Part shown: piece after piece, positions 1-35,640 of the stretch | How positions within the stretch are numbered: position 1 is the first letter of the stretch | Layout: each line of letters starts with the position of its first letter | Source: a virus | Length of the DNA: 35,640 nt | Reading direction: 5' to 3' (one strand) | IMG/VR virus record: IMGVR_UViG_3300044535_002285 | Location: 1 to 35,640 of that record | The notes under the pieces: model-generated | Database searches by the model: none | Seen by the model: only the letters and a program-made list of their open reading frames with translations | Told to the model about the DNA's origin: nothing | Program-made: the position numbers and the translations under genes

Positions 1-686
1 GTATCTTTTAATAAATCATTTAGATCTTCAGGTCTTATTCTAAAATAACCAGGTGTTCCCTGTTCTTCAGATAGACTCTCAAAAAAATCAGAATCATAGT
101 CATCTAAGGATAATTCAGTATTACCAATTTCTTTGTAAACAACATCTTTTAGTTTTGTTAAATTTGTATCATCTAGTTCAGTTACTGTTTCATATGGTTT
201 AGCACCACTATCATAATAACCATAATCTAAACCTTCCTCACTAAATATTTGTTCTGCAATATGTCTTACACCTTCTCTTCTTCCACTACTTCCACAATAA
301 AAGTTTGCTAACTCTTCTCTACCCCTTAGATATAAATAAAAACCACCATTTCTAATTTCAACATCGGTTAATAAATTATTTATAATAAAAAGAATTGTAC
401 CTTCATAGTCTTCATCTAATTTACGAAGTAGAAGAACATTTTTTAATTCATCAGGTGCGGCATCATAACTAAGGTTATTTAAGACACCATTTTCATCTAA
501 GAAGTCTAAGATTTCTTCATCCCAATTACGATAACCTACTTGACCTAAATCTAATTCATCTAAAAGACCGTATTTTTTAACAAACTTAAAGAATGTAATT
601 AAGTTATTAAAATACGGTTCAATGTCGTCATCAAAATCACCATAATTAAATGAATTAACTAATTGTCTTGCTCTATCTAAACTCAT
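1..686 (-). CDS. Acidic protein of unknown function, C-terminus cut by window edge
   Basis: An open frame runs leftward from an ATG at 686-684 to the window edge without a stop, giving at least 228 residues (N-terminus MSLDRARQLVNSFNYGDFDD). The protein is very rich in Asp, Glu, Leu and Tyr, and has no signal peptide or membrane segment in the visible part. I do not recognise the family. A promoter-like ATATTTATA lies 4 nt upstream of the start on the minus strand, so the mRNA could be almost leaderless. It is divergent from the acidic gene at 1020 and follows the minus-strand miniprotein at 757-912, but a terminator separates it from that gene. The frame is continuous and codon use matches the neighbours, so I am confident that it is coding. 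Confidence 0.8.
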   Translation of the reverse strand, partial: MSLDRARQLVNSFNYGDFDDDIEPYFNNLITFFKFVKKYGLLDELDLGQVGYRNWDEEILDFLDENGVLNNLSYDAAPDELKNVLLLRKLDEDYEGTILFIINNLLTDVEIRNGGFYLYLRGREELANFYCGSSGRREGVRHIAEQIFSEEGLDYGYYDSGAKPYETVTELDDTNLTKLKDVVYKEIGNTELSLDDYDSDFFESLSEEQGTPGYFRIRPEDLNDLLKD

Positions 687-690
687 ATGG

Positions 691-699
691 TATAAATAT
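691..699 (-). promoter_or_regulatory. Promoter-like ATATTTATA before the gene at 686
   Basis: On the minus strand the sequence ATATTTATA ends 4 nt before the ATG at 686. The same element stands just upstream of several other genes here (1006-1014, 6925-6938, 8215-8223, 11359-11366, 33228-33236). A promoter role is inferred from recurrence and position; no clear -33 element is seen. Confidence 0.5.
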
Positions 700-712
700 C
701 TTATAAACAAAA

Positions 713-736
713 AAGGTGTCCCAATCGGAACACCTT
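713..736 (-). terminator. Rho-independent terminator of the 51-aa minus-strand gene
   Basis: Inverted repeat AAGGTGT/ACACCTT with a 10-nt loop. Read on the minus strand it is followed by a T-rich run (positions 712-705). It lies 20 nt beyond the stop of the 757-912 gene and before the promoter of the gene starting at 686. Confidence 0.7.
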
Positions 737-756
737 ATCTTGATGATACGAAAATA

Positions 757-912
757 TTATCTTCTGTAATATTTGTTAATTACTTTTTTTACATTCTCTT
801 GAACATTGGACTTAACCTGAGTGGCGTTACCACCAGCTTGAGTTTGTGCTTGTTGAGCCTGTTGAGCTTGTTGTATCTGTTGATTAGTTTTGTTTTTACA
901 TCCGCAACCCAT
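757..912 (-). CDS. Gln-rich miniprotein, N-terminus MGCGCKNK (51 aa)
   Basis: A short gene on the minus strand with ATG at 912-910 and stop at 759-757. The product begins MGCGCKNKTNQQ, continues with a QAQQAQQAQTQA repeat (about residues 15-26), and ends in a basic tail VKKVINKYYRR. There is no signal peptide. The two Cys near the start could bind metal or be modified, but nothing shows which. It has its own upstream TATAAATA-type element (943-953 on the plus strand) and its own terminator (713-736), so it looks like a separately transcribed unit. The function is unknown; a small virion or scaffold-like role is only a guess. Confidence 0.7.
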   Translation of the reverse strand: MGCGCKNKTNQQIQQAQQAQQAQTQAGGNATQVKSNVQENVKKVINKYYRR

Positions 913-942
913 GATAGTTATTTTTAAGTGGTTTATTTTATC

Positions 943-953
943 TATAAATATTA
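943..953 (-). promoter_or_regulatory. Promoter-like TAATATTTATA before the 51-aa gene
   Basis: Minus-strand TAATATTTATA lies about 30 nt upstream of the ATG at 912, so this gene would have a longer leader than its neighbours. It is about 50 bp from the opposite-strand element at 1006-1014, making a divergent promoter region. Confidence 0.4.
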
Positions 954-1005
954 TCTAAAACAACTTTAATTCAAAAAAAATAAAAATCAATTATTTTTAT
1001 TTTGT

Positions 1006-1014
1006 TATATTTAT
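1006..1014 (+). promoter_or_regulatory. Promoter-like TATATTTAT before the gene at 1020
   Basis: TATATTTAT ends 5 nt before the ATG at 1020. This spacing argues that ATG 1020, not the in-frame TTG at 1002 (which would lie upstream of the element), is the true start. Confidence 0.5.
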
Positions 1015-1019
1015 CAATT

Positions 1020-2225
1020 ATGAGAGACTTCTTTAAAAATTTCTTATTAGAACAAGATGAGAATATTGTTACACTAACTCCTGATCAATATACAGAAACA
1101 TTAGAAGATGTTGGAGGTATTGCGGCAAGAGTTGCAAATTTAAAACCATACAGAGGTAAGGGTATTGTTATTAATGGTAGTTTAGATCTTAGAAAATTTA
1201 AAAATGTTGGACCATTAACTGGTGTTGTTAGAGTAATGGGACGATTAGACATATCTAATACAAATGTCTCAAATATTGATGGAATTACAGTAGATGGGTA
1301 TGTTAGTAGTTGGGGATCAACAATGCATACAAATAAATTAAAACAAGAAAGAAATAAAAAACTTTCAGAATTAGCCGATTATAGAGAAAATGATGAGTGG
1401 AATACAGAAAACAAAGACGATGATTCTGAAAGAACTGAAGCATTATATGATTTTTTGGTCCAAGAAGGTATACCCACTTTATATGAAGACGACAATGGTG
1501 AAGAAGTAGAAGAAGACAAATATTTTATTTACCCTAGTGGTACTGGAACTCACGGTATTGGAAAACAATACGAATGGTTAGGTGCTGATACTCTACAACC
1601 TGACACATATGATGTTTACACTGAAGATGAGTTAGAGATTGCAGCTAAAAGATATGTTGAAAATGCAGTTGACGATATGGGTTATGATGCGTTTAGTGAA
1701 TGGGTTTGGGATCAGGCGATTGATAAAGGACAGTGGGAAAGTTGGTTAGAAGATTTTTATGAAGATATAATTAGAGATGATCCTGAAAACTATGATATAG
1801 GACTTGAATTATCTACAAATCAACAACATCAAGTTAATCAATTAAAAAAAACTATAGAAAATCTAAATAATAAATTAAAAAGTGAGGAATTGTCTGACGA
1901 AGAATACGAAAACATCGAAAGAAAAATTGAAGGTTTAGAAGAGACGATAGAAGAAATTATAGAAGATCCACAAGGTGGTTATGATGAAAGTTACATACAG
2001 AATGAAATCAATGATAGAGTTAGTGAATATGTTGATGATATTGATGATTTCATTAAACACTACGGATATGAAAAAAGTTTTATAATGGATTTTGTTGATT
2101 TAGATGAGGTTAAGGATATTATCGTAAATAGTGATGGATATGGTAATCTATTAAACTCTTATGATGGAGAAATGTTTGAAACACAGGTAAACGGTGACTG
2201 GTATTTTGTGATGAGGGCTAGTTAG
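1020..2225 (+). CDS. Acidic protein with N-terminal LRR-like segment and coiled coil
   Basis: This 401-residue acidic protein starts MRDFFKNFLLEQDE. An in-frame TTG at 1002 is less likely because the promoter-like element lies between the two. Residues about 45-90 have the alternating hydrophobic pattern of a small leucine-rich-repeat-like solenoid (NGSLDLRKFKNVG, GRLDISNTNVSNIDG). Residues about 270-320 form a strongly predicted coiled coil rich in Glu and Lys. The rest is acidic with many Tyr and Trp. The start ends in FLLE|Q, like the (I/L)xE sites that end the N-terminal segments of the proteins at 8240, 8518, 9378 and 11371, so it may be a virion-packaged protein (inference). Function unknown. 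Confidence 0.85.
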   Translation: MRDFFKNFLLEQDENIVTLTPDQYTETLEDVGGIAARVANLKPYRGKGIVINGSLDLRKFKNVGPLTGVVRVMGRLDISNTNVSNIDGITVDGYVSSWGSTMHTNKLKQERNKKLSELADYRENDEWNTENKDDDSERTEALYDFLVQEGIPTLYEDDNGEEVEEDKYFIYPSGTGTHGIGKQYEWLGADTLQPDTYDVYTEDELEIAAKRYVENAVDDMGYDAFSEWVWDQAIDKGQWESWLEDFYEDIIRDDPENYDIGLELSTNQQHQVNQLKKTIENLNNKLKSEELSDEEYENIERKIEGLEETIEEIIEDPQGGYDESYIQNEINDRVSEYVDDIDDFIKHYGYEKSFIMDFVDLDEVKDIIVNSDGYGNLLNSYDGEMFETQVNGDWYFVMRAS

Positions 2226-2265
2226 GTCTTTATTTGTTGAACAATATATCATATTTTTATTATGA

Positions 2266-3033
2266 ATGGCACGAAGAAAAAAAATAGAATTTTTAATGAA
2301 CACCGATTGGATGTTCGAAAAACCTATTGATAGAGAATACAAAGAATACAAACTACTTTCTTATTTTCAAAAAATGGGTGATAAACTTGATAAATTAGAG
2401 TTATATCCTGGTTTTATTGAATTATCATTACATCTAATGAATGTACAAGCACTTATGAGAGATCATAAGATTGTATACACCGATAAAAAACTCACAAACA
2501 TTGATGACGAAATTATGGTGAAAGACCTCAAAGTGAGAGAACTTCCTGAAATGTCAGACGATGAATCCAAAGAATTTAGACAGATACTGATCTATTCAGC
2601 ACCAAGAATGATGGAGTACTTCAATATTGCCAAATCAGTATGGACAATAGTTTTTGATTCTTTGGATATGAAAATTAAAAGGAACAAAAAAAACATTCTA
2701 AACCCAAAAGGATACTTTTATTTTATTGATCATGAAAAAACTCACTATGTTTGGGAGTATGTAATTAAAAAAGAAACCAAATCAAATCCTCAACAAATGA
2801 CTAATGTAAAATTAATTTATGATAGTCCTCTTAATGATTTGACAATATCGAAAATTATAAATAACTTTTCTTCATTCGACCCAATAGACAAAAAGGTTGG
2901 ACCAATTTTTCATATGACATCGAGTGGAGTTTTCCCAATTGAAGAAACATTACTACCGATGTTCAAAAGAAGAATTGCAGGACATATTTCACAAACCAAA
3001 AAATTTGAAAAATTAAATCAAAACAATGAGTGA
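2266..3033 (+). CDS. Protein of unknown function (255 aa)
   Basis: A 255-residue soluble protein beginning MARRKKIEFLMNTDWMFEKP. It is Lys-rich, Met-rich in the middle, and has no signal peptide, membrane segment or catalytic motif that I can recognise. ATG 2266 is chosen over an out-of-frame ATG at 2262. An AT-rich stretch with ATATTTTTAT (2251-2260) lies just upstream and could be a degenerate promoter. It overlaps the next gene by 8 nt, so the two are probably cotranscribed. Confidence 0.8.
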   Translation: MARRKKIEFLMNTDWMFEKPIDREYKEYKLLSYFQKMGDKLDKLELYPGFIELSLHLMNVQALMRDHKIVYTDKKLTNIDDEIMVKDLKVRELPEMSDDESKEFRQILIYSAPRMMEYFNIAKSVWTIVFDSLDMKIKRNKKNILNPKGYFYFIDHEKTHYVWEYVIKKETKSNPQQMTNVKLIYDSPLNDLTISKIINNFSSFDPIDKKVGPIFHMTSSGVFPIEETLLPMFKRRIAGHISQTKKFEKLNQNNE

Positions 3034-3160
3034 TAAAGAAAAAATAGAATTGTTAGATTTCTTAAAAGAAATGATATTAAAATACCCAAACGATCAAGAG
3101 TTGGGAAAAGAAATACGAAAGTATTACTTAAAAAAGGACTCAAAAATCAAATCTAAATAA
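3026..3160 (+). CDS. Lys-rich miniprotein (44 aa)
   Basis: ATG 3026 lies inside the 3' end of the preceding gene and the frame runs to TAA at 3158-3160. The product starts MSDKEKIELLDFLKEMILKY and is probably mostly one amphipathic helix with a basic tail. It fits exactly between its neighbours (8-nt overlap upstream, 1-nt gap downstream), which is the main support. Function unknown. Confidence 0.6.
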   Translation: MSDKEKIELLDFLKEMILKYPNDQELGKEIRKYYLKKDSKIKSK

Positions 3161-3161
3161 A

Positions 3162-3344
3162 ATGGGATTCAACAAGAGAATTTTAAAGAAAGAAAACATT
3201 CTAAATAATCTTCCAAAACTTATGACCTATTTAAACGCCGATGCAATTATTTGTACCGACGATTTTTCACGCAAAGTTTATAGGTTATTTACCGAAGGTT
3301 TTAGTGAAGAAGAAATAATAAATATAATAAATAAAATTAAATGA
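3162..3344 (+). CDS. Small protein of unknown function (60 aa)
   Basis: Begins MGFNKRILKKENILNNLPKL and ends EEEIINIINKIK. It looks like a small helical protein with a basic start and an acidic C-terminal helix. Its stop overlaps the ATG of the glutamine synthetase gene by 4 nt (ATGA), so translation of the enzyme may be coupled to it. Confidence 0.65.
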   Translation: MGFNKRILKKENILNNLPKLMTYLNADAIICTDDFSRKVYRLFTEGFSEEEIINIINKIK

Positions 3345-4474
3345 AAATTAAGTTGGAATATGTTTGGTTAGACGGATATAAACCTGAACCAAACCTAAGA
3401 AGTAAAGTTAAGATTGTAACATATGAATCCATTAAGAATGCGTTTCTTGATGGTAAATTCCCAATGTGGAACTTTGATGGATCATCAACTTCACAGGCAG
3501 AAACAGGAAACTCAGATCGTCTTTTAAAACCTGTAAGACATTACATGCCTTCGACATTCCCATTAGAAAATAATACCGTGTATGTTTTGTGTGAGGTATT
3601 AAACCCTGACGGAACTCCACACGAATCAAATAAAAGAGCTGGTATTGGTGAAAATTTTGAAGATCTTTGGTTTGGATTTGAACAAGAGTATTTCATTCGT
3701 GAAGAAGTTAATGGAAACATTTTGGGACACAAGAGAAACATCCTTAAAGGTCAGGGTGAATATTACTGTGGTGTTGGACACAATGTTGTTGGTCGTGAGT
3801 TTGTTGACGAACATTTAAATATGTGTTTGAACTATGGGATTGATATCACTGGTATTAATGCTGAGGTTGCTTTGGGTCAATGGGAATATCAAGTGTTCTC
3901 TCAAGGTAAATTAAAAGGTGGAGACGATCTTTGGATAACGAGATATTTCTTATTAAAGATTGCTGAAAAGTATGGTTACCATATTGAACTTCACCCAAAA
4001 CCAATCACACACGGAGAGTGGAATGGTTCAGGTCTTCACACAAACTTCTCAACAGATATAATGAGACTTGAAGGGAATGAACAATATTTCATGGCATTAT
4101 TTAATGCATTTGAATCAAGACATGAAGATCATATCAAAGCTTACGGATCAAACAATCACTTACGATTGACAGGTGAATATGAAACTCAAGCAATTGATAA
4201 GTTTAGTTGGGGTGTATCTGATCGTGGAGCGTCAATTAGAGTTCCTCAGGACACGGCAAAAGAATGGAAAGGATATGTTGAAGATCGTAGACCAGGTTCA
4301 AATGCCGATCCATACAAAATCATTCGTGAGATTGTTAATTCCCTTTATGTTGCTCAACTTCTTTATGATACAAAAAATATGATGACCTCATTTGTAGATA
4401 TGGATGGTCTTACTGGAAAATACGGTACAATGTCTAACGATGAGTTATTAAAAGAATATAGAGAAGAAGAATAA
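3341..4474 (+). CDS. Glutamine synthetase, eukaryotic-type (GSII)
   Basis: Makes glutamine from glutamate, ammonia and ATP in the cytoplasm. The 377-residue protein covers the full GSII family length with all signatures: beta-grasp motif WNFDGSSTSQAETGNSD (43-59), the metal-binding FGFEQEY (111-117), YYCGVGHN (141-148), INAEVALGQWEYQV (172-185), HGEWNGSGLHTNFST (224-238), SDRGASIRVP (293-302) and EDRRPGSNADPY (314-325). All key Glu, His and Arg residues of the family are present, so it is probably active. It does not resemble GSI or the long GSIII typical of many Bacteroidota. It is translationally coupled on both sides (ATGA at 3341, TAATG at 4474). An auxiliary metabolic gene, perhaps supplying glutamine for nucleotide synthesis. 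Confidence 0.96.
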   Translation: MKIKLEYVWLDGYKPEPNLRSKVKIVTYESIKNAFLDGKFPMWNFDGSSTSQAETGNSDRLLKPVRHYMPSTFPLENNTVYVLCEVLNPDGTPHESNKRAGIGENFEDLWFGFEQEYFIREEVNGNILGHKRNILKGQGEYYCGVGHNVVGREFVDEHLNMCLNYGIDITGINAEVALGQWEYQVFSQGKLKGGDDLWITRYFLLKIAEKYGYHIELHPKPITHGEWNGSGLHTNFSTDIMRLEGNEQYFMALFNAFESRHEDHIKAYGSNNHLRLTGEYETQAIDKFSWGVSDRGASIRVPQDTAKEWKGYVEDRRPGSNADPYKIIREIVNSLYVAQLLYDTKNMMTSFVDMDGLTGKYGTMSNDELLKEYREEE

Positions 4475-4743
4475 TGGGAAAAGAATGTGTATGTGGTGGA
4501 ACAGGACCTTGTCATTGTCCACCAATTAAAGTAGAGCAAGTAAATCATCCACAACATTATGGTGGAGAAAATAATCCTTACGAGGCGATCAAAGTTATTG
4601 ACGCTTGGGATTTAGGATTTAGTTTAGGAAATACAGTAAAATATATAAGCCGTGCAGGAAAGAAAGGAAAAGACAAAGAACTTGAGGACCTCAGAAAAGC
4701 CCTGTGGTACCTCCAACACCACATCGAAACACTCGAAAAATAA
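4474..4743 (+). CDS. DUF3310 protein, T7 gp1.7-like nucleotide kinase family
   Basis: Residues about 22-87 match the DUF3310 pattern: NHPQHYGG, YEAIKVIDAWDLGF, LGNTVKYISRAGKKGK, then DLRKALWYLQHHIE. This family includes phage T7 gp1.7, described as an unusual nucleotide kinase, so a role in nucleotide metabolism is reasonable but not shown by the sequence. The N-terminus carries a Cys-rich stretch CVCGGTGPCHCPP (residues 5-17) that may bind metal. The start overlaps the stop of the glutamine synthetase gene by 1 nt. Confidence 0.85.
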   Translation: MGKECVCGGTGPCHCPPIKVEQVNHPQHYGGENNPYEAIKVIDAWDLGFSLGNTVKYISRAGKKGKDKELEDLRKALWYLQHHIETLEK

Positions 4744-4825
4744 AACGGGGTTAGATAAAGAGATTAATGTTTGGGATGCTCTCACAACACCAAACGAATT
4801 ATTAAGAGAGACCCTTATTAACTTT

Positions 4826-5047
4826 ATGTGGGGGTTTTTGGGGAACTCTATTGTAGTGTTCGCAGCAAAAGAACTGGACTTTTTAGTCCTGATTAATTAT
4901 ATTGTTTATTACATAATGATTTCTTATATTGTGAATAGAAAAAAATATGAAACGATGTTAGGTAAGTTCATTGTTCTTCCTGGGTCCGCAGCGGCAGGGG
5001 CATTCACAGGATATAAATTAGCTCAAATGATCTCAAATTTTATTTAA
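4826..5047 (+). CDS. Two- or three-helix membrane protein (start uncertain)
   Basis: From ATG 4826 the 73-residue product is a small membrane protein with hydrophobic stretches around FLGNSIVVFAA, LVLINYIVYYIMISYIV and the C-terminal Gly/Ala-rich helix GSAAAGAFTGYKLAQMI. The frame is open upstream, and the preceding residues (INVWDALTTPNELLRETL) look like protein. The only upstream starts are a GTG at 4652 deep inside DUF3310 and an ATT at 4763, so the true N-terminus is unclear. Function unknown; small inner-membrane proteins of this kind are common in large phages. Confidence 0.65.
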   Translation: MWGFLGNSIVVFAAKELDFLVLINYIVYYIMISYIVNRKKYETMLGKFIVLPGSAAAGAFTGYKLAQMISNFI

Positions 5048-5049
5048 AA

Positions 5050-5199
5050 ATGGAAAAAGATTGGGACCCAAATGACTTTCAAGGAAGGTCAAAAGATCAA
5101 GTAGAAAGAAACTATAGGGTTTTTGCGATTTTTTTAGTTTTAAGTTGGTTAGTGGGTACAGGTCTTGTTTTATACGGTTTAATTAATTATATTTTCTAA
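5050..5199 (+). CDS. Single-pass membrane miniprotein (49 aa)
   Basis: ATG 5050 to TAA 5197-5199. A charged N-terminal half (MEKDWDPNDFQGRSKDQ) is followed by one transmembrane helix (about residues 24-47, VFAIFLVLSWLVGTGLVLYG). It sits 2 nt after the preceding membrane protein and 3 nt before the next gene. Function unknown. Confidence 0.7.
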   Translation: MEKDWDPNDFQGRSKDQVERNYRVFAIFLVLSWLVGTGLVLYGLINYIF

Positions 5200-5202
5200 T
5201 CT

Positions 5203-5733
5203 ATGAAATACTACAAAATAACAATCGGTGGTAAAGGTGCTGAGGTTTACCCTTTCCAATTGAACACAGAACAATATGAAGCTCTACGAGATGGTGGTGT
5301 TGAGCAGGATGAATTGGATCACGATCAGATCTGTAAAATTTTAGGAGTTGATACTTTTTTTGATTCACCAAACGAATCTATTATGGGACCTTACCCTAAC
5401 GCATTCTTTGTAAGAGTTGAAGATGAAGAGGGTAATACGGTTTATCAGAATGAACAGTTTGACAACGAAAAAAGTGATTACGAAGAAAAATATTGTGGTG
5501 AGGTTGCATATCTTATCATAGAAGACTATTGTAAAGGAGAACATCTTGTTTACGATATTCCTTTGGATGAGGATTTCGACATAGATAAATTAAGATTCAA
5601 AACCGACGACATTGGGTGTCGTGTAGAAGTAGTAAGTGGTATTCTATATGAAGATAAAGAGTATGAAATATATAAATCATTTGGTGATACATCCAGTAAG
5701 GGATACTACTACCATTTAACAGCGGGAATTTAA
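5203..5733 (+). CDS. Acidic protein of unknown function (176 aa)
   Basis: Starts MKYYKITIGGKGAEVYPF. It is a soluble acidic protein, rich in Asp, Glu and Tyr, with beta-strand-like alternation, no signal peptide and no recognised motif. It lies 3 nt before the methyltransferase gene in the same transcription unit. Confidence 0.8.
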   Translation: MKYYKITIGGKGAEVYPFQLNTEQYEALRDGGVEQDELDHDQICKILGVDTFFDSPNESIMGPYPNAFFVRVEDEEGNTVYQNEQFDNEKSDYEEKYCGEVAYLIIEDYCKGEHLVYDIPLDEDFDIDKLRFKTDDIGCRVEVVSGILYEDKEYEIYKSFGDTSSKGYYYHLTAGI

Positions 5734-5736
5734 AAA

Positions 5737-6588
5737 ATGATAGAAACAGGAAAAATTATTAACGGAGACTGTATTGAGGTAATGAAAACTTTACCTGAGG
5801 GATCTGTGGATTTAGTGGTCACATCACCACCATACGGAGTAGGAATTGATTACGATGTTCATGAGGACGATGTTGAGTTTACCGAATACCTTGAATTTGC
5901 AAAGTCTTGGTTATCTGAGGTATACCGATTATTAAAAGATGATGGTCGTATTGCTTTGAATATCCCTTACGAAATTAACAGACAAAAAAAAGGTGGTCGT
6001 ATTTTCTTTGTATCAGAGATGTGGCAGATCATGAAACAAATAGGATTTGGGTTCTTCGGTATTGTGGATTTAGAAGAACAATCACCACATAGAAGTAAGA
6101 CAACAGCTTGGGGATCTTGGATGAGTCCGTCAAGTCCTTATATCTATAACCCTAAGGAGTGTGTAATTTTGGCATACAAAAAACAACACATCAAAAAAAT
6201 CAAAGGTCAACCACAATGGACTGGAGAATCAACTGAAATTGAAAAAGAAGATGGATCAAAAAGAAATAAAATGGTCTATGACGAGAATGATAAGAAAGAA
6301 TTTATGGAACTTGTGTTTGGTCAGTGGAATTACTTTGCAGATACTAAATCACTCACCAAGGCAACTTTCTCGATGGACATACCAACCAAAGCGATCAAGA
6401 TATTGTCCTACAAGAACGATGTAGTCTTAGATCCGTTCTGTGGTAGTGGTACATCCGTAGTGGCAGCCGAAATATTAGATCGTAGATGGTTAGGTATTGA
6501 ATTAAGCCCAAACTATTGTGATGTTGCAAGAGGACGAGTTCAAACCTTTGTCGATGAAAAGAAACAAGTTAAAATAGAGTTAATTTAA
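5737..6588 (+). CDS. DNA methyltransferase, beta class (N4-cytosine or N6-adenine)
   Basis: Transfers a methyl group from S-adenosylmethionine to an exocyclic amino group in DNA. Motif IV TSPPYG is at residues 29-34 and the SAM-binding motif I DPFCGSGT at 232-239; the order IV then I defines the beta class, and the SPPY form occurs in both N4-C and N6-A enzymes. The 283-residue length is normal. The middle (residues 110-200) should hold the target-recognition region. No restriction enzyme is adjacent, so this is an orphan enzyme that probably protects phage DNA from host restriction. Its 3' end overlaps the convergent DUF192 gene by 4 bp with no terminator between. Confidence 0.92.
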   Translation: MIETGKIINGDCIEVMKTLPEGSVDLVVTSPPYGVGIDYDVHEDDVEFTEYLEFAKSWLSEVYRLLKDDGRIALNIPYEINRQKKGGRIFFVSEMWQIMKQIGFGFFGIVDLEEQSPHRSKTTAWGSWMSPSSPYIYNPKECVILAYKKQHIKKIKGQPQWTGESTEIEKEDGSKRNKMVYDENDKKEFMELVFGQWNYFADTKSLTKATFSMDIPTKAIKILSYKNDVVLDPFCGSGTSVVAAEILDRRWLGIELSPNYCDVARGRVQTFVDEKKQVKIELI

Positions 6589-6926
6589 AGTAGATTTACT
6601 TCATCACCTTCTTTAATCTTGTATTTTTTACAAGACCCACCAGGAAGTTCAAGTACTAAATCGCCATCACCACGGTAGTTTTCGCATTCTTCCTCAAAAC
6701 AAGGTTTGCAGTTGTGATGAATTTTTACGATCTTATTATCATCTATAAATATTATATCTAAATGAACTACACAATTTTTCATCCAAAATGAGTGTGGTTC
6801 ATTTTTCATGAAAAACAACATACCATCGAATCCGTCAAACTTTTTACCCATCATACCTTGTTGGGCATCTTTAGAGGTTAATACAGTTTTAACATCGAAA
6901 AGATTATTATTTATTTTTACTTTCAT
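6585..6926 (-). CDS. DUF192 family protein
   Basis: The 113-residue product has the DUF192 core: KDAQQGMMGKKF, DGMLFFMKN, FWMKNCVVHLDIIFID, then I..IHHNCKPC and LELPGGSC. Family members are small beta proteins of unknown biochemical function, usually secreted in bacteria; this copy has no signal peptide. Four Cys in the middle and C-terminal half are unusual. It is divergent from the Nudix gene, with only 14 bp between the two start codons, and convergent with the methyltransferase gene. Confidence 0.88.
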   Translation of the reverse strand: MKVKINNNLFDVKTVLTSKDAQQGMMGKKFDGFDGMLFFMKNEPHSFWMKNCVVHLDIIFIDDNKIVKIHHNCKPCFEEECENYRGDGDLVLELPGGSCKKYKIKEGDEVNLL

Positions 6927-6938
6927 ATTTATAAATAT
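6925..6938. promoter_or_regulatory. Perfect 14-bp palindrome serving two divergent genes
   Basis: ATATTTATAAATAT is a perfect palindrome filling most of the 14-bp gap between ATG 6926 (minus) and ATG 6941 (plus), and it overlaps the minus-strand start codon. Each strand reads ATATTTAT, the element seen upstream of other genes here, 4 nt (minus) or 8 nt (plus) from its start codon. A bidirectional promoter or operator is inferred. Confidence 0.5.
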
Positions 6939-6940
6939 CT

Positions 6941-7357
6941 ATGAAGAAGTTTAGAAAAAGTGCTGGTGTTATTCTTAAACATAATGATGAGGTTTTACTT
7001 TGTAAAAGAGGACCAAAAGAAACATTACCTAACATTTGGTCAATACCGGGTGGTGGTATAGAAAATGGTGAATCACCAGGACAAGCGGCAATAAGGGAAT
7101 TCCATGAAGAAACCAATGTTGAGATTACTACCGATTTAGATCTTGTTGGGATCATTGACAATTTCAACGACGACGGAACAAAAAGAGGGATGATGTTTGT
7201 TTTTCTTCAAAACATTGATGAAAAAAAAGAACCTGATTTGGAAAGTGCAACTCACGGTCACGAACACACAAAATGTAAGTACTTTAAAAAAGAAGAAATT
7301 CCTAATCAGAAACAAAACGAACAACTTTTAGGAATTTTAAAAAAAGTTTTGAAGTAA
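6941..7357 (+). CDS. Nudix hydrolase
   Basis: Hydrolyses a nucleoside diphosphate linked to another moiety; the exact substrate cannot be read from the sequence. The Nudix box is complete at residues 38-60 (GGIENGE, then REFHEETNV), with Asn replacing the penultimate Gly of the consensus. The 138-residue length is typical of MutT-like enzymes. Possible roles in phages include clearing oxidised nucleotides, acting on NAD or dinucleoside polyphosphates, or processing RNA 5' ends. Start ATG 6941 immediately follows the palindromic promoter. Confidence 0.92.
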   Translation: MKKFRKSAGVILKHNDEVLLCKRGPKETLPNIWSIPGGGIENGESPGQAAIREFHEETNVEITTDLDLVGIIDNFNDDGTKRGMMFVFLQNIDEKKEPDLESATHGHEHTKCKYFKKEEIPNQKQNEQLLGILKKVLK

Positions 7358-7381
7358 GTTTTTTTGAATCAAAAGTTTTAG

Positions 7382-7389
7382 TATATTTG
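7382..7389 (+). promoter_or_regulatory. Bacteroidota-type promoter -7 element TATATTTG
   Basis: TATATTTG matches the Bacteroidota -7 consensus TAnnTTTG. A TTTG lies 15 nt upstream (7363-7366), shorter than the usual 19-21 nt spacing. It is followed 16 nt later by ATG 7406. Confidence 0.6.
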
Positions 7390-7405
7390 TAGAAATAATT
7401 AAGAC

Positions 7406-7681
7406 ATGATAAAAAACACCGTAAACCATAACATTAATATTCTCAACGAAAAATTCGGTACAATCCTTTCTGAATCTTTTGTTGATCCTATTCAATTCAA
7501 AATCTTTTTGAAGATGGTTGACGGAGCTTTGAACCTTAAAGAAGATCTTTCATTTTATGATGGTAATATGTTTTTGGTACACATTCCTCATAAAATATTG
7601 AAAGAGTCAATCATACTTACTAGTATGACTCCTATAAATATTGGAGAACAAGTTAGAAATAAATTAGAAACATTAGTGTAA
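7406..7681 (+). CDS. Protein of unknown function (91 aa)
   Basis: Begins MIKNTVNHNINILNEKFG. It is a small soluble protein of alternating helix and strand with no recognised motif. It has its own TATATTTG promoter and is followed after 1 nt by a lipoprotein gene, so the two are probably cotranscribed. Confidence 0.75.
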   Translation: MIKNTVNHNINILNEKFGTILSESFVDPIQFKIFLKMVDGALNLKEDLSFYDGNMFLVHIPHKILKESIILTSMTPINIGEQVRNKLETLV

Positions 7682-7682
7682 T

Positions 7683-8114
7683 ATGAGATATTTTATTTTA
7701 TCAATTTTAGGTTTGGTTTTGTTATCCTGTAAGAAAGTTGAAATAAAACCTCAAGAACCTTTAGCACCACAACCAATAATAACTGACACGACTTTTGTTG
7801 ACTCAACGGTTAGTTTAAAAAATACAACTTGGGTGATTACAAAAGTATTAAACACTGACATGAATGAAGATTTTAGATCGGACACACTTGTCTTTATATC
7901 AAATAATGTTTATTCTTTTAACGGAGTTCAATCAACATACAATCTTTACCCTAACAACACAGGATTTACTTTAACTTTGAACAATACTGTTTGGGGACAT
8001 ATAAGTGGTAATGTTTTTGAATTTAATTTGACACAAGGCGTGATTGAAAATAGTCAATTCAAGAACTACTTTACAGGTCAGAATGTTGTGAAGGTTTGGA
8101 TGTATAAAGTGTAG
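7683..8114 (+). CDS. Lipoprotein with lipocalin-like domain
   Basis: The N-terminus MRYFILSILGLVLLSC is a lipoprotein signal with lipobox LLSC, Cys16 being the lipidation site. After a Pro-rich linker (about residues 20-45) comes a beta-rich domain (LKNTTWVITKVLN, DTLVFISNNVYSFNG) resembling the lipocalin-like lipoproteins common in Bacteroidota. It should be lipidated and placed on the host envelope, possibly the outer membrane. Phage lipoproteins often block entry of other phages, so superinfection exclusion is a fair guess, as is simple host mimicry. Confidence 0.8.
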   Translation: MRYFILSILGLVLLSCKKVEIKPQEPLAPQPIITDTTFVDSTVSLKNTTWVITKVLNTDMNEDFRSDTLVFISNNVYSFNGVQSTYNLYPNNTGFTLTLNNTVWGHISGNVFEFNLTQGVIENSQFKNYFTGQNVVKVWMYKV

Positions 8115-8116
8115 TT

Positions 8117-8178
8117 TCTTTGTTCTAATAAAAAACAAAGTGGTGGAGTTAAAAGACATTCCGATGTCGACCTCTTGA
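8117..8178 (+). other. Intergenic region with small hairpins
   Basis: Between the lipoprotein stop and the terminator at 8179 are two short inverted repeats: CTTTGTT/AACAAAG (8118-8140) and GACAT/ATGTC (about 8156-8169). With the terminator they give three hairpins in about 90 nt. This could be a structured 3' UTR or a small RNA; no known family is recognised. Confidence 0.3.
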
Positions 8179-8207
8179 AAGGTGAGATTTATTCTCACCT
8201 TTTTTTG
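8179..8207 (+). terminator. Strong rho-independent terminator
   Basis: AAGGTGAGA/TCTCACCTT stem (9 bp) with a short loop and a run of T. It ends the 7406-8114 transcription unit and is followed directly by the promoter element at 8215-8223. Confidence 0.9.
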
Positions 8208-8214
8208 TTTTCGG

Positions 8215-8223
8215 TATATTTAT
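8215..8223 (+). promoter_or_regulatory. Promoter-like TATATTTAT before the gene at 8240
   Basis: TATATTTAT stands 16 nt upstream of ATG 8240 and just after a strong terminator, so a promoter is required here. This supports the promoter reading of the same element elsewhere in the window. Confidence 0.6.
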
Positions 8224-8239
8224 AAAGAAAAAATAAGAT

Positions 8240-8506
8240 ATGAAAAAATTAATCTTAAGTGAGAAACAATATAAAAAACTCCAAAATATTATTATTGAAA
8301 GAGAAATTTTAAATGAGCAATCAAAAAGTGAAGTTATGCAAATTCAACAAAGGTTAAAGGATTGTTTTAATGCGCAACTTGGTAAATCAGGGCCTAATAA
8401 GGATGGTGTTGATGGTGTTGCTGGAGACAGAACAAAAAATGCTATTGAAACATATACCGCATACCGTTTTGATACAATTAAATCTGATGAAGGATCACAA
8501 TTGTAA
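8240..8506 (+). CDS. Small protein with peptidoglycan-binding-like domain
   Basis: The 88-residue protein begins with a helical segment MKKLILSEKQYKKLQNIII that leads to ILNE|Q (residues 23-27). Residues about 31-77 resemble the PG_binding_1 fold: IQQRLKDCFNAQL, then DGVDGVAGDRTKNAIETY, matching the family DGxxGxxTxxA pattern. It probably binds cell-wall peptidoglycan. The N-terminal segment resembles those of the proteins at 8518, 9378 and 11371, so this could be a virion component acting at the wall during entry (inference). It is first in a unit with the tandem paralogues. Confidence 0.75.
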   Translation: MKKLILSEKQYKKLQNIIIEREILNEQSKSEVMQIQQRLKDCFNAQLGKSGPNKDGVDGVAGDRTKNAIETYTAYRFDTIKSDEGSQL

Positions 8507-8517
8507 AAAATATAAAA

Positions 8518-8570
8518 ATGAGAAATAAATTAAATTTAAAAGAAGGAGAAGTCCAAAGAATCTTATCATT
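8518..8570 (+). repeat. Direct repeat, copy 1 of the shared 5' end
   Basis: The first about 50 nt of this gene recur almost unchanged at 9378-9430, including the start codon. Together with the matching 3' block this marks a tandem gene duplication. Confidence 0.85.
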
Positions 8571-9366
8571 ACATAAAAATGCTATATTAAAAGAGAGTGG
8601 TAAAAACATTTTGAATGAGGAAAGTACTTTTACTTTAAAATCAGATGTAAAATTCAAACCTAGCGAAACGAATCCGTCTTCTAACAAAATAAGGTTATAC
8701 CAAGGAACTAAGTTCAAAGTATCCACAAAAATTAAAAATTCATTAGTATCCACAAGAAAAGTTCTTGCAAATTTTCCTTCTTATGCTTCTGGATACCTTT
8801 CTACAAGTTATGAAGATAATAGGGCTTTTGTTGTATATAACTGTAAAACAAAAAATATTTATTTAATTGGATCTACAAATGAAGGAGCTAAAGAAGACTA
8901 TGACATTAACTCTAATAAAAAGGCTACTTGGAAAACTGGAGGAAGTATGCAATCTTTAGATAAATTGTGTGAAGAATCGGTTGTTAAAAATCAAGAGGTT
9001 ATCAAACCAGAACAGAAGAAACTAACAGATGATGAAAAAATTAAAAAGGCTAAAGCATGTGGACATAAAACTTGGGAAGATTATCAAGCATCAGGATGGA
9101 AATGTAAAAAAGAAAACCAAGGAGGAGAAACTGGAGATTTAAGAAATGGGACTAGTAGTAACAGATACACATTCGATTTCGAAACAATTATGAAAGCCAT
9201 TGACGATACAGGTAAATGCCCAAGAAGTGGAACAAGCGATCAAGCAGGTACTTCAGGAACGAGTGGAGTACAAGGAACTCAAGGTACAAGTAATGTTGGG
9301 GCTCCTGTTGTAATACAAAAACCAACTGTAACAAAAGATGACTTCTATCAATGGACAATGGATTAA
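8518..9366 (+). CDS. Gly-Thr-Ser repeat protein, tandem paralogue 1
   Basis: The 282-residue product has three parts. The N-terminal segment MRNKLNLKEGEVQRILSLHK ends in ILKE|S (23-27) and ILNE|E (31-35). A middle domain (about 35-160) is beta-rich with two Cys. The C-terminal part carries KAKACGHKTWEDYQ/GWKC, then FDFETIMKAIDDTGKCPRSG, a GTSGTSGVQGTQGTS repeat and the end DDFYQWTMD. Gly-Thr-Ser repeats are frequent in tail-fibre and structural proteins of Bacteroidota phages. There is no signal peptide. The next gene is a close paralogue; a virion role is likely but not shown. Confidence 0.85.
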   Translation: MRNKLNLKEGEVQRILSLHKNAILKESGKNILNEESTFTLKSDVKFKPSETNPSSNKIRLYQGTKFKVSTKIKNSLVSTRKVLANFPSYASGYLSTSYEDNRAFVVYNCKTKNIYLIGSTNEGAKEDYDINSNKKATWKTGGSMQSLDKLCEESVVKNQEVIKPEQKKLTDDEKIKKAKACGHKTWEDYQASGWKCKKENQGGETGDLRNGTSSNRYTFDFETIMKAIDDTGKCPRSGTSDQAGTSGTSGVQGTQGTSNVGAPVVIQKPTVTKDDFYQWTMD

Positions 9367-9376
9367 ATTTTAAAAA
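9186..9376 (+). repeat. Direct repeat, copy 1 of the shared 3' block
   Basis: The last about 180 nt of the gene at 8518 and a few bases beyond its stop recur at about 10020-10221 with few changes and a short insertion in the Gly-Thr-Ser region. The similarity here is far higher than in the middle of the two genes. Confidence 0.85.
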
Positions 9377-9377
9377 A

Positions 9378-10211
9378 ATGAGAAATAAATTAAATTTAAA
9401 AGAAGGGGAAGTCCAAAGAATATTGGGCTTACACAAACAAGCTATTTTAAAAGAAAATAATTATCAAGTATTGAATGAAGAACAAACATTTTCTCTAAAA
9501 GTTAATACAGATTTTAAACCATCAAGTAGTAATAGCGAGGATTACACTCTTAGACTTTATAGAGGTACAACATTTAAACCATCACCAAATATAAAAAATT
9601 CTTTAGTCACAGATAGACAAGTAAGAATTGATTATGTGTATGGTATGTTTAATTCTACTGCTGGTGCTTCCGGACTTAATAATAAGGCTTTTGTGGTTTA
9701 TAATTGTAAGACAAAAAGAATGTATACCGTCCAAAATACAAAAATAGATGAGTTTGATTATAAAAAAACAAATTGGACATATGATGCTAAGAATATGAGG
9801 TCCTTAGATAACTTGTGTTTAAATGCTGTTGAGACGGTAAAACCTGAGGTTGTGGTAAAACCTAAAACGGATGATGAAAAAAAAGAAAAGGCTAAAGCAT
9901 GTGGACATAAAACTTGGAAAGATTATCAAGCATCTGGATGGAAATGTAAAAAAGAAAACAAAAAAAATACATTTCTTGCTGCCGGAACAAGTGGAACTAG
10001 ATACTCATTTGATTTTGAGACAATAATGAAGGCAATTGACGATACAGGTAAATGTCCAAGAAGTGGAACAAGCGATCAAGCAGGTACTTCAGTAACGAGT
10101 GGAGTACAAGGAACTAGTGGAACTCAAGGTACAAGTGGTGTTGGTGCTCCTGTTGTAATACAAAAACCAACTGTAACAAAAGATGACTTCTATCAATGGA
10201 CAATGGATTAA
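9378..10211 (+). CDS. Gly-Thr-Ser repeat protein, tandem paralogue 2
   Basis: Paralogue of the preceding gene. ATG 9378 is chosen over the in-frame ATG at 9351 because it restores exactly the same N-terminus, MRNKLNLKEGEVQRILGLHK. The 277-residue product keeps the (I/L)xE sites (ILKE|N), the CGHKTWKDYQASGWKC element and a nearly identical C-terminal 65 residues, while residues about 35-160 have diverged strongly. The repeat reads GTSGTQGTSGV, with one more GTSG unit. A terminator follows directly, so 8240-10211 forms one unit. Confidence 0.85.
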   Translation: MRNKLNLKEGEVQRILGLHKQAILKENNYQVLNEEQTFSLKVNTDFKPSSSNSEDYTLRLYRGTTFKPSPNIKNSLVTDRQVRIDYVYGMFNSTAGASGLNNKAFVVYNCKTKRMYTVQNTKIDEFDYKKTNWTYDAKNMRSLDNLCLNAVETVKPEVVVKPKTDDEKKEKAKACGHKTWKDYQASGWKCKKENKKNTFLAAGTSGTRYSFDFETIMKAIDDTGKCPRSGTSDQAGTSVTSGVQGTSGTQGTSGVGAPVVIQKPTVTKDDFYQWTMD

Positions 10212-10216
10212 ATTTT

Positions 10217-10243
10217 AAAAAGGGAGTTTGACTCCCTTTTTTT
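10217..10243 (+). terminator. Rho-independent terminator
   Basis: AAAGGGAGT/ACTCCCTTT stem with a tiny loop and a T run, immediately after the stop of the second paralogue. Confidence 0.9.
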
Positions 10244-10259
10244 ATGTTAATTATTTTCT

Positions 10260-10267
10260 TATCTTTG
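10260..10267 (+). promoter_or_regulatory. Bacteroidota -7 element TATCTTTG
   Basis: TATCTTTG matches TAnnTTTG and ends 4 nt before ATG 10272. It follows a terminator, so a promoter is expected. The spacing implies a leaderless or nearly leaderless transcript. Confidence 0.7.
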
Positions 10268-10271
10268 TGGT

Positions 10272-10691
10272 ATGGAAAAAGTATTATATATCGTCAGAGG
10301 AATACCAGGTAGTGGTAAATCAACAATGGCTAAAATGTTAGTGGGTGAAGACTTTCTAGTTTGTGAGGCGGACAAATACTTTATAGATAAGGAAACAGGA
10401 GAATATAATTTTGATTTTACTAAAATCAAGGAAGCCCACAAATTCTGTCAAGATACAGTTGAGACATATATGAAGGACTCATTAGTCAATGACCAATTCT
10501 ATAGAGAGATTGCAGTATCAAACACATTCACTCAAGAATGGGAGATGGAACCTTACCTTGAATTAGCAAAGACATATGGGTACAAGACATTTTCAATCAT
10601 CGTTGAAAACAGACACGGAGGAGTAAACCAACATTCAGTTCCTGATGAAGTATTAACTAAAATGCGTGAGCGTTTTGAAATAAAATTATGA
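10272..10691 (+). CDS. P-loop nucleotide/polynucleotide kinase-like protein
   Basis: The 139-residue protein has Walker A GIPGSGKST (residues 10-18), then EADKYFIDKETGEYNF and AHKFCQ, the pattern of the AAA_33/N4BP2-like kinases related to the kinase domain of T4 polynucleotide kinase. It probably phosphorylates a 5'-OH of nucleic acid or a nucleotide; the substrate is not determined by sequence. The gene overlaps the phosphoesterase gene by 4 nt (ATGA), so the two products are likely made together. A kinase-phosphatase pair recalls the two activities of T4 Pnkp in RNA repair. Confidence 0.85.
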   Translation: MEKVLYIVRGIPGSGKSTMAKMLVGEDFLVCEADKYFIDKETGEYNFDFTKIKEAHKFCQDTVETYMKDSLVNDQFYREIAVSNTFTQEWEMEPYLELAKTYGYKTFSIIVENRHGGVNQHSVPDEVLTKMRERFEIKL

Positions 10692-11344
10692 TGAAATTTG
10701 ATAAATTATTAACGAGTGGTACGGTTTGGATTACATCCGATACTCACTACCATCACAAAAACATATGTCGAGGAGTTACTAATTGGAGAACTCAAGACGG
10801 TAAAATACCAACACACTCAACAAGGAATTTTCAAGACCTTGATGAAATGGATTCTGTGATCGTAAATAATATAAACCAAAAAGTTGGACCAAATGATACT
10901 TTAATACATTTGGGTGATGCTGCTTTTGGTGGATTCGAAATGATTGGTCAGTTCTTAGATCGACTTGTTTGTAAAAACATTCATTTAGTTTTAGGTAACC
11001 ATGATCAACACATTTTAAAAAATAGAGAGGATATCCAAGATAAGTTCTTATCTGTACAACATTACCTTGAGACTAGAATCGATGATGTTGATTTTGTTTT
11101 ATGTCACTACCCACTCCAAAGTTGGAACGGATTAAACAAAGGTGTGATCCATCTTCACGGACATGTCCATTTATCTGCTCAAAATAAATGGGGTAACGGA
11201 AAACGATTGGATGTTGGTATGGATGGTAACAGTATGTATCCATACAAAATAACTGAGATAGTTCACATGATGGATCGTCGTGAGATTGGGTCTGATTTGA
11301 GTAACGATCACCACCTTGATGATTTAGTTGGAGTTGTAGGATAA
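10688..11344 (+). CDS. Calcineurin-like metallophosphoesterase
   Basis: All family metal-binding motifs are present in the 218-residue protein: SDTHYHHKNI (residues 17-26), HLGDAAFGG (about 74-82), VLGNHDQH (about 101-108), CHYPLQSWNG and HLHGHVH. It should hydrolyse phosphomonoesters or diesters using two metal ions. Its coupling to the kinase gene suggests removal of phosphate or cyclic phosphate from nucleic-acid ends, though nucleotide or signalling-molecule hydrolysis remains possible. No signal peptide, so it is cytoplasmic. Confidence 0.93.
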   Translation: MMKFDKLLTSGTVWITSDTHYHHKNICRGVTNWRTQDGKIPTHSTRNFQDLDEMDSVIVNNINQKVGPNDTLIHLGDAAFGGFEMIGQFLDRLVCKNIHLVLGNHDQHILKNREDIQDKFLSVQHYLETRIDDVDFVLCHYPLQSWNGLNKGVIHLHGHVHLSAQNKWGNGKRLDVGMDGNSMYPYKITEIVHMMDRREIGSDLSNDHHLDDLVGVVG

Positions 11345-11358
11345 ACTATAACTCCAAC

Positions 11359-11366
11359 ATATTTAT
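11359..11366 (+). promoter_or_regulatory. Promoter-like ATATTTAT before the gene at 11371
   Basis: ATATTTAT ends 4 nt before ATG 11371, the same arrangement as at 691-699 and 6925-6938. No terminator separates it from the preceding gene. Confidence 0.5.
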
Positions 11367-11370
11367 TGTT

Positions 11371-12621
11371 ATGAGAAATATTGTTATCACCGAAAATCAA
11401 TTAAAATTAATTACAGAAGCTTTAGGGGTTCCTGAAAATATTTTGGACGCCGCCGACATGTTATACGATATTGTTGAAAAAGACATAAAATCAATAGATA
11501 GTGTCGAAGATGAATATGAATTTGATGGTGATATTGAATTTGAGTTAGGTGATAAGAAAAAAGTCAAAATTGATTCATATGAACTTAAAGTTAATATTGA
11601 AGAAATTGAAGACCAAGAAGGTGTCTTAGATATTATTTCTATGGGAATGGGAGGTGGTTTTGGATTTAATAGAGATGTTTATATGAAAGAAACAGAACCT
11701 TCAACAACTTTGGAGCTCAGTATAACTTTTGCTGTTGGTGAAAATTGGAGACCTGAACAACTGATTCAAAAAATGGAGGAGGAAAGAGATGAACATGTTT
11801 CATCTTTGGCTCATGAGATCAAACACAAATACGATAAGCAGTCAAAACAATTTGGTTTAATAGGACCTGATGCTGACTATCAGGCGACACAAAGAAGAGG
11901 TAATCTTGGAATACCGGTAATTGATAGAGTGTTCTACAGATACATGTATTACATTCATGCGATTGAAAATCTTGTTAGACCAACAGAGGTTGCTTACTCA
12001 ATGAAAAGAAAAAATATTACAAAATCACAATTTAAAGAATTTTTAGAAAATAATAGAGTTTATACAGAGTTGTTAGAAATTAAAAACTTTTCATTTGATG
12101 ATTTTATTACACAGTTAAAAGAACAAGAAGAAAGATTAGACAAACTTATTGAACATGTTAATGAGGATCCATCAAACATGACTATTGATGAAAAAATAAA
12201 CAGAGTGTTGGAAATTACTTATATTGATTTAGTAAACAACAGAATGGAATTGTTTACAATTATGACGGAGCATGCTATGGATGACTTTTTAAGATTTGGT
12301 TCGCAACTAGGGTTGTTGCCTAGTAATGCGGAAGAAAAAGTCAAACAACTTGAAAAGACAGACAAGATTAGAAATAAGTTTTTATCTCAAACAATTAAAT
12401 ATCAAAAAAACCCAACCAAGTTTTTTGAAAATGAATTTGAGAGATTTCAATATGTTGCAAACAAAATGTTAAAGAAAATATCTAAACTATATGCTATGGC
12501 TAAAGATGACGAACAAGTTAGTGAATCAATTCTAAATTGGGATCTACACCAACAAATCATGGAAAAAAAATACGGTAAAAGAAAAATTGAAACAAAATAC
12601 AAAAATTGGAATCTTAAATAA
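11371..12621 (+). CDS. HExxH zinc metalloprotease-like protein
   Basis: The 416-residue protein contains LAHEIKHKYD (HEIKH at residues 148-152), the zinc-binding and catalytic motif of zincin peptidases. A later Glu (E199 in AIENLVRPTE or E206) could be the third ligand. The C-terminal half is helical and charged. The N-terminus MRNIVITENQLKLITE|A looks like the (I/L)xE-terminated segments of the neighbouring proteins and of T4 internal head proteins, so it may be packaged in the virion or act during head maturation (inference). I do not recognise the peptidase family more closely. No signal peptide. Confidence 0.75.
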   Translation: MRNIVITENQLKLITEALGVPENILDAADMLYDIVEKDIKSIDSVEDEYEFDGDIEFELGDKKKVKIDSYELKVNIEEIEDQEGVLDIISMGMGGGFGFNRDVYMKETEPSTTLELSITFAVGENWRPEQLIQKMEEERDEHVSSLAHEIKHKYDKQSKQFGLIGPDADYQATQRRGNLGIPVIDRVFYRYMYYIHAIENLVRPTEVAYSMKRKNITKSQFKEFLENNRVYTELLEIKNFSFDDFITQLKEQEERLDKLIEHVNEDPSNMTIDEKINRVLEITYIDLVNNRMELFTIMTEHAMDDFLRFGSQLGLLPSNAEEKVKQLEKTDKIRNKFLSQTIKYQKNPTKFFENEFERFQYVANKMLKKISKLYAMAKDDEQVSESILNWDLHQQIMEKKYGKRKIETKYKNWNLK

Positions 12622-12979
12622 ACTATTGGTTTTTATACCTTTAATATTATTATCGTTTATTTTAACAACCCCCGAATACAGAGGAACCGCATCTTATTAT
12701 GGCCAACATTTGACAGGAAGATTAACATCCTCAGGAGAAAGATTTTATGCCGATAGTTTAACCGCAGCCCACAAGTATCTCAAGTTCGGAACAATTTTAA
12801 AAGTTACTAACACAATTAATGACTCAGTTTGTTATGTTAAGGTGAATGATAGATTACCAAAAAGTTCTAAGTTTATTATTGATCTAAGTTACGGAACGGC
12901 AAAAAAATTAAATTTTCTTAAAAGAGGAGTGATACCTGTAATTTTAATTCCTGTTGATACCGTAAAAATTGTTAAATAA
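12587..12979 (+). CDS. RlpA-like double-psi beta-barrel protein
   Basis: The frame starts with TTG 12587 (no ATG is available) and overlaps the metalloprotease gene by 35 nt. The N-terminus has a basic region and a hydrophobic stretch (KLLVFIPLILLSFIL), a signal peptide or anchor. The mature part matches the RlpA core: GTASYYG, TSSGERF, LTAAHKYLKFGT, VTNTIND, VKVNDRLP and IDLSYGTAKKL. RlpA proteins are septal lytic transglycosylases; the Asp of VNDR is kept. The SPOR domain of bacterial RlpA is missing, as in short family members. It likely cuts or binds peptidoglycan in the periplasm, helping lysis or wall remodelling. Confidence 0.85.
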   Translation: MKQNTKIGILNKLLVFIPLILLSFILTTPEYRGTASYYGQHLTGRLTSSGERFYADSLTAAHKYLKFGTILKVTNTINDSVCYVKVNDRLPKSSKFIIDLSYGTAKKLNFLKRGVIPVILIPVDTVKIVK

Positions 12980-13138
12980 TAATCTAAAGTTATAGTTTGC
13001 TCAATATATGGGGTCTATTAACAACTAATCTCAATTATATTAGTATTTATTTGTGAACTCAACCTGCCCGTGGAATATGGGGGTTTCCTAAAAAGATTCT
13101 TCAAGAGAGTAAATAATTTTATTTTATTTATTTTTACT

Positions 13139-15004
13139 ATGAAGAATATATTGATTGTATTTTTTGTCCTATTTTCATCTTTTTTATTTTCTCAATCATG
13201 TCTTCACACTATTCAACGAACTGACACATGGGGTGATGGTTGGAATGGAGGAGCGGTATCCGTTTCTGTTAATGGTGTAACCGTTTTATCTAATTTAAGT
13301 TGTGTGGGGTACGGACCTACTAGTTCTACATTTATGGCGGCAGTAGGGTCAACAATTAGAGTATTCCGAACCACTGCAGGACTTTATCCTACAGAAATGC
13401 GCATACGAGTTCTCAATGGTGCGGGAACCACCATAATCAATACTATTCAACCGGTTGCTGGAACCGCAACTACGGGAGGACAAACCGTATTAGCAAGTTG
13501 TGCGGGAGCTGTTGCAGGTCCATGCACTAATACAACTTTATATGGGTCTGCAATCGCACCATCAACACCAACAACTGTAATCATTAGTACTTGTCAATTT
13601 CAAGGAGAATATAGTCCAATTTATTCTTGTATTGCAGGACAAACATATCAATCAGCTTACAATTTAGGTGGATTCATAACGGTTAGATCAGGAACATTTA
13701 ATGGTACTGTAGTCGCCAGCGGAAACGCCCCATTAAATTGGGTTTGTCCGTCCTCAGGAACATATTTCGTTCATTACAACACAAATAATACTTGTGGTAC
13801 CGCTATGAACTGCGGAACATCATCTATTTCTTGTATAACTTGTTTACCACCACCACCACCATCAAATGATTTAGTTTGTAATGCAACAACAATATCTTGT
13901 GGTCAGACGATTGCAGGGACTACGGTTAATGCAACAACATCAGGTTATGGAGAATTGGGGTCTTGTGGTATTGTTCAGTCATATCCCGGTGTTTGGTATA
14001 AGATAATAGGAAATGGACAGATTATGACGGCATCACTTTGTGTTACCGCATGGGATAGTAAGATTTCTGTTTTTTCAGGAACCTGTTATTCACTTACATG
14101 TGTTGGTGGTAATGATGATAACGGACCTGGTTGTGGGGGAACTTCAGCATCATACTCTTGGAACTCGGTTAATGGGACAACATATTGGATTTTAGTTCAT
14201 GGTTATTCATCAAACTCTGCGTTTTCCGTGTCTTTAAATTGTGTTAATCCACCAACACCAGGACCATGTACAAACACAATAAATTATGGAGCTCAATTTA
14301 TGCCTGTGTTAGGTGGAGCACCATATGAATCTATTTATTGTCAATACGCTGGAGAATACTCAACATGGTATAATGCAATTTCAAATACACCTTATGTTGC
14401 AACTTCTTCAGTTGGAACAGATTGGATTACGGTTAGACAAGGGACTTACAATGGTACGGTTCTTGCAACAGGAACGGCAGTTGTTAATTTCACACCAAAC
14501 GCCACAGGAACAATATTTATTCATGTTAACACAAATGCTTATTGTGACATCCAATCAAGTTGTAGGGATGTTGCAATGTCAAGAATATCTGCATTACCTA
14601 TTGAGTTATTATATCTTGAAGGTAATAAAGAAAGTAATTATAATTTAATAAGATGGGCAACTGCGACTGAACATAATACCAGTCATTTTATTGTTGAAAA
14701 AAGTGAAGATGGACATGAATGGAATTCAATAGGTGAAGTTCAGGCTTCACAAAACTCCACTCAAGAAATTAAATACAATTTAATTGATCAAAATGTAAAA
14801 CAATTATACAATTATTATCGTCTTAAACAATATGATATAGACGGGATGAATCAAACTTACGGGCCAATTCAGATCAATAATACTGATAAAGTAATTACCG
14901 TAATAAAAAGAATTAACTTAGCAGGACAAGAAGTTAATGAAAACACCACAGGAGTTGTTATTGAAATTTATAGTGACGGATCTATAAAAAGAACAATAAA
15001 ATAA
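13139..15004 (+). CDS. Secreted multidomain protein with T9SS-like C-terminal region
   Basis: A 621-residue protein from ATG 13139; the in-frame GTG at 13070 would bury the signal peptide. Residues 1-19 (MKNILIVFFVLFSSFLFSQS) are a Sec signal. Then come a Cys-containing beta domain (TDTWGDGWNGG), two repeats starting GPCTNT with TVRxGTxNGTV cores (about residues 122-235 and 376-490), a PPC-like domain between them, and a C-terminal region (ALPIELLYLEG, YYRLKQYDIDG, then INLAGQEVNENTTG and IEIYSDGSIKRTIK) like those of T9SS-exported Flavobacteriales proteins. It should be exported to the host surface. Function unknown; adhesion or surface masking is possible. Unusual in a phage and probably taken from a host. 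Confidence 0.85.
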   Translation: MKNILIVFFVLFSSFLFSQSCLHTIQRTDTWGDGWNGGAVSVSVNGVTVLSNLSCVGYGPTSSTFMAAVGSTIRVFRTTAGLYPTEMRIRVLNGAGTTIINTIQPVAGTATTGGQTVLASCAGAVAGPCTNTTLYGSAIAPSTPTTVIISTCQFQGEYSPIYSCIAGQTYQSAYNLGGFITVRSGTFNGTVVASGNAPLNWVCPSSGTYFVHYNTNNTCGTAMNCGTSSISCITCLPPPPPSNDLVCNATTISCGQTIAGTTVNATTSGYGELGSCGIVQSYPGVWYKIIGNGQIMTASLCVTAWDSKISVFSGTCYSLTCVGGNDDNGPGCGGTSASYSWNSVNGTTYWILVHGYSSNSAFSVSLNCVNPPTPGPCTNTINYGAQFMPVLGGAPYESIYCQYAGEYSTWYNAISNTPYVATSSVGTDWITVRQGTYNGTVLATGTAVVNFTPNATGTIFIHVNTNAYCDIQSSCRDVAMSRISALPIELLYLEGNKESNYNLIRWATATEHNTSHFIVEKSEDGHEWNSIGEVQASQNSTQEIKYNLIDQNVKQLYNYYRLKQYDIDGMNQTYGPIQINNTDKVITVIKRINLAGQEVNENTTGVVIEIYSDGSIKRTIK

Positions 15005-15027
15005 TTTCTATATCCAAATTAATTTCT

Positions 15028-15035
15028 TATCTTTG
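15028..15035 (+). promoter_or_regulatory. Bacteroidota -7 element TATCTTTG
   Basis: TATCTTTG ends 4 nt before ATG 15040, identical in sequence and spacing to the element at 10260-10267. It starts the unit of small genes from 15040. Confidence 0.7.
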
Positions 15036-15039
15036 TTCC

Positions 15040-15267
15040 ATGTGGACAACTAAAGAAACTAAAAGAGAATATTGTGGCGTTGAGATCGTCAAGTATGAAG
15101 GTTCCAAGATGAAGGACTCTTTTAGAAAAAAAGACCCAAGAACATTTCAAAGTGGAGATAGTAAGTTCACCAAGTGGCATTCCTACGAAGTAACATTTGA
15201 TGGTATTAAATATGATTTCGACAAGTTGAAGGATGCAAAAGAATTTATTGACTCAAAATTAAAATGA
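15040..15267 (+). CDS. Small basic protein of unknown function (75 aa)
   Basis: Begins MWTTKETKREYCGVEIVKYEG and is rich in Lys and Asp, with beta-strand-like pairs (WHSYEVTFDGIKYDF) and a C-terminal helix. No known motif. First gene of a tightly packed unit; overlaps the next gene by 4 nt (ATGA). Confidence 0.75.
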   Translation: MWTTKETKREYCGVEIVKYEGSKMKDSFRKKDPRTFQSGDSKFTKWHSYEVTFDGIKYDFDKLKDAKEFIDSKLK

Positions 15268-15455
15268 AAAAACCTTGTAAAGAGTGTCCACACTCTATTC
15301 GTAATCGTCATAATGATATGATTGTTGAGTTTGGTCGTAGGACTGGTAAACAACATAATTGTCATATGACCGAAGGGGTGAAAGATTTGTGGAATGTTAA
15401 AGACAAAAAATTAGAATGTTATGGCTCAAAGAGAGATAATTTACGGAGTGTGTGA
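15264..15455 (+). CDS. Small Cys/His protein, probably zinc-binding (63 aa)
   Basis: Contains CKECPHSI (residues 5-12), NCHM (about 33-36) and ECY (about 52-54), a Cys/His set that could bind one zinc ion. The CxxCP...CH...C layout resembles the DUF6283 family of short phage and bacterial proteins; this identification is tentative. ATGA overlap with the gene before, 35-nt overlap with the gene after. Confidence 0.7.
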   Translation: MKKPCKECPHSIRNRHNDMIVEFGRRTGKQHNCHMTEGVKDLWNVKDKKLECYGSKRDNLRSV

Positions 15456-15642
15456 TAAGACAGGAAGTTGTGATTCTTACTTCGGTTTCTTCAAAACAAA
15501 AGAAGATGCTGAACACGAAGTTGAAATTCAGGCAAATAGACTCAAAGAAGACTTGGGTTGGTTAGATATACAAATACAATCTGACAGGGCTTTGATGGGC
15601 GGTAAATTAGTAGTAGTAATTCATTCATATGTTCTTAGATGA
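15421..15642 (+). CDS. Small protein, paralogue of the gene at 18765
   Basis: The 73-residue product shares IYGVxDxT, CDxYFGxFK, a helical middle and the ending IxIHxxxxR with the 81-residue product at 18765, so the two are paralogues. No function is known. Both are the second or third gene of small-gene units, and both overlap the following gene by 4 nt. Confidence 0.75.
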   Translation: MAQREIIYGVCDKTGSCDSYFGFFKTKEDAEHEVEIQANRLKEDLGWLDIQIQSDRALMGGKLVVVIHSYVLR

Positions 15643-15902
15643 TTAAAAAATATTTGATTGTTTTTTTCTCGGCACTTATATTAGAGATTGGAAGTACATT
15701 TTACATTACTGTAGTGGCCGACAAAAACTATACTGGAATGTTATTTTTTGCATTCATCGGACCATTCTTATCATTACCTTTCGTGGGGTTTATGGTTGAG
15801 TCAAAAACTTGGGAGGAAAGAATAATATTGGCATTATGTTCGGGACTTGGATATTTGTTTGGGTCCGTTGTTGTAATAATATTTTTAGAGTTAATGAAAT
15901 GA
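15639..15902 (+). CDS. Small integral membrane protein (87 aa)
   Basis: Three likely transmembrane helices: residues about 4-24 (LIVFFSALILEIGSTFYITV), 33-52 (MLFFAFIGPFLSLPFVGFMV) and 63-85. Little else can be said. Coupled by 4-nt overlaps on both sides. Confidence 0.75.
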   Translation: MIKKYLIVFFSALILEIGSTFYITVVADKNYTGMLFFAFIGPFLSLPFVGFMVESKTWEERIILALCSGLGYLFGSVVVIIFLELMK

Positions 15903-16261
15903 AAATAATAGAAACTAAATTTGGAACCTATATGGAAAGAGAAGATGACTCTACAAAATTGACTGGTGATAAAATCAAGGTCTTTGTGGAAAGATTAAAA
16001 AAACTTGGAATTGAAATTAAACTTCAGGGTAACTTCCCTTGGGTTTATATTGATGAAATCTGTGGTATTAAAGTGAAAGAGAGATTATATGGTAATCACG
16101 GTTTTACTTTGATATTCTTACCGGGTAGGATCGATAGTCCACCATCAGATTTTACTGATATTCCCGAGACCTTCAAACTAATACGAAAGTATAACAGAGA
16201 AGCTCTTTTAGTGAAAATGATGAGGGATTCTGAAAAAGACGGATTGTATGACATTGAATGA
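15899..16261 (+). CDS. Protein of unknown function (120 aa)
   Basis: ATG 15899 overlaps the preceding stop (ATGA) and is chosen over an in-frame upstream ATG at 15809 inside the membrane-protein gene. The product starts MKIIETKFGTYMEREDDSTK; it is a charged soluble protein with LKKLGIEIKLQGNFPWVYID and a C-terminal helical end. No recognised motif. Confidence 0.75.
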   Translation: MKIIETKFGTYMEREDDSTKLTGDKIKVFVERLKKLGIEIKLQGNFPWVYIDEICGIKVKERLYGNHGFTLIFLPGRIDSPPSDFTDIPETFKLIRKYNREALLVKMMRDSEKDGLYDIE

Positions 16262-16637
16262 GTTAAGGGTGGGTAGTATTGTAACCCACCCACTTTTTGG
16301 AACACCGACTAATGTTAAAGCGATTGCCTTTAACGGACTTTATATTGGAACCAAAGATGGTCTACCTCTTCACATCGATGACTTCAAACCGGTTGAAATA
16401 ACTGATGAGATTTTGGAGTTACTTCATTTTGTTAAGATGAAAAACACCGCACCTGGTATTGGTGAGTTTGAATGGTGGGAGACAGATGATACATCACTCA
16501 CACACATACATAAAGGTTTGTATGGTATTGAGGGGTTAAGTGGTATTAAACCAATGAGATATGTTCACGAATTACAAAATGCGTATTTTGTGATAACAGG
16601 AAAAGAATTGAATACAGAAAAATTATTATATTTGTAA
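16248..16637 (+). CDS. ELRxG-type hypothetical protein of Bacteroidota phages and prophages
   Basis: Begins MTLNELRVGSIVTHPLFG and ends MRYVHELQNAYFVITGKEL. This layout (ELRxGN/S start, a short SH3-like beta region, a DFKPVEITDEILELL middle and the YVHxLQNxYFxxTGxEL end) belongs to a widespread family of hypothetical proteins in Bacteroidota and their phages. The function is unknown. Overlaps the preceding gene by 14 nt. Useful mainly as a host-range marker. Confidence 0.8.
   Translation: MTLNELRVGSIVTHPLFGTPTNVKAIAFNGLYIGTKDGLPLHIDDFKPVEITDEILELLHFVKMKNTAPGIGEFEWWETDDTSLTHIHKGLYGIEGLSGIKPMRYVHELQNAYFVITGKELNTEKLLYL
16627..16634 (+). promoter_or_regulatory. Bacteroidota -7 element TATATTTG
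   Basis: TATATTTG ends 6 nt before ATG 16641 and overlaps the last codons of the preceding gene. It would give the cREC/RNA ligase unit its own promoter. Confidence 0.55.
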
Positions 16638-16640
16638 AAA

Positions 16641-17051
16641 ATGGAAAAAGTAAAAATTTATTTAGATGATGTAAGAACACCTGTTGACCCAAGTTGGATA
16701 GTTGTTCGTTCTTACGATGAATTTGTAAGTAAGGTAAATGAGATTGGTTTAGAGAATACTGAACTAATTTCATTTGATCACGACTTGGGTGATAGTGCGA
16801 TGAAAGAATGGTTACACGGTGTAGTAAGAAACTATGCGATCAACTATGATAACATCACTGAAAAGACTGGTATGGATTGCACCAAATGGTTGGTTAATCA
16901 GTGGATGGACGGAAAACCTGTTGTTAGAGTTGTTGTTCACTCAGCAAATGCTGTTGGTGCTGCTAATATGATGGGATATATTAACAATTATCGACACATC
17001 AACAAACTACCACAAAATTGTGATAGAGTATTTTGGGAACACACAATATAA
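16641..17051 (+). CDS. Cyclic-phosphate-processing receiver-like protein (cREC)
   Basis: A receiver-fold protein of 136 residues with LDDVRTP (residues 8-14), ISFDHDLGD (43-51) and VVVHSANAVGAANMMGYI (97-114). This is the pattern of the cREC family, which has been predicted from genomic context to act on cyclic phosphates at broken RNA ends. The catalytic claim comes from comparative genomics, not from biochemistry that I can cite here. Two genes downstream lies an RNA ligase in the same unit, which supports an RNA-repair role. Confidence 0.85.
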   Translation: MEKVKIYLDDVRTPVDPSWIVVRSYDEFVSKVNEIGLENTELISFDHDLGDSAMKEWLHGVVRNYAINYDNITEKTGMDCTKWLVNQWMDGKPVVRVVVHSANAVGAANMMGYINNYRHINKLPQNCDRVFWEHTI

Positions 17052-17061
17052 AAAAATAGTT

Positions 17062-17325
17062 ATGGAATTAGAAAAATTTGAACAAGCAAAAAAAGTTAAA
17101 GAAAACCTTGATAGATTGGAAAGACAGAAGCGTAAATTGGAATCCGCTTTAGAATCTTGTTCTTTAAATGTGACTATTGAATTTAACGCATCAAAGGTAT
17201 TTCTCTCAAGAAAAGATGAGGTTAGTGTTTATAGTAAAGAAGCTATTAAAGAAATGATTTCTAAAGAACTTGAAAGGTTGAATGGTGAAATAGAATTAGT
17301 TAAAGAAGAATTTGAAAAAGTATAG
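17062..17325 (+). CDS. Coiled-coil protein (87 aa)
   Basis: ATG 17062 (MELEKFEQAKKVKENLDRLE) is preferred over the in-frame start at 17020, which lies inside the previous gene. The protein has two helices rich in Lys and Glu flanking a short beta segment (LNVTIEFNASKVFL), like an antiparallel coiled coil. Located between cREC and the RNA ligase; it may be a partner of either, but there is no direct evidence. Confidence 0.75.
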   Translation: MELEKFEQAKKVKENLDRLERQKRKLESALESCSLNVTIEFNASKVFLSRKDEVSVYSKEAIKEMISKELERLNGEIELVKEEFEKV

Positions 17326-17328
17326 AAA

Positions 17329-18462
17329 ATGGAAAATTTAAATAGTGTATGTTATGTTGGTGTAATCGGAGAGATCAGACCAATAGAAGGGGCAGATAAC
17401 ATAGAACTTGCAATAGTTGGTGGTTGGCAAGCAATTACCAAGAAAGGTGAATATGAAATAGGTAATAAGGTTGTTGTTGCAACTACTGATGCTGTAATTC
17501 CTGTTCAGTTATCTGACTTGATGGGAGTGACTGGTTACTTAAGAAAAGGTCAAAGAGTTAGAACCGTTAAACTTCGTGGAGTTTACTCTGAGTGTTTATT
17601 GATCCCATTCAAATACTTGGCACCAAAGTCTTTGGAAAACAATGTAAGTGAAGGTCATGACATGATGGGTATTTTAGGTGTAACCAAATACGAACCCCCA
17701 GTTAAGATGGTTGAGATGAGTGTTGGAGGTAGAAAATTCAAATACCACCAAAACCCTAACTTCCATATCTACTATAAGTTCCCTAACTTGAAGAATGTAC
17801 CTGATTTATTTACTGAAGAAGATGATGTATCGATAACTCGTAAACTTCACGGAACTAATGCTCGTTATGGTATTGTAAGAAAGAAAAAACTTACCGTATT
17901 AGATCGTATCAAAAAATTCTTTGGAAACAAATGGGTTGAATTTGATTATGTATATGGATCACACAATGTTGAAAAAGGTTCTACTTCTCAAGGGTTTTAC
18001 TCAACTGATGTGTGGAGAACCGTGGCGGAAGAATACAACATCCAAGATAAGTTGTGGAACTATGTAAAAAAACATTATACTCCTGAAAGTTTGGGAAGTG
18101 GTATTGTAATCTATGGAGAAATCTACGGACATGGAATTCAAAAGAACTACGAATACGGTTTAACTGATATCCGTTTTGCTGGTTTTGATGTTGAGATAGA
18201 TAGTGTTTACCAACCATTCTTCACCGAAAGAGTTATATTTAAGGAATTAGATTTGCCAAAAGTAGATTTATTATACACTGGTCCGTGGAATAAAGAGATT
18301 CAAGACATGTTTGTATTCGGTAATTTCATTGGAGCAACTAAAGTTCCTCACGAAGGAATTGTTGTGAAATGCTTAAGTGGTGATCGTCACAAAGTGGCAA
18401 AGGTGATTAATCCTGATTACTTGATCTACGGAGAAAAAAATAATGTTGGTGACTCCCATTGA
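17329..18462 (+). CDS. RNA ligase, Rnl5/DraRnl-like, with N-terminal OB-fold domain
   Basis: Seals RNA breaks by the ATP-dependent adenylyltransferase mechanism. The nucleotidyltransferase motifs are clear: motif I RKLHGTN with the adenylated Lys at 172, motif III YGEIYGHGI (262-270), IIIa FAGFDV (283-288), IV HEGIVVK (341-347) and V around KVAKVINPDY (355-364). Residues 1-120 form an N-terminal beta-rich OB-like module (VCYVGVIGEIRPIEGADNIE, KLRGVYSE), as in Deinococcus radiodurans RNA ligase rather than T4 Rnl1 or Rnl2. Length 377. The stop codon lies inside the terminator hairpin. It shares a unit with cREC, arguing for repair of host-inflicted RNA damage. Confidence 0.92.
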   Translation: MENLNSVCYVGVIGEIRPIEGADNIELAIVGGWQAITKKGEYEIGNKVVVATTDAVIPVQLSDLMGVTGYLRKGQRVRTVKLRGVYSECLLIPFKYLAPKSLENNVSEGHDMMGILGVTKYEPPVKMVEMSVGGRKFKYHQNPNFHIYYKFPNLKNVPDLFTEEDDVSITRKLHGTNARYGIVRKKKLTVLDRIKKFFGNKWVEFDYVYGSHNVEKGSTSQGFYSTDVWRTVAEEYNIQDKLWNYVKKHYTPESLGSGIVIYGEIYGHGIQKNYEYGLTDIRFAGFDVEIDSVYQPFFTERVIFKELDLPKVDLLYTGPWNKEIQDMFVFGNFIGATKVPHEGIVVKCLSGDRHKVAKVINPDYLIYGEKNNVGDSH

Positions 18463-18480
18463 TGGAGTCACCTTTTTTTA
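18448..18480 (+). terminator. Strong terminator overlapping the RNA ligase stop codon
   Basis: GGTGACTCC/GGAGTCACC stem (9 bp) with a 7-nt loop and seven T. The upstream arm encodes the last residues of the ligase and the loop holds the TGA stop, so coding sequence and terminator share bases. Confidence 0.95.
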
Positions 18481-18504
18481 TTATCATTTAAAAAAGAAAA
18501 AATT

Positions 18505-18765
18505 ATGGCAACATTTTGGACACAGGCAGAAGTAGATTTATCAGTTGATGATATCTATGAGAATTTATCGGACCGAGAGGTTTTGAAATTAGTTGATTTA
18601 TTTGTTGAAGAAGGTTTGGTTATCTCAACTAACACAAGTAAAAACGAAAGTATGAGTTTTTTAGATGAGGAATGGAAAAAAACACTTTTGAATCTAATGA
18701 ACAACAGACACAGACTTTCAAACGAAGATGAAGAAACAATTAAAACAATTGCAAATAAATTATAA
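18505..18765 (+). CDS. Acidic helical protein of unknown function (86 aa)
   Basis: Begins MATFWTQAEVDLSVDDIYEN, with LSDREVLKLVDLFVEEGLV and a C-terminal helix. Soluble and acidic, with no known motif. Its stop shares one base with the start of the next gene (TAATG). Confidence 0.75.
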   Translation: MATFWTQAEVDLSVDDIYENLSDREVLKLVDLFVEEGLVISTNTSKNESMSFLDEEWKKTLLNLMNNRHRLSNEDEETIKTIANKL

Positions 18766-19010
18766 TGGCAAAAGACAACGACCTGATCTATGGGGTTTAC
18801 GATAGAACAAGAGGAGTGGGTGGTTGTGATGACTACTTTGGGTACTTCAAAAAAGAATCAGACGCGAGAACAGAAATGAAATCTCAATTTGAACACTTAA
18901 AAACAAAAAACCCAAAAGAAACTCTGAAACTACATAAAGACAGAGTTGTGAGAATGAAAGATAAAACAGAAGAAATATTAATAATTATACACCCAATTTT
19001 AGTACGATGA
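18765..19010 (+). CDS. Small protein, paralogue of the gene at 15421
   Basis: The 81-residue product repeats the IYGVYDRT, CDDYFGYFK and IIIHPILVR elements of the protein at 15421, with an extra VGG before the Cys and a different middle. Gene order around both copies is partly alike (small acidic or Cys-containing gene before, 4-nt overlap with the gene after). Function unknown. Confidence 0.75.
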   Translation: MAKDNDLIYGVYDRTRGVGGCDDYFGYFKKESDARTEMKSQFEHLKTKNPKETLKLHKDRVVRMKDKTEEILIIIHPILVR

Positions 19011-19996
19011 GAGAGGACCAAATTGATGACTACATCCAAGAGTTAAAGATGATTGAAGAGATGGAAAATATTAGAATACCAAACGATTATATTGAAACAA
19101 CTAGTTATGATGATGACAAGATTGTAACTAATTCACCAACATGTTGGGGGACATTACAAGATGAAGAGTTTGTACCGGCATTTAAATCAGTTGCTAAAGT
19201 ACCATCAGGTATTTACGAAGTTGTGTGGAACAGACAATTAAACCAACACACATTAAAGAAACAACCATTCAAAACGGATGAGTTGTATCAGTTACCATCA
19301 TATGAGATCACAGATATTTTAAAAGACATTCAAAACTTTTGGGATCGTAAAGACAAGTATAAAGAATATAACTTTGTTCACAAACGAGGTATTCTAATGT
19401 ATGGTGAGCCAGGTTGTGGTAAGTCAGGTATCATTCAGTTGATCTCAAAACAATTGATTGAGAATGATGGTATCATCATTAACATTAAAGATCAGGAAGA
19501 TATTGATTACTTCATGGATTTTATTGCGACATTCAGAAAGATTGAACCAGAACGACCATTGATCGTTTTGTTGGAAGACATAGATTCAATTGCGGGTGAG
19601 AACAGCCACTCAACAAGTAGATTGTTAAACATCTTGGATGGTGTAAAACAGATTGAAGATGTTGTATATATTGCGACAACCAACTATCCTGAGAAATTAC
19701 AGGATCGTATTACAAATAGACCATCTCGTTTTGATAGACGATACAAAGTTGAACTACCAAACGATGAGATTCGTGAAGCATACATTCGTCACAAACTTAC
19801 TGATGAAGATATTAAGAATGTTGATATTGAAGAGTGGGTAAAAAGAACAGACGGAATGTCACTTTCACACTTGAAAGAAGTTGTAATTTCAACTATAGTT
19901 ATGGGAAGAGAATTTGAGGAAGTGATGGATAACCTCGAAGGATTGAAGAAAGCACCATCAATTAAAGGATCAGGAAAAGTAGGATTTGGACGATGA
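19007..19996 (+). CDS. AAA+ ATPase
   Basis: The 329-residue protein has a complete classic AAA module: Walker A GEPGCGKS (133-140), Walker B IVLLEDID (186-193), sensor 1 IATTNYPE (222-229) and an arginine-finger segment NRPSRFDRRY (237-246). Residues 1-120 form a protein-specific N-terminal domain. Similar single-AAA proteins act as remodellers of protein or nucleoprotein complexes. No protease or helicase domain is fused. It may work with ClpP at 31063 or in replication, but context does not decide. 4-nt overlaps at both ends. Confidence 0.93.
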   Translation: MREDQIDDYIQELKMIEEMENIRIPNDYIETTSYDDDKIVTNSPTCWGTLQDEEFVPAFKSVAKVPSGIYEVVWNRQLNQHTLKKQPFKTDELYQLPSYEITDILKDIQNFWDRKDKYKEYNFVHKRGILMYGEPGCGKSGIIQLISKQLIENDGIIINIKDQEDIDYFMDFIATFRKIEPERPLIVLLEDIDSIAGENSHSTSRLLNILDGVKQIEDVVYIATTNYPEKLQDRITNRPSRFDRRYKVELPNDEIREAYIRHKLTDEDIKNVDIEEWVKRTDGMSLSHLKEVVISTIVMGREFEEVMDNLEGLKKAPSIKGSGKVGFGR

Positions 19997-20145
19997 AAAA
20001 AGGAATTTATTATTTACCGTTATTTTTAATTTTGTTATTTGTAATGGGGGGAACATTTTATGTTGAGGATCGATTAGGATTTGTAATGTCAACATTATCA
20101 ATGTTATTATTAGGTGAAGTTTATTATTTAAGATTCATAAAATAG
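19993..20145 (+). CDS. Two-helix membrane miniprotein (50 aa)
   Basis: ATG 19993 overlaps the AAA+ stop (ATGA); TAG at 20143-20145. Begins MKKGIYYLPLFLILLFVMGG and has a second hydrophobic helix (GFVMSTLSMLLLGEVYYL). Function unknown; possibly a membrane partner of the ATPase, by position only. Confidence 0.65.
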   Translation: MKKGIYYLPLFLILLFVMGGTFYVEDRLGFVMSTLSMLLLGEVYYLRFIK

Positions 20146-20182
20146 AAAAGATTATTTATACTTTCAAAACAAAAAAGAAAAC

Positions 20183-20617
20183 ATGACAATTAAACAAGCA
20201 CTTAAGCAGAAAAACAAGTTGGTTAAAAACATCACTGAGAACACGAAGTTGATGCAACAACACAACTCAATTGAAGTTGGAAACCAAAGACCATACAGCT
20301 CATCGATGTTGTATAATGAGATCCAAAAAGACACAAAAGAATTGGCGTCTTTGAAAGCGAGAATCCACATTGCAAATACACCTGTGATGGAAGACATCTT
20401 TTGGATGTCAGAAATGAAATCAACAATTGCAGCCCTAAAGAAAATGGACTGTACTGAAGGAAAATCAAATCGTGACCGTTACCGAATGGAAAGCGAAATA
20501 GTTTTAACTTCAGAAATATCATTGGTTAATAGAAATCAAATGATTAAATTGATGGAAACAAATATTGAAGAAATCCAAGACAAGTTGGACACCTTCAATG
20601 CAACCACAGAAATTTAA
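20183..20617 (+). CDS. Helical protein of unknown function (144 aa)
   Basis: Begins MTIKQALKQKNKLVKNITEN. Almost entirely helical, with long Lys/Glu/Gln-rich heptad-like stretches at both ends and a central LKARIHIANTPVMEDIFWMSE. It weakly recalls the DIP1984/septicolysin-like helical family, but I would not assign it. An AT-rich TTATTTAT lies 23 nt upstream and could be its promoter. It is followed by a 326-bp region without genes. Confidence 0.75.
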   Translation: MTIKQALKQKNKLVKNITENTKLMQQHNSIEVGNQRPYSSSMLYNEIQKDTKELASLKARIHIANTPVMEDIFWMSEMKSTIAALKKMDCTEGKSNRDRYRMESEIVLTSEISLVNRNQMIKLMETNIEEIQDKLDTFNATTEI

Positions 20618-20797
20618 TATGGTTTGTGGATAGGGTGAGAAAGTGATGGTTGTTCTACAATTAGTATCCGACTGGATGGATAATTGATAAAGGTAACGAA
20701 CTGACTCAAACTGAAATCTCAAACACTCAAAAGTCATTTGATTAAATCTTAAAACTCTTTTTTTTAACCTATTTTTGACTCTTGAAACAAATCATAT
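20618..20797. other. Non-coding stretch of unknown role
   Basis: No frame longer than about 13 codons with a start exists here on the plus strand, and the minus-strand frame across it has unlikely composition. Near its 3' end TTG (20782-20784) stands 20 nt upstream of CATCTTTG (20805-20812), a near match to the -33/-7 layout of Bacteroidota promoters. It may be the 5' part of a structured RNA or a long untranslated region. Confidence 0.4.
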
Positions 20798-20824
20798 AAA
20801 CCCCCATCTTTGTGGTGGGGGTTT
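20798..20824 (+). terminator. Hairpin 1 of four; terminator-like
   Basis: AAACCCCCA/TGGGGGTTT stem of 9 bp with a 9-nt loop, followed by TTAAAA. It could end transcription from the gene at 20183. Confidence 0.75.
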
Positions 20825-20826
20825 TT

Positions 20827-20881
20827 AAAAGACCCCATCTTAATTGATGGGCTTTTAGGACCGTTATCCGTTAGGGTAACG
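20827..20881 (+). other. Hairpins 2 and 3 of the structured intergenic region
   Basis: Hairpin 2: AAAAG then CCCATC pairs with GATGGGCTTTT (20827-20856) with a two-base bulge. Hairpin 3: CGTTATCC pairs with GGGTAACG (20862-20881), with one G-U pair and a GTTA loop. Neither is needed for termination, so they suggest a folded RNA between two terminators. Confidence 0.5.
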
Positions 20882-20885
20882 ATTT

Positions 20886-20917
20886 AAAGGGGGAATTCGC
20901 TACTCCCCCTTTTCTAT
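20886..20917 (+). terminator. Hairpin 4 of four; terminator
   Basis: AAAGGGGG/CCCCCTTT stem of 8 bp with an 11-nt loop and a T-rich tail (TTTTCTATTTT). It ends the structured region just before the 25-aa microprotein gene. Confidence 0.8.
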
Positions 20918-20943
20918 TTTAGATAAACTATTATTATTGTTTG

Positions 20944-21021
20944 ATGATTATAGGGATTTTTTATATATTAGCAGTGTTAGTAATTGGTGTTATAGGGAAA
21001 CGCAAAAAAATATTCAAATGA
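20944..21021 (+). CDS. Transmembrane microprotein (25 aa), coupled to the HAD gene
   Basis: ATG 20944 to TGA 21019-21021. The peptide starts MIIGIFYILAVLVIGVIGK and ends in a basic tail KRKKIFK, a textbook single-helix membrane microprotein. The stop overlaps the ATG of the HAD phosphatase gene (ATGA at 21018), so it may also work as a leader that couples translation. The composition and exact overlap support it, but at 25 codons chance cannot be excluded. Confidence 0.5.
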   Translation: MIIGIFYILAVLVIGVIGKRKKIFK

Positions 21022-21620
21022 AAGTTTTATTCTTAGATAATGATGGTGTAATCTGTCTCTCCAATAACTGGGGTGGACGAACAAAAAAATGGGCAAAATA
21101 CCGATCAGCAAATCCTGAATCTTCCTCAAACATAAAGGAGGCTCCTGTTGAATATCGTTTTGATGATTTTGATAATAAGGCAATTAAGGTCTTAAATGAG
21201 ATCATCGAAGAAACAGGTTGTGAGATCGTTGTAAGTTCTGATTGGAAATTACATGCAACACTTGAAGAACTTGGTGATTACTACGAAAGTCAGGGGATCA
21301 TCAAACGACCAATCGCTTTAACACCGAACATTCAGAATTGTACTGCTCATAGTGATTTATTTATTTGGTCACCACGATGGGAGTTAGAACAAACACGAAC
21401 CATTGAGATTCAACAATACTTACATGATCATCCTGAGGTTACCCATTGGGTTTCAGTTGATGATTTAAATATGGGTAAGAATGGTGAACCTTGGAAAGAT
21501 GCTTGGGCAATAACTAATTTTGTTCTAACACCGAAATCAAGTGAGGGAATCAAACAATGTGGAATTAAGGAAAAGGTTATCAAATTTTTAACAAATGAAG
21601 AACATAAGACAAATATTTAA
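21018..21620 (+). CDS. HAD-superfamily phosphatase of the RNA-repair (HAD_SAK) type
   Basis: ATG 21018 gives a 200-residue protein starting MKVLFLDNDGVI, which carries the HAD DxD catalytic motif (Asp7, Asp9). CEIVVSSDWK supplies the second motif (Ser/Thr) and WVSVDDLN the acidic third motif. This layout matches the HAD domains found in 'Swiss army knife' RNA-repair proteins and resembles the phosphatase half of T4 Pnkp. Expected activity: removal of phosphate from nucleic-acid ends or nucleotides. The in-frame start at 20937 is rejected because it would run through the microprotein region. Confidence 0.82.
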   Translation: MKVLFLDNDGVICLSNNWGGRTKKWAKYRSANPESSSNIKEAPVEYRFDDFDNKAIKVLNEIIEETGCEIVVSSDWKLHATLEELGDYYESQGIIKRPIALTPNIQNCTAHSDLFIWSPRWELEQTRTIEIQQYLHDHPEVTHWVSVDDLNMGKNGEPWKDAWAITNFVLTPKSSEGIKQCGIKEKVIKFLTNEEHKTNI

Positions 21621-21636
21621 GACTAATACCCATTTG

Positions 21637-21906
21637 ATGGATCATCCTGAGGTTCAGGAATTGATCGACTATTGTGTTGAGTTGGAGGGTCAAGTAGTTG
21701 AAAAAAAAATCGATGATACTTATAGTAAAGAAGAGATTTATCTTCAGATGCTAAAAGACATCTATGATAGTTGTGATAAAACTTTAACTGATGATCAGCT
21801 GTCAGAAAGGTTCAAGGAAACCCCAAGAGTGGATTTCAAGCAGGCTGTAATAAATCTAAAAAAATATATGGGAGCCGTATCACAAATGTACGGGTTTATG
21901 TTATGA
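21637..21906 (+). CDS. Helical protein of unknown function (89 aa)
   Basis: I favour ATG 21637 (MDHPEVQELIDYCVELEGQV) because the earlier in-frame ATG at 21595 overlaps the HAD gene by 26 nt. The protein is helical and acidic, with a predicted coiled coil near residues 5-25. Overlaps the next gene by 4 nt. Confidence 0.7.
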   Translation: MDHPEVQELIDYCVELEGQVVEKKIDDTYSKEEIYLQMLKDIYDSCDKTLTDDQLSERFKETPRVDFKQAVINLKKYMGAVSQMYGFML

Positions 21907-22220
21907 GTGAAAATGAAAAACAAAAAGTTAAATTGGTAATGGTTGACGAAAGACCATATATTGTGTCCTTAGACAAAGTAGAAATCGGAGATAAAGTTAT
22001 TGTAACAGTTGGTGGACAATACCCATCCATTGTGGAATGTGAAAACGAAACTGTTTTAAATTTATTAACAGGATCCAAACTGTCCTTGACTCAAGCAAGT
22101 AAAATATTCATGGAACCTGAGTACATTAAATTCCAACCAGAACAAATTGAAAAGATAATTGAGAATGGAGGAATCTTAGAGGTTCAAATCGAGGATGGTG
22201 TATATAAGTTTAGTCTATGA
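21903..22220 (+). CDS. Protein of unknown function (105 aa)
   Basis: Begins MSENEKQKVKLVMVDERPYI and contains VEIGDKVIVTVGGQYPSIVEC, an SH3-like beta pattern, followed by helices (EPEYIKFQPEQIEKIIENGG). No catalytic motif. ATGA overlap upstream, one-base overlap with the microprotein downstream. Confidence 0.75.
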   Translation: MSENEKQKVKLVMVDERPYIVSLDKVEIGDKVIVTVGGQYPSIVECENETVLNLLTGSKLSLTQASKIFMEPEYIKFQPEQIEKIIENGGILEVQIEDGVYKFSL

Positions 22221-22327
22221 TGAGTATTATAGAAACATATGTTCACATTTCAGGATTGTCTTTAACAATAGTTATCTTGAGTGGTTACTTGATTTATAGA
22301 TATTTTAAAAAGAAAAACAAAAAATAA
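22220..22327 (+). CDS. Transmembrane microprotein (35 aa)
   Basis: ATG 22220 to TAA 22325-22327. Starts MSIIETYVHISGLSLTIVIL with one membrane helix and a strongly basic tail YFKKKNKK. It shares one base with the stop of the gene before and one with the ATG of the gene after (TAATG), a perfect fit to the operon. Confidence 0.6.
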   Translation: MSIIETYVHISGLSLTIVILSGYLIYRYFKKKNKK

Positions 22328-22959
22328 TGGCTTATATAGAACACAATTTTTTCCCCCTCAAAGTTTGGGTCCGAAATGAATACATGTACCAACATCAAAA
22401 AGGTCAAGGTGAGTTGACACCAGGTGTAATCATATCTGTTAGGTGTATGCCAGGTCAAGCGGCACTATTTCAAGTGTTGTTAGAGAATGGTGTATTAAGA
22501 GATAAACTCCCAAGTCACGCACTATTACACGAACCTGAAATCCCTAAAGATGATCTACCATTCCATTATCTACAGATTTGGAATTGTTTCTCATATAACT
22601 TTACCCTAATACATTTATCTTATTTGTATGACACAAGAGTTGAGGTGTATATGAAAGATCACAAGTTTTACTCAGGTAGTTATTACGCGACGATAAATTG
22701 GGGATCTAATGATATCAATACAGATATATCATTGGCGGAAGATCCATTAGAACACAAAAGTCATCATATAATACTTTTGGATAATGGACAAATTGCATTA
22801 CAACCAAACAACAGAATAAAATGGTCGGAACCAAGTTTTGTTACAAAACCGTTCCCTGAAAGACCTGATTATTTGGTAAACAAAGATTATTATAATTGCG
22901 AAGGATTTGACAAGTGGCACACTGAAGATAGTGAAAGAATGTTTTACGATAACGAGTAA
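22327..22959 (+). CDS. Protein of unknown function (210 aa)
   Basis: Begins MAYIEHNFFPLKVWVRNEYM. It is rich in aromatic residues and His, and predominantly beta, with no signal peptide or membrane segment. I do not recognise the family. The well-defined globular pattern suggests a conserved phage protein. Confidence 0.8.
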   Translation: MAYIEHNFFPLKVWVRNEYMYQHQKGQGELTPGVIISVRCMPGQAALFQVLLENGVLRDKLPSHALLHEPEIPKDDLPFHYLQIWNCFSYNFTLIHLSYLYDTRVEVYMKDHKFYSGSYYATINWGSNDINTDISLAEDPLEHKSHHIILLDNGQIALQPNNRIKWSEPSFVTKPFPERPDYLVNKDYYNCEGFDKWHTEDSERMFYDNE

Positions 22960-23009
22960 CAACTTCTTTCTCTGCGGCATAACAGCCATAATACACAAAT
23001 TCATTTTTT

Positions 23010-23231
23010 ATGAAAACTTTAGATTTACATGGAGTTAAACACGCAGATGTATCCAAATTGATGGATCAATTTATTTGGGAACAGATGAATAAAAAGTCGA
23101 GGGAAGTTGAGATCATCACAGGTATTAGTCAAGCGATGAAACAAGTAGTAATAAAGAACCTCAAAGATTATGACTTCATCTATAACGAAGCGTGGAACAA
23201 TCCTGGAAAGTTTATAGTTAGTTTAGTTTAA
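23010..23231 (+). CDS. Smr-domain protein (small MutS-related)
   Basis: The 73-residue protein is little more than one Smr domain: LDLHGVKH (residues 4-11), then VEIITGISQAMKQVV and the final beta strand KFIVSLV. Smr domains are nucleases or nucleic-acid-binding modules; bacterial MutS2 and SmrB act on DNA or on mRNA at collided ribosomes. The second motif reads ITGIS rather than the usual HGxG, so activity is uncertain. It lies in the window's RNA-repair-rich part. Confidence 0.85.
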   Translation: MKTLDLHGVKHADVSKLMDQFIWEQMNKKSREVEIITGISQAMKQVVIKNLKDYDFIYNEAWNNPGKFIVSLV

Positions 23232-23247
23232 TGAAAAAAAAGTGTGA

Positions 23248-23278
23248 TCCCCCGGTTGAATAAGTCGGGGGTTTTTTG
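23248..23278 (+). terminator. Rho-independent terminator
   Basis: CCCCCG/CGGGGG stem with an 11-nt loop and six T, 17 nt after the Smr gene. Confidence 0.9.
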
Positions 23279-23290
23279 TATACTTACTTT

Positions 23291-25048
23291 ATGTTAGAAG
23301 TAGAAGGTAAAACATTTCATAAGTTTGTTGAGATAAAGAACTATAGAACTAGTTTATATCTTAATTATTGCGATATAAATCAAAAAGATAGGCATGTCTT
23401 AGGTTTGTATGTTGAAACAAAACAAAAAGGCAAGTTCTTTTCTGATAGTCAGTTTTATACTGAAGATGCTTTTGTTAAACATTTTGGGAATCCATTTGCT
23501 TCAGTTCACTTTGATAGACAAAGATTATTCATAGAAGAGGGTGACGATAAAATATCGATTAAGTTTCAATATCACATAAAAAATAGACAAGTAGGTGGTA
23601 GGTACTTCACAGAAAGAAAGGTCACACAGTACCTCACCTTTAACTTCAAAAAGAAAATGTTTTATTCTGGAACATTCTCAACCAAAAAGAAAAAAGTTAT
23701 TGGTAGAAGTATGAAAGTGAATCCAACATACTTCGCTATAGAAACTTTTTTAAGAAACATTAGAATTGAAAATAGTGTTGCTGTGGACCAGTATCTTTAT
23801 TTTTTCTTGGAAAAGATTTGGGATAGAATGGGAATTGAAAATCCACAAAACTTTCAGTGGGATTGTATGAGATCATTTTATAGTTTAACTTACTATTTGG
23901 TTAATGGTATTAAAATTCCAAACAATTGGAGAAAATTCACAGGCACATTCTTTTCTAAAAAAGAATTGAAGAAGTTTGATATGAACTTGGTTGATACCGC
24001 AATGGATAAACTAAAACTCAAAGGATCCAAAGTTAAACAGATTTTTAATGAAATGGAATGGATTGATTTTGATAGATTGTATATGGTTTATAACATTTTA
24101 GGTATAGACAGGTTTAATAAAATTGAAAACAAGGTATTTGACCCATACTATGGTGATGAAACAATGCCAATGGAAATGAATCAAATGGGTGGGTCTTTTG
24201 AATGTTTTTATTCAGATAAAGAACAATTTAATCAATATTTCTTGGGTAGAACATTAGTTCCTTTGACTCCAAAAGAAAAAGATAGAATTTTAGATTTGAT
24301 GCCATATTTTGACCATTATAAATGGAGAACTTTAATTGACCATTTAGAGATGAAAAAAGATTTAATGAATCTTGGTGAAGATGTTAAATTTAAATTCACA
24401 AACATTAGTAGTTTTAATTTAGAACACGAGGAGTTTAGTCGTCTTTTACAATCATATAGAAAAGGTGAGGTTGAACGATTCTATGGTGATGTAGATAGTT
24501 TAGAAACACCAATCGTACATGAAGGTGAAACATATTATCCTGTTCTTTTTCGTAAAACTGCGGACTACGAAAAAGAATCACAACACCAACGAAATTGTGT
24601 TCGTGGATATTCAGAAAGACCGGACTGTTTAATCTTCTCAATTCGTAAAGGATCAACCGATGGGGATGAAAGAATTACCGTTGAATACCAATACAGAAAA
24701 AATGAGATATTGAATGTCCAAGAGAGAGCGAAGTTTAATGCAATGCCTTCGGATGAGTTTTCACAAGTTGCTAGAATCCAACTTGCTAACATCAACCTTA
24801 TGTATAAACTTGGGACCTTGAAGTTACCAAAGTTGATTAAAAAATACCGTAGTGGTAAAGTTATTGAACAACAGGCAACATTTGATGAAATGAGTGTAAG
24901 TGAGAAAAGATATGAATCAAGAATTATAAATATGACACCACAATGGGACACATACACACCTGAATTACAAAATTGGCAAAATGAAATATTAGATCTAGAA
25001 CGAGTACCTGTTAGAGATTATGATGATTGGCTTGATGAATTACCATAA
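23291..25048 (+). CDS. PcfJ-like protein
   Basis: ATG 23291 is preferred over a start at 23276 that lies inside the terminator. The 585-residue protein has a large N-terminal region with no recognised domain. About residues 405-515 match the PcfJ-like core: LFRKTADYEKESQHQRNCV, then GYSERPDCLIFSIRKG, ITVEYQYRK and VQERAKFNAMP. PcfJ-like proteins occur on conjugative elements and phages; their biochemical role is unknown. A TATACTTA element 4 nt upstream of the ATG may be its promoter. Confidence 0.85.
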   Translation: MLEVEGKTFHKFVEIKNYRTSLYLNYCDINQKDRHVLGLYVETKQKGKFFSDSQFYTEDAFVKHFGNPFASVHFDRQRLFIEEGDDKISIKFQYHIKNRQVGGRYFTERKVTQYLTFNFKKKMFYSGTFSTKKKKVIGRSMKVNPTYFAIETFLRNIRIENSVAVDQYLYFFLEKIWDRMGIENPQNFQWDCMRSFYSLTYYLVNGIKIPNNWRKFTGTFFSKKELKKFDMNLVDTAMDKLKLKGSKVKQIFNEMEWIDFDRLYMVYNILGIDRFNKIENKVFDPYYGDETMPMEMNQMGGSFECFYSDKEQFNQYFLGRTLVPLTPKEKDRILDLMPYFDHYKWRTLIDHLEMKKDLMNLGEDVKFKFTNISSFNLEHEEFSRLLQSYRKGEVERFYGDVDSLETPIVHEGETYYPVLFRKTADYEKESQHQRNCVRGYSERPDCLIFSIRKGSTDGDERITVEYQYRKNEILNVQERAKFNAMPSDEFSQVARIQLANINLMYKLGTLKLPKLIKKYRSGKVIEQQATFDEMSVSEKRYESRIINMTPQWDTYTPELQNWQNEILDLERVPVRDYDDWLDELP

Positions 25049-25054
25049 AATTAT

Positions 25055-25062
25055 TATATTTG
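25055..25062 (+). promoter_or_regulatory. Bacteroidota -7 element TATATTTG
   Basis: TATATTTG ends 4 nt before ATG 25067. A TTG at 25032-25034 lies 20 nt upstream, the right spacing for a -33 element. Confidence 0.7.
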
Positions 25063-25066
25063 TAAA

Positions 25067-25345
25067 ATGGAAGACAAGGAATATGAGTTGATAAACAAAA
25101 TGGTAGTAAAAATTGACGAGGCAAGAACCTATAACAGAATTTCAGGTTTACTTACTGTTATTTGGTTATTTGAATTTTTTTATACATTTTTTTGGACTCA
25201 AAAGTTTGATTATATGTATTGGACTATTTGGGGTGTGAGTGTGGTTGGATGGATTCACATGGATAGAAAGTATAAAGTTGTTATGGAAGAATACCAAGAA
25301 ATAAAAAAAGAATATGAAACAAGATTTGAAGATGAGAACAATTAA
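25067..25345 (+). CDS. Two-helix membrane protein (92 aa)
   Basis: A charged N-terminal helix, then two transmembrane helices rich in aromatic residues (ISGLLTVIWLFEFFYTFFW and DYMYWTIWGVSVVGWIH), then a long charged coiled-coil-like tail. Function unknown. It overlaps the lipoprotein gene that follows. Confidence 0.75.
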   Translation: MEDKEYELINKMVVKIDEARTYNRISGLLTVIWLFEFFYTFFWTQKFDYMYWTIWGVSVVGWIHMDRKYKVVMEEYQEIKKEYETRFEDENN

Positions 25346-25577
25346 AATTTTACTATTAACCCTTTTGTTATTTTCCTGTACGGAAAAAAAATACAAGTAT
25401 GAAATCAAAGGAAAAGTTTATGTACCAACATCGGGACTTAACCCAATGCATGATGCAATTTGGTATACAGACACAATAAGTTTTGATGGAGATACGATAT
25501 ACTACTTTAACAGTGACGGATCAGAAGTTAGAATCTATCCGCCTTACATTTTAATTGATCATACATTAGATAAATGA
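25332..25577 (+). CDS. Small lipoprotein (81 aa)
   Basis: ATG 25332 (MRTIKILLLTLLLFSC) gives a compact lipoprotein signal with lipobox LFSC and lipidated Cys16; an earlier in-frame ATG at 25314 adds six residues. The mature part is beta-rich with aromatic and Asp residues. It is likely placed on the host envelope. Superinfection exclusion or envelope modification is possible; no family is recognised. Confidence 0.75.
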   Translation: MRTIKILLLTLLLFSCTEKKYKYEIKGKVYVPTSGLNPMHDAIWYTDTISFDGDTIYYFNSDGSEVRIYPPYILIDHTLDK

Positions 25578-26155
25578 AAACATATAAACAACTACCGATC
25601 CCAGAAGACTCTGCATGGAGTAGAAATACTTTATACGGTAAACTACATTGGAGAATAAGATATTTTCTTGAGGGTGTAAAAAACATCGTCAGATGGATAC
25701 CAACTTTGTATCACGACAGAGATTGGGATGGTAACTACATTTTAAAAATCTTACAGAAGAAAATCGAGTTTCAAAGAAAAGAATTAGTCAACGCCAATAG
25801 ACATGTGGATGTTGATAGAGATAATCGTTACATGACTTTAGCTCTTAACTTACTTGAAAGAGTTAGAGAAGAACACTATTCATTAGAGTGTATGGATTAT
25901 TGGCATGATACCATAAGTTTTGAGGATGTACCGGATAATAAAAATTTAAAATCTATTGAGATTGAAACAAGTGTTGAAAGATTTGACGAGTACCTTAACA
26001 AATACCCATCTTCAGTTCGTGCTATTATTAAAGAACACGGTTTTATTGAAGATAAAAAAACTTTATGTTTAAGAGTATCTTATTATAATCATAATAAAGC
26101 AAATAAACTTCTCTTCCGAGTTTTAGAGGAAAAACTAGCTCAGTGGTGGGATTAA
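25574..26155 (+). CDS. Phage protein of unknown function (193 aa)
   Basis: Begins MKTYKQLPIPEDSAWSRNTL and contains WIPTLYHDRDWDGNYILKIL followed by a long helix with RKELVNANRHVD and a second helix. This W...DRDWD...L.K.E pattern recurs in hypothetical proteins of many large phages. No catalytic residues are evident. ATGA overlap with the lipoprotein gene. Confidence 0.75.
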   Translation: MKTYKQLPIPEDSAWSRNTLYGKLHWRIRYFLEGVKNIVRWIPTLYHDRDWDGNYILKILQKKIEFQRKELVNANRHVDVDRDNRYMTLALNLLERVREEHYSLECMDYWHDTISFEDVPDNKNLKSIEIETSVERFDEYLNKYPSSVRAIIKEHGFIEDKKTLCLRVSYYNHNKANKLLFRVLEEKLAQWWD

Positions 26156-26168
26156 AAAAAAACAGAAT

Positions 26169-26348
26169 ATGCAAGACAAAAGAATTATTCACGGTCAATT
26201 GATGAATGAACATCGTATATTGGCTAATGAAATAGCTGATATTAAAGCTAACAGTTACGAACTTAACGAAGAAGAAAAAAGAAAAGTTGCCGAACTACAA
26301 AGACGACAATTTACTATCATGAAACAATTAGAAAATCTTTTAAGATAA
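26169..26348 (+). CDS. Coiled-coil miniprotein (59 aa)
   Basis: ATG 26169 to TAA 26346-26348. The product (MQDKRIIHGQLMNEHRILAN, then NEEEKRKVAELQRRQF) is a charged helix over nearly its whole length. It lies 1 nt before the dehydratase gene and fits the gap exactly. Function unknown. Confidence 0.65.
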   Translation: MQDKRIIHGQLMNEHRILANEIADIKANSYELNEEEKRKVAELQRRQFTIMKQLENLLR

Positions 26349-26349
26349 T

Positions 26350-27276
26350 ATGAAGGTTGTTGTTACGGGAGGTGCGGGTTTTATTGGTTCGGCGTTTATA
26401 AACCATTTATTAGATAACTTTGAATGTAATGTTCTTTGTGTTGATAAACTAACATATGCTGGTCGTAGAGAGAATATTAAACATAATGTTTCATTCTTAC
26501 AAAAAGATATATGTGATGTAACCTCAGAGGATTTAGGTGAGTTTGATTACATAGTTCACTTTGCCGCAGAATCACATGTAGACAATTCAATCAGCAATGG
26601 GTTACCATTTGTAAGAACAAATGTGGAAGGAACATTCAACCTAATTGAGATCTCAAGGAAGAACAAGAACTTAAAAAAGTTCATTCATATATCCACAGAT
26701 GAGGTCTACGGTGACATGGATGAGCATTTTTCTATTAACCATATAGCGAAAGAAGAAGATGATCTTAAACCAAGTTCATATTATTCAGCAACAAAAGCAG
26801 CTTCTGATATGTTAGTCTTATCGGCAAACAGAACTTACGGATTACCTTACTTGATTACAAGGACCTGTAATAATTTTGGTGAACATCAATTTGAAGAAAA
26901 GTTTTTACCAACAATTGCAAGATCAATCAAAGAAGACAAACCAATTCCAGTATATGGTGATGGAAAACAAGTCAGAGAGTGGATGTATGTGTATGATAAT
27001 GTAAAAGTCATCTGTGATTTAATGTTTGATGATACTGTGGTTAATCAAGTGATGAATATTGGAACAGGATTTAGAATAAAAAACTTAGACATCATTAATA
27101 AAATTGCTTCTATTTTGGATAAAGATGTCCAAATAAAACACATTGAAGATAGATTGGGTCATGATAGAAAGTACGGCCTATTTTCAAAAAAAATGATGTC
27201 GTTTTATCAAAACAAAGAAGAAACTACTAACTTTAAAAACCTTTACGATTATTTAGAAAAACAATATGGAAAATAG
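26350..27276 (+). CDS. dTDP-glucose 4,6-dehydratase-like SDR enzyme
   Basis: Extended short-chain dehydrogenase with NAD-binding GGAGFIGS (7-14), HFAAESHVDNSI (70-81), STDEVYG (115-121), the catalytic YSATK (Tyr145, Lys149), TRTCNNFGEHQF and REWMYVYDN. The Thr-Asp-Glu triad is diagnostic of RmlB-type 4,6-dehydratases, which turn dTDP-glucose into the 4-keto-6-deoxy sugar. The 308-residue length is slightly short for the family (about 320-360). No other RmlACD gene is nearby, so it may feed a host pathway that alters surface sugars, or act on another nucleotide sugar. Confidence 0.92.
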   Translation: MKVVVTGGAGFIGSAFINHLLDNFECNVLCVDKLTYAGRRENIKHNVSFLQKDICDVTSEDLGEFDYIVHFAAESHVDNSISNGLPFVRTNVEGTFNLIEISRKNKNLKKFIHISTDEVYGDMDEHFSINHIAKEEDDLKPSSYYSATKAASDMLVLSANRTYGLPYLITRTCNNFGEHQFEEKFLPTIARSIKEDKPIPVYGDGKQVREWMYVYDNVKVICDLMFDDTVVNQVMNIGTGFRIKNLDIINKIASILDKDVQIKHIEDRLGHDRKYGLFSKKMMSFYQNKEETTNFKNLYDYLEKQYGK

Positions 27277-27508
27277 AAGTAGACATTACGGAGACATTAT
27301 CCCATGGATCGAAAAAGTTATCGAATCCTGTGAAACAAGAGATCAAACATTTAGTGCTCAAAAGTTAGTATTCAATTTTGAAAAACAACTTAAAAGACAA
27401 TCAATTGAAAGATTTTGGAGAGATGATTATTATAATATCATTAATCCTTTAGAAGAAAAATTGTCTAAAAAAAGAGAGCAATTATGGAAAAAACAAATGG
27501 AATTATGA
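27266..27508 (+). CDS. Helical protein of unknown function (80 aa)
   Basis: Begins MENRSRHYGDIIPWIEKVIE and is helical and charged with a basic tail KKREQLWKKQMEL. Overlaps the dehydratase gene by 11 nt. No recognised motif. Confidence 0.7.
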   Translation: MENRSRHYGDIIPWIEKVIESCETRDQTFSAQKLVFNFEKQLKRQSIERFWRDDYYNIINPLEEKLSKKREQLWKKQMEL

Positions 27509-27750
27509 CAGGATATTTAATACAAACATTAGGTGAGTGGATGGTCAAGTATGGTGATGATGAAAAGGTATATCCATTATGTGAGAAATCAAAAAAATGG
27601 TTACTTAAAGAAAGTACCCAAAAATTTTTAAAAGAAGATCTTGAAGTTGTATTTGATTTTGTCGTTAAGGGTGAATATTGTGAAACCAAAGAACAAATGA
27701 TTAAAAATTACTTCGCAAAAATTAAACGAGTAGAACACCACAGTCTATAA
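27505..27750 (+). CDS. Protein of unknown function (81 aa)
   Basis: ATG 27505 gives an ATGA overlap with the preceding stop; an earlier in-frame ATG at 27484 adds seven residues and cannot be excluded. Begins MTGYLIQTLGEWMVKYGDDE. Soluble, alpha/beta, with no motif recognised. Shares one base with the next start (TAATG). Confidence 0.7.
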   Translation: MTGYLIQTLGEWMVKYGDDEKVYPLCEKSKKWLLKESTQKFLKEDLEVVFDFVVKGEYCETKEQMIKNYFAKIKRVEHHSL

Positions 27751-28193
27751 TGAGAGATTTAACAAACTTCAGAATCATCAGATTCGAATACCCATTTCCA
27801 ACTGAAGAACTTACGGTAAGAATTTGGGACAAGATGAATGAAACTGAAACAAAATGGGCAATCCAATTGACCTTGAAAGGAATTAATGATACAGGTGATT
27901 CACCTATGGGATCTTGGGATATATTTTTCTTGGATGATAAGTTACAAGAAAAAATTGAAGAGGTGTTGAAAAAATATGATGTTCCATATAAAACAGATGA
28001 TCACGGAAATAAATTACTTGATGATCTTGAATACTTCTCAAAAGAATTTTTAGAAAAACTAGATTCATACTTAGGTGAGAATTTGACTATTGATGATATT
28101 TTGGATAGAATTTTAGAGGTAGGTTATGAAAACATAACTGTGTTTGAAAAATACTATTTAGGAAACAACATTGAGATAAGAGAGAAAAAATGA
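27750..28193 (+). CDS. Acidic protein of unknown function (147 aa)
   Basis: Begins MRDLTNFRIIRFEYPFPTEE, with a beta-rich first half (IWDKMNETETKWAIQLTLKG) and an acidic helical second half. No motif recognised. Overlaps the repeat-protein gene by 4 nt. Confidence 0.75.
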   Translation: MRDLTNFRIIRFEYPFPTEELTVRIWDKMNETETKWAIQLTLKGINDTGDSPMGSWDIFFLDDKLQEKIEEVLKKYDVPYKTDDHGNKLLDDLEYFSKEFLEKLDSYLGENLTIDDILDRILEVGYENITVFEKYYLGNNIEIREKK

Positions 28194-29254
28194 AAAATCC
28201 ATCAGGAAATAAATTAGAGAAACTTGTCTTTGGGATGTTTGACCAAATGGTTGAAGGTGCCGACAAGTATGTGACAAAACAGGGTTCAACTTGGTTGATA
28301 TTCACAGAAAGTAAAAAATGGGTGATTGAGTTCACAAAAGATAAAACTTTATGGTTCAACTATAATATATTTCAAGTTGAATTGGAACTAATCGGTAAGG
28401 ACTGCACCGAAGAAAAAGATTTGATTAAGAACTGGTTTGAATCAAGATTTTTGGGTATTAAACCTGTTGAAGACACCATTGAAAATGGGGTGAAAGAAAC
28501 AACACCTAGTGGTTATTTGGGGTCAATAGAGATGAAAGGTAAAATAGTTCATCAAATTGAATCTCCAAAACAAAATAATGAGGTTGAAGACGCTATTCAA
28601 AATGGGGTAAAAGAGACCCGTTTTCAAAAGAGTAGTAATCTTTACCGTATTGAAGATACTAGAACACTATGGGGAAAAAGTGGTGACGAAGGAGTCGTTG
28701 AATACATCATTCAAGAGGGGGTGAAGGACATCAAGCAAGGAACACACTTACCAATTCATCTAGTTGAAGACACCATTCAAAATGGGGTGAAGGACATCAT
28801 AGATCCATTTTGGGTGGATCCCGTTAGAATTAAAGATGCCATTGAAAATGGAGTAAAAGAAACCAAAGAGAATAGACTTATTCGTACCATAAGTGTTATA
28901 AGTACAATTAAAAATGGTGTTAAACATGTTGAAGATGGTGATTGGTTAGACCAAGATGAAAGGATAGACGACATTATTGAAAATGGTGTTAAAGAGATTA
29001 AAGAAATTTCAAATATTAGTTTAATGTCTGAAATTTTTAAGGTTAATTCGAACCGAGCGATAAGAGATGGTGTTAAAGAAATACAACCACTACCAGCCCA
29101 AGATGGTAATAGAGATTGGGGATTATATTACCATAGACAAGAAGATAGAACAAAACCACATACAGAATATGTGAAAGAAGTAATTGAAGATTCTTACAAC
29201 CATAGAGGTAGAGTTGAAGGTGTAATTAGAAATACAGATAAAGATGGGATTTGA
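28190..29254 (+). CDS. Repeat protein with eight (V/I)xDxIxNGVKE-type motifs
   Basis: A 354-residue soluble protein. Residues 1-90 form an N-terminal domain (KLVFGMFDQMVEGADKYV, STWLIFTESKKWVIEF). Residues 93-298 carry eight copies of a motif such as VEDTIQNGVKD, with the Gly of xGVK at 100, 139, 177, 199, 221, 243, 266 and 294. The four gaps between 177 and 266 are 22-23 residues, so the regular unit is about 22 residues; the outer copies are spaced 28-39. I do not recognise the repeat. It looks like a short alpha-turn solenoid, perhaps for binding. Context (small unknown genes, ThyA nearby) gives no function. Confidence 0.85.
   Translation: MKNPSGNKLEKLVFGMFDQMVEGADKYVTKQGSTWLIFTESKKWVIEFTKDKTLWFNYNIFQVELELIGKDCTEEKDLIKNWFESRFLGIKPVEDTIENGVKETTPSGYLGSIEMKGKIVHQIESPKQNNEVEDAIQNGVKETRFQKSSNLYRIEDTRTLWGKSGDEGVVEYIIQEGVKDIKQGTHLPIHLVEDTIQNGVKDIIDPFWVDPVRIKDAIENGVKETKENRLIRTISVISTIKNGVKHVEDGDWLDQDERIDDIIENGVKEIKEISNISLMSEIFKVNSNRAIRDGVKEIQPLPAQDGNRDWGLYYHRQEDRTKPHTEYVKEVIEDSYNHRGRVEGVIRNTDKDGI
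28466..29083 (+). repeat. Coding repeats of the NGVK motif (eight copies)
   Basis: Eight degenerate repeats at the protein level; at the DNA level the core reads AATGGGGTGAAAGA or close variants in several copies (for example near 28484, 28600, 28781), suggesting expansion by local duplication followed by drift. Confidence 0.8.
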
Positions 29255-29561
29255 TAAGAAGATATTAGATTTGAGTAGAACCATATACCAAACATCTGTG
29301 ATGGTTCACGGGACAAAACAGAACCCAACGGAACAAATAGGTAAGATAAAAGATATGATTCGTGAGTTCATTAGAACAGAAGTTGTTCCTTATGAGTTGA
29401 CTAATCAAGAAAAATTGACTTTTATTTTAAAAAACGAGGCAATGATTTGTGATGCGATTGGTAAAGGACACAAGGCAAGTAATGGAGATGAGTATCAACC
29501 TGTCAGAGACAAAATAAGAAAATACAGAATTGAATTAGGAATTATTAAAGATGGAAAATAA
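29244..29561 (+). CDS. Helical protein of unknown function (105 aa)
   Basis: Begins MGFDKKILDLSRTIYQTSVM and is mostly helical and basic. The stretch NEAMICDAIGKGHKASNGDE may form a turn-rich active or binding region, but no family is known to me. Overlaps both neighbours by about 11 nt. Confidence 0.7.
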   Translation: MGFDKKILDLSRTIYQTSVMVHGTKQNPTEQIGKIKDMIREFIRTEVVPYELTNQEKLTFILKNEAMICDAIGKGHKASNGDEYQPVRDKIRKYRIELGIIKDGK

Positions 29562-29736
29562 TATTAAACAAAGTGCTGTAGACTGGTTAGTTGAACAGTA
29601 CAAGAAAGTTGGTGGGATTTCTATTAGTATGGCGGAAAAGGCTAAACAAATGGAGAATGAAAAATTAGAATCCCTCAAGGATTTTGAAACTTGGAAAGAA
29701 TGGAAAAATAGACCAGAAGATGAACAAACTAGATAA
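29551..29736 (+). CDS. Small helical protein (61 aa)
   Basis: Begins MENNIKQSAVDWLVEQYKKV, then a helix with AEKAKQMENEKLESLKDFE. The SAVDWLVEQ...A.QMEKE pattern recurs in short proteins of Bacteroidota phages. It overlaps ThyA by 17 nt. Function unknown. Confidence 0.7.
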   Translation: MENNIKQSAVDWLVEQYKKVGGISISMAEKAKQMENEKLESLKDFETWKEWKNRPEDEQTR

Positions 29737-30823
29737 ACAATACCAAGATTTACTCCAAACTATTTTAGATTATGGAGTTGAAAAGAAAGACAGAACAGGT
29801 ACAGGAACCAAAAGTATTTTTGGTTATACCATTCGTCATAACATGCAAGATGGATTTCCAGTTCTTACAACCAAGAAGATGGCTTGGAAACAAATTGTAA
29901 CTGAATTATTATGGTTTTTAAGAGGAGATACCAACATTAAGTTTTTAGTTGACAATGGTTGTCACATTTGGGATGGTGATTGCTTTGCCAATTACATTAG
30001 AAATTTTTCTAAATATGTAGATTCATTACCTGAAAATGGTGAAGCAGAATTTATTATTAACAAAGATAAGTTCATCGAAAAAATCAAAACAGATGATGAG
30101 TTTGCTAAACAGTGGGGTGAACTCGGTCCCGTGTATGGTAAGCAATGGAGAAATTGGACCGTATCCATAAATGATGAGTTAGATCCTAATCGAAAGATAC
30201 CTGGAGGATATAGATACAGCAATGGAGAATATACTGAAACCTATATAGACCAAATCTCAAACCTAATACACGACCTTAAAACAAACCCAGACTCAAGACG
30301 ATTGATGGTAAATGCATGGAATGTAGGTGAATTAGACCAAATGGTTCTTCCACCTTGTCATTATGGATTTCAAGTTTATACAAGAGAGTTGAATTTGGAA
30401 GAGAGGAGAAAATTAGCAAATCACGATTCAGAATTTATCTCACCAATCACAGTAGAATCTTGGGATAGAGATAATATCCCAACACGAGCAATCTCTTTAA
30501 TGTGGAATCAGAGATCTGTAGACACATTCTTAGGTTTACCATTCAACATTGCATCTTATGGATTGTTACTTACAATCTTGGCGAAAGAAGTGAATATGGT
30601 TCCTGACCAATTGATTGGAAACTTGGGCGATACTCACTTATACTTAAATCATATTGAACAAGCGAAAGAACAGATTGGTAGAGAACCATTTGAGTTACCG
30701 ACACTAAATCAATTCCCAACTTATGAAGGGTCAAGACCAAGTATTGAATCTTATGTTGTAAGTGACTTCACATTAAAAGATTATCAATCACACCCATCAA
30801 TTAAAGCACCATTATCAAATTAA
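29720..30823 (+). CDS. thyA: Thymidylate synthase ThyA
   Basis: Converts dUMP to dTMP using methylenetetrahydrofolate. ATG 29720 (MNKLDKQYQDLLQTIL) is chosen because the earlier in-frame start adds residues unlike the family. Key features: DRTGTGTKSIFG (24-35), ELLWFLRGDTN (62-72), VYGKQWRNW (138-146), SRRLMVNAWNVGELDQM (192-208), catalytic Cys213 in LPPCHYGFQ, then FNIASYG and GDTHLYLNH. At 367 residues it is about 100 longer than E. coli ThyA, owing to insertions near 88-132, 152-172 and 222-254. All catalytic residues are kept. Supports phage DNA synthesis. Confidence 0.96.
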   Translation: MNKLDKQYQDLLQTILDYGVEKKDRTGTGTKSIFGYTIRHNMQDGFPVLTTKKMAWKQIVTELLWFLRGDTNIKFLVDNGCHIWDGDCFANYIRNFSKYVDSLPENGEAEFIINKDKFIEKIKTDDEFAKQWGELGPVYGKQWRNWTVSINDELDPNRKIPGGYRYSNGEYTETYIDQISNLIHDLKTNPDSRRLMVNAWNVGELDQMVLPPCHYGFQVYTRELNLEERRKLANHDSEFISPITVESWDRDNIPTRAISLMWNQRSVDTFLGLPFNIASYGLLLTILAKEVNMVPDQLIGNLGDTHLYLNHIEQAKEQIGREPFELPTLNQFPTYEGSRPSIESYVVSDFTLKDYQSHPSIKAPLSN

Positions 30824-30827
30824 AATT

Positions 30828-31061
30828 ATGAAAACAAACACATCGTGGGATGATCCACAATTATCAGATGGAGATTTTCCATCACAACAAACTAAATTTA
30901 AAGTAGGAGACAAAGCAATCAAAGTGAAAGGGTATAAGTTCCCATGTACAATCGTATCAGTATTCCAAACAGTAGAAGGACATGTACGAGTTGTGGGTGA
31001 GATGGATGATTATGGATTACTACACATTTTTAACGAAGAACAATTAGAAAAAGCAAATTAA
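30828..31061 (+). CDS. Small SH3-like protein (77 aa)
   Basis: Begins MKTNTSWDDPQLSDGDF; residues about 22-70 (KFKVGDKAIKVKGYKFPCTI, then VVGEMDDYGLLHIFNEEQL) have the spacing of a small SH3-like barrel often found in phage hypothetical proteins. Lies 4 nt after ThyA and 1 nt before ClpP. Confidence 0.75.
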   Translation: MKTNTSWDDPQLSDGDFPSQQTKFKVGDKAIKVKGYKFPCTIVSVFQTVEGHVRVVGEMDDYGLLHIFNEEQLEKAN

Positions 31062-31062
31062 G

Positions 31063-31788
31063 ATGAATTACGGAAAAGAGTTTAGAAGTTTCGCAAAGAG
31101 CGAAGGAATTAGTACACTGGCATTGGACCAGTTTGAGGTATCATTAACCCCATACATTTTGGAGGAAAGAGAAATGAGAGTAACTCAGATGGATATTTTC
31201 TCAAGATTGATGCGTGATCGTATCTTATGGTTATCAGGACCTGTAAATCAACACATGTCTGACATTGTACAAGCACAATTATTGTTCTTGGATTCTGTTG
31301 AGAAGAAAGATATTACATTATATATCAATAGTCCTGGTGGATCTGTTATGTGTGGTCTTGGTATTGTAGATTTGATGAACTATGTAAGTTCAGACATCGT
31401 GACCACAAACTTGGGAATGTGCGCATCTATGGGTTCAGTTCTTGTATCATCAGGAACAAAAGGAAAAAGATCATCTTTGATCCACGCAAAAGTAATGACT
31501 CACCAAGTAAGTCACGGAACACAAGGAAACATTCAGGACACCAGAATTAATCAAATGGAAGGTGAGAAGTATAACTACATTTTATTCAAGATCTTGGCGG
31601 AGAATTGTGGTAGAACATTCCAAGAAGTATTGGATTTTTCAGCAAGAGATAGATGGTACAATTCAGAAGAGGCAAAAGAGTTCGGACTTATCGATGAGGT
31701 AATCGGAACGGATAAAAACAAAACAATCACAAACTACTTAGATGGGTTTGATGATTATTACAAGAAAGAAGTATTGGGTGTGAAGTAA
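31063..31788 (+). CDS. clpP: ClpP-like serine protease
   Basis: Catalytic subunit of a ClpP-type compartmental protease. The family core is complete: RILWLSGPV, YINSPGGSV (88-96), catalytic Ser122 in CASMGS, His147 in VMTHQ and Asp196 in RDRWYNSEEAKEFGLID. At 241 residues it is longer than bacterial ClpP (about 195-210) because of extra residues before the core and a C-terminal tail. There is no ClpX or ClpA here, though an AAA+ ATPase is encoded at 19007. It may exchange with host ClpP subunits, degrade host proteins or act in head maturation as ClpP-fold proteases do in some phages. Confidence 0.93.
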   Translation: MNYGKEFRSFAKSEGISTLALDQFEVSLTPYILEEREMRVTQMDIFSRLMRDRILWLSGPVNQHMSDIVQAQLLFLDSVEKKDITLYINSPGGSVMCGLGIVDLMNYVSSDIVTTNLGMCASMGSVLVSSGTKGKRSSLIHAKVMTHQVSHGTQGNIQDTRINQMEGEKYNYILFKILAENCGRTFQEVLDFSARDRWYNSEEAKEFGLIDEVIGTDKNKTITNYLDGFDDYYKKEVLGVK

Positions 31789-31810
31789 ATATTTACACCC
31801 AAATATTTTT
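31774..31810 (+). terminator. Weak terminator at the end of the ClpP gene
   Basis: TTGGGTGT/ACACCCAA stem with a 13-nt loop, followed by ATATTTTT. The upstream arm encodes the last ClpP residues and the loop contains the TAA stop, similar to the RNA ligase terminator. Confidence 0.6.
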
Positions 31811-31825
31811 AATTAAAATTAAATT

Positions 31826-32116
31826 ATGGAAAAAGAAATATTAAAAGAAACGGTAAGCAAAGAAAGACCAATACCACAAAAGAAAAAAAGTTACAAACCA
31901 AGAAAGAAAAAAGAAACTAAACAAGAAGAATATACAGGTTTAGAAATGGAAATGGTTCAAAGATCAAGTGAGATACATAGTATCATAAAACCAAACCAAG
32001 CAGGTTCCTACAAGGTTGGAAAAAGCTTTCACATTTTCTTTGAGAAAAAACCAAATTCAATACACAGATTCTTCACCAAATTATTTTTGGGGTGGAAATG
32101 GCAAGACCAAAAATAA
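31826..32116 (+). CDS. Basic protein with Lys-rich linker (96 aa)
   Basis: An extremely basic first part (KKKSYKPRKKKETKQEE) precedes a folded-looking C-terminal segment (SYKVGKSFHIFFEKKPNSIH, ending FLGWKWQDQK). The C-terminal pattern recurs in Bacteroidota phage proteins. It could bind nucleic acid. Overlaps the next gene. Confidence 0.75.
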   Translation: MEKEILKETVSKERPIPQKKKSYKPRKKKETKQEEYTGLEMEMVQRSSEIHSIIKPNQAGSYKVGKSFHIFFEKKPNSIHRFFTKLFLGWKWQDQK

Positions 32117-32346
32117 AAAAAATTCATGTGAACCAACATCACATCAGATCTAATAAAACAAAAGGAACTGATCTACCTGTTATTACAATAAAAGAAGGTA
32201 AAACAAATACCTATTGTAATGAAGTAGAAATATTAGGTCCAAGTAAAATTATATATGGTGGATCAGGTTGTGATGAAAAACCACTTTTGAGTTGTGGAGC
32301 AAGAGTGGTGATTGAAACTACAAGTGAGATAAATATTATATCATAA
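32098..32346 (+). CDS. Conserved phage protein of unknown function (82 aa)
   Basis: ATG 32098 (MARPKIKKIHVNQHHIRSNK) is preferred over the GTG at 32092. The beta-rich remainder, PVITIKEGKTNTYCNEVEI, GPSKIIYGG and CGARVVIET, matches a hypothetical protein seen in many phages (KIHVNQHxIRSN...GPSxxxY...GAxVxIET). Function unknown. Confidence 0.75.
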   Translation: MARPKIKKIHVNQHHIRSNKTKGTDLPVITIKEGKTNTYCNEVEILGPSKIIYGGSGCDEKPLLSCGARVVIETTSEINIIS

Positions 32347-32372
32347 AAAACCCCGAGTGATCGGGGTTTTGT
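32346..32372. terminator. Bidirectional terminator between convergent genes
   Basis: AACCCCGA/TCGGGGTT stem with a GTGA loop, an A run before it and a T run after it. It serves the plus-strand gene ending at 32346 and the minus-strand endolysin ending at 32376. Confidence 0.9.
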
Positions 32373-32375
32373 GTT

Positions 32376-33212
32376 TTACTTAAGTAAGTTATAATATTCT
32401 TTAAAATGTTTGATTCGATCAGGTAAACCAATAGTTCCACCATTCACTCTCTTTGTTACCGCAGTTACAGTAGCATCATCTGCTCCTTTATCGCAGATTG
32501 CCCACAATTTGTTTGAGTCAAAGAAGAATGCTGCCGAAGCCAAAGGATATTTGGTAGCAACTAAATCAGGATTTGCAACACAATCTTCACCAATAAATTT
32601 TGTGAAGTTTGTATAGTTTGCTTTACCTGTTAATTGAATGTAACCTCTTCCTCTAAACTTGAAACCTTCTTTAGATGCCTCATCACCATTACCCATTCTT
32701 GATGCGTAAACACGAGCGGCAATTTTTTCAGGTTGACGAGCGTAAGACTCATTTAGATTACCAGGGAAATACTTACCGAAGATCTTTTTCAAACCATCGG
32801 CAGAGTAATTCAAGTTTTCACTTACAGCTTTGAAATTACCTGACTCATGACCGCACTGTGATAAGAAGTGTGCTAATCTCAAATTATTTGTAATATTGAA
32901 TTTTTTTGCGGTGTCAGGAATCTGAGCAAGAACCGCATCAGGAATGTGACCTTTTAATTTTTCAATATTTAATGGACCTCCTGATGGGATAACCACATCC
33001 TCTTTGATTACTTCTGTGGTAGGTTTTGACTCACCAAATAGTTTTGCCCATGTGGCATCACCAACGATACCATCATCTTTTAAACCATTTGCTTTTTGCC
33101 AAGCTTTAACCGCAGCTTCTGTTTTAGGTCCAAATTTTCCTATGGCTTCTACGCCTAATTTTTCTTGGAGTTTTTTTACATCAGCTCCTTCTGATCCAAC
33201 TTTTAATACCAT
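32376..33212 (-). CDS. Endolysin: peptidoglycan-binding domain plus GH19 glycosidase
   Basis: Degrades host peptidoglycan at the end of infection. Residues 1-60 are a PG_binding_1 domain (VGSEGADVKKLQEKLG, KFGPKTEAAVKAWQ, DDGIVGDATWAKL). After a Pro/Thr linker, residues about 80-275 are a GH19 chitinase/lysozyme domain: LAHFLSQCGHESGNF with the catalytic Glu123, NLNYSADGL, FRGRGYIQLTGKANY and TKRVNGG. Length 278 is typical. There is no signal peptide, so it needs a holin or another route to the wall; the small membrane proteins in this window are candidates but none is adjacent. Confidence 0.95.
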   Translation of the reverse strand: MVLKVGSEGADVKKLQEKLGVEAIGKFGPKTEAAVKAWQKANGLKDDGIVGDATWAKLFGESKPTTEVIKEDVVIPSGGPLNIEKLKGHIPDAVLAQIPDTAKKFNITNNLRLAHFLSQCGHESGNFKAVSENLNYSADGLKKIFGKYFPGNLNESYARQPEKIAARVYASRMGNGDEASKEGFKFRGRGYIQLTGKANYTNFTKFIGEDCVANPDLVATKYPLASAAFFFDSNKLWAICDKGADDATVTAVTKRVNGGTIGLPDRIKHFKEYYNLLK

Positions 33213-33227
33213 AATTTTTTATTTTCC

Positions 33228-33236
33228 TATAAATAG
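33228..33236 (-). promoter_or_regulatory. Promoter-like CTATTTATA before the endolysin
   Basis: Minus-strand CTATTTATA lies 15 nt upstream of ATG 33212, one base different from the recurring ATATTTATA element. It fits a late lysis gene. Confidence 0.45.
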
Positions 33237-33320
33237 TAAAATCTCAGACAAAGTAAAGTTTTTATAGTAAAAAAAACCTCAGTTAGTGATTTTTAAGATA
33301 CTTATTAGAAAAAGAGAATT

Positions 33321-33920
33321 ATGGGATACAAAAGAGAACAGGTCGAGGCTGCCGTCAAAGCCAAAGGTTATGTTTACTTCGAAGACACAAACAACAAAGG
33401 ATTCGATGTGAACATTATAGGTATAAGAAACGCCGCTACTGGTCAAAAAGTAACGAATGCGTTTGATGACTTAATTACTTTAAGTTACAAAGATGAAACA
33501 GGTGCGTGGAAATATCACGAATGGCCAGCAACCACAGATCCTGGAAAAAAAGGTGTAATGGAATATCACAACGCAGCGGGAGTTGCTAGACTTGTTGAAG
33601 GGCAATATAGAGGTTCTCACGGAATCGGTCTTCACCAAGGAAAGTACGAAGCATTAAAACAAGCAAAAAATGTTAAAGTTTATCGTGACCCAAATCGTGA
33701 TCTAACTTATGACGAAACAAAAATTGCTGAAGGTGTATTTGGTATTAACATTCACAAAGCTGGTGCTGACTCAACCTATGTAGAGAATTGGAGTGAAGGA
33801 TGTCAAGTTTTTAAAAGATCGGCTGACTTTGAAGAGTTTATGAAGATCTGTAGAAAAGCGAGAGAAAAACACGGAAACTCTTTTACTTATACCTTGATTG
33901 AATCAACAGACATAAAATAA
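33321..33920 (+). CDS. Protein with H...SEGC motif, L,D-transpeptidase-like (tentative)
   Basis: The 199-residue protein starts MGYKREQVEAAVKAKGYVYF and contains GSHGIGLHQGKYEALKQ, VYRDPNRDL, FGINIHKAG and NWSEGCQVFKR. The pair GINIH...SEGC recalls the His and Cys of L,D-transpeptidases (HG...SxGC) and suggests a cysteine peptidase or transpeptidase acting on peptidoglycan. No signal peptide. It stands next to the endolysin, which supports a wall-related role, but the family link is only by motif. Confidence 0.75.
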   Translation: MGYKREQVEAAVKAKGYVYFEDTNNKGFDVNIIGIRNAATGQKVTNAFDDLITLSYKDETGAWKYHEWPATTDPGKKGVMEYHNAAGVARLVEGQYRGSHGIGLHQGKYEALKQAKNVKVYRDPNRDLTYDETKIAEGVFGINIHKAGADSTYVENWSEGCQVFKRSADFEEFMKICRKAREKHGNSFTYTLIESTDIK

Positions 33921-33950
33921 ATTAAACATTAAAACTTAAGAAACACGAAC

Positions 33951-35640
33951 ATGAAACAATTGAAAGGTCTGTTATTTGGACTTTTATTTTTATTACCGTT
34001 TATCGGTAAAGCTCAAGTACCTGCGGCACCATCAAATGGATTGTGGGGTATCATTGCATCCCAATATCAAGTTGGGACAACGGCACAAGGCACAACTGAT
34101 GCGAAGATTACATTACAAAACACAACCCTTACAAAATTTGCGGGGGTTCAGTTTAGAGTATTCTACGATAAGGTAGCGTTTACAAATGCAACAGTATCTC
34201 TTATTGGATCGGCAACAAACTTAGACCTTCAGTTTATTACAAACACAACGAATGGTTTCATTACCATTACTTTGGTTTATACAGGTCCAAGTGCAACTTA
34301 TACGATCCCAAATGGTGAGAGATTTCTAATTACCTTTACTCATGCACCAGCAGCTACATTTAACAACTTAGCTTCCATATCCAACTTAACTTGGACAGGA
34401 CCTCAGTCTTTTACACCGTACGCTGCGAAACAAGATGGTATGGATACTACATTAAGTGTTCATAACTATGGTGGTGTATTCACTCCTGTTAACTTCGCCT
34501 ATCATGGAACATTCACAAATGTTACAGGTACTTCGGCTAAATATTTAAATTTAGCATTACAAAGAAGACCATTCGGCGGAAACACTTGGACGCAACATTC
34601 TACTTATGTTACAGATATCAACGGAGACTTCAATATTTCAGTTCCATTGGATACAACATATTGGGATGTAAGATTAGCAATTCAAGGTGATACAATGGGT
34701 GTGGGTAATATTATTTCATCAACAGATGCTCAACAAATCAATCAGTGGGTTCTTGGAAACGGTACCATGACTGGTTTTGATTATTATACGGCAGATGTTA
34801 ACGGATCTAATAATACAACAATATCTGATGTGTGGGGTGTATTTGGTAGAATCTCAGGTAGATTTACTCAATGGCCTAACAACACAAAAGATGTTAAGTT
34901 CTTTACTGTATCTGAATACACAACAATCAACGGATCGGCAACTAACTACACATCAACAATTGCAGGTGTAACAAACTTTACATTTGACATCTTACCGGGT
35001 CAACCTGACTCTGTGGTTTATTATGTTATGGTTCCTGGTGATGCTAACGGTACAGGTTACAACATGGCTCGTGTTACTCCTATTGAAGTATTGGTTGGAC
35101 CAATGCCAGGTTTAGAGTCACAAATCTATAATGTGATCGATACTAAAGTTGAGTATGATTTTCCAACATCAACAATCGAAGTAAATGTACCTAACATTTC
35201 TGTGGATGCTGGAAACTTGGTTGAGTTACCCGTTAAAGTTTTTACAAATGGAAATGAGTTATCATCACTTCAGTTTGGATTGAAATATAATACAGACCTA
35301 TTAGAATTCAAAGGAGTTAACTCAACATCAAATGCTATGCAATGGATTACATACATAAATCCAAATGATGGCCAAATTGATTGGGGTGGATTCGACCCTA
35401 CAAATAACGAACAACCATTAGTTAATGGTGATGAGGTTGTTACTTTACAATTTATAGCAAAACAACCACAGAATCTATGGGAAGAAAGTCCTCTTTATAC
35501 TTCTTTGAAGTTTGCAGGAACAACTCAGTCTAACGATTTAACAATTACACCGACAAACGGAATACTCCAAGTATTAAAAAGTAATATGGGTGTGGTAATT
35601 GGAAACACAATCTCTGTAGTTCCTAATCCTGTTGTTGATG
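33951..35640 (+). CDS. Large secreted protein with cohesin-like and dockerin-like parts (C-terminus cut)
   Basis: ATG 33951 opens a frame to the window edge (563 residues visible). The start MKQLKGLLFGLLFLLPFIGKAQ is a Sec signal peptide. Beta-sandwich regions at about 30-140 and 390-520 resemble cohesin-like adhesion domains (LKYNTDLLEFKGV). Between them are dockerin-like segments with STDAQQINQWVLG and ADVNGSNNTTISDVWGVFG, the latter a possible calcium loop. The last visible residues, ISVVPNPVVD, are the usual opening of a T9SS type A sorting domain. It is probably exported to the host surface. With the protein at 13139 it is the second such gene in this window. Function unknown. Confidence 0.85.
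   Translation, partial: MKQLKGLLFGLLFLLPFIGKAQVPAAPSNGLWGIIASQYQVGTTAQGTTDAKITLQNTTLTKFAGVQFRVFYDKVAFTNATVSLIGSATNLDLQFITNTTNGFITITLVYTGPSATYTIPNGERFLITFTHAPAATFNNLASISNLTWTGPQSFTPYAAKQDGMDTTLSVHNYGGVFTPVNFAYHGTFTNVTGTSAKYLNLALQRRPFGGNTWTQHSTYVTDINGDFNISVPLDTTYWDVRLAIQGDTMGVGNIISSTDAQQINQWVLGNGTMTGFDYYTADVNGSNNTTISDVWGVFGRISGRFTQWPNNTKDVKFFTVSEYTTINGSATNYTSTIAGVTNFTFDILPGQPDSVVYYVMVPGDANGTGYNMARVTPIEVLVGPMPGLESQIYNVIDTKVEYDFPTSTIEVNVPNISVDAGNLVELPVKVFTNGNELSSLQFGLKYNTDLLEFKGVNSTSNAMQWITYINPNDGQIDWGGFDPTNNEQPLVNGDEVVTLQFIAKQPQNLWEESPLYTSLKFAGTTQSNDLTITPTNGILQVLKSNMGVVIGNTISVVPNPVVD

Follow-up and report, generated by a model that had tools for sequence, protein, structure and literature searches.

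The targeting sequences of bacteriophage T4, carried by IPI, IPII, IPIII and the Alt propeptide, are processed by the prohead protease gp21 at an L/I-x-E motif (PMC9026906). In IPIII, the first ten residues suffice for incorporation into the head, with residues 4 and 7 mattering for targeting and residues 8 and 10 for processing (PMC9026906). N-termini of comparable design occur in the window, that is, the whole 35,640-base virus record analysed here, which has no head genes and is a fragment of a T4-like jumbo phage. A preliminary description listed five proteins, starting at 1020, 8240, 8518, 9378 and 11371, whose short N-terminal segments end in (I/L)xE and were proposed to target them to the capsid as in T4. 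All five segments were found in place, and a sixth candidate, absent from that list, begins at 7406 (Table 1).

The tags in the window belong to class B (8240 and 11371), class E (8518 and 9378) and an 11-residue type (1020). The main domains had been described as unrelated. Shared tags do sit on unrelated bodies, but the 8518 and 9378 proteins are paralogues over their full length, so that their tags are not independent of each other. The N-terminus of the 8518 protein reads MRNKLNLKEGEVQRILSLHKNAILKE, then SGKNILNE, then E, and one or both of its possible sites are kept in the homologues. The 9378 protein begins with MRNKLNLKEGEVQRILGLHKQAILKE, then NNYQVLNE, then E; the first in-frame ATG of this ORF lies at 9351, upstream of the conserved N-terminus.

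Table 1. Predicted tags and the protein bodies that follow them in the window.
Feature	Position	Strand	Detail
Tag of 1020 protein (401 aa), 11 aa, MRDFFKNFLLE then Q	1020..1052	+	Homologues with other tags
1020 body, predicted cargo	1053..2225	+	No credible family match (Pfam, PHROG)
Sixth candidate tag, 23 aa, KFGTILSE then SFVDP	7406..7474 (gene 7406-7681)	+	31 homologues
Tag of 8240 protein, 26 aa, class B, MKKLIL...EREILNE then Q	8240..8317	+	23 homologous N-termini
8240 body, PG_binding_1-like domain, predicted cargo	8318..8506	+	Pfam PF01471, E 0.0035, below the curated cut-off
Tag of 8518 protein, 34 aa, class E	8518..8619	+	Two possible sites, AILKE26 and NILNE34
8518 body, Gly-Thr-Ser-rich C-terminal part	8620..9366	+	Paralogue of 9378; no Pfam family
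Tag of 9378 protein, 34 aa, class E	9378..9479	+	Sites AILKE26 and QVLNE34
9378 body, paralogue of 8518	9480..10211	+	62% identity over full length
Tag of 11371 HExxH protein, 16 aa, class B, MRNIVITENQLKLITE then A	11371..11418	+	Predicted cut E16/A17
11371 body, putative metallopeptidase, predicted cargo	11419..12621	+	Invariant H148-E149-x-K151-H152

The ends of the tags are conserved within the families of these proteins. The P1 Glu shows little or no variation, being present in 31/31 distinct N-termini of the 7406 family, 23/23 of the 8240 family and 45/46 of the 11371 family; P3 is almost always Ile or Leu (Leu/Ile in the 7406 family, L/I/V in the 8240 family, I/L in 45/46 of the 11371 family), and P2 is free, with five kinds of residue in the 7406 family alone. 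The N-termini collected for the 1020 family include contig-edge fragments and were left out of these counts. The 27-row alignment of the 11371 family shows an invariant E16 and either I or L at residue 14, and in a 304-kb relative the tag, though longer, keeps such an ending, LLNE/AVGVP. Tag length in the 8240 family is mostly 25–26 residues and 8 residues in two members. The tags look like amphipathic helices, as they would if they were uncleaved docking or localization helices for the tail, a membrane or a replication compartment, with (I/L)xE reflecting helix composition. A P1 Glu and a P3 Ile/Leu that are fixed around a free P2, however, are more in keeping with a protease site than with a helix face.

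In the AlphaFold (AF2) model of the 11371 protein, residues 1–18 have pLDDT values below 50 and the body after them is modeled with more confidence; this would be expected for a detachable segment, although by itself it proves nothing. The body is called a putative metallopeptidase from its HExxH motif only, which is invariant across 27 sequences. It has no credible Pfam or PHROG family, and the fold search with the model gave no credible solved fold (Foldseek best E 0.15; VIA best Z 5.7, for the helical part only, which shows neither a new fold nor a function). The 8240 protein is small and peptidoglycan-binding-like. Two further stretches of the window, 33951-35639 and 13070-15004, encode large secreted-looking proteins with hydrophobic N-termini that resemble Bacteroidetes surface proteins, and these apparently lie outside the tag system.

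A search for relatives of the 11371 protein gave 71 loci, including contigs G001 (272,576 bases), G002 (304,365 bases), G003 (153,130 bases) and G004 (136,112 bases); tblastn of the 11371 metallopeptidase, a Gly-Thr-Ser protein and a class A tag peptide against the phage collection gave no matches. Fifty of the 58 ORFs called in the window have a homologue in G003 (89% identity) and 35 have one in G001 (median identity 72%), largely in the same order in both. G001 can thus reasonably represent the parts of this phage that lie outside the window. The hosts of these tag-bearing large lake phages are predicted to be Bacteroidetes.

The extent of tag sharing was assessed in G001 and G002 by a blind comparison that uses no motif. 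Every ORF of 80 residues or more contributed its first 30 residues to pairwise comparisons within each genome, and a pair was counted at a score of at least 35. This yielded 140 pairs in G001 and 320 in G002; removing those with similar remaining bodies left 137 and 313, respectively, whose bodies are without detectable similarity. Internal 30-mers gave 16 and 36 pairs and shuffled N-termini 14 and 26. K/E-rich N-termini might resemble each other by chance, and [IL]xE is indeed a common motif, found at residues 8–40 in ∼40% of untagged proteins; with both controls about an order of magnitude short of the N-terminal counts, chance similarity is refuted, and we give it practically no weight. The main connected groups comprise 56 proteins in G001 and 70 in G002, a few of them evidently accidental members such as glycosyltransferases and a thymidylate synthase. 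Collecting the proteins with such N-termini, as the preliminary description had suggested, therefore confirms in the relatives that the shared tags are real and more extensive than was first reported. Applied to T4, the same method recovers the known IPII/IPIII pair, and a pattern of the IPII/IPIII type also finds gp61.1 (MKTFKEFIKE). The start of gp61.1 (L121:18966-19130, 54 aa, MKTFKEFIKEDMVAGDS...) is of the T4 capsid-targeting type, and gp61.1 is possibly a minor internal protein.

Five tag classes were distinguished: A (MKKIIRLTESDLTRIVKRVINE), B (MKIIITESQ...), C (MKELIRHILKE), D (MNxLNEEIxRIKxLMGLLxE) and E (MRNKFILTEEExxRILxLHK...(I/L)xE). A stricter count by class assigns tags to 42 of 278 ORFs in G001 and 56 of 332 in G002. 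One protein, adjoining the capsid gene (L093:1671-2969, equivalent to G002:141671-142969), begins with the tag MLNDIIKKILRE and also contains a class A tag, MKTIRLTESELVRIVKKILNE, in its interior, an arrangement suggestive of a fusion between two tagged genes.

Tag classes defined by regular expressions are partly circular for a test of the end motif, and the test consequently relied on an unclassified positional profile, on family conservation and on tag swaps. In the profile, which uses no class definition, the density of [IL]xE at residues 7–30 is about double that further into the protein, across the 473 ORFs of at least 120 residues in G001 and G002. The motif is not universal: an [IL]xE that ends within residues 8–40 is missing from ∼20% of the tagged proteins of G002 and 5% of those of G001. 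Class A was traced through IMG/VR by a degenerate DNA pattern scan; among the matches listed there are 184 distinct tags at 109 loci, 180 of the 184 ending in [ILVM]xE and 170 strictly in I/L. These tags end at exactly two positions, four residues or about one helical turn apart, and P1′ is mostly N, Q, E, S or D, not Ala, again among the matches listed.

Three tag swaps between homologous proteins locate the boundary of the module. The proteins at G001:248141 and G002:42375 have bodies that are 43% identical and start with MKPYINEEIFRIKSIMGLLKE/QTISLPI and MKDLIRQILRE/DISTSLPI, respectively. The 1020 protein of the window (MRDFFKNFLLE/QDENIV) corresponds to G002:299123 (MKKVIRLTESDLIKIIKTKLNE/EESEFI), with bodies 24% identical, and another homologue, L061, has yet another tag, MLKNIKLKENKLLTLLKDIILE, on the same body. 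The third pair, G001:251189 (MKNLIRRIIKEETTKLLNE/SGIR) and G002:5790 (MVMRKNLILE/SGLR), has bodies that are 65% identical. In all three, the junction between tag and homologous body lies at the (I/L)xE motif; that the tag ends where the homologous body starts is a second point against uncleaved helices.

The shared N-termini could also be functionless traces of duplication or recombination, with 5′ ends copied between genes, and the tagged genes do sit in runs of small genes, where copying is likely. Among class A tag copies within one genome, however, half or more of the synonymous sites differ (pS >0.5) and the peptide is kept, with pN/pS values of 0.39 (7 copies) and 0.46 (17 copies). This indicates that the class A peptide is held by selection and does not merely reflect recent copying. 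The peptide class also recurs across many contigs, and functionless copying is accordingly considered very improbable.

The preliminary description had suggested looking for a gp21-like protease elsewhere in the genome. Neither a protease nor a capsid gene lies within the 35.6-kb window, and a search of it with the gp21 family profile gave no match, which says little since the window is a fragment without the head region. Such a protease is present in both large relatives, where Peptidase_S77 was matched in G001 (E 9.9e-24) and G002 (E 3.0e-23) together with a gp23-type major capsid protein (E 1e-64), the two genes being clustered with those for terminase, portal and a scaffold-like protein. 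Among Protein Data Bank structures, the T4 gp21 entry 5jbl is a match to the protease (E 2e-14). His85 and Ser140 of T4 gp21, which we take to be its catalytic residues, are conserved in the proteases of G001, G002 and Flavobacterium phage vB_FspM_immuto. In two other contigs of 334,687 and 348,671 bases (L365:8939 and L366:8309, both on the + strand), the protease reads RRAYGEC YKPDALILTETGWK where its relatives read ALSELNHPESS; the insert looks like an intein at the active-site His motif, the ORFs being 384 and 607 residues long vs ∼240.

Capsid proteins from 20 contigs were aligned with those of G001, G002, immuto and T4. In the column of the T4 gp23 cleavage site (SFLTE/A), (I/L)xE is present in 23 of the 24 proteins, immuto having VSE; P2 varies (N, T, S, K, Y or D), and P1′ is A, S or T in the contigs. 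The capsid alignment thus predicts the specificity of the protease independently of the tags. The presence of the same motif at the maturation site of the capsid protein is a third argument against the tags being uncleaved helices, a reading that we regard as unlikely. Among the matches listed, the S77 protease was found in 15 of 18 tag-bearing contigs >100 kb, including 9/9 of those >240 kb. Among control contigs, collected by a thymidylate synthase (thyA) pattern, the protease was found in 9/17 and a tag in 1/17, that one with the protease. The co-occurrence is in the expected direction and is weak alone because many controls are T4-like too.

The tagged bodies mostly have no recognizable family. 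Pfam searches with 20 large tagged proteins gave only a phage lysozyme domain above the cut-off, in one protein (E 1e-18), and several tagged proteins have hydrophobic, membrane-like stretches; both features would also suit the uncleaved helices considered above. The 29 recognizable G001/G002 orthologues (replication and nucleotide enzymes, terminase, portal, tail and baseplate proteins, the capsid protein and the protease) were without a tag (0/29), as were the recognizable enzymes of the window. The preliminary description had noted that a targeting role would be at odds with the motif occurring equally in early enzymes. The 29 orthologues show no such distribution, but some probable enzymes, a HAD-like phosphatase and a DHH protein, are tagged or tag-like, so the rule is not one of "never on enzymes".

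Taken together, the tags are probably capsid-targeting propeptides that work as in T4 and are cut by the gp21-type protease, in a much expanded system. The shared modules, the end motif, the capsid site, the protease, the exchange of modules, the selection and the distribution that support this are all directly observed in the sequences. We infer that tagged proteins are packaged and cleaved. The amphipathic tag would bring a newly synthesized protein to the core or scaffold of the prohead and dock it there; judging from the motif and the enzyme, the protease would then cut after the Glu of (I/L)xE, with loss of the tag, while it matures the capsid protein at a site of the same type. More tentatively, and at one further remove, we infer that the freed proteins may remain with the DNA inside the head and that at least some may be ejected into the next host. 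Compared with the few internal proteins of T4, the system would have grown to some 40–70 proteins per genome, with at least five tag classes exchangeable between protein bodies. The chances appear evenly balanced that ∼15% of the genes feed head proteins through several interchangeable tag classes, perhaps docking to different core partners, and that dozens of different proteins are delivered per particle.

Functions are known for only a minority of jumbo phage genes. With a readable packaging tag, dozens of the uncharacterized proteins in each genome could be grouped as predicted head cargo, a single testable class that would span a widespread freshwater group and other contigs with the same tag, and head contents would become predictable from sequence. 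Large lake Bacteroidetes phages appear to tag dozens of unrelated proteins, which suggests an unusually large protein cargo per particle and points to protein delivery with the DNA as one of the main strategies of the T4-like jumbo phages rather than a peculiarity of T4.

The proposed system resembles that of T4 in having a short N-terminal segment on unrelated bodies, an (I/L)xE end, a gp21-type protease and the same cut motif in the capsid protein (PMC9026906). It differs in scale (tens of proteins vs about four in T4), in having at least five tag classes and in its predicted Bacteroidetes hosts. The T4 parallel originally drawn is partly supported, in that nearly all of the sequence tests agree with it (the protease, the capsid site, the swaps at the motif and the untagged replication and tail proteins); it does not extend to the tags themselves, no class of which resembles T4 MKTYQEFIAE beyond the cleavage motif. 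A system that works like that of T4 is consequently better supported than a homologue of it.

The giant phages phiKZ and SPN3US also have many head proteins with N-terminal propeptides cut after Glu (PMC9026906, PMC10052503), but the motifs there are S/A-x-E and A-x-E, and most SPN3US propeptides are 111–254 residues long. The cultured 160-kb immuto phage has an S77 protease (gp070), a capsid protein (gp066) and small shared N-terminus families of its own (for example, MENFDLKKFLVENKLTxNSxxLxE and MKKSQLRxIIKE). It differs in its fewer tagged proteins, in other tag sequences and in the capsid site, VSE vs LINE; a literature search found no virion proteomics of immuto. In freshwater Bacteroidetes phages encoding bS21, of up to 331 kb, the terminase, capsid protein, prohead protease and portal are clustered as in G001 and G002, and the parts of that report consulted mention no N-terminal tags (PMC9723584). 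The tag strings were not found in the text of papers, nor was an earlier description of an expanded tag system in the open-access literature, although one may exist. As far as that literature goes, the principle is that of T4 and already known; what is new is how many proteins are tagged, the presence of several tag classes and the group of hosts.

What the first reader, a model, noticed from the sequence alone, without database searches (positions are those of the whole stretch)
10272..21620. Dispersed RNA end-healing and sealing kit
Five gene products fit RNA repair: P-loop kinase (10272) coupled to a calcineurin-like phosphoesterase (10688), a cREC protein (16641) in one unit with an Rnl5/DraRnl-like RNA ligase (17329), and a HAD_SAK-like phosphatase (21018). 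An Smr protein (23010) may join them. T4 uses Pnkp and Rnl1 to reverse tRNA cleavage by host anticodon nucleases; here the same jobs appear split into single-domain proteins with a different ligase and a predicted cyclic-phosphate processor. This could be an unrecognised counter-defence system.
Basis: partly seen in the sequence, partly recalled or inferred. Interest (0 to 1): 0.8.

Follow-up and report, generated by a model that had tools for sequence, protein, structure and literature searches.

The report
Phage RNA end-repair gene set
This fragment of a large phage genome carries separate genes for a kinase, a phosphoesterase, a predicted cyclic-phosphate processor and an RNA ligase that recur together in many otherwise unrelated phages, so they probably form a kit for rejoining cut RNA, a type of system already predicted in the literature but never tested in this form.

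Summary
The window (an IMG/VR phage fragment) encodes a polynucleotide-kinase-like P-loop protein overlapping a calcineurin-like phosphoesterase (MPE), a cREC protein in one run with an Rnl5/DraRnl-like ligase, and a HAD_SAK phosphatase; catalytic residues are conserved. The kit is not dispersed by nature: in distant relatives it is compact (MPE-kinase-ligase-cREC-HAD within 6 kb). In loci picked only for the kinase, the commonest neighbours are the MPE, an RNA ligase and cREC. Kinase and MPE lie within 3 kb in 29 of 33 large records (1.1 expected), in either order; kinase and an RNA ligase within 10 kb in 35 of 35 (5.1 expected). The ligase is exchangeable (Rnl5-like or T4 Rnl1-like). HAD is a looser member; Smr is not one. 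The kinase model is nearest to T4 and C. thermocellum polynucleotide kinases (Z 14.6, 13.3), but T4's Arg38 is replaced by Phe. The class is not unrecognised: Iyer et al. 2021 and 2022 predicted such phage RNA repair, including a cREC-ligase-kinase-calcineurin neighbourhood in V5-like phages. New here: the sirtuin- and KptA-free form with an Rnl5-like ligase in Bacteroidota-type phages, and the linkage statistics. Counter-defence stays inferred.

The parts
10217..10241 (+). terminator-like hairpin just before the kinase, left border of the two-gene unit
10260..10267 (+). TATCTTTG, Bacteroidota-type -7 promoter motif 12 nt before the kinase start
   Evidence: motif consensus from memory
10272..10691 (+). 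stand-alone P-loop kinase, polynucleotide-kinase fold (N4BP2/AAA_33-like): predicted RNA 5'-OH kinase
10688..11344 (+). calcineurin-like metallophosphoesterase (phrog_547), overlaps the kinase gene by 4 nt: predicted 3'-end healer
11327..11358 (+). terminator-like hairpin at the end of the phosphoesterase gene, right border of the two-gene unit
16627..16634 (+). TATATTTG motif 14 nt before the cREC start
16641..17051 (+). cREC protein, predicted cyclic-phosphate processing receiver domain (PF20274)
17062..17325 (+). small coiled-coil-like ORF between cREC and ligase; seen mainly in the window's clade
17329..18462 (+). Rnl5/DraRnl-like ATP-dependent RNA ligase: N-terminal OB domain, C-terminal nucleotidyltransferase, predicted catalytic Lys172
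18448..18472 (+). terminator-like hairpin closing the cREC-ligase unit
21018..21620 (+). HAD_SAK_2 phosphatase (PF18143), looser member of the set

Best explanation
A phage-encoded RNA end-healing and sealing pathway split into single-domain proteins. Proposed order: a metal-independent host ribonuclease, probably one that cuts tRNA anticodons, leaves a 2',3'-cyclic phosphate and a 5'-OH. The MPE and/or cREC opens the cyclic phosphate. The MPE, or the HAD where present, removes the remaining phosphate to give a 3'-OH. The kinase phosphorylates the 5'-OH. The Rnl5-like ligase charges its active-site Lys172 with AMP, activates the 5'-phosphate and seals the RNA. Shown here: family identities, conserved catalytic residues, linkage of kinase, MPE, cREC and RNA ligase across divergent phages, and the predicted kinase fold. 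Inferred: substrates, order of steps, tRNA as target, and the counter-defence benefit. The ligase is the exchangeable part (Rnl5-like here, Rnl1-like elsewhere); the kinase and MPE are the constant pair.
For: Whole-record positions: kinase-MPE within 3 kb in 29/33 records (random 1.1, largest of 2000 runs 6); kinase-RNA ligase within 10 kb in 35/35 (5.1); kinase-cREC 21/26 (2.9); ligase-cREC 21/26 (3.7). Census of loci seeded by the kinase only, 26 non-redundant: most frequent neighbours are MPE 19, Rnl1-type ligase 15, cREC 11, PF09414-type ligase 10; an RNA ligase of either kind in 20; MPE on the kinase's strand 19/19. Both gene orders (kinase-MPE, MPE-kinase), sometimes with cREC between. 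Compact MPE-kinase-ligase-cREC-HAD in L080, MPE-kinase-ligase in L071. The same kinase beside Rnl1 and MPE in isolates of Aeromonas, Pseudomonas and E. coli phages; in E. coli phage CarlMeissner SIR2-cREC-Rnl1-kinase-MPE lies close to tRNA genes. Kinase model: T4 Pnkp Z 14.6 (rmsd 2.6, 134 aligned), CthPnkp 13.3, O-phosphoseryl-tRNA kinase 12.8; a profile search also finds Pnkps. P-loop Lys and Asp34 in 242/242, Arg114 in 239/242 loci. Ligase motifs KLHG, YGE, FD, HEG and KVAK hold the invariant residues; OB match to Naegleria Rnl.
Against: No biochemistry. T4 Arg38, which binds the acceptor, is Phe in 236 of 242 kinases, so the substrate could differ. The MPE's nearest solved relatives are an Aquifex protein of unknown function and LpxH, not a Pnkp phosphatase, and its model is weak (pLDDT 67). 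MPE and cREC also occur without kinase or a detected ligase (immuto, phi17:2). The kinase also occurs in Halomonas and Flammeovirga loci without the rest within 6 kb. Six of 26 kinase loci have no ligase nearby. HAD linkage is weak (7/26 with the kinase within 10 kb, 3.1 expected). No tRNA genes in the window.
Confidence: 0.72

Rival explanations
1. The same enzymes work on the phage's own RNA or on general RNA turnover (maturation or recycling of phage tRNAs and mRNAs) rather than against a host defence.
For: Arrays of tRNA genes lie 2.5-5 kb from the kinase in L112 and L137 and close by in L353 and immuto.
Against: Most of the 26 kinase loci have no tRNA gene within 10 kb; an end-healing kinase and ligase pair is typical of damage repair (established for T4 Pnkp/Rnl1, from memory).
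Confidence: 0.14
2. MPE and cREC clear cyclic nucleotide or ADP-ribose alarm signals made by host defences; the kinase and ligase are neighbours in a counter-defence region.
For: cREC is predicted for ADPr cyclic phosphates as well (PMC9503650); MPE and cREC occur together without kinase or ligase in immuto and phi17:2; cREC lies under Nudix-annotated genes in other phages; a Nudix gene lies at 6941 in the window.
Against: The kinase and a ligase are among the most constant partners of the MPE; no SIR2 or KptA in the Bacteroidota-type records.
Confidence: 0.1
3. Kinase and MPE act on free nucleotides or on DNA ends (nucleotide metabolism or DNA repair).
For: Iyer et al. 2022 call the V5-type protein a nucleotide kinase; T4 Arg38 is not conserved; DNA ligase and nucleotide genes are near some copies.
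Against: Structural ranking puts Pnkps and a tRNA kinase above sugar and nucleotide kinases, though by small margins; neighbours are RNA-type ligases of two different families.
Confidence: 0.09
4. The proximity is accidental, a by-product of common descent among the sampled phages.
For: Many records in the window's clade share long synteny; searches return the closest 80 hits only.
Against: Order changes, ligase replacement and loss of all other synteny while the set persists.
Confidence: 0.03

Closest known systems
V5/Mydo-type phage RNA-repair neighbourhood (Iyer et al. 2022, PMC9503650, section 3.7.3)
   Same: cREC, RNA ligase, a small P-loop kinase and a calcineurin-like enzyme; verified here in E. 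coli phage CarlMeissner.
   Different: V5-type has a sirtuin and a T4-like Rnl1; the window's relatives have neither SIR2 nor KptA and use an Rnl5-like ligase. The paper says 'nucleotide kinase' and 'occasionally' calcineurin-like; here the kinase-MPE pair is the constant core.
Jumbo-phage RNA repair sets (Iyer et al. 2021, PMC7824862)
   Same: ATP-dependent RNA ligase with kinase, cREC, stand-alone SAK-HAD and sometimes calcineurin-like phosphatase; proposed as repair after host RNase attack.
   Different: That survey names mainly Rnl1, Rnl2 and RtcB ligases; an Rnl5-like ligase set of Bacteroidota-type phages is not described in the passages read.
T4 Pnkp + Rnl1
   Same: 5'-kinase, 3'-end phosphatase and ligase; the kinase shares the Pnkp fold (Z 14.6).
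   Different: Stand-alone kinase without fused HAD; Arg38 replaced by Phe; MPE and cREC added; different ligase family.
Bacterial Pnkp (C. thermocellum) / Pnkp1-Rnl-Hen1
   Same: Kinase plus calcineurin-type phosphoesterase plus ligase as one toolkit (from memory); kinase Z 13.3.
   Different: Separate genes, no Hen1 noticed, different ligase type; relation of the MPE to the Pnkp phosphatase domain not shown.
Human N4BP2 (B3BP)
   Same: Similar kinase motif pattern (comparison from memory); N4BP2 carries a PNK and an Smr domain in one protein (PMC1947948).
   Different: Here kinase and Smr are separate genes, and Smr does not follow the kinase in relatives.

Membership tests
Rnl5 (DraRnl/NgrRnl) RNA ligases | N-terminal OB domain followed by C-terminal nucleotidyltransferase | tested here: met
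   PF21189 OB 13-93, PF09414 166-360; Naegleria Rnl OB match 9-126
Rnl5 (DraRnl/NgrRnl) RNA ligases | conserved nucleotidyltransferase motifs I, III, IIIa, IV, V | tested here: met
   K172/H174/G175, G263/E264, F286/D287, E342/G343, K355/K358 invariant in 22 sequences
Rnl5 (DraRnl/NgrRnl) RNA ligases | score over the curated TIGR02306 cut-off | tested here: not met
   128.5 bits against 151.15: a divergent relative, so called Rnl5-like only
Rnl5 (DraRnl/NgrRnl) RNA ligases | seals 3'-OH/5'-phosphate RNA | not testable with these tools
   needs an assay
Pnkp-type polynucleotide 5'-kinases | Pnkp kinase fold | tested here: met
   T4 Pnkp Z 14.6, CthPnkp 13.3, above tRNA kinase 12.8 and PFK-2 12.6; related kinases share the fold, so not exclusive
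Pnkp-type polynucleotide 5'-kinases | P-loop Lys/Ser, catalytic Asp, lid Arg | tested here: met
   K16, S/T17, D34 in 242/242; R114 in 239/242; mapping to T4 K15/S16/D35/R126 by motif
Pnkp-type polynucleotide 5'-kinases | acceptor-binding Arg (T4 Arg38) | tested here: not met
   Phe in 236/242 at the motif-aligned position; residue role from memory
Calcineurin-like metallophosphoesterases | DxH...GD...GNHD...H...GHxH metal site | tested here: met
   all invariant in 13 sequences
Calcineurin-like metallophosphoesterases | 2',3'-cyclic phosphodiesterase / 3'-phosphatase as in bacterial Pnkp | not testable with these tools
   nearest structures 1xm7 and LpxH do not decide the substrate
cREC | PF20274 domain with receiver-type aspartates | tested here: met
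   E 1.7e-21; D9, D10, D46, D48, S101 invariant in 7 sequences
cREC | cyclic-phosphate hydrolysis | not testable with these tools
   experimentally uncharacterized as of PMC9503650
HAD_SAK_2 phosphatase | PF18143 with DxD and DD motifs | tested here: met
   E 1.5e-20; D7, D9, S73, D148, D149 invariant
Sirtuin/KptA NAD-dependent RNA repair | SIR2 or KptA present | tested here: not met
   SIR2 only in the E. coli phage, KptA in none of 43 records; the window itself is a fragment

The most novel reading that the evidence does not exclude
A widespread phage module in which a constant kinase-phosphoesterase pair plus the untested cREC enzyme heals RNA ends without NAD, and accepts either of two ligase families as its sealing step, giving phages a plug-in repair line matched to different RNA-cutting defences.
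Probability: 0.35. Interest if true: 0.65.

Novelty: new variant of a known kind. Interest (0 to 1): 0.47.

Why it matters
tRNA cleavage is a common outcome of bacterial immunity, yet in phages the repair answer is worked out mainly for T4. The linkage shown here ties an uncharacterised domain (cREC) and an unassigned phage phosphoesterase family (relatives in 1,231 phage records) to RNA end repair. It also points to a related cluster in a laboratory E. coli phage (CarlMeissner) where the idea can be tested directly.

Tried and rejected
Smr as a member: found in 3 of 43 records. A fused Pnkp-like protein: a 983-aa ligase-containing ORF in G020 showed no kinase or phosphoesterase part on reading; not followed by a family search. 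phrog_8238 hints at a kinase-ligase fusion, but only its profile was seen. NAD-dependent 2'-phosphate removal: no KptA, SIR2 only in the E. coli phage. 2H phosphoesterases as the cyclic-phosphate step: over the cut-off in only 2 of 43 records, both lacking the kinase. tRNA-gene proximity as a general signature: absent from most loci. Bacterial genomes as a source: only 13 hits, most without the rest of the set. The alignment-seeded ligase scan added mostly close relatives. Burroughs and Aravind 2016 was not held. The ClpP-seeded background set is not fully independent, because a ClpP-like gene is itself a neighbour of the kinase in 8 of 26 loci.
Full report
What is there. The window is a 35,640-base IMG/VR phage record, probably a fragment, with no tRNA genes. 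The five reported proteins are real and lie where stated. The kinase (10272-10691) matches phrog_2071 and polynucleotide-kinase families; the phosphoesterase (MPE, 10688-11344) matches phrog_547; the cREC protein (16641-17051) matches PF20274; the ligase (17329-18462) matches TIGR02306, PF09414 and the PF21189 OB domain; the HAD (21018-21620) matches PF18143. The kinase and MPE genes overlap by four bases and sit between two terminator-like hairpins, with a TAnnTTTG motif 12 nt before the kinase. cREC, a small ORF and the ligase run together and end in another hairpin.

Active sites. In 242 loci with the kinase the P-loop Lys and Asp34 never vary and Arg114 is kept in 239; the position that corresponds to T4 Arg38 is Phe in 236 (correspondence by motif). 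In 13 MPEs the full DxH, GD, GNHD, H, GHxH metal site is invariant. cREC keeps D9, D10, D46, D48 and S101. The HAD keeps D7, D9, S73, D148 and D149. The ligase keeps K172 and the residues of the other nucleotidyltransferase motifs. Nothing looks inactivated.

Kinase identity. A profile of the family finds T4 Pnkp, C. thermocellum Pnkp and fungal kinases weakly in PDB. An AlphaFold2 model (pLDDT 84) is nearest to T4 Pnkp (Z 14.6, rmsd 2.6 over 134 residues), then CthPnkp (13.3), then O-phosphoseryl-tRNA kinase (12.8), then PFK-2 (12.6). So it looks like a polynucleotide kinase by fold. By the Arg38 test it is not a strict T4-type member, and it resembles the N4BP2 branch (motif pattern from memory; N4BP2 has a PNK and an Smr domain). 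The MPE model is weaker (pLDDT 67); its neighbours are an Aquifex protein of unknown function and LpxH, so its substrate is open.

Linkage. Ligase-seeded viral loci show the window's synteny fading with distance while kinase, MPE and cREC stay by the ligase. In L071 the order is MPE-kinase-ligase with almost no gaps; in L080 MPE, kinase, ligase, cREC and HAD span about 6 kb. Loci chosen only for the kinase show MPE beside it in either order. A census without preselected families, on 26 non-redundant kinase loci, ranks MPE (19), an Rnl1-type ligase (15), cREC (11) and a PF09414-type ligase (10) as the four most frequent neighbours; 20 of 26 have an RNA ligase, and MPE lies on the kinase strand in 19 of 19.

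Statistics. In 48 large records, after removing near-duplicates, kinase and MPE lie within 3 kb in 29 of 33 records that have both (1.1 by random placement), kinase and an RNA ligase within 10 kb in 35 of 35 (5.1), kinase and cREC in 21 of 26 (2.9), ligase and cREC in 21 of 26 (3.7). HAD is weaker: ligase-HAD 12 of 27 within 10 kb (4.2), kinase-HAD 7 of 26 (3.1). HAD is nevertheless directly next to set members in G010, G019, G020, G021 and G038. HAD-seeded loci have kinase, cREC and MPE as neighbours in 3-4 of 9 non-redundant cases. Random placement ignores shared ancestry, and the records were mostly found through the kinase or the ligase, so these figures overstate independence; the changed gene orders and the changed ligase are the better argument.

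Ligase exchange. Records with the window-type ligase lack PF09511; many others carry a PF09511 (Rnl1-type) ligase beside the kinase and MPE. Isolated phages show the same: Aeromonas phiA009, Pseudomonas Pyxpy02 and E. coli CarlMeissner.

Mechanism. The most economical reading is end healing followed by sealing: phosphoesterases (MPE, cREC, sometimes HAD) make a 3'-OH, the kinase makes a 5'-phosphate, the ligase joins. That fits damage by metal-independent RNases such as anticodon nucleases. The target RNA and the benefit against host defence are inferred. Two facts remain awkward: MPE and cREC travel together without kinase or detected ligase in Flavobacterium phage immuto and Cellulophaga phage phi17:2, and the kinase occurs alone in some bacteria.

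Prior knowledge. Iyer et al. 2021 (PMC7824862) predict jumbo-phage RNA repair from ATP-dependent ligases, kinases, cREC, SAK-HAD and calcineurin-like enzymes. Iyer et al. 2022 (PMC9503650) describe a V5/Mydo neighbourhood with sirtuin, T4-like ligase, cREC, nucleotide kinase and occasionally a calcineurin-like enzyme. The E. coli cluster found here fits that description (SIR2 confirmed). The Bacteroidota-type records have no SIR2 or KptA. Hence: a new variant of a known, predicted kind.

Verdict. Observation confirmed, interpretation partly supported. The set is real and conserved, not inherently dispersed, not unrecognised, and without Smr.

Noticed in passing
window 10272, 15040, 16641, 25067, 32092: TAnnTTTG lies 10-14 nt before five gene starts (three at exactly 12); random positions give 0.6. 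This suggests a Bacteroidota host and perhaps leaderless mRNAs; the kinase and cREC genes are among the five.
   Followed up: partly
window 3341-4474: A glutamine-synthetase-like gene (PF00120 E 6e-19, PF03951 E 2e-9) on a phage, near a DNA methylase and a Nudix gene.
   Followed up: no
window 28190-29254: 354-aa protein made largely of about ten diverged repeats of the type 'IENGVKE', no family match.
   Followed up: no
window 8518-9366 and 9351-10211: Tandem paralogues with nearly identical C-terminal tails ending in VTKDDFYQWTMD.
   Followed up: no
L351 (Flavobacterium phage immuto) 6850-10003: MPE and cREC about 1 kb apart directly after four phage tRNA genes, with no kinase or RNA ligase detected in the genome.
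   Followed up: partly
window 25574-26155; L077, L079, L080: Protein of unknown function that lies between ligase and cREC in distant relatives, though about 7 kb from the ligase here; no Pfam or PHROG match.
   Followed up: partly
L085 10449-11015 and seven other kinase loci: A ClpP-like protease gene recurs within 10 kb of the kinase in 8 of 26 loci; the window has a ClpP at 31063.
   Followed up: no
L112 and L137, 2.5-8 kb before the kinase: Arrays of 18-19 tRNA genes in near-identical order upstream of the kinase in two phages whose gene order around it otherwise differs.
   Followed up: no

What the first reader, a model, noticed from the sequence alone, without database searches (positions are those of the whole stretch)
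13139..15004. Phage-encoded protein with T9SS-like export signal
A 621-residue protein has a Sec signal peptide, beta domains including a duplicated one, and a C-terminal region (from ALPIELLYLEG to IYSDGSIKRTIK) of the kind found on type IX secretion cargo in Flavobacteriales. T9SS cargo is well known in bacteria but hardly described in phages. It suggests that the phage displays its own proteins on the infected cell, for example to block adsorption, alter adhesion or gliding, or mask the surface.
Basis: partly seen in the sequence, partly recalled or inferred. Interest (0 to 1): 0.82.

Follow-up and report, generated by a model that had tools for sequence, protein, structure and literature searches.

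The report
Phage protein exported by host T9SS
A large phage of a Bacteroidota host encodes a multi-domain secreted protein ending in a short, uncatalogued C-terminal tag also found on hundreds of its likely hosts' exported proteins; close relatives of the phage carry the standard type IX secretion signal in the same place, so the phage very probably uses the host's secretion machine to put its own protein on or outside the cell.

Summary
The ORF is real (13139-15004, 621 aa): signal peptide, duplicated beta domain, FN3-like LPxEL domain, about 40-residue tail. The tail matches no T9SS profile (TIGR04183, TIGR04131, Pfam). (i) Same-locus orthologues in other phage contigs carry a canonical type A CTD. 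In one pair about 90-96% identical in DNA on both sides, only the 3' part of the gene differs: short tail in one, type A CTD in the other. (ii) The tail occurs in 198 of 299 genomes of one Flavobacteriales-type order. It sits at the exact C-terminus of diverse exported bacterial proteins, sometimes behind the same LPxEL domain. It resembles type A motif D weakly. (iii) The window holds a second cargo gene (33951 to end), cut just at its CTD. Its homologue ends in a full type A CTD, as does a relative in the cultured Flavobacterium phage immuto. Synteny over many contigs excludes a chimera; Gp23 capsid genes on syntenic contigs confirm phage. Phage T9SS cargo was already noted in Cryophage and crAss-like phages. 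New here: the tail class, the natural swap, and its conservation in large T4-like phages. Surface function is inference.

The parts
13139..15004 (+). CDS of 621 aa, predicted T9SS cargo (stop codon included)
   Evidence: translation; 33 homologous loci in viral contigs; synteny
13139..13195 (+). Sec signal peptide, residues 1-19 (MKNILIVFFVLFSSFLFSQ)
   Evidence: sequence pattern; kept in the full-length homologues; helix 2-16 in the model
13196..13504 (+). DTWGDGWNG beta domain, about residues 20-122
   Evidence: conserved columns; homologous region in a bacterial cargo protein of G280
13523..13843 (+). duplicated beta domain, copy 1, about residues 129-235
   Evidence: internal match of copies in homologues; DNA repeats D1/D2
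13865..14242 (+). beta domain resembling PPC-like domains (resemblance recalled, no Pfam hit), about residues 243-368; the DNA swap point lies at its end
   Evidence: bacterial homologues 50-67% over this region; swap breakpoint
14267..14578 (+). duplicated beta domain, copy 2, about residues 377-480
14591..14878 (+). LPxEL domain, FN3-like, residues 485-580, the module that precedes type A CTDs in many Bacteroidota cargo proteins
   Evidence: AlphaFold2 pLDDT about 90, closest folds FN3
14882..15001 (+). short C-terminal tail, residues 582-621, predicted sorting signal
   Evidence: alignment of 28 tails; 198/299 genomes of one order; exact C-terminal position; swap with type A CTD
33951..35640 (+). 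second predicted T9SS cargo gene, open at the window end, cut at the start of its CTD (SVVPNPVVD)
   Evidence: 81% identical over 401 aa to the protein in L208/L209, whose records have a full type A CTD; homologue in cultured phage immuto
12587..12979 (+). neighbouring exported RlpA-like (DPBB) protein directly upstream; not shown to act with the cargo
   Evidence: PF03330 1.3e-15

Best explanation
The gene encodes a phage cargo protein for the host's type IX secretion system. Sec carries the precursor to the periplasm (inferred from the signal peptide). The about 40-residue tail, which keeps a motif-D-like stretch (N-x-x-G-Q-x-V) and a basic C-terminal beta hairpin in the position of motif E but lacks motifs A-C, is then read as the sorting signal, and SprA-type translocons export the protein (inferred from interchangeability with type A CTDs and from use of the same tail by host proteins). 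Outside, the string of binding-type beta domains is anchored or released and most likely acts as an adhesin or lectin-like coat of the infected cell, for instance limiting superinfection or altering cell contact; this last step is a guess with no direct evidence (the confidence below is for T9SS export, not for this role).
For: Natural swap: L008 and L015 align at about 90-98% DNA identity along the locus, including the first 1095 nt of the cargo gene and the downstream flank, but the 3' part is unrelated: LPxEL plus short tail in L008, Ig_7 domains plus LPxEL plus type A CTD in L015; the L015 record's CTD is over the TIGR04183 cut-off (G602). 9 of 17 aligned orthologues have TIGR04183/PF18962 CTDs. 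The tail is found in 198/299 genomes of the order of G001, up to 21 per genome, ends 0-2 residues before the stop in the bacterial loci read, which mostly begin with a signal peptide and carry unrelated passengers: CotH, PHA depolymerase/esterase, AhpC-TSA, LRR, beta-propeller. A bacterial chromosomal protein has the same LPxEL + tail. The tail profile matches type A motif D at P = 0.0006. G001 carries SprA. Phage identity: conserved gene order in many contigs and Gp23 on syntenic 273 and 292 kb contigs. Second cargo in the same window, with a type A relative in cultured phage immuto. A review reports that the last 22 residues (motifs D and E) of the HBP35 CTD suffice to secrete GFP (PMC10202324).
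Against: The tail itself matches no curated T9SS model, and profile comparison with type A is weak and local (hhalign probability 29%; only 1% with the smaller profile). No experiment on this tail was found. Tail presence was not shown to depend on T9SS: the phylum sample has too few tail-bearing genomes (5, all with SprA, against 77% background). Host not identified. Passenger function not determined; in some relatives the tail-bearing gene sits right after the major capsid gene, which leaves room for a virion role.
Confidence: 0.74

Rival explanations
1. Virion adhesin: the protein is a decoration or fibre of the particle, and the C-terminus is only a fold borrowed from bacterial surface proteins.
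For: Multi-domain beta architecture; in L134, L140 and L142 the tail-bearing gene follows the Gp23 gene closely; weak PHROG tail-protein match over the FN3 part, E 0.005-0.02.
Against: Conserved Sec signal peptide in the full-length members, which would remove the protein from the cytoplasm where virions assemble; in the window lineage the neighbours are RNA ligase, kinase, Nudix and methylase genes; tail conservation and swap with export CTDs.
Confidence: 0.1
2. Exported across the inner membrane only: a periplasmic or outer-membrane protein whose tail is a stability or anchoring element, not a T9SS signal.
For: No CTD profile match; only weak similarity to type A; no T9SS dependence shown.
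Against: The same gene carries a type A CTD in near-identical phages; tails sit behind the LPxEL module that normally precedes type A CTDs; second cargo in the window.
Confidence: 0.12
3. T9SS cargo as above, but serving the host during a long infection (adhesion, nutrient binding) instead of protecting against other phages (a rival on function, not on export).
For: Passenger domains are shared with ordinary host cargo (54% over res 5-470 in G280); second cargo has a cohesin-like region named so in phage immuto.
Against: No evidence for or against a host benefit; a strictly lytic large phage would have little time to gain from it.
Confidence: 0.3
4. Assembly chimera or bacterial contamination.
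For: Passenger and tail are of bacterial kind.
Against: Same gene at the same locus, with conserved flanks, in independent contigs; Gp23 on the same contigs; related genes in huge phage genomes and in a cultured phage.
Confidence: 0.01

Closest known systems
T9SS type A C-terminal domain (TIGR04183 / PF18962)
   Same: Sec signal peptide plus C-terminal signal; same preceding LPxEL module; motif-D-like stretch; swapped with it at the same phage locus
   Different: About 40 residues instead of about 70-100; no motif A (FPNP) or B/C; below detection by the models
Cryophage T9SS-tagged cargo (PMC7468147)
   Same: Phage-encoded proteins with T9SS sorting signals, variable between phage variants
   Different: 76 kb Bacteroidetes phage with type A domains on an endoglucanase, a GH39 and a PA14 protein; here large T4-like phages and a new tail class
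T9SS sorting domains in crAss-like BACON phages (PMC6949934)
   Same: T9SS sorting-domain proteins near the head genes of Bacteroidetes phages
   Different: Noted in passing, different passengers
Flavobacterium phage vB_FspM_immuto gp014/gp015
   Same: Homologue of the window's second cargo; gp015 ends in a type A CTD (4.6e-13)
   Different: Split over two ORFs, each with its own signal-like N-terminus; no short tail found in that genome

Membership tests
T9SS type A cargo | N-terminal Sec signal peptide | tested here: met
   Sequence pattern and conservation only; no predictor available
T9SS type A cargo | C-terminal domain matching TIGR04183 / PF18962 | tested here: not met
   No match for the window protein; 9 of 17 orthologues match
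T9SS type A cargo | Export depends on the T9SS translocon | not testable with these tools
   Needs a T9SS deletion strain
T9SS type B cargo | TIGR04131 match at the C-terminus | tested here: not met
   NCBIfam scan without hit up to E 1
T9SS type C (ChiA-like) cargo | Match to the type C sorting model | tested here: inconclusive
   NCBIfam scan without any hit, but whether that library holds the type C model was not checked
Short-tail exported proteins (class described here) | About 40-residue tail at the exact C-terminus of a secreted protein | tested here: met
T4-like large phage | Gp23-type major capsid protein in the genome | tested here: inconclusive
   Found on contigs syntenic with the window (G600, G605), but not on the window, which is a fragment

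The most novel reading that the evidence does not exclude
The tail is a further T9SS sorting signal, reduced to the D/E end of a type A CTD, used by many proteins of a Flavobacteriales-type order, overlooked by present models, and taken up by large phages, in which it is exchanged with full type A CTDs as a cassette.
Probability: 0.6. Interest if true: 0.75.

Novelty: new variant of a known kind. Interest (0 to 1): 0.62.

Why it matters
Phages that direct their own proteins through the T9SS would have a way to remodel the surface of Bacteroidota cells during infection. The natural tail/CTD swap gives a ready pair of constructs to ask which part of a CTD the T9SS really reads. If the tail is a sorting signal, the T9SS secretome of a whole bacterial order is undercounted by current annotation. 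A cultured phage-host pair (immuto / Flavobacterium sp. LMO8) with a related type A cargo makes the phage question testable.

Tried and rejected
PDB sequence search of the full protein: no hit. Foldseek with the full-length model: model too weak (pTM 0.32), matches not used. Foldseek with the C-terminal model: FN3 folds mainly, none at E <= 0.001, no T9SS CTD structure among the 50 rows shown. A test of tail against T9SS presence by SprA over the phylum was uninformative, because the tail is almost confined to one order. tblastn of an LPxEL plus type A segment in the phage collection found only the four huge phage genomes already known. Chimera considered and rejected.

Full report
Observation. 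The ORF at 13139-15004 exists as described, 621 aa with a signal-peptide-like N-terminus. The order is: signal peptide, DTWGDGWNG domain, duplicated domain copy 1, a PPC-like domain (resemblance recalled, no Pfam hit), copy 2, LPxEL domain, tail. The duplication shows in protein and in DNA, spaced 750 nt.

The named test fails on its face. The protein and its last 137 residues match no NCBIfam model, and the protein matches no T9SS Pfam model. It does not, for four reasons.

First, homologues. 33 loci in viral contigs encode relatives. Of 17 aligned homologues, 9 end in a canonical type A CTD; the other 8, including the window, end in the short tail. L008 and L015 are close relatives: DNA identity is about 96% upstream, 91% through the first 1095 nt of the cargo gene, and 90-96% downstream, yet the rest of the gene does not align. 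One ends in the tail, the other in a type A CTD. The breakpoint falls near the end of the PPC-like domain. The same pattern holds for L003 against L015. I read this as exchange of C-terminal cassettes, which makes most sense if both ends do a similar job. This is inference, not proof.

Second, the tail in bacteria. A tail profile built from 28 sequences matches 198 of 299 genomes of the order of G001, the genome of a MAG titled Flavobacteriales bacterium (L034), with up to 21 copies per genome, but only 5 of 296 genomes over the phylum. In the loci read, the tail ends 0-2 residues before the stop, and most complete ORFs begin with a Sec-type signal peptide. The passengers are unrelated: CotH, esterase/PHA depolymerase, AhpC-TSA, LRR, beta-propeller. 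Some bacterial proteins have LPxEL plus tail exactly as in the window.

Third, likeness to type A. A larger comparison (60 tails, 67 type A CTDs) aligns the tail's N-L-x-G-Q-E-V stretch with motif D, P = 0.0006, hhalign probability 29%; the smaller one gave nothing. AlphaFold2 models the last 137 residues well (pLDDT 90): a seven-strand FN3-like domain and three further strands in the tail. A review states that the last 22 residues of the HBP35 CTD, motifs D and E, suffice to secrete GFP (PMC10202324), which fits a D/E-only signal.

Fourth, a second cargo. From 33951 to the window end runs an open frame with a signal peptide, cut at SVVPNPVVD, the usual start of a type A CTD. It is 81% identical over 401 aa to a protein of L208/L209, whose records score 1.1e-15 and 6.4e-15 for TIGR04183. 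Those same records, G604 and G600, also hold the short-tail gene. A homologue in the cultured Flavobacterium phage immuto is split in two ORFs, the second ending in a type A CTD at 4.6e-13.

Is it phage? The window is a 35.6 kb virus record with RNA ligase, thymidylate synthase, ClpP-like protease and endolysin genes. Gene order is conserved with many contigs. Of 23 related records, 8 carry a Gp23 match, including the syntenic G600 (292 kb) and G605 (273 kb). Four huge phage genomes of 462-642 kb also hold type A CTDs, and one of them a clear short tail.

What it does outside is unknown. The domains look like binding modules and share ancestry with host-type cargo (54% over residues 5-470 to a bacterial chromosomal protein). 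A surface adhesin or coat is my best guess. In another lineage the tail-bearing gene follows the capsid gene closely, so a virion role is kept as a rival.

Known work. T9SS-tagged proteins in phages were reported for Cryophage, which the authors called unique (PMC7468147), and in crAss-like phages (PMC6949934). A review lists CTD types A, B and C (PMC10202324); the literature searches run here found no description of this short tail, within an open-access library only. Hence a new variant of a known kind.

Noticed in passing
33951-35640: Second, truncated T9SS cargo gene with a cohesin-like region, next to endolysin-type genes.
   Followed up: yes
12587-12979: Exported RlpA-like (DPBB) protein directly upstream of the cargo gene.
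   Followed up: partly
8518-10211: Two tandem, similar ORFs (282 and 286 aa) of unknown function.
   Followed up: no
3341-4474: Glutamine synthetase-like gene in a phage (PF00120, PF03951), kept at 76-89% in syntenic contigs.
   Followed up: no
28190-29254: Protein with many imperfect repeats of the kind 'IENGVKET'.
   Followed up: no
11371-12621: Conserved neighbour of the cargo gene with an HEIKH motif (AHEIKHKYD), possibly a metalloprotease; no supporting family match.
   Followed up: no
L219 (G617:96267-96449): Subtilase-like protein with a type A T9SS CTD on a 176 kb viral-collection contig; no Gp23 found there, so its phage nature is not checked.
   Followed up: partly
L253:11598-13422: In phage immuto the second cargo is split over two ORFs (gp014, gp015), each with a signal-like N-terminus, beside a signal-bearing C-type lectin domain protein (gp013).
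   Followed up: partly
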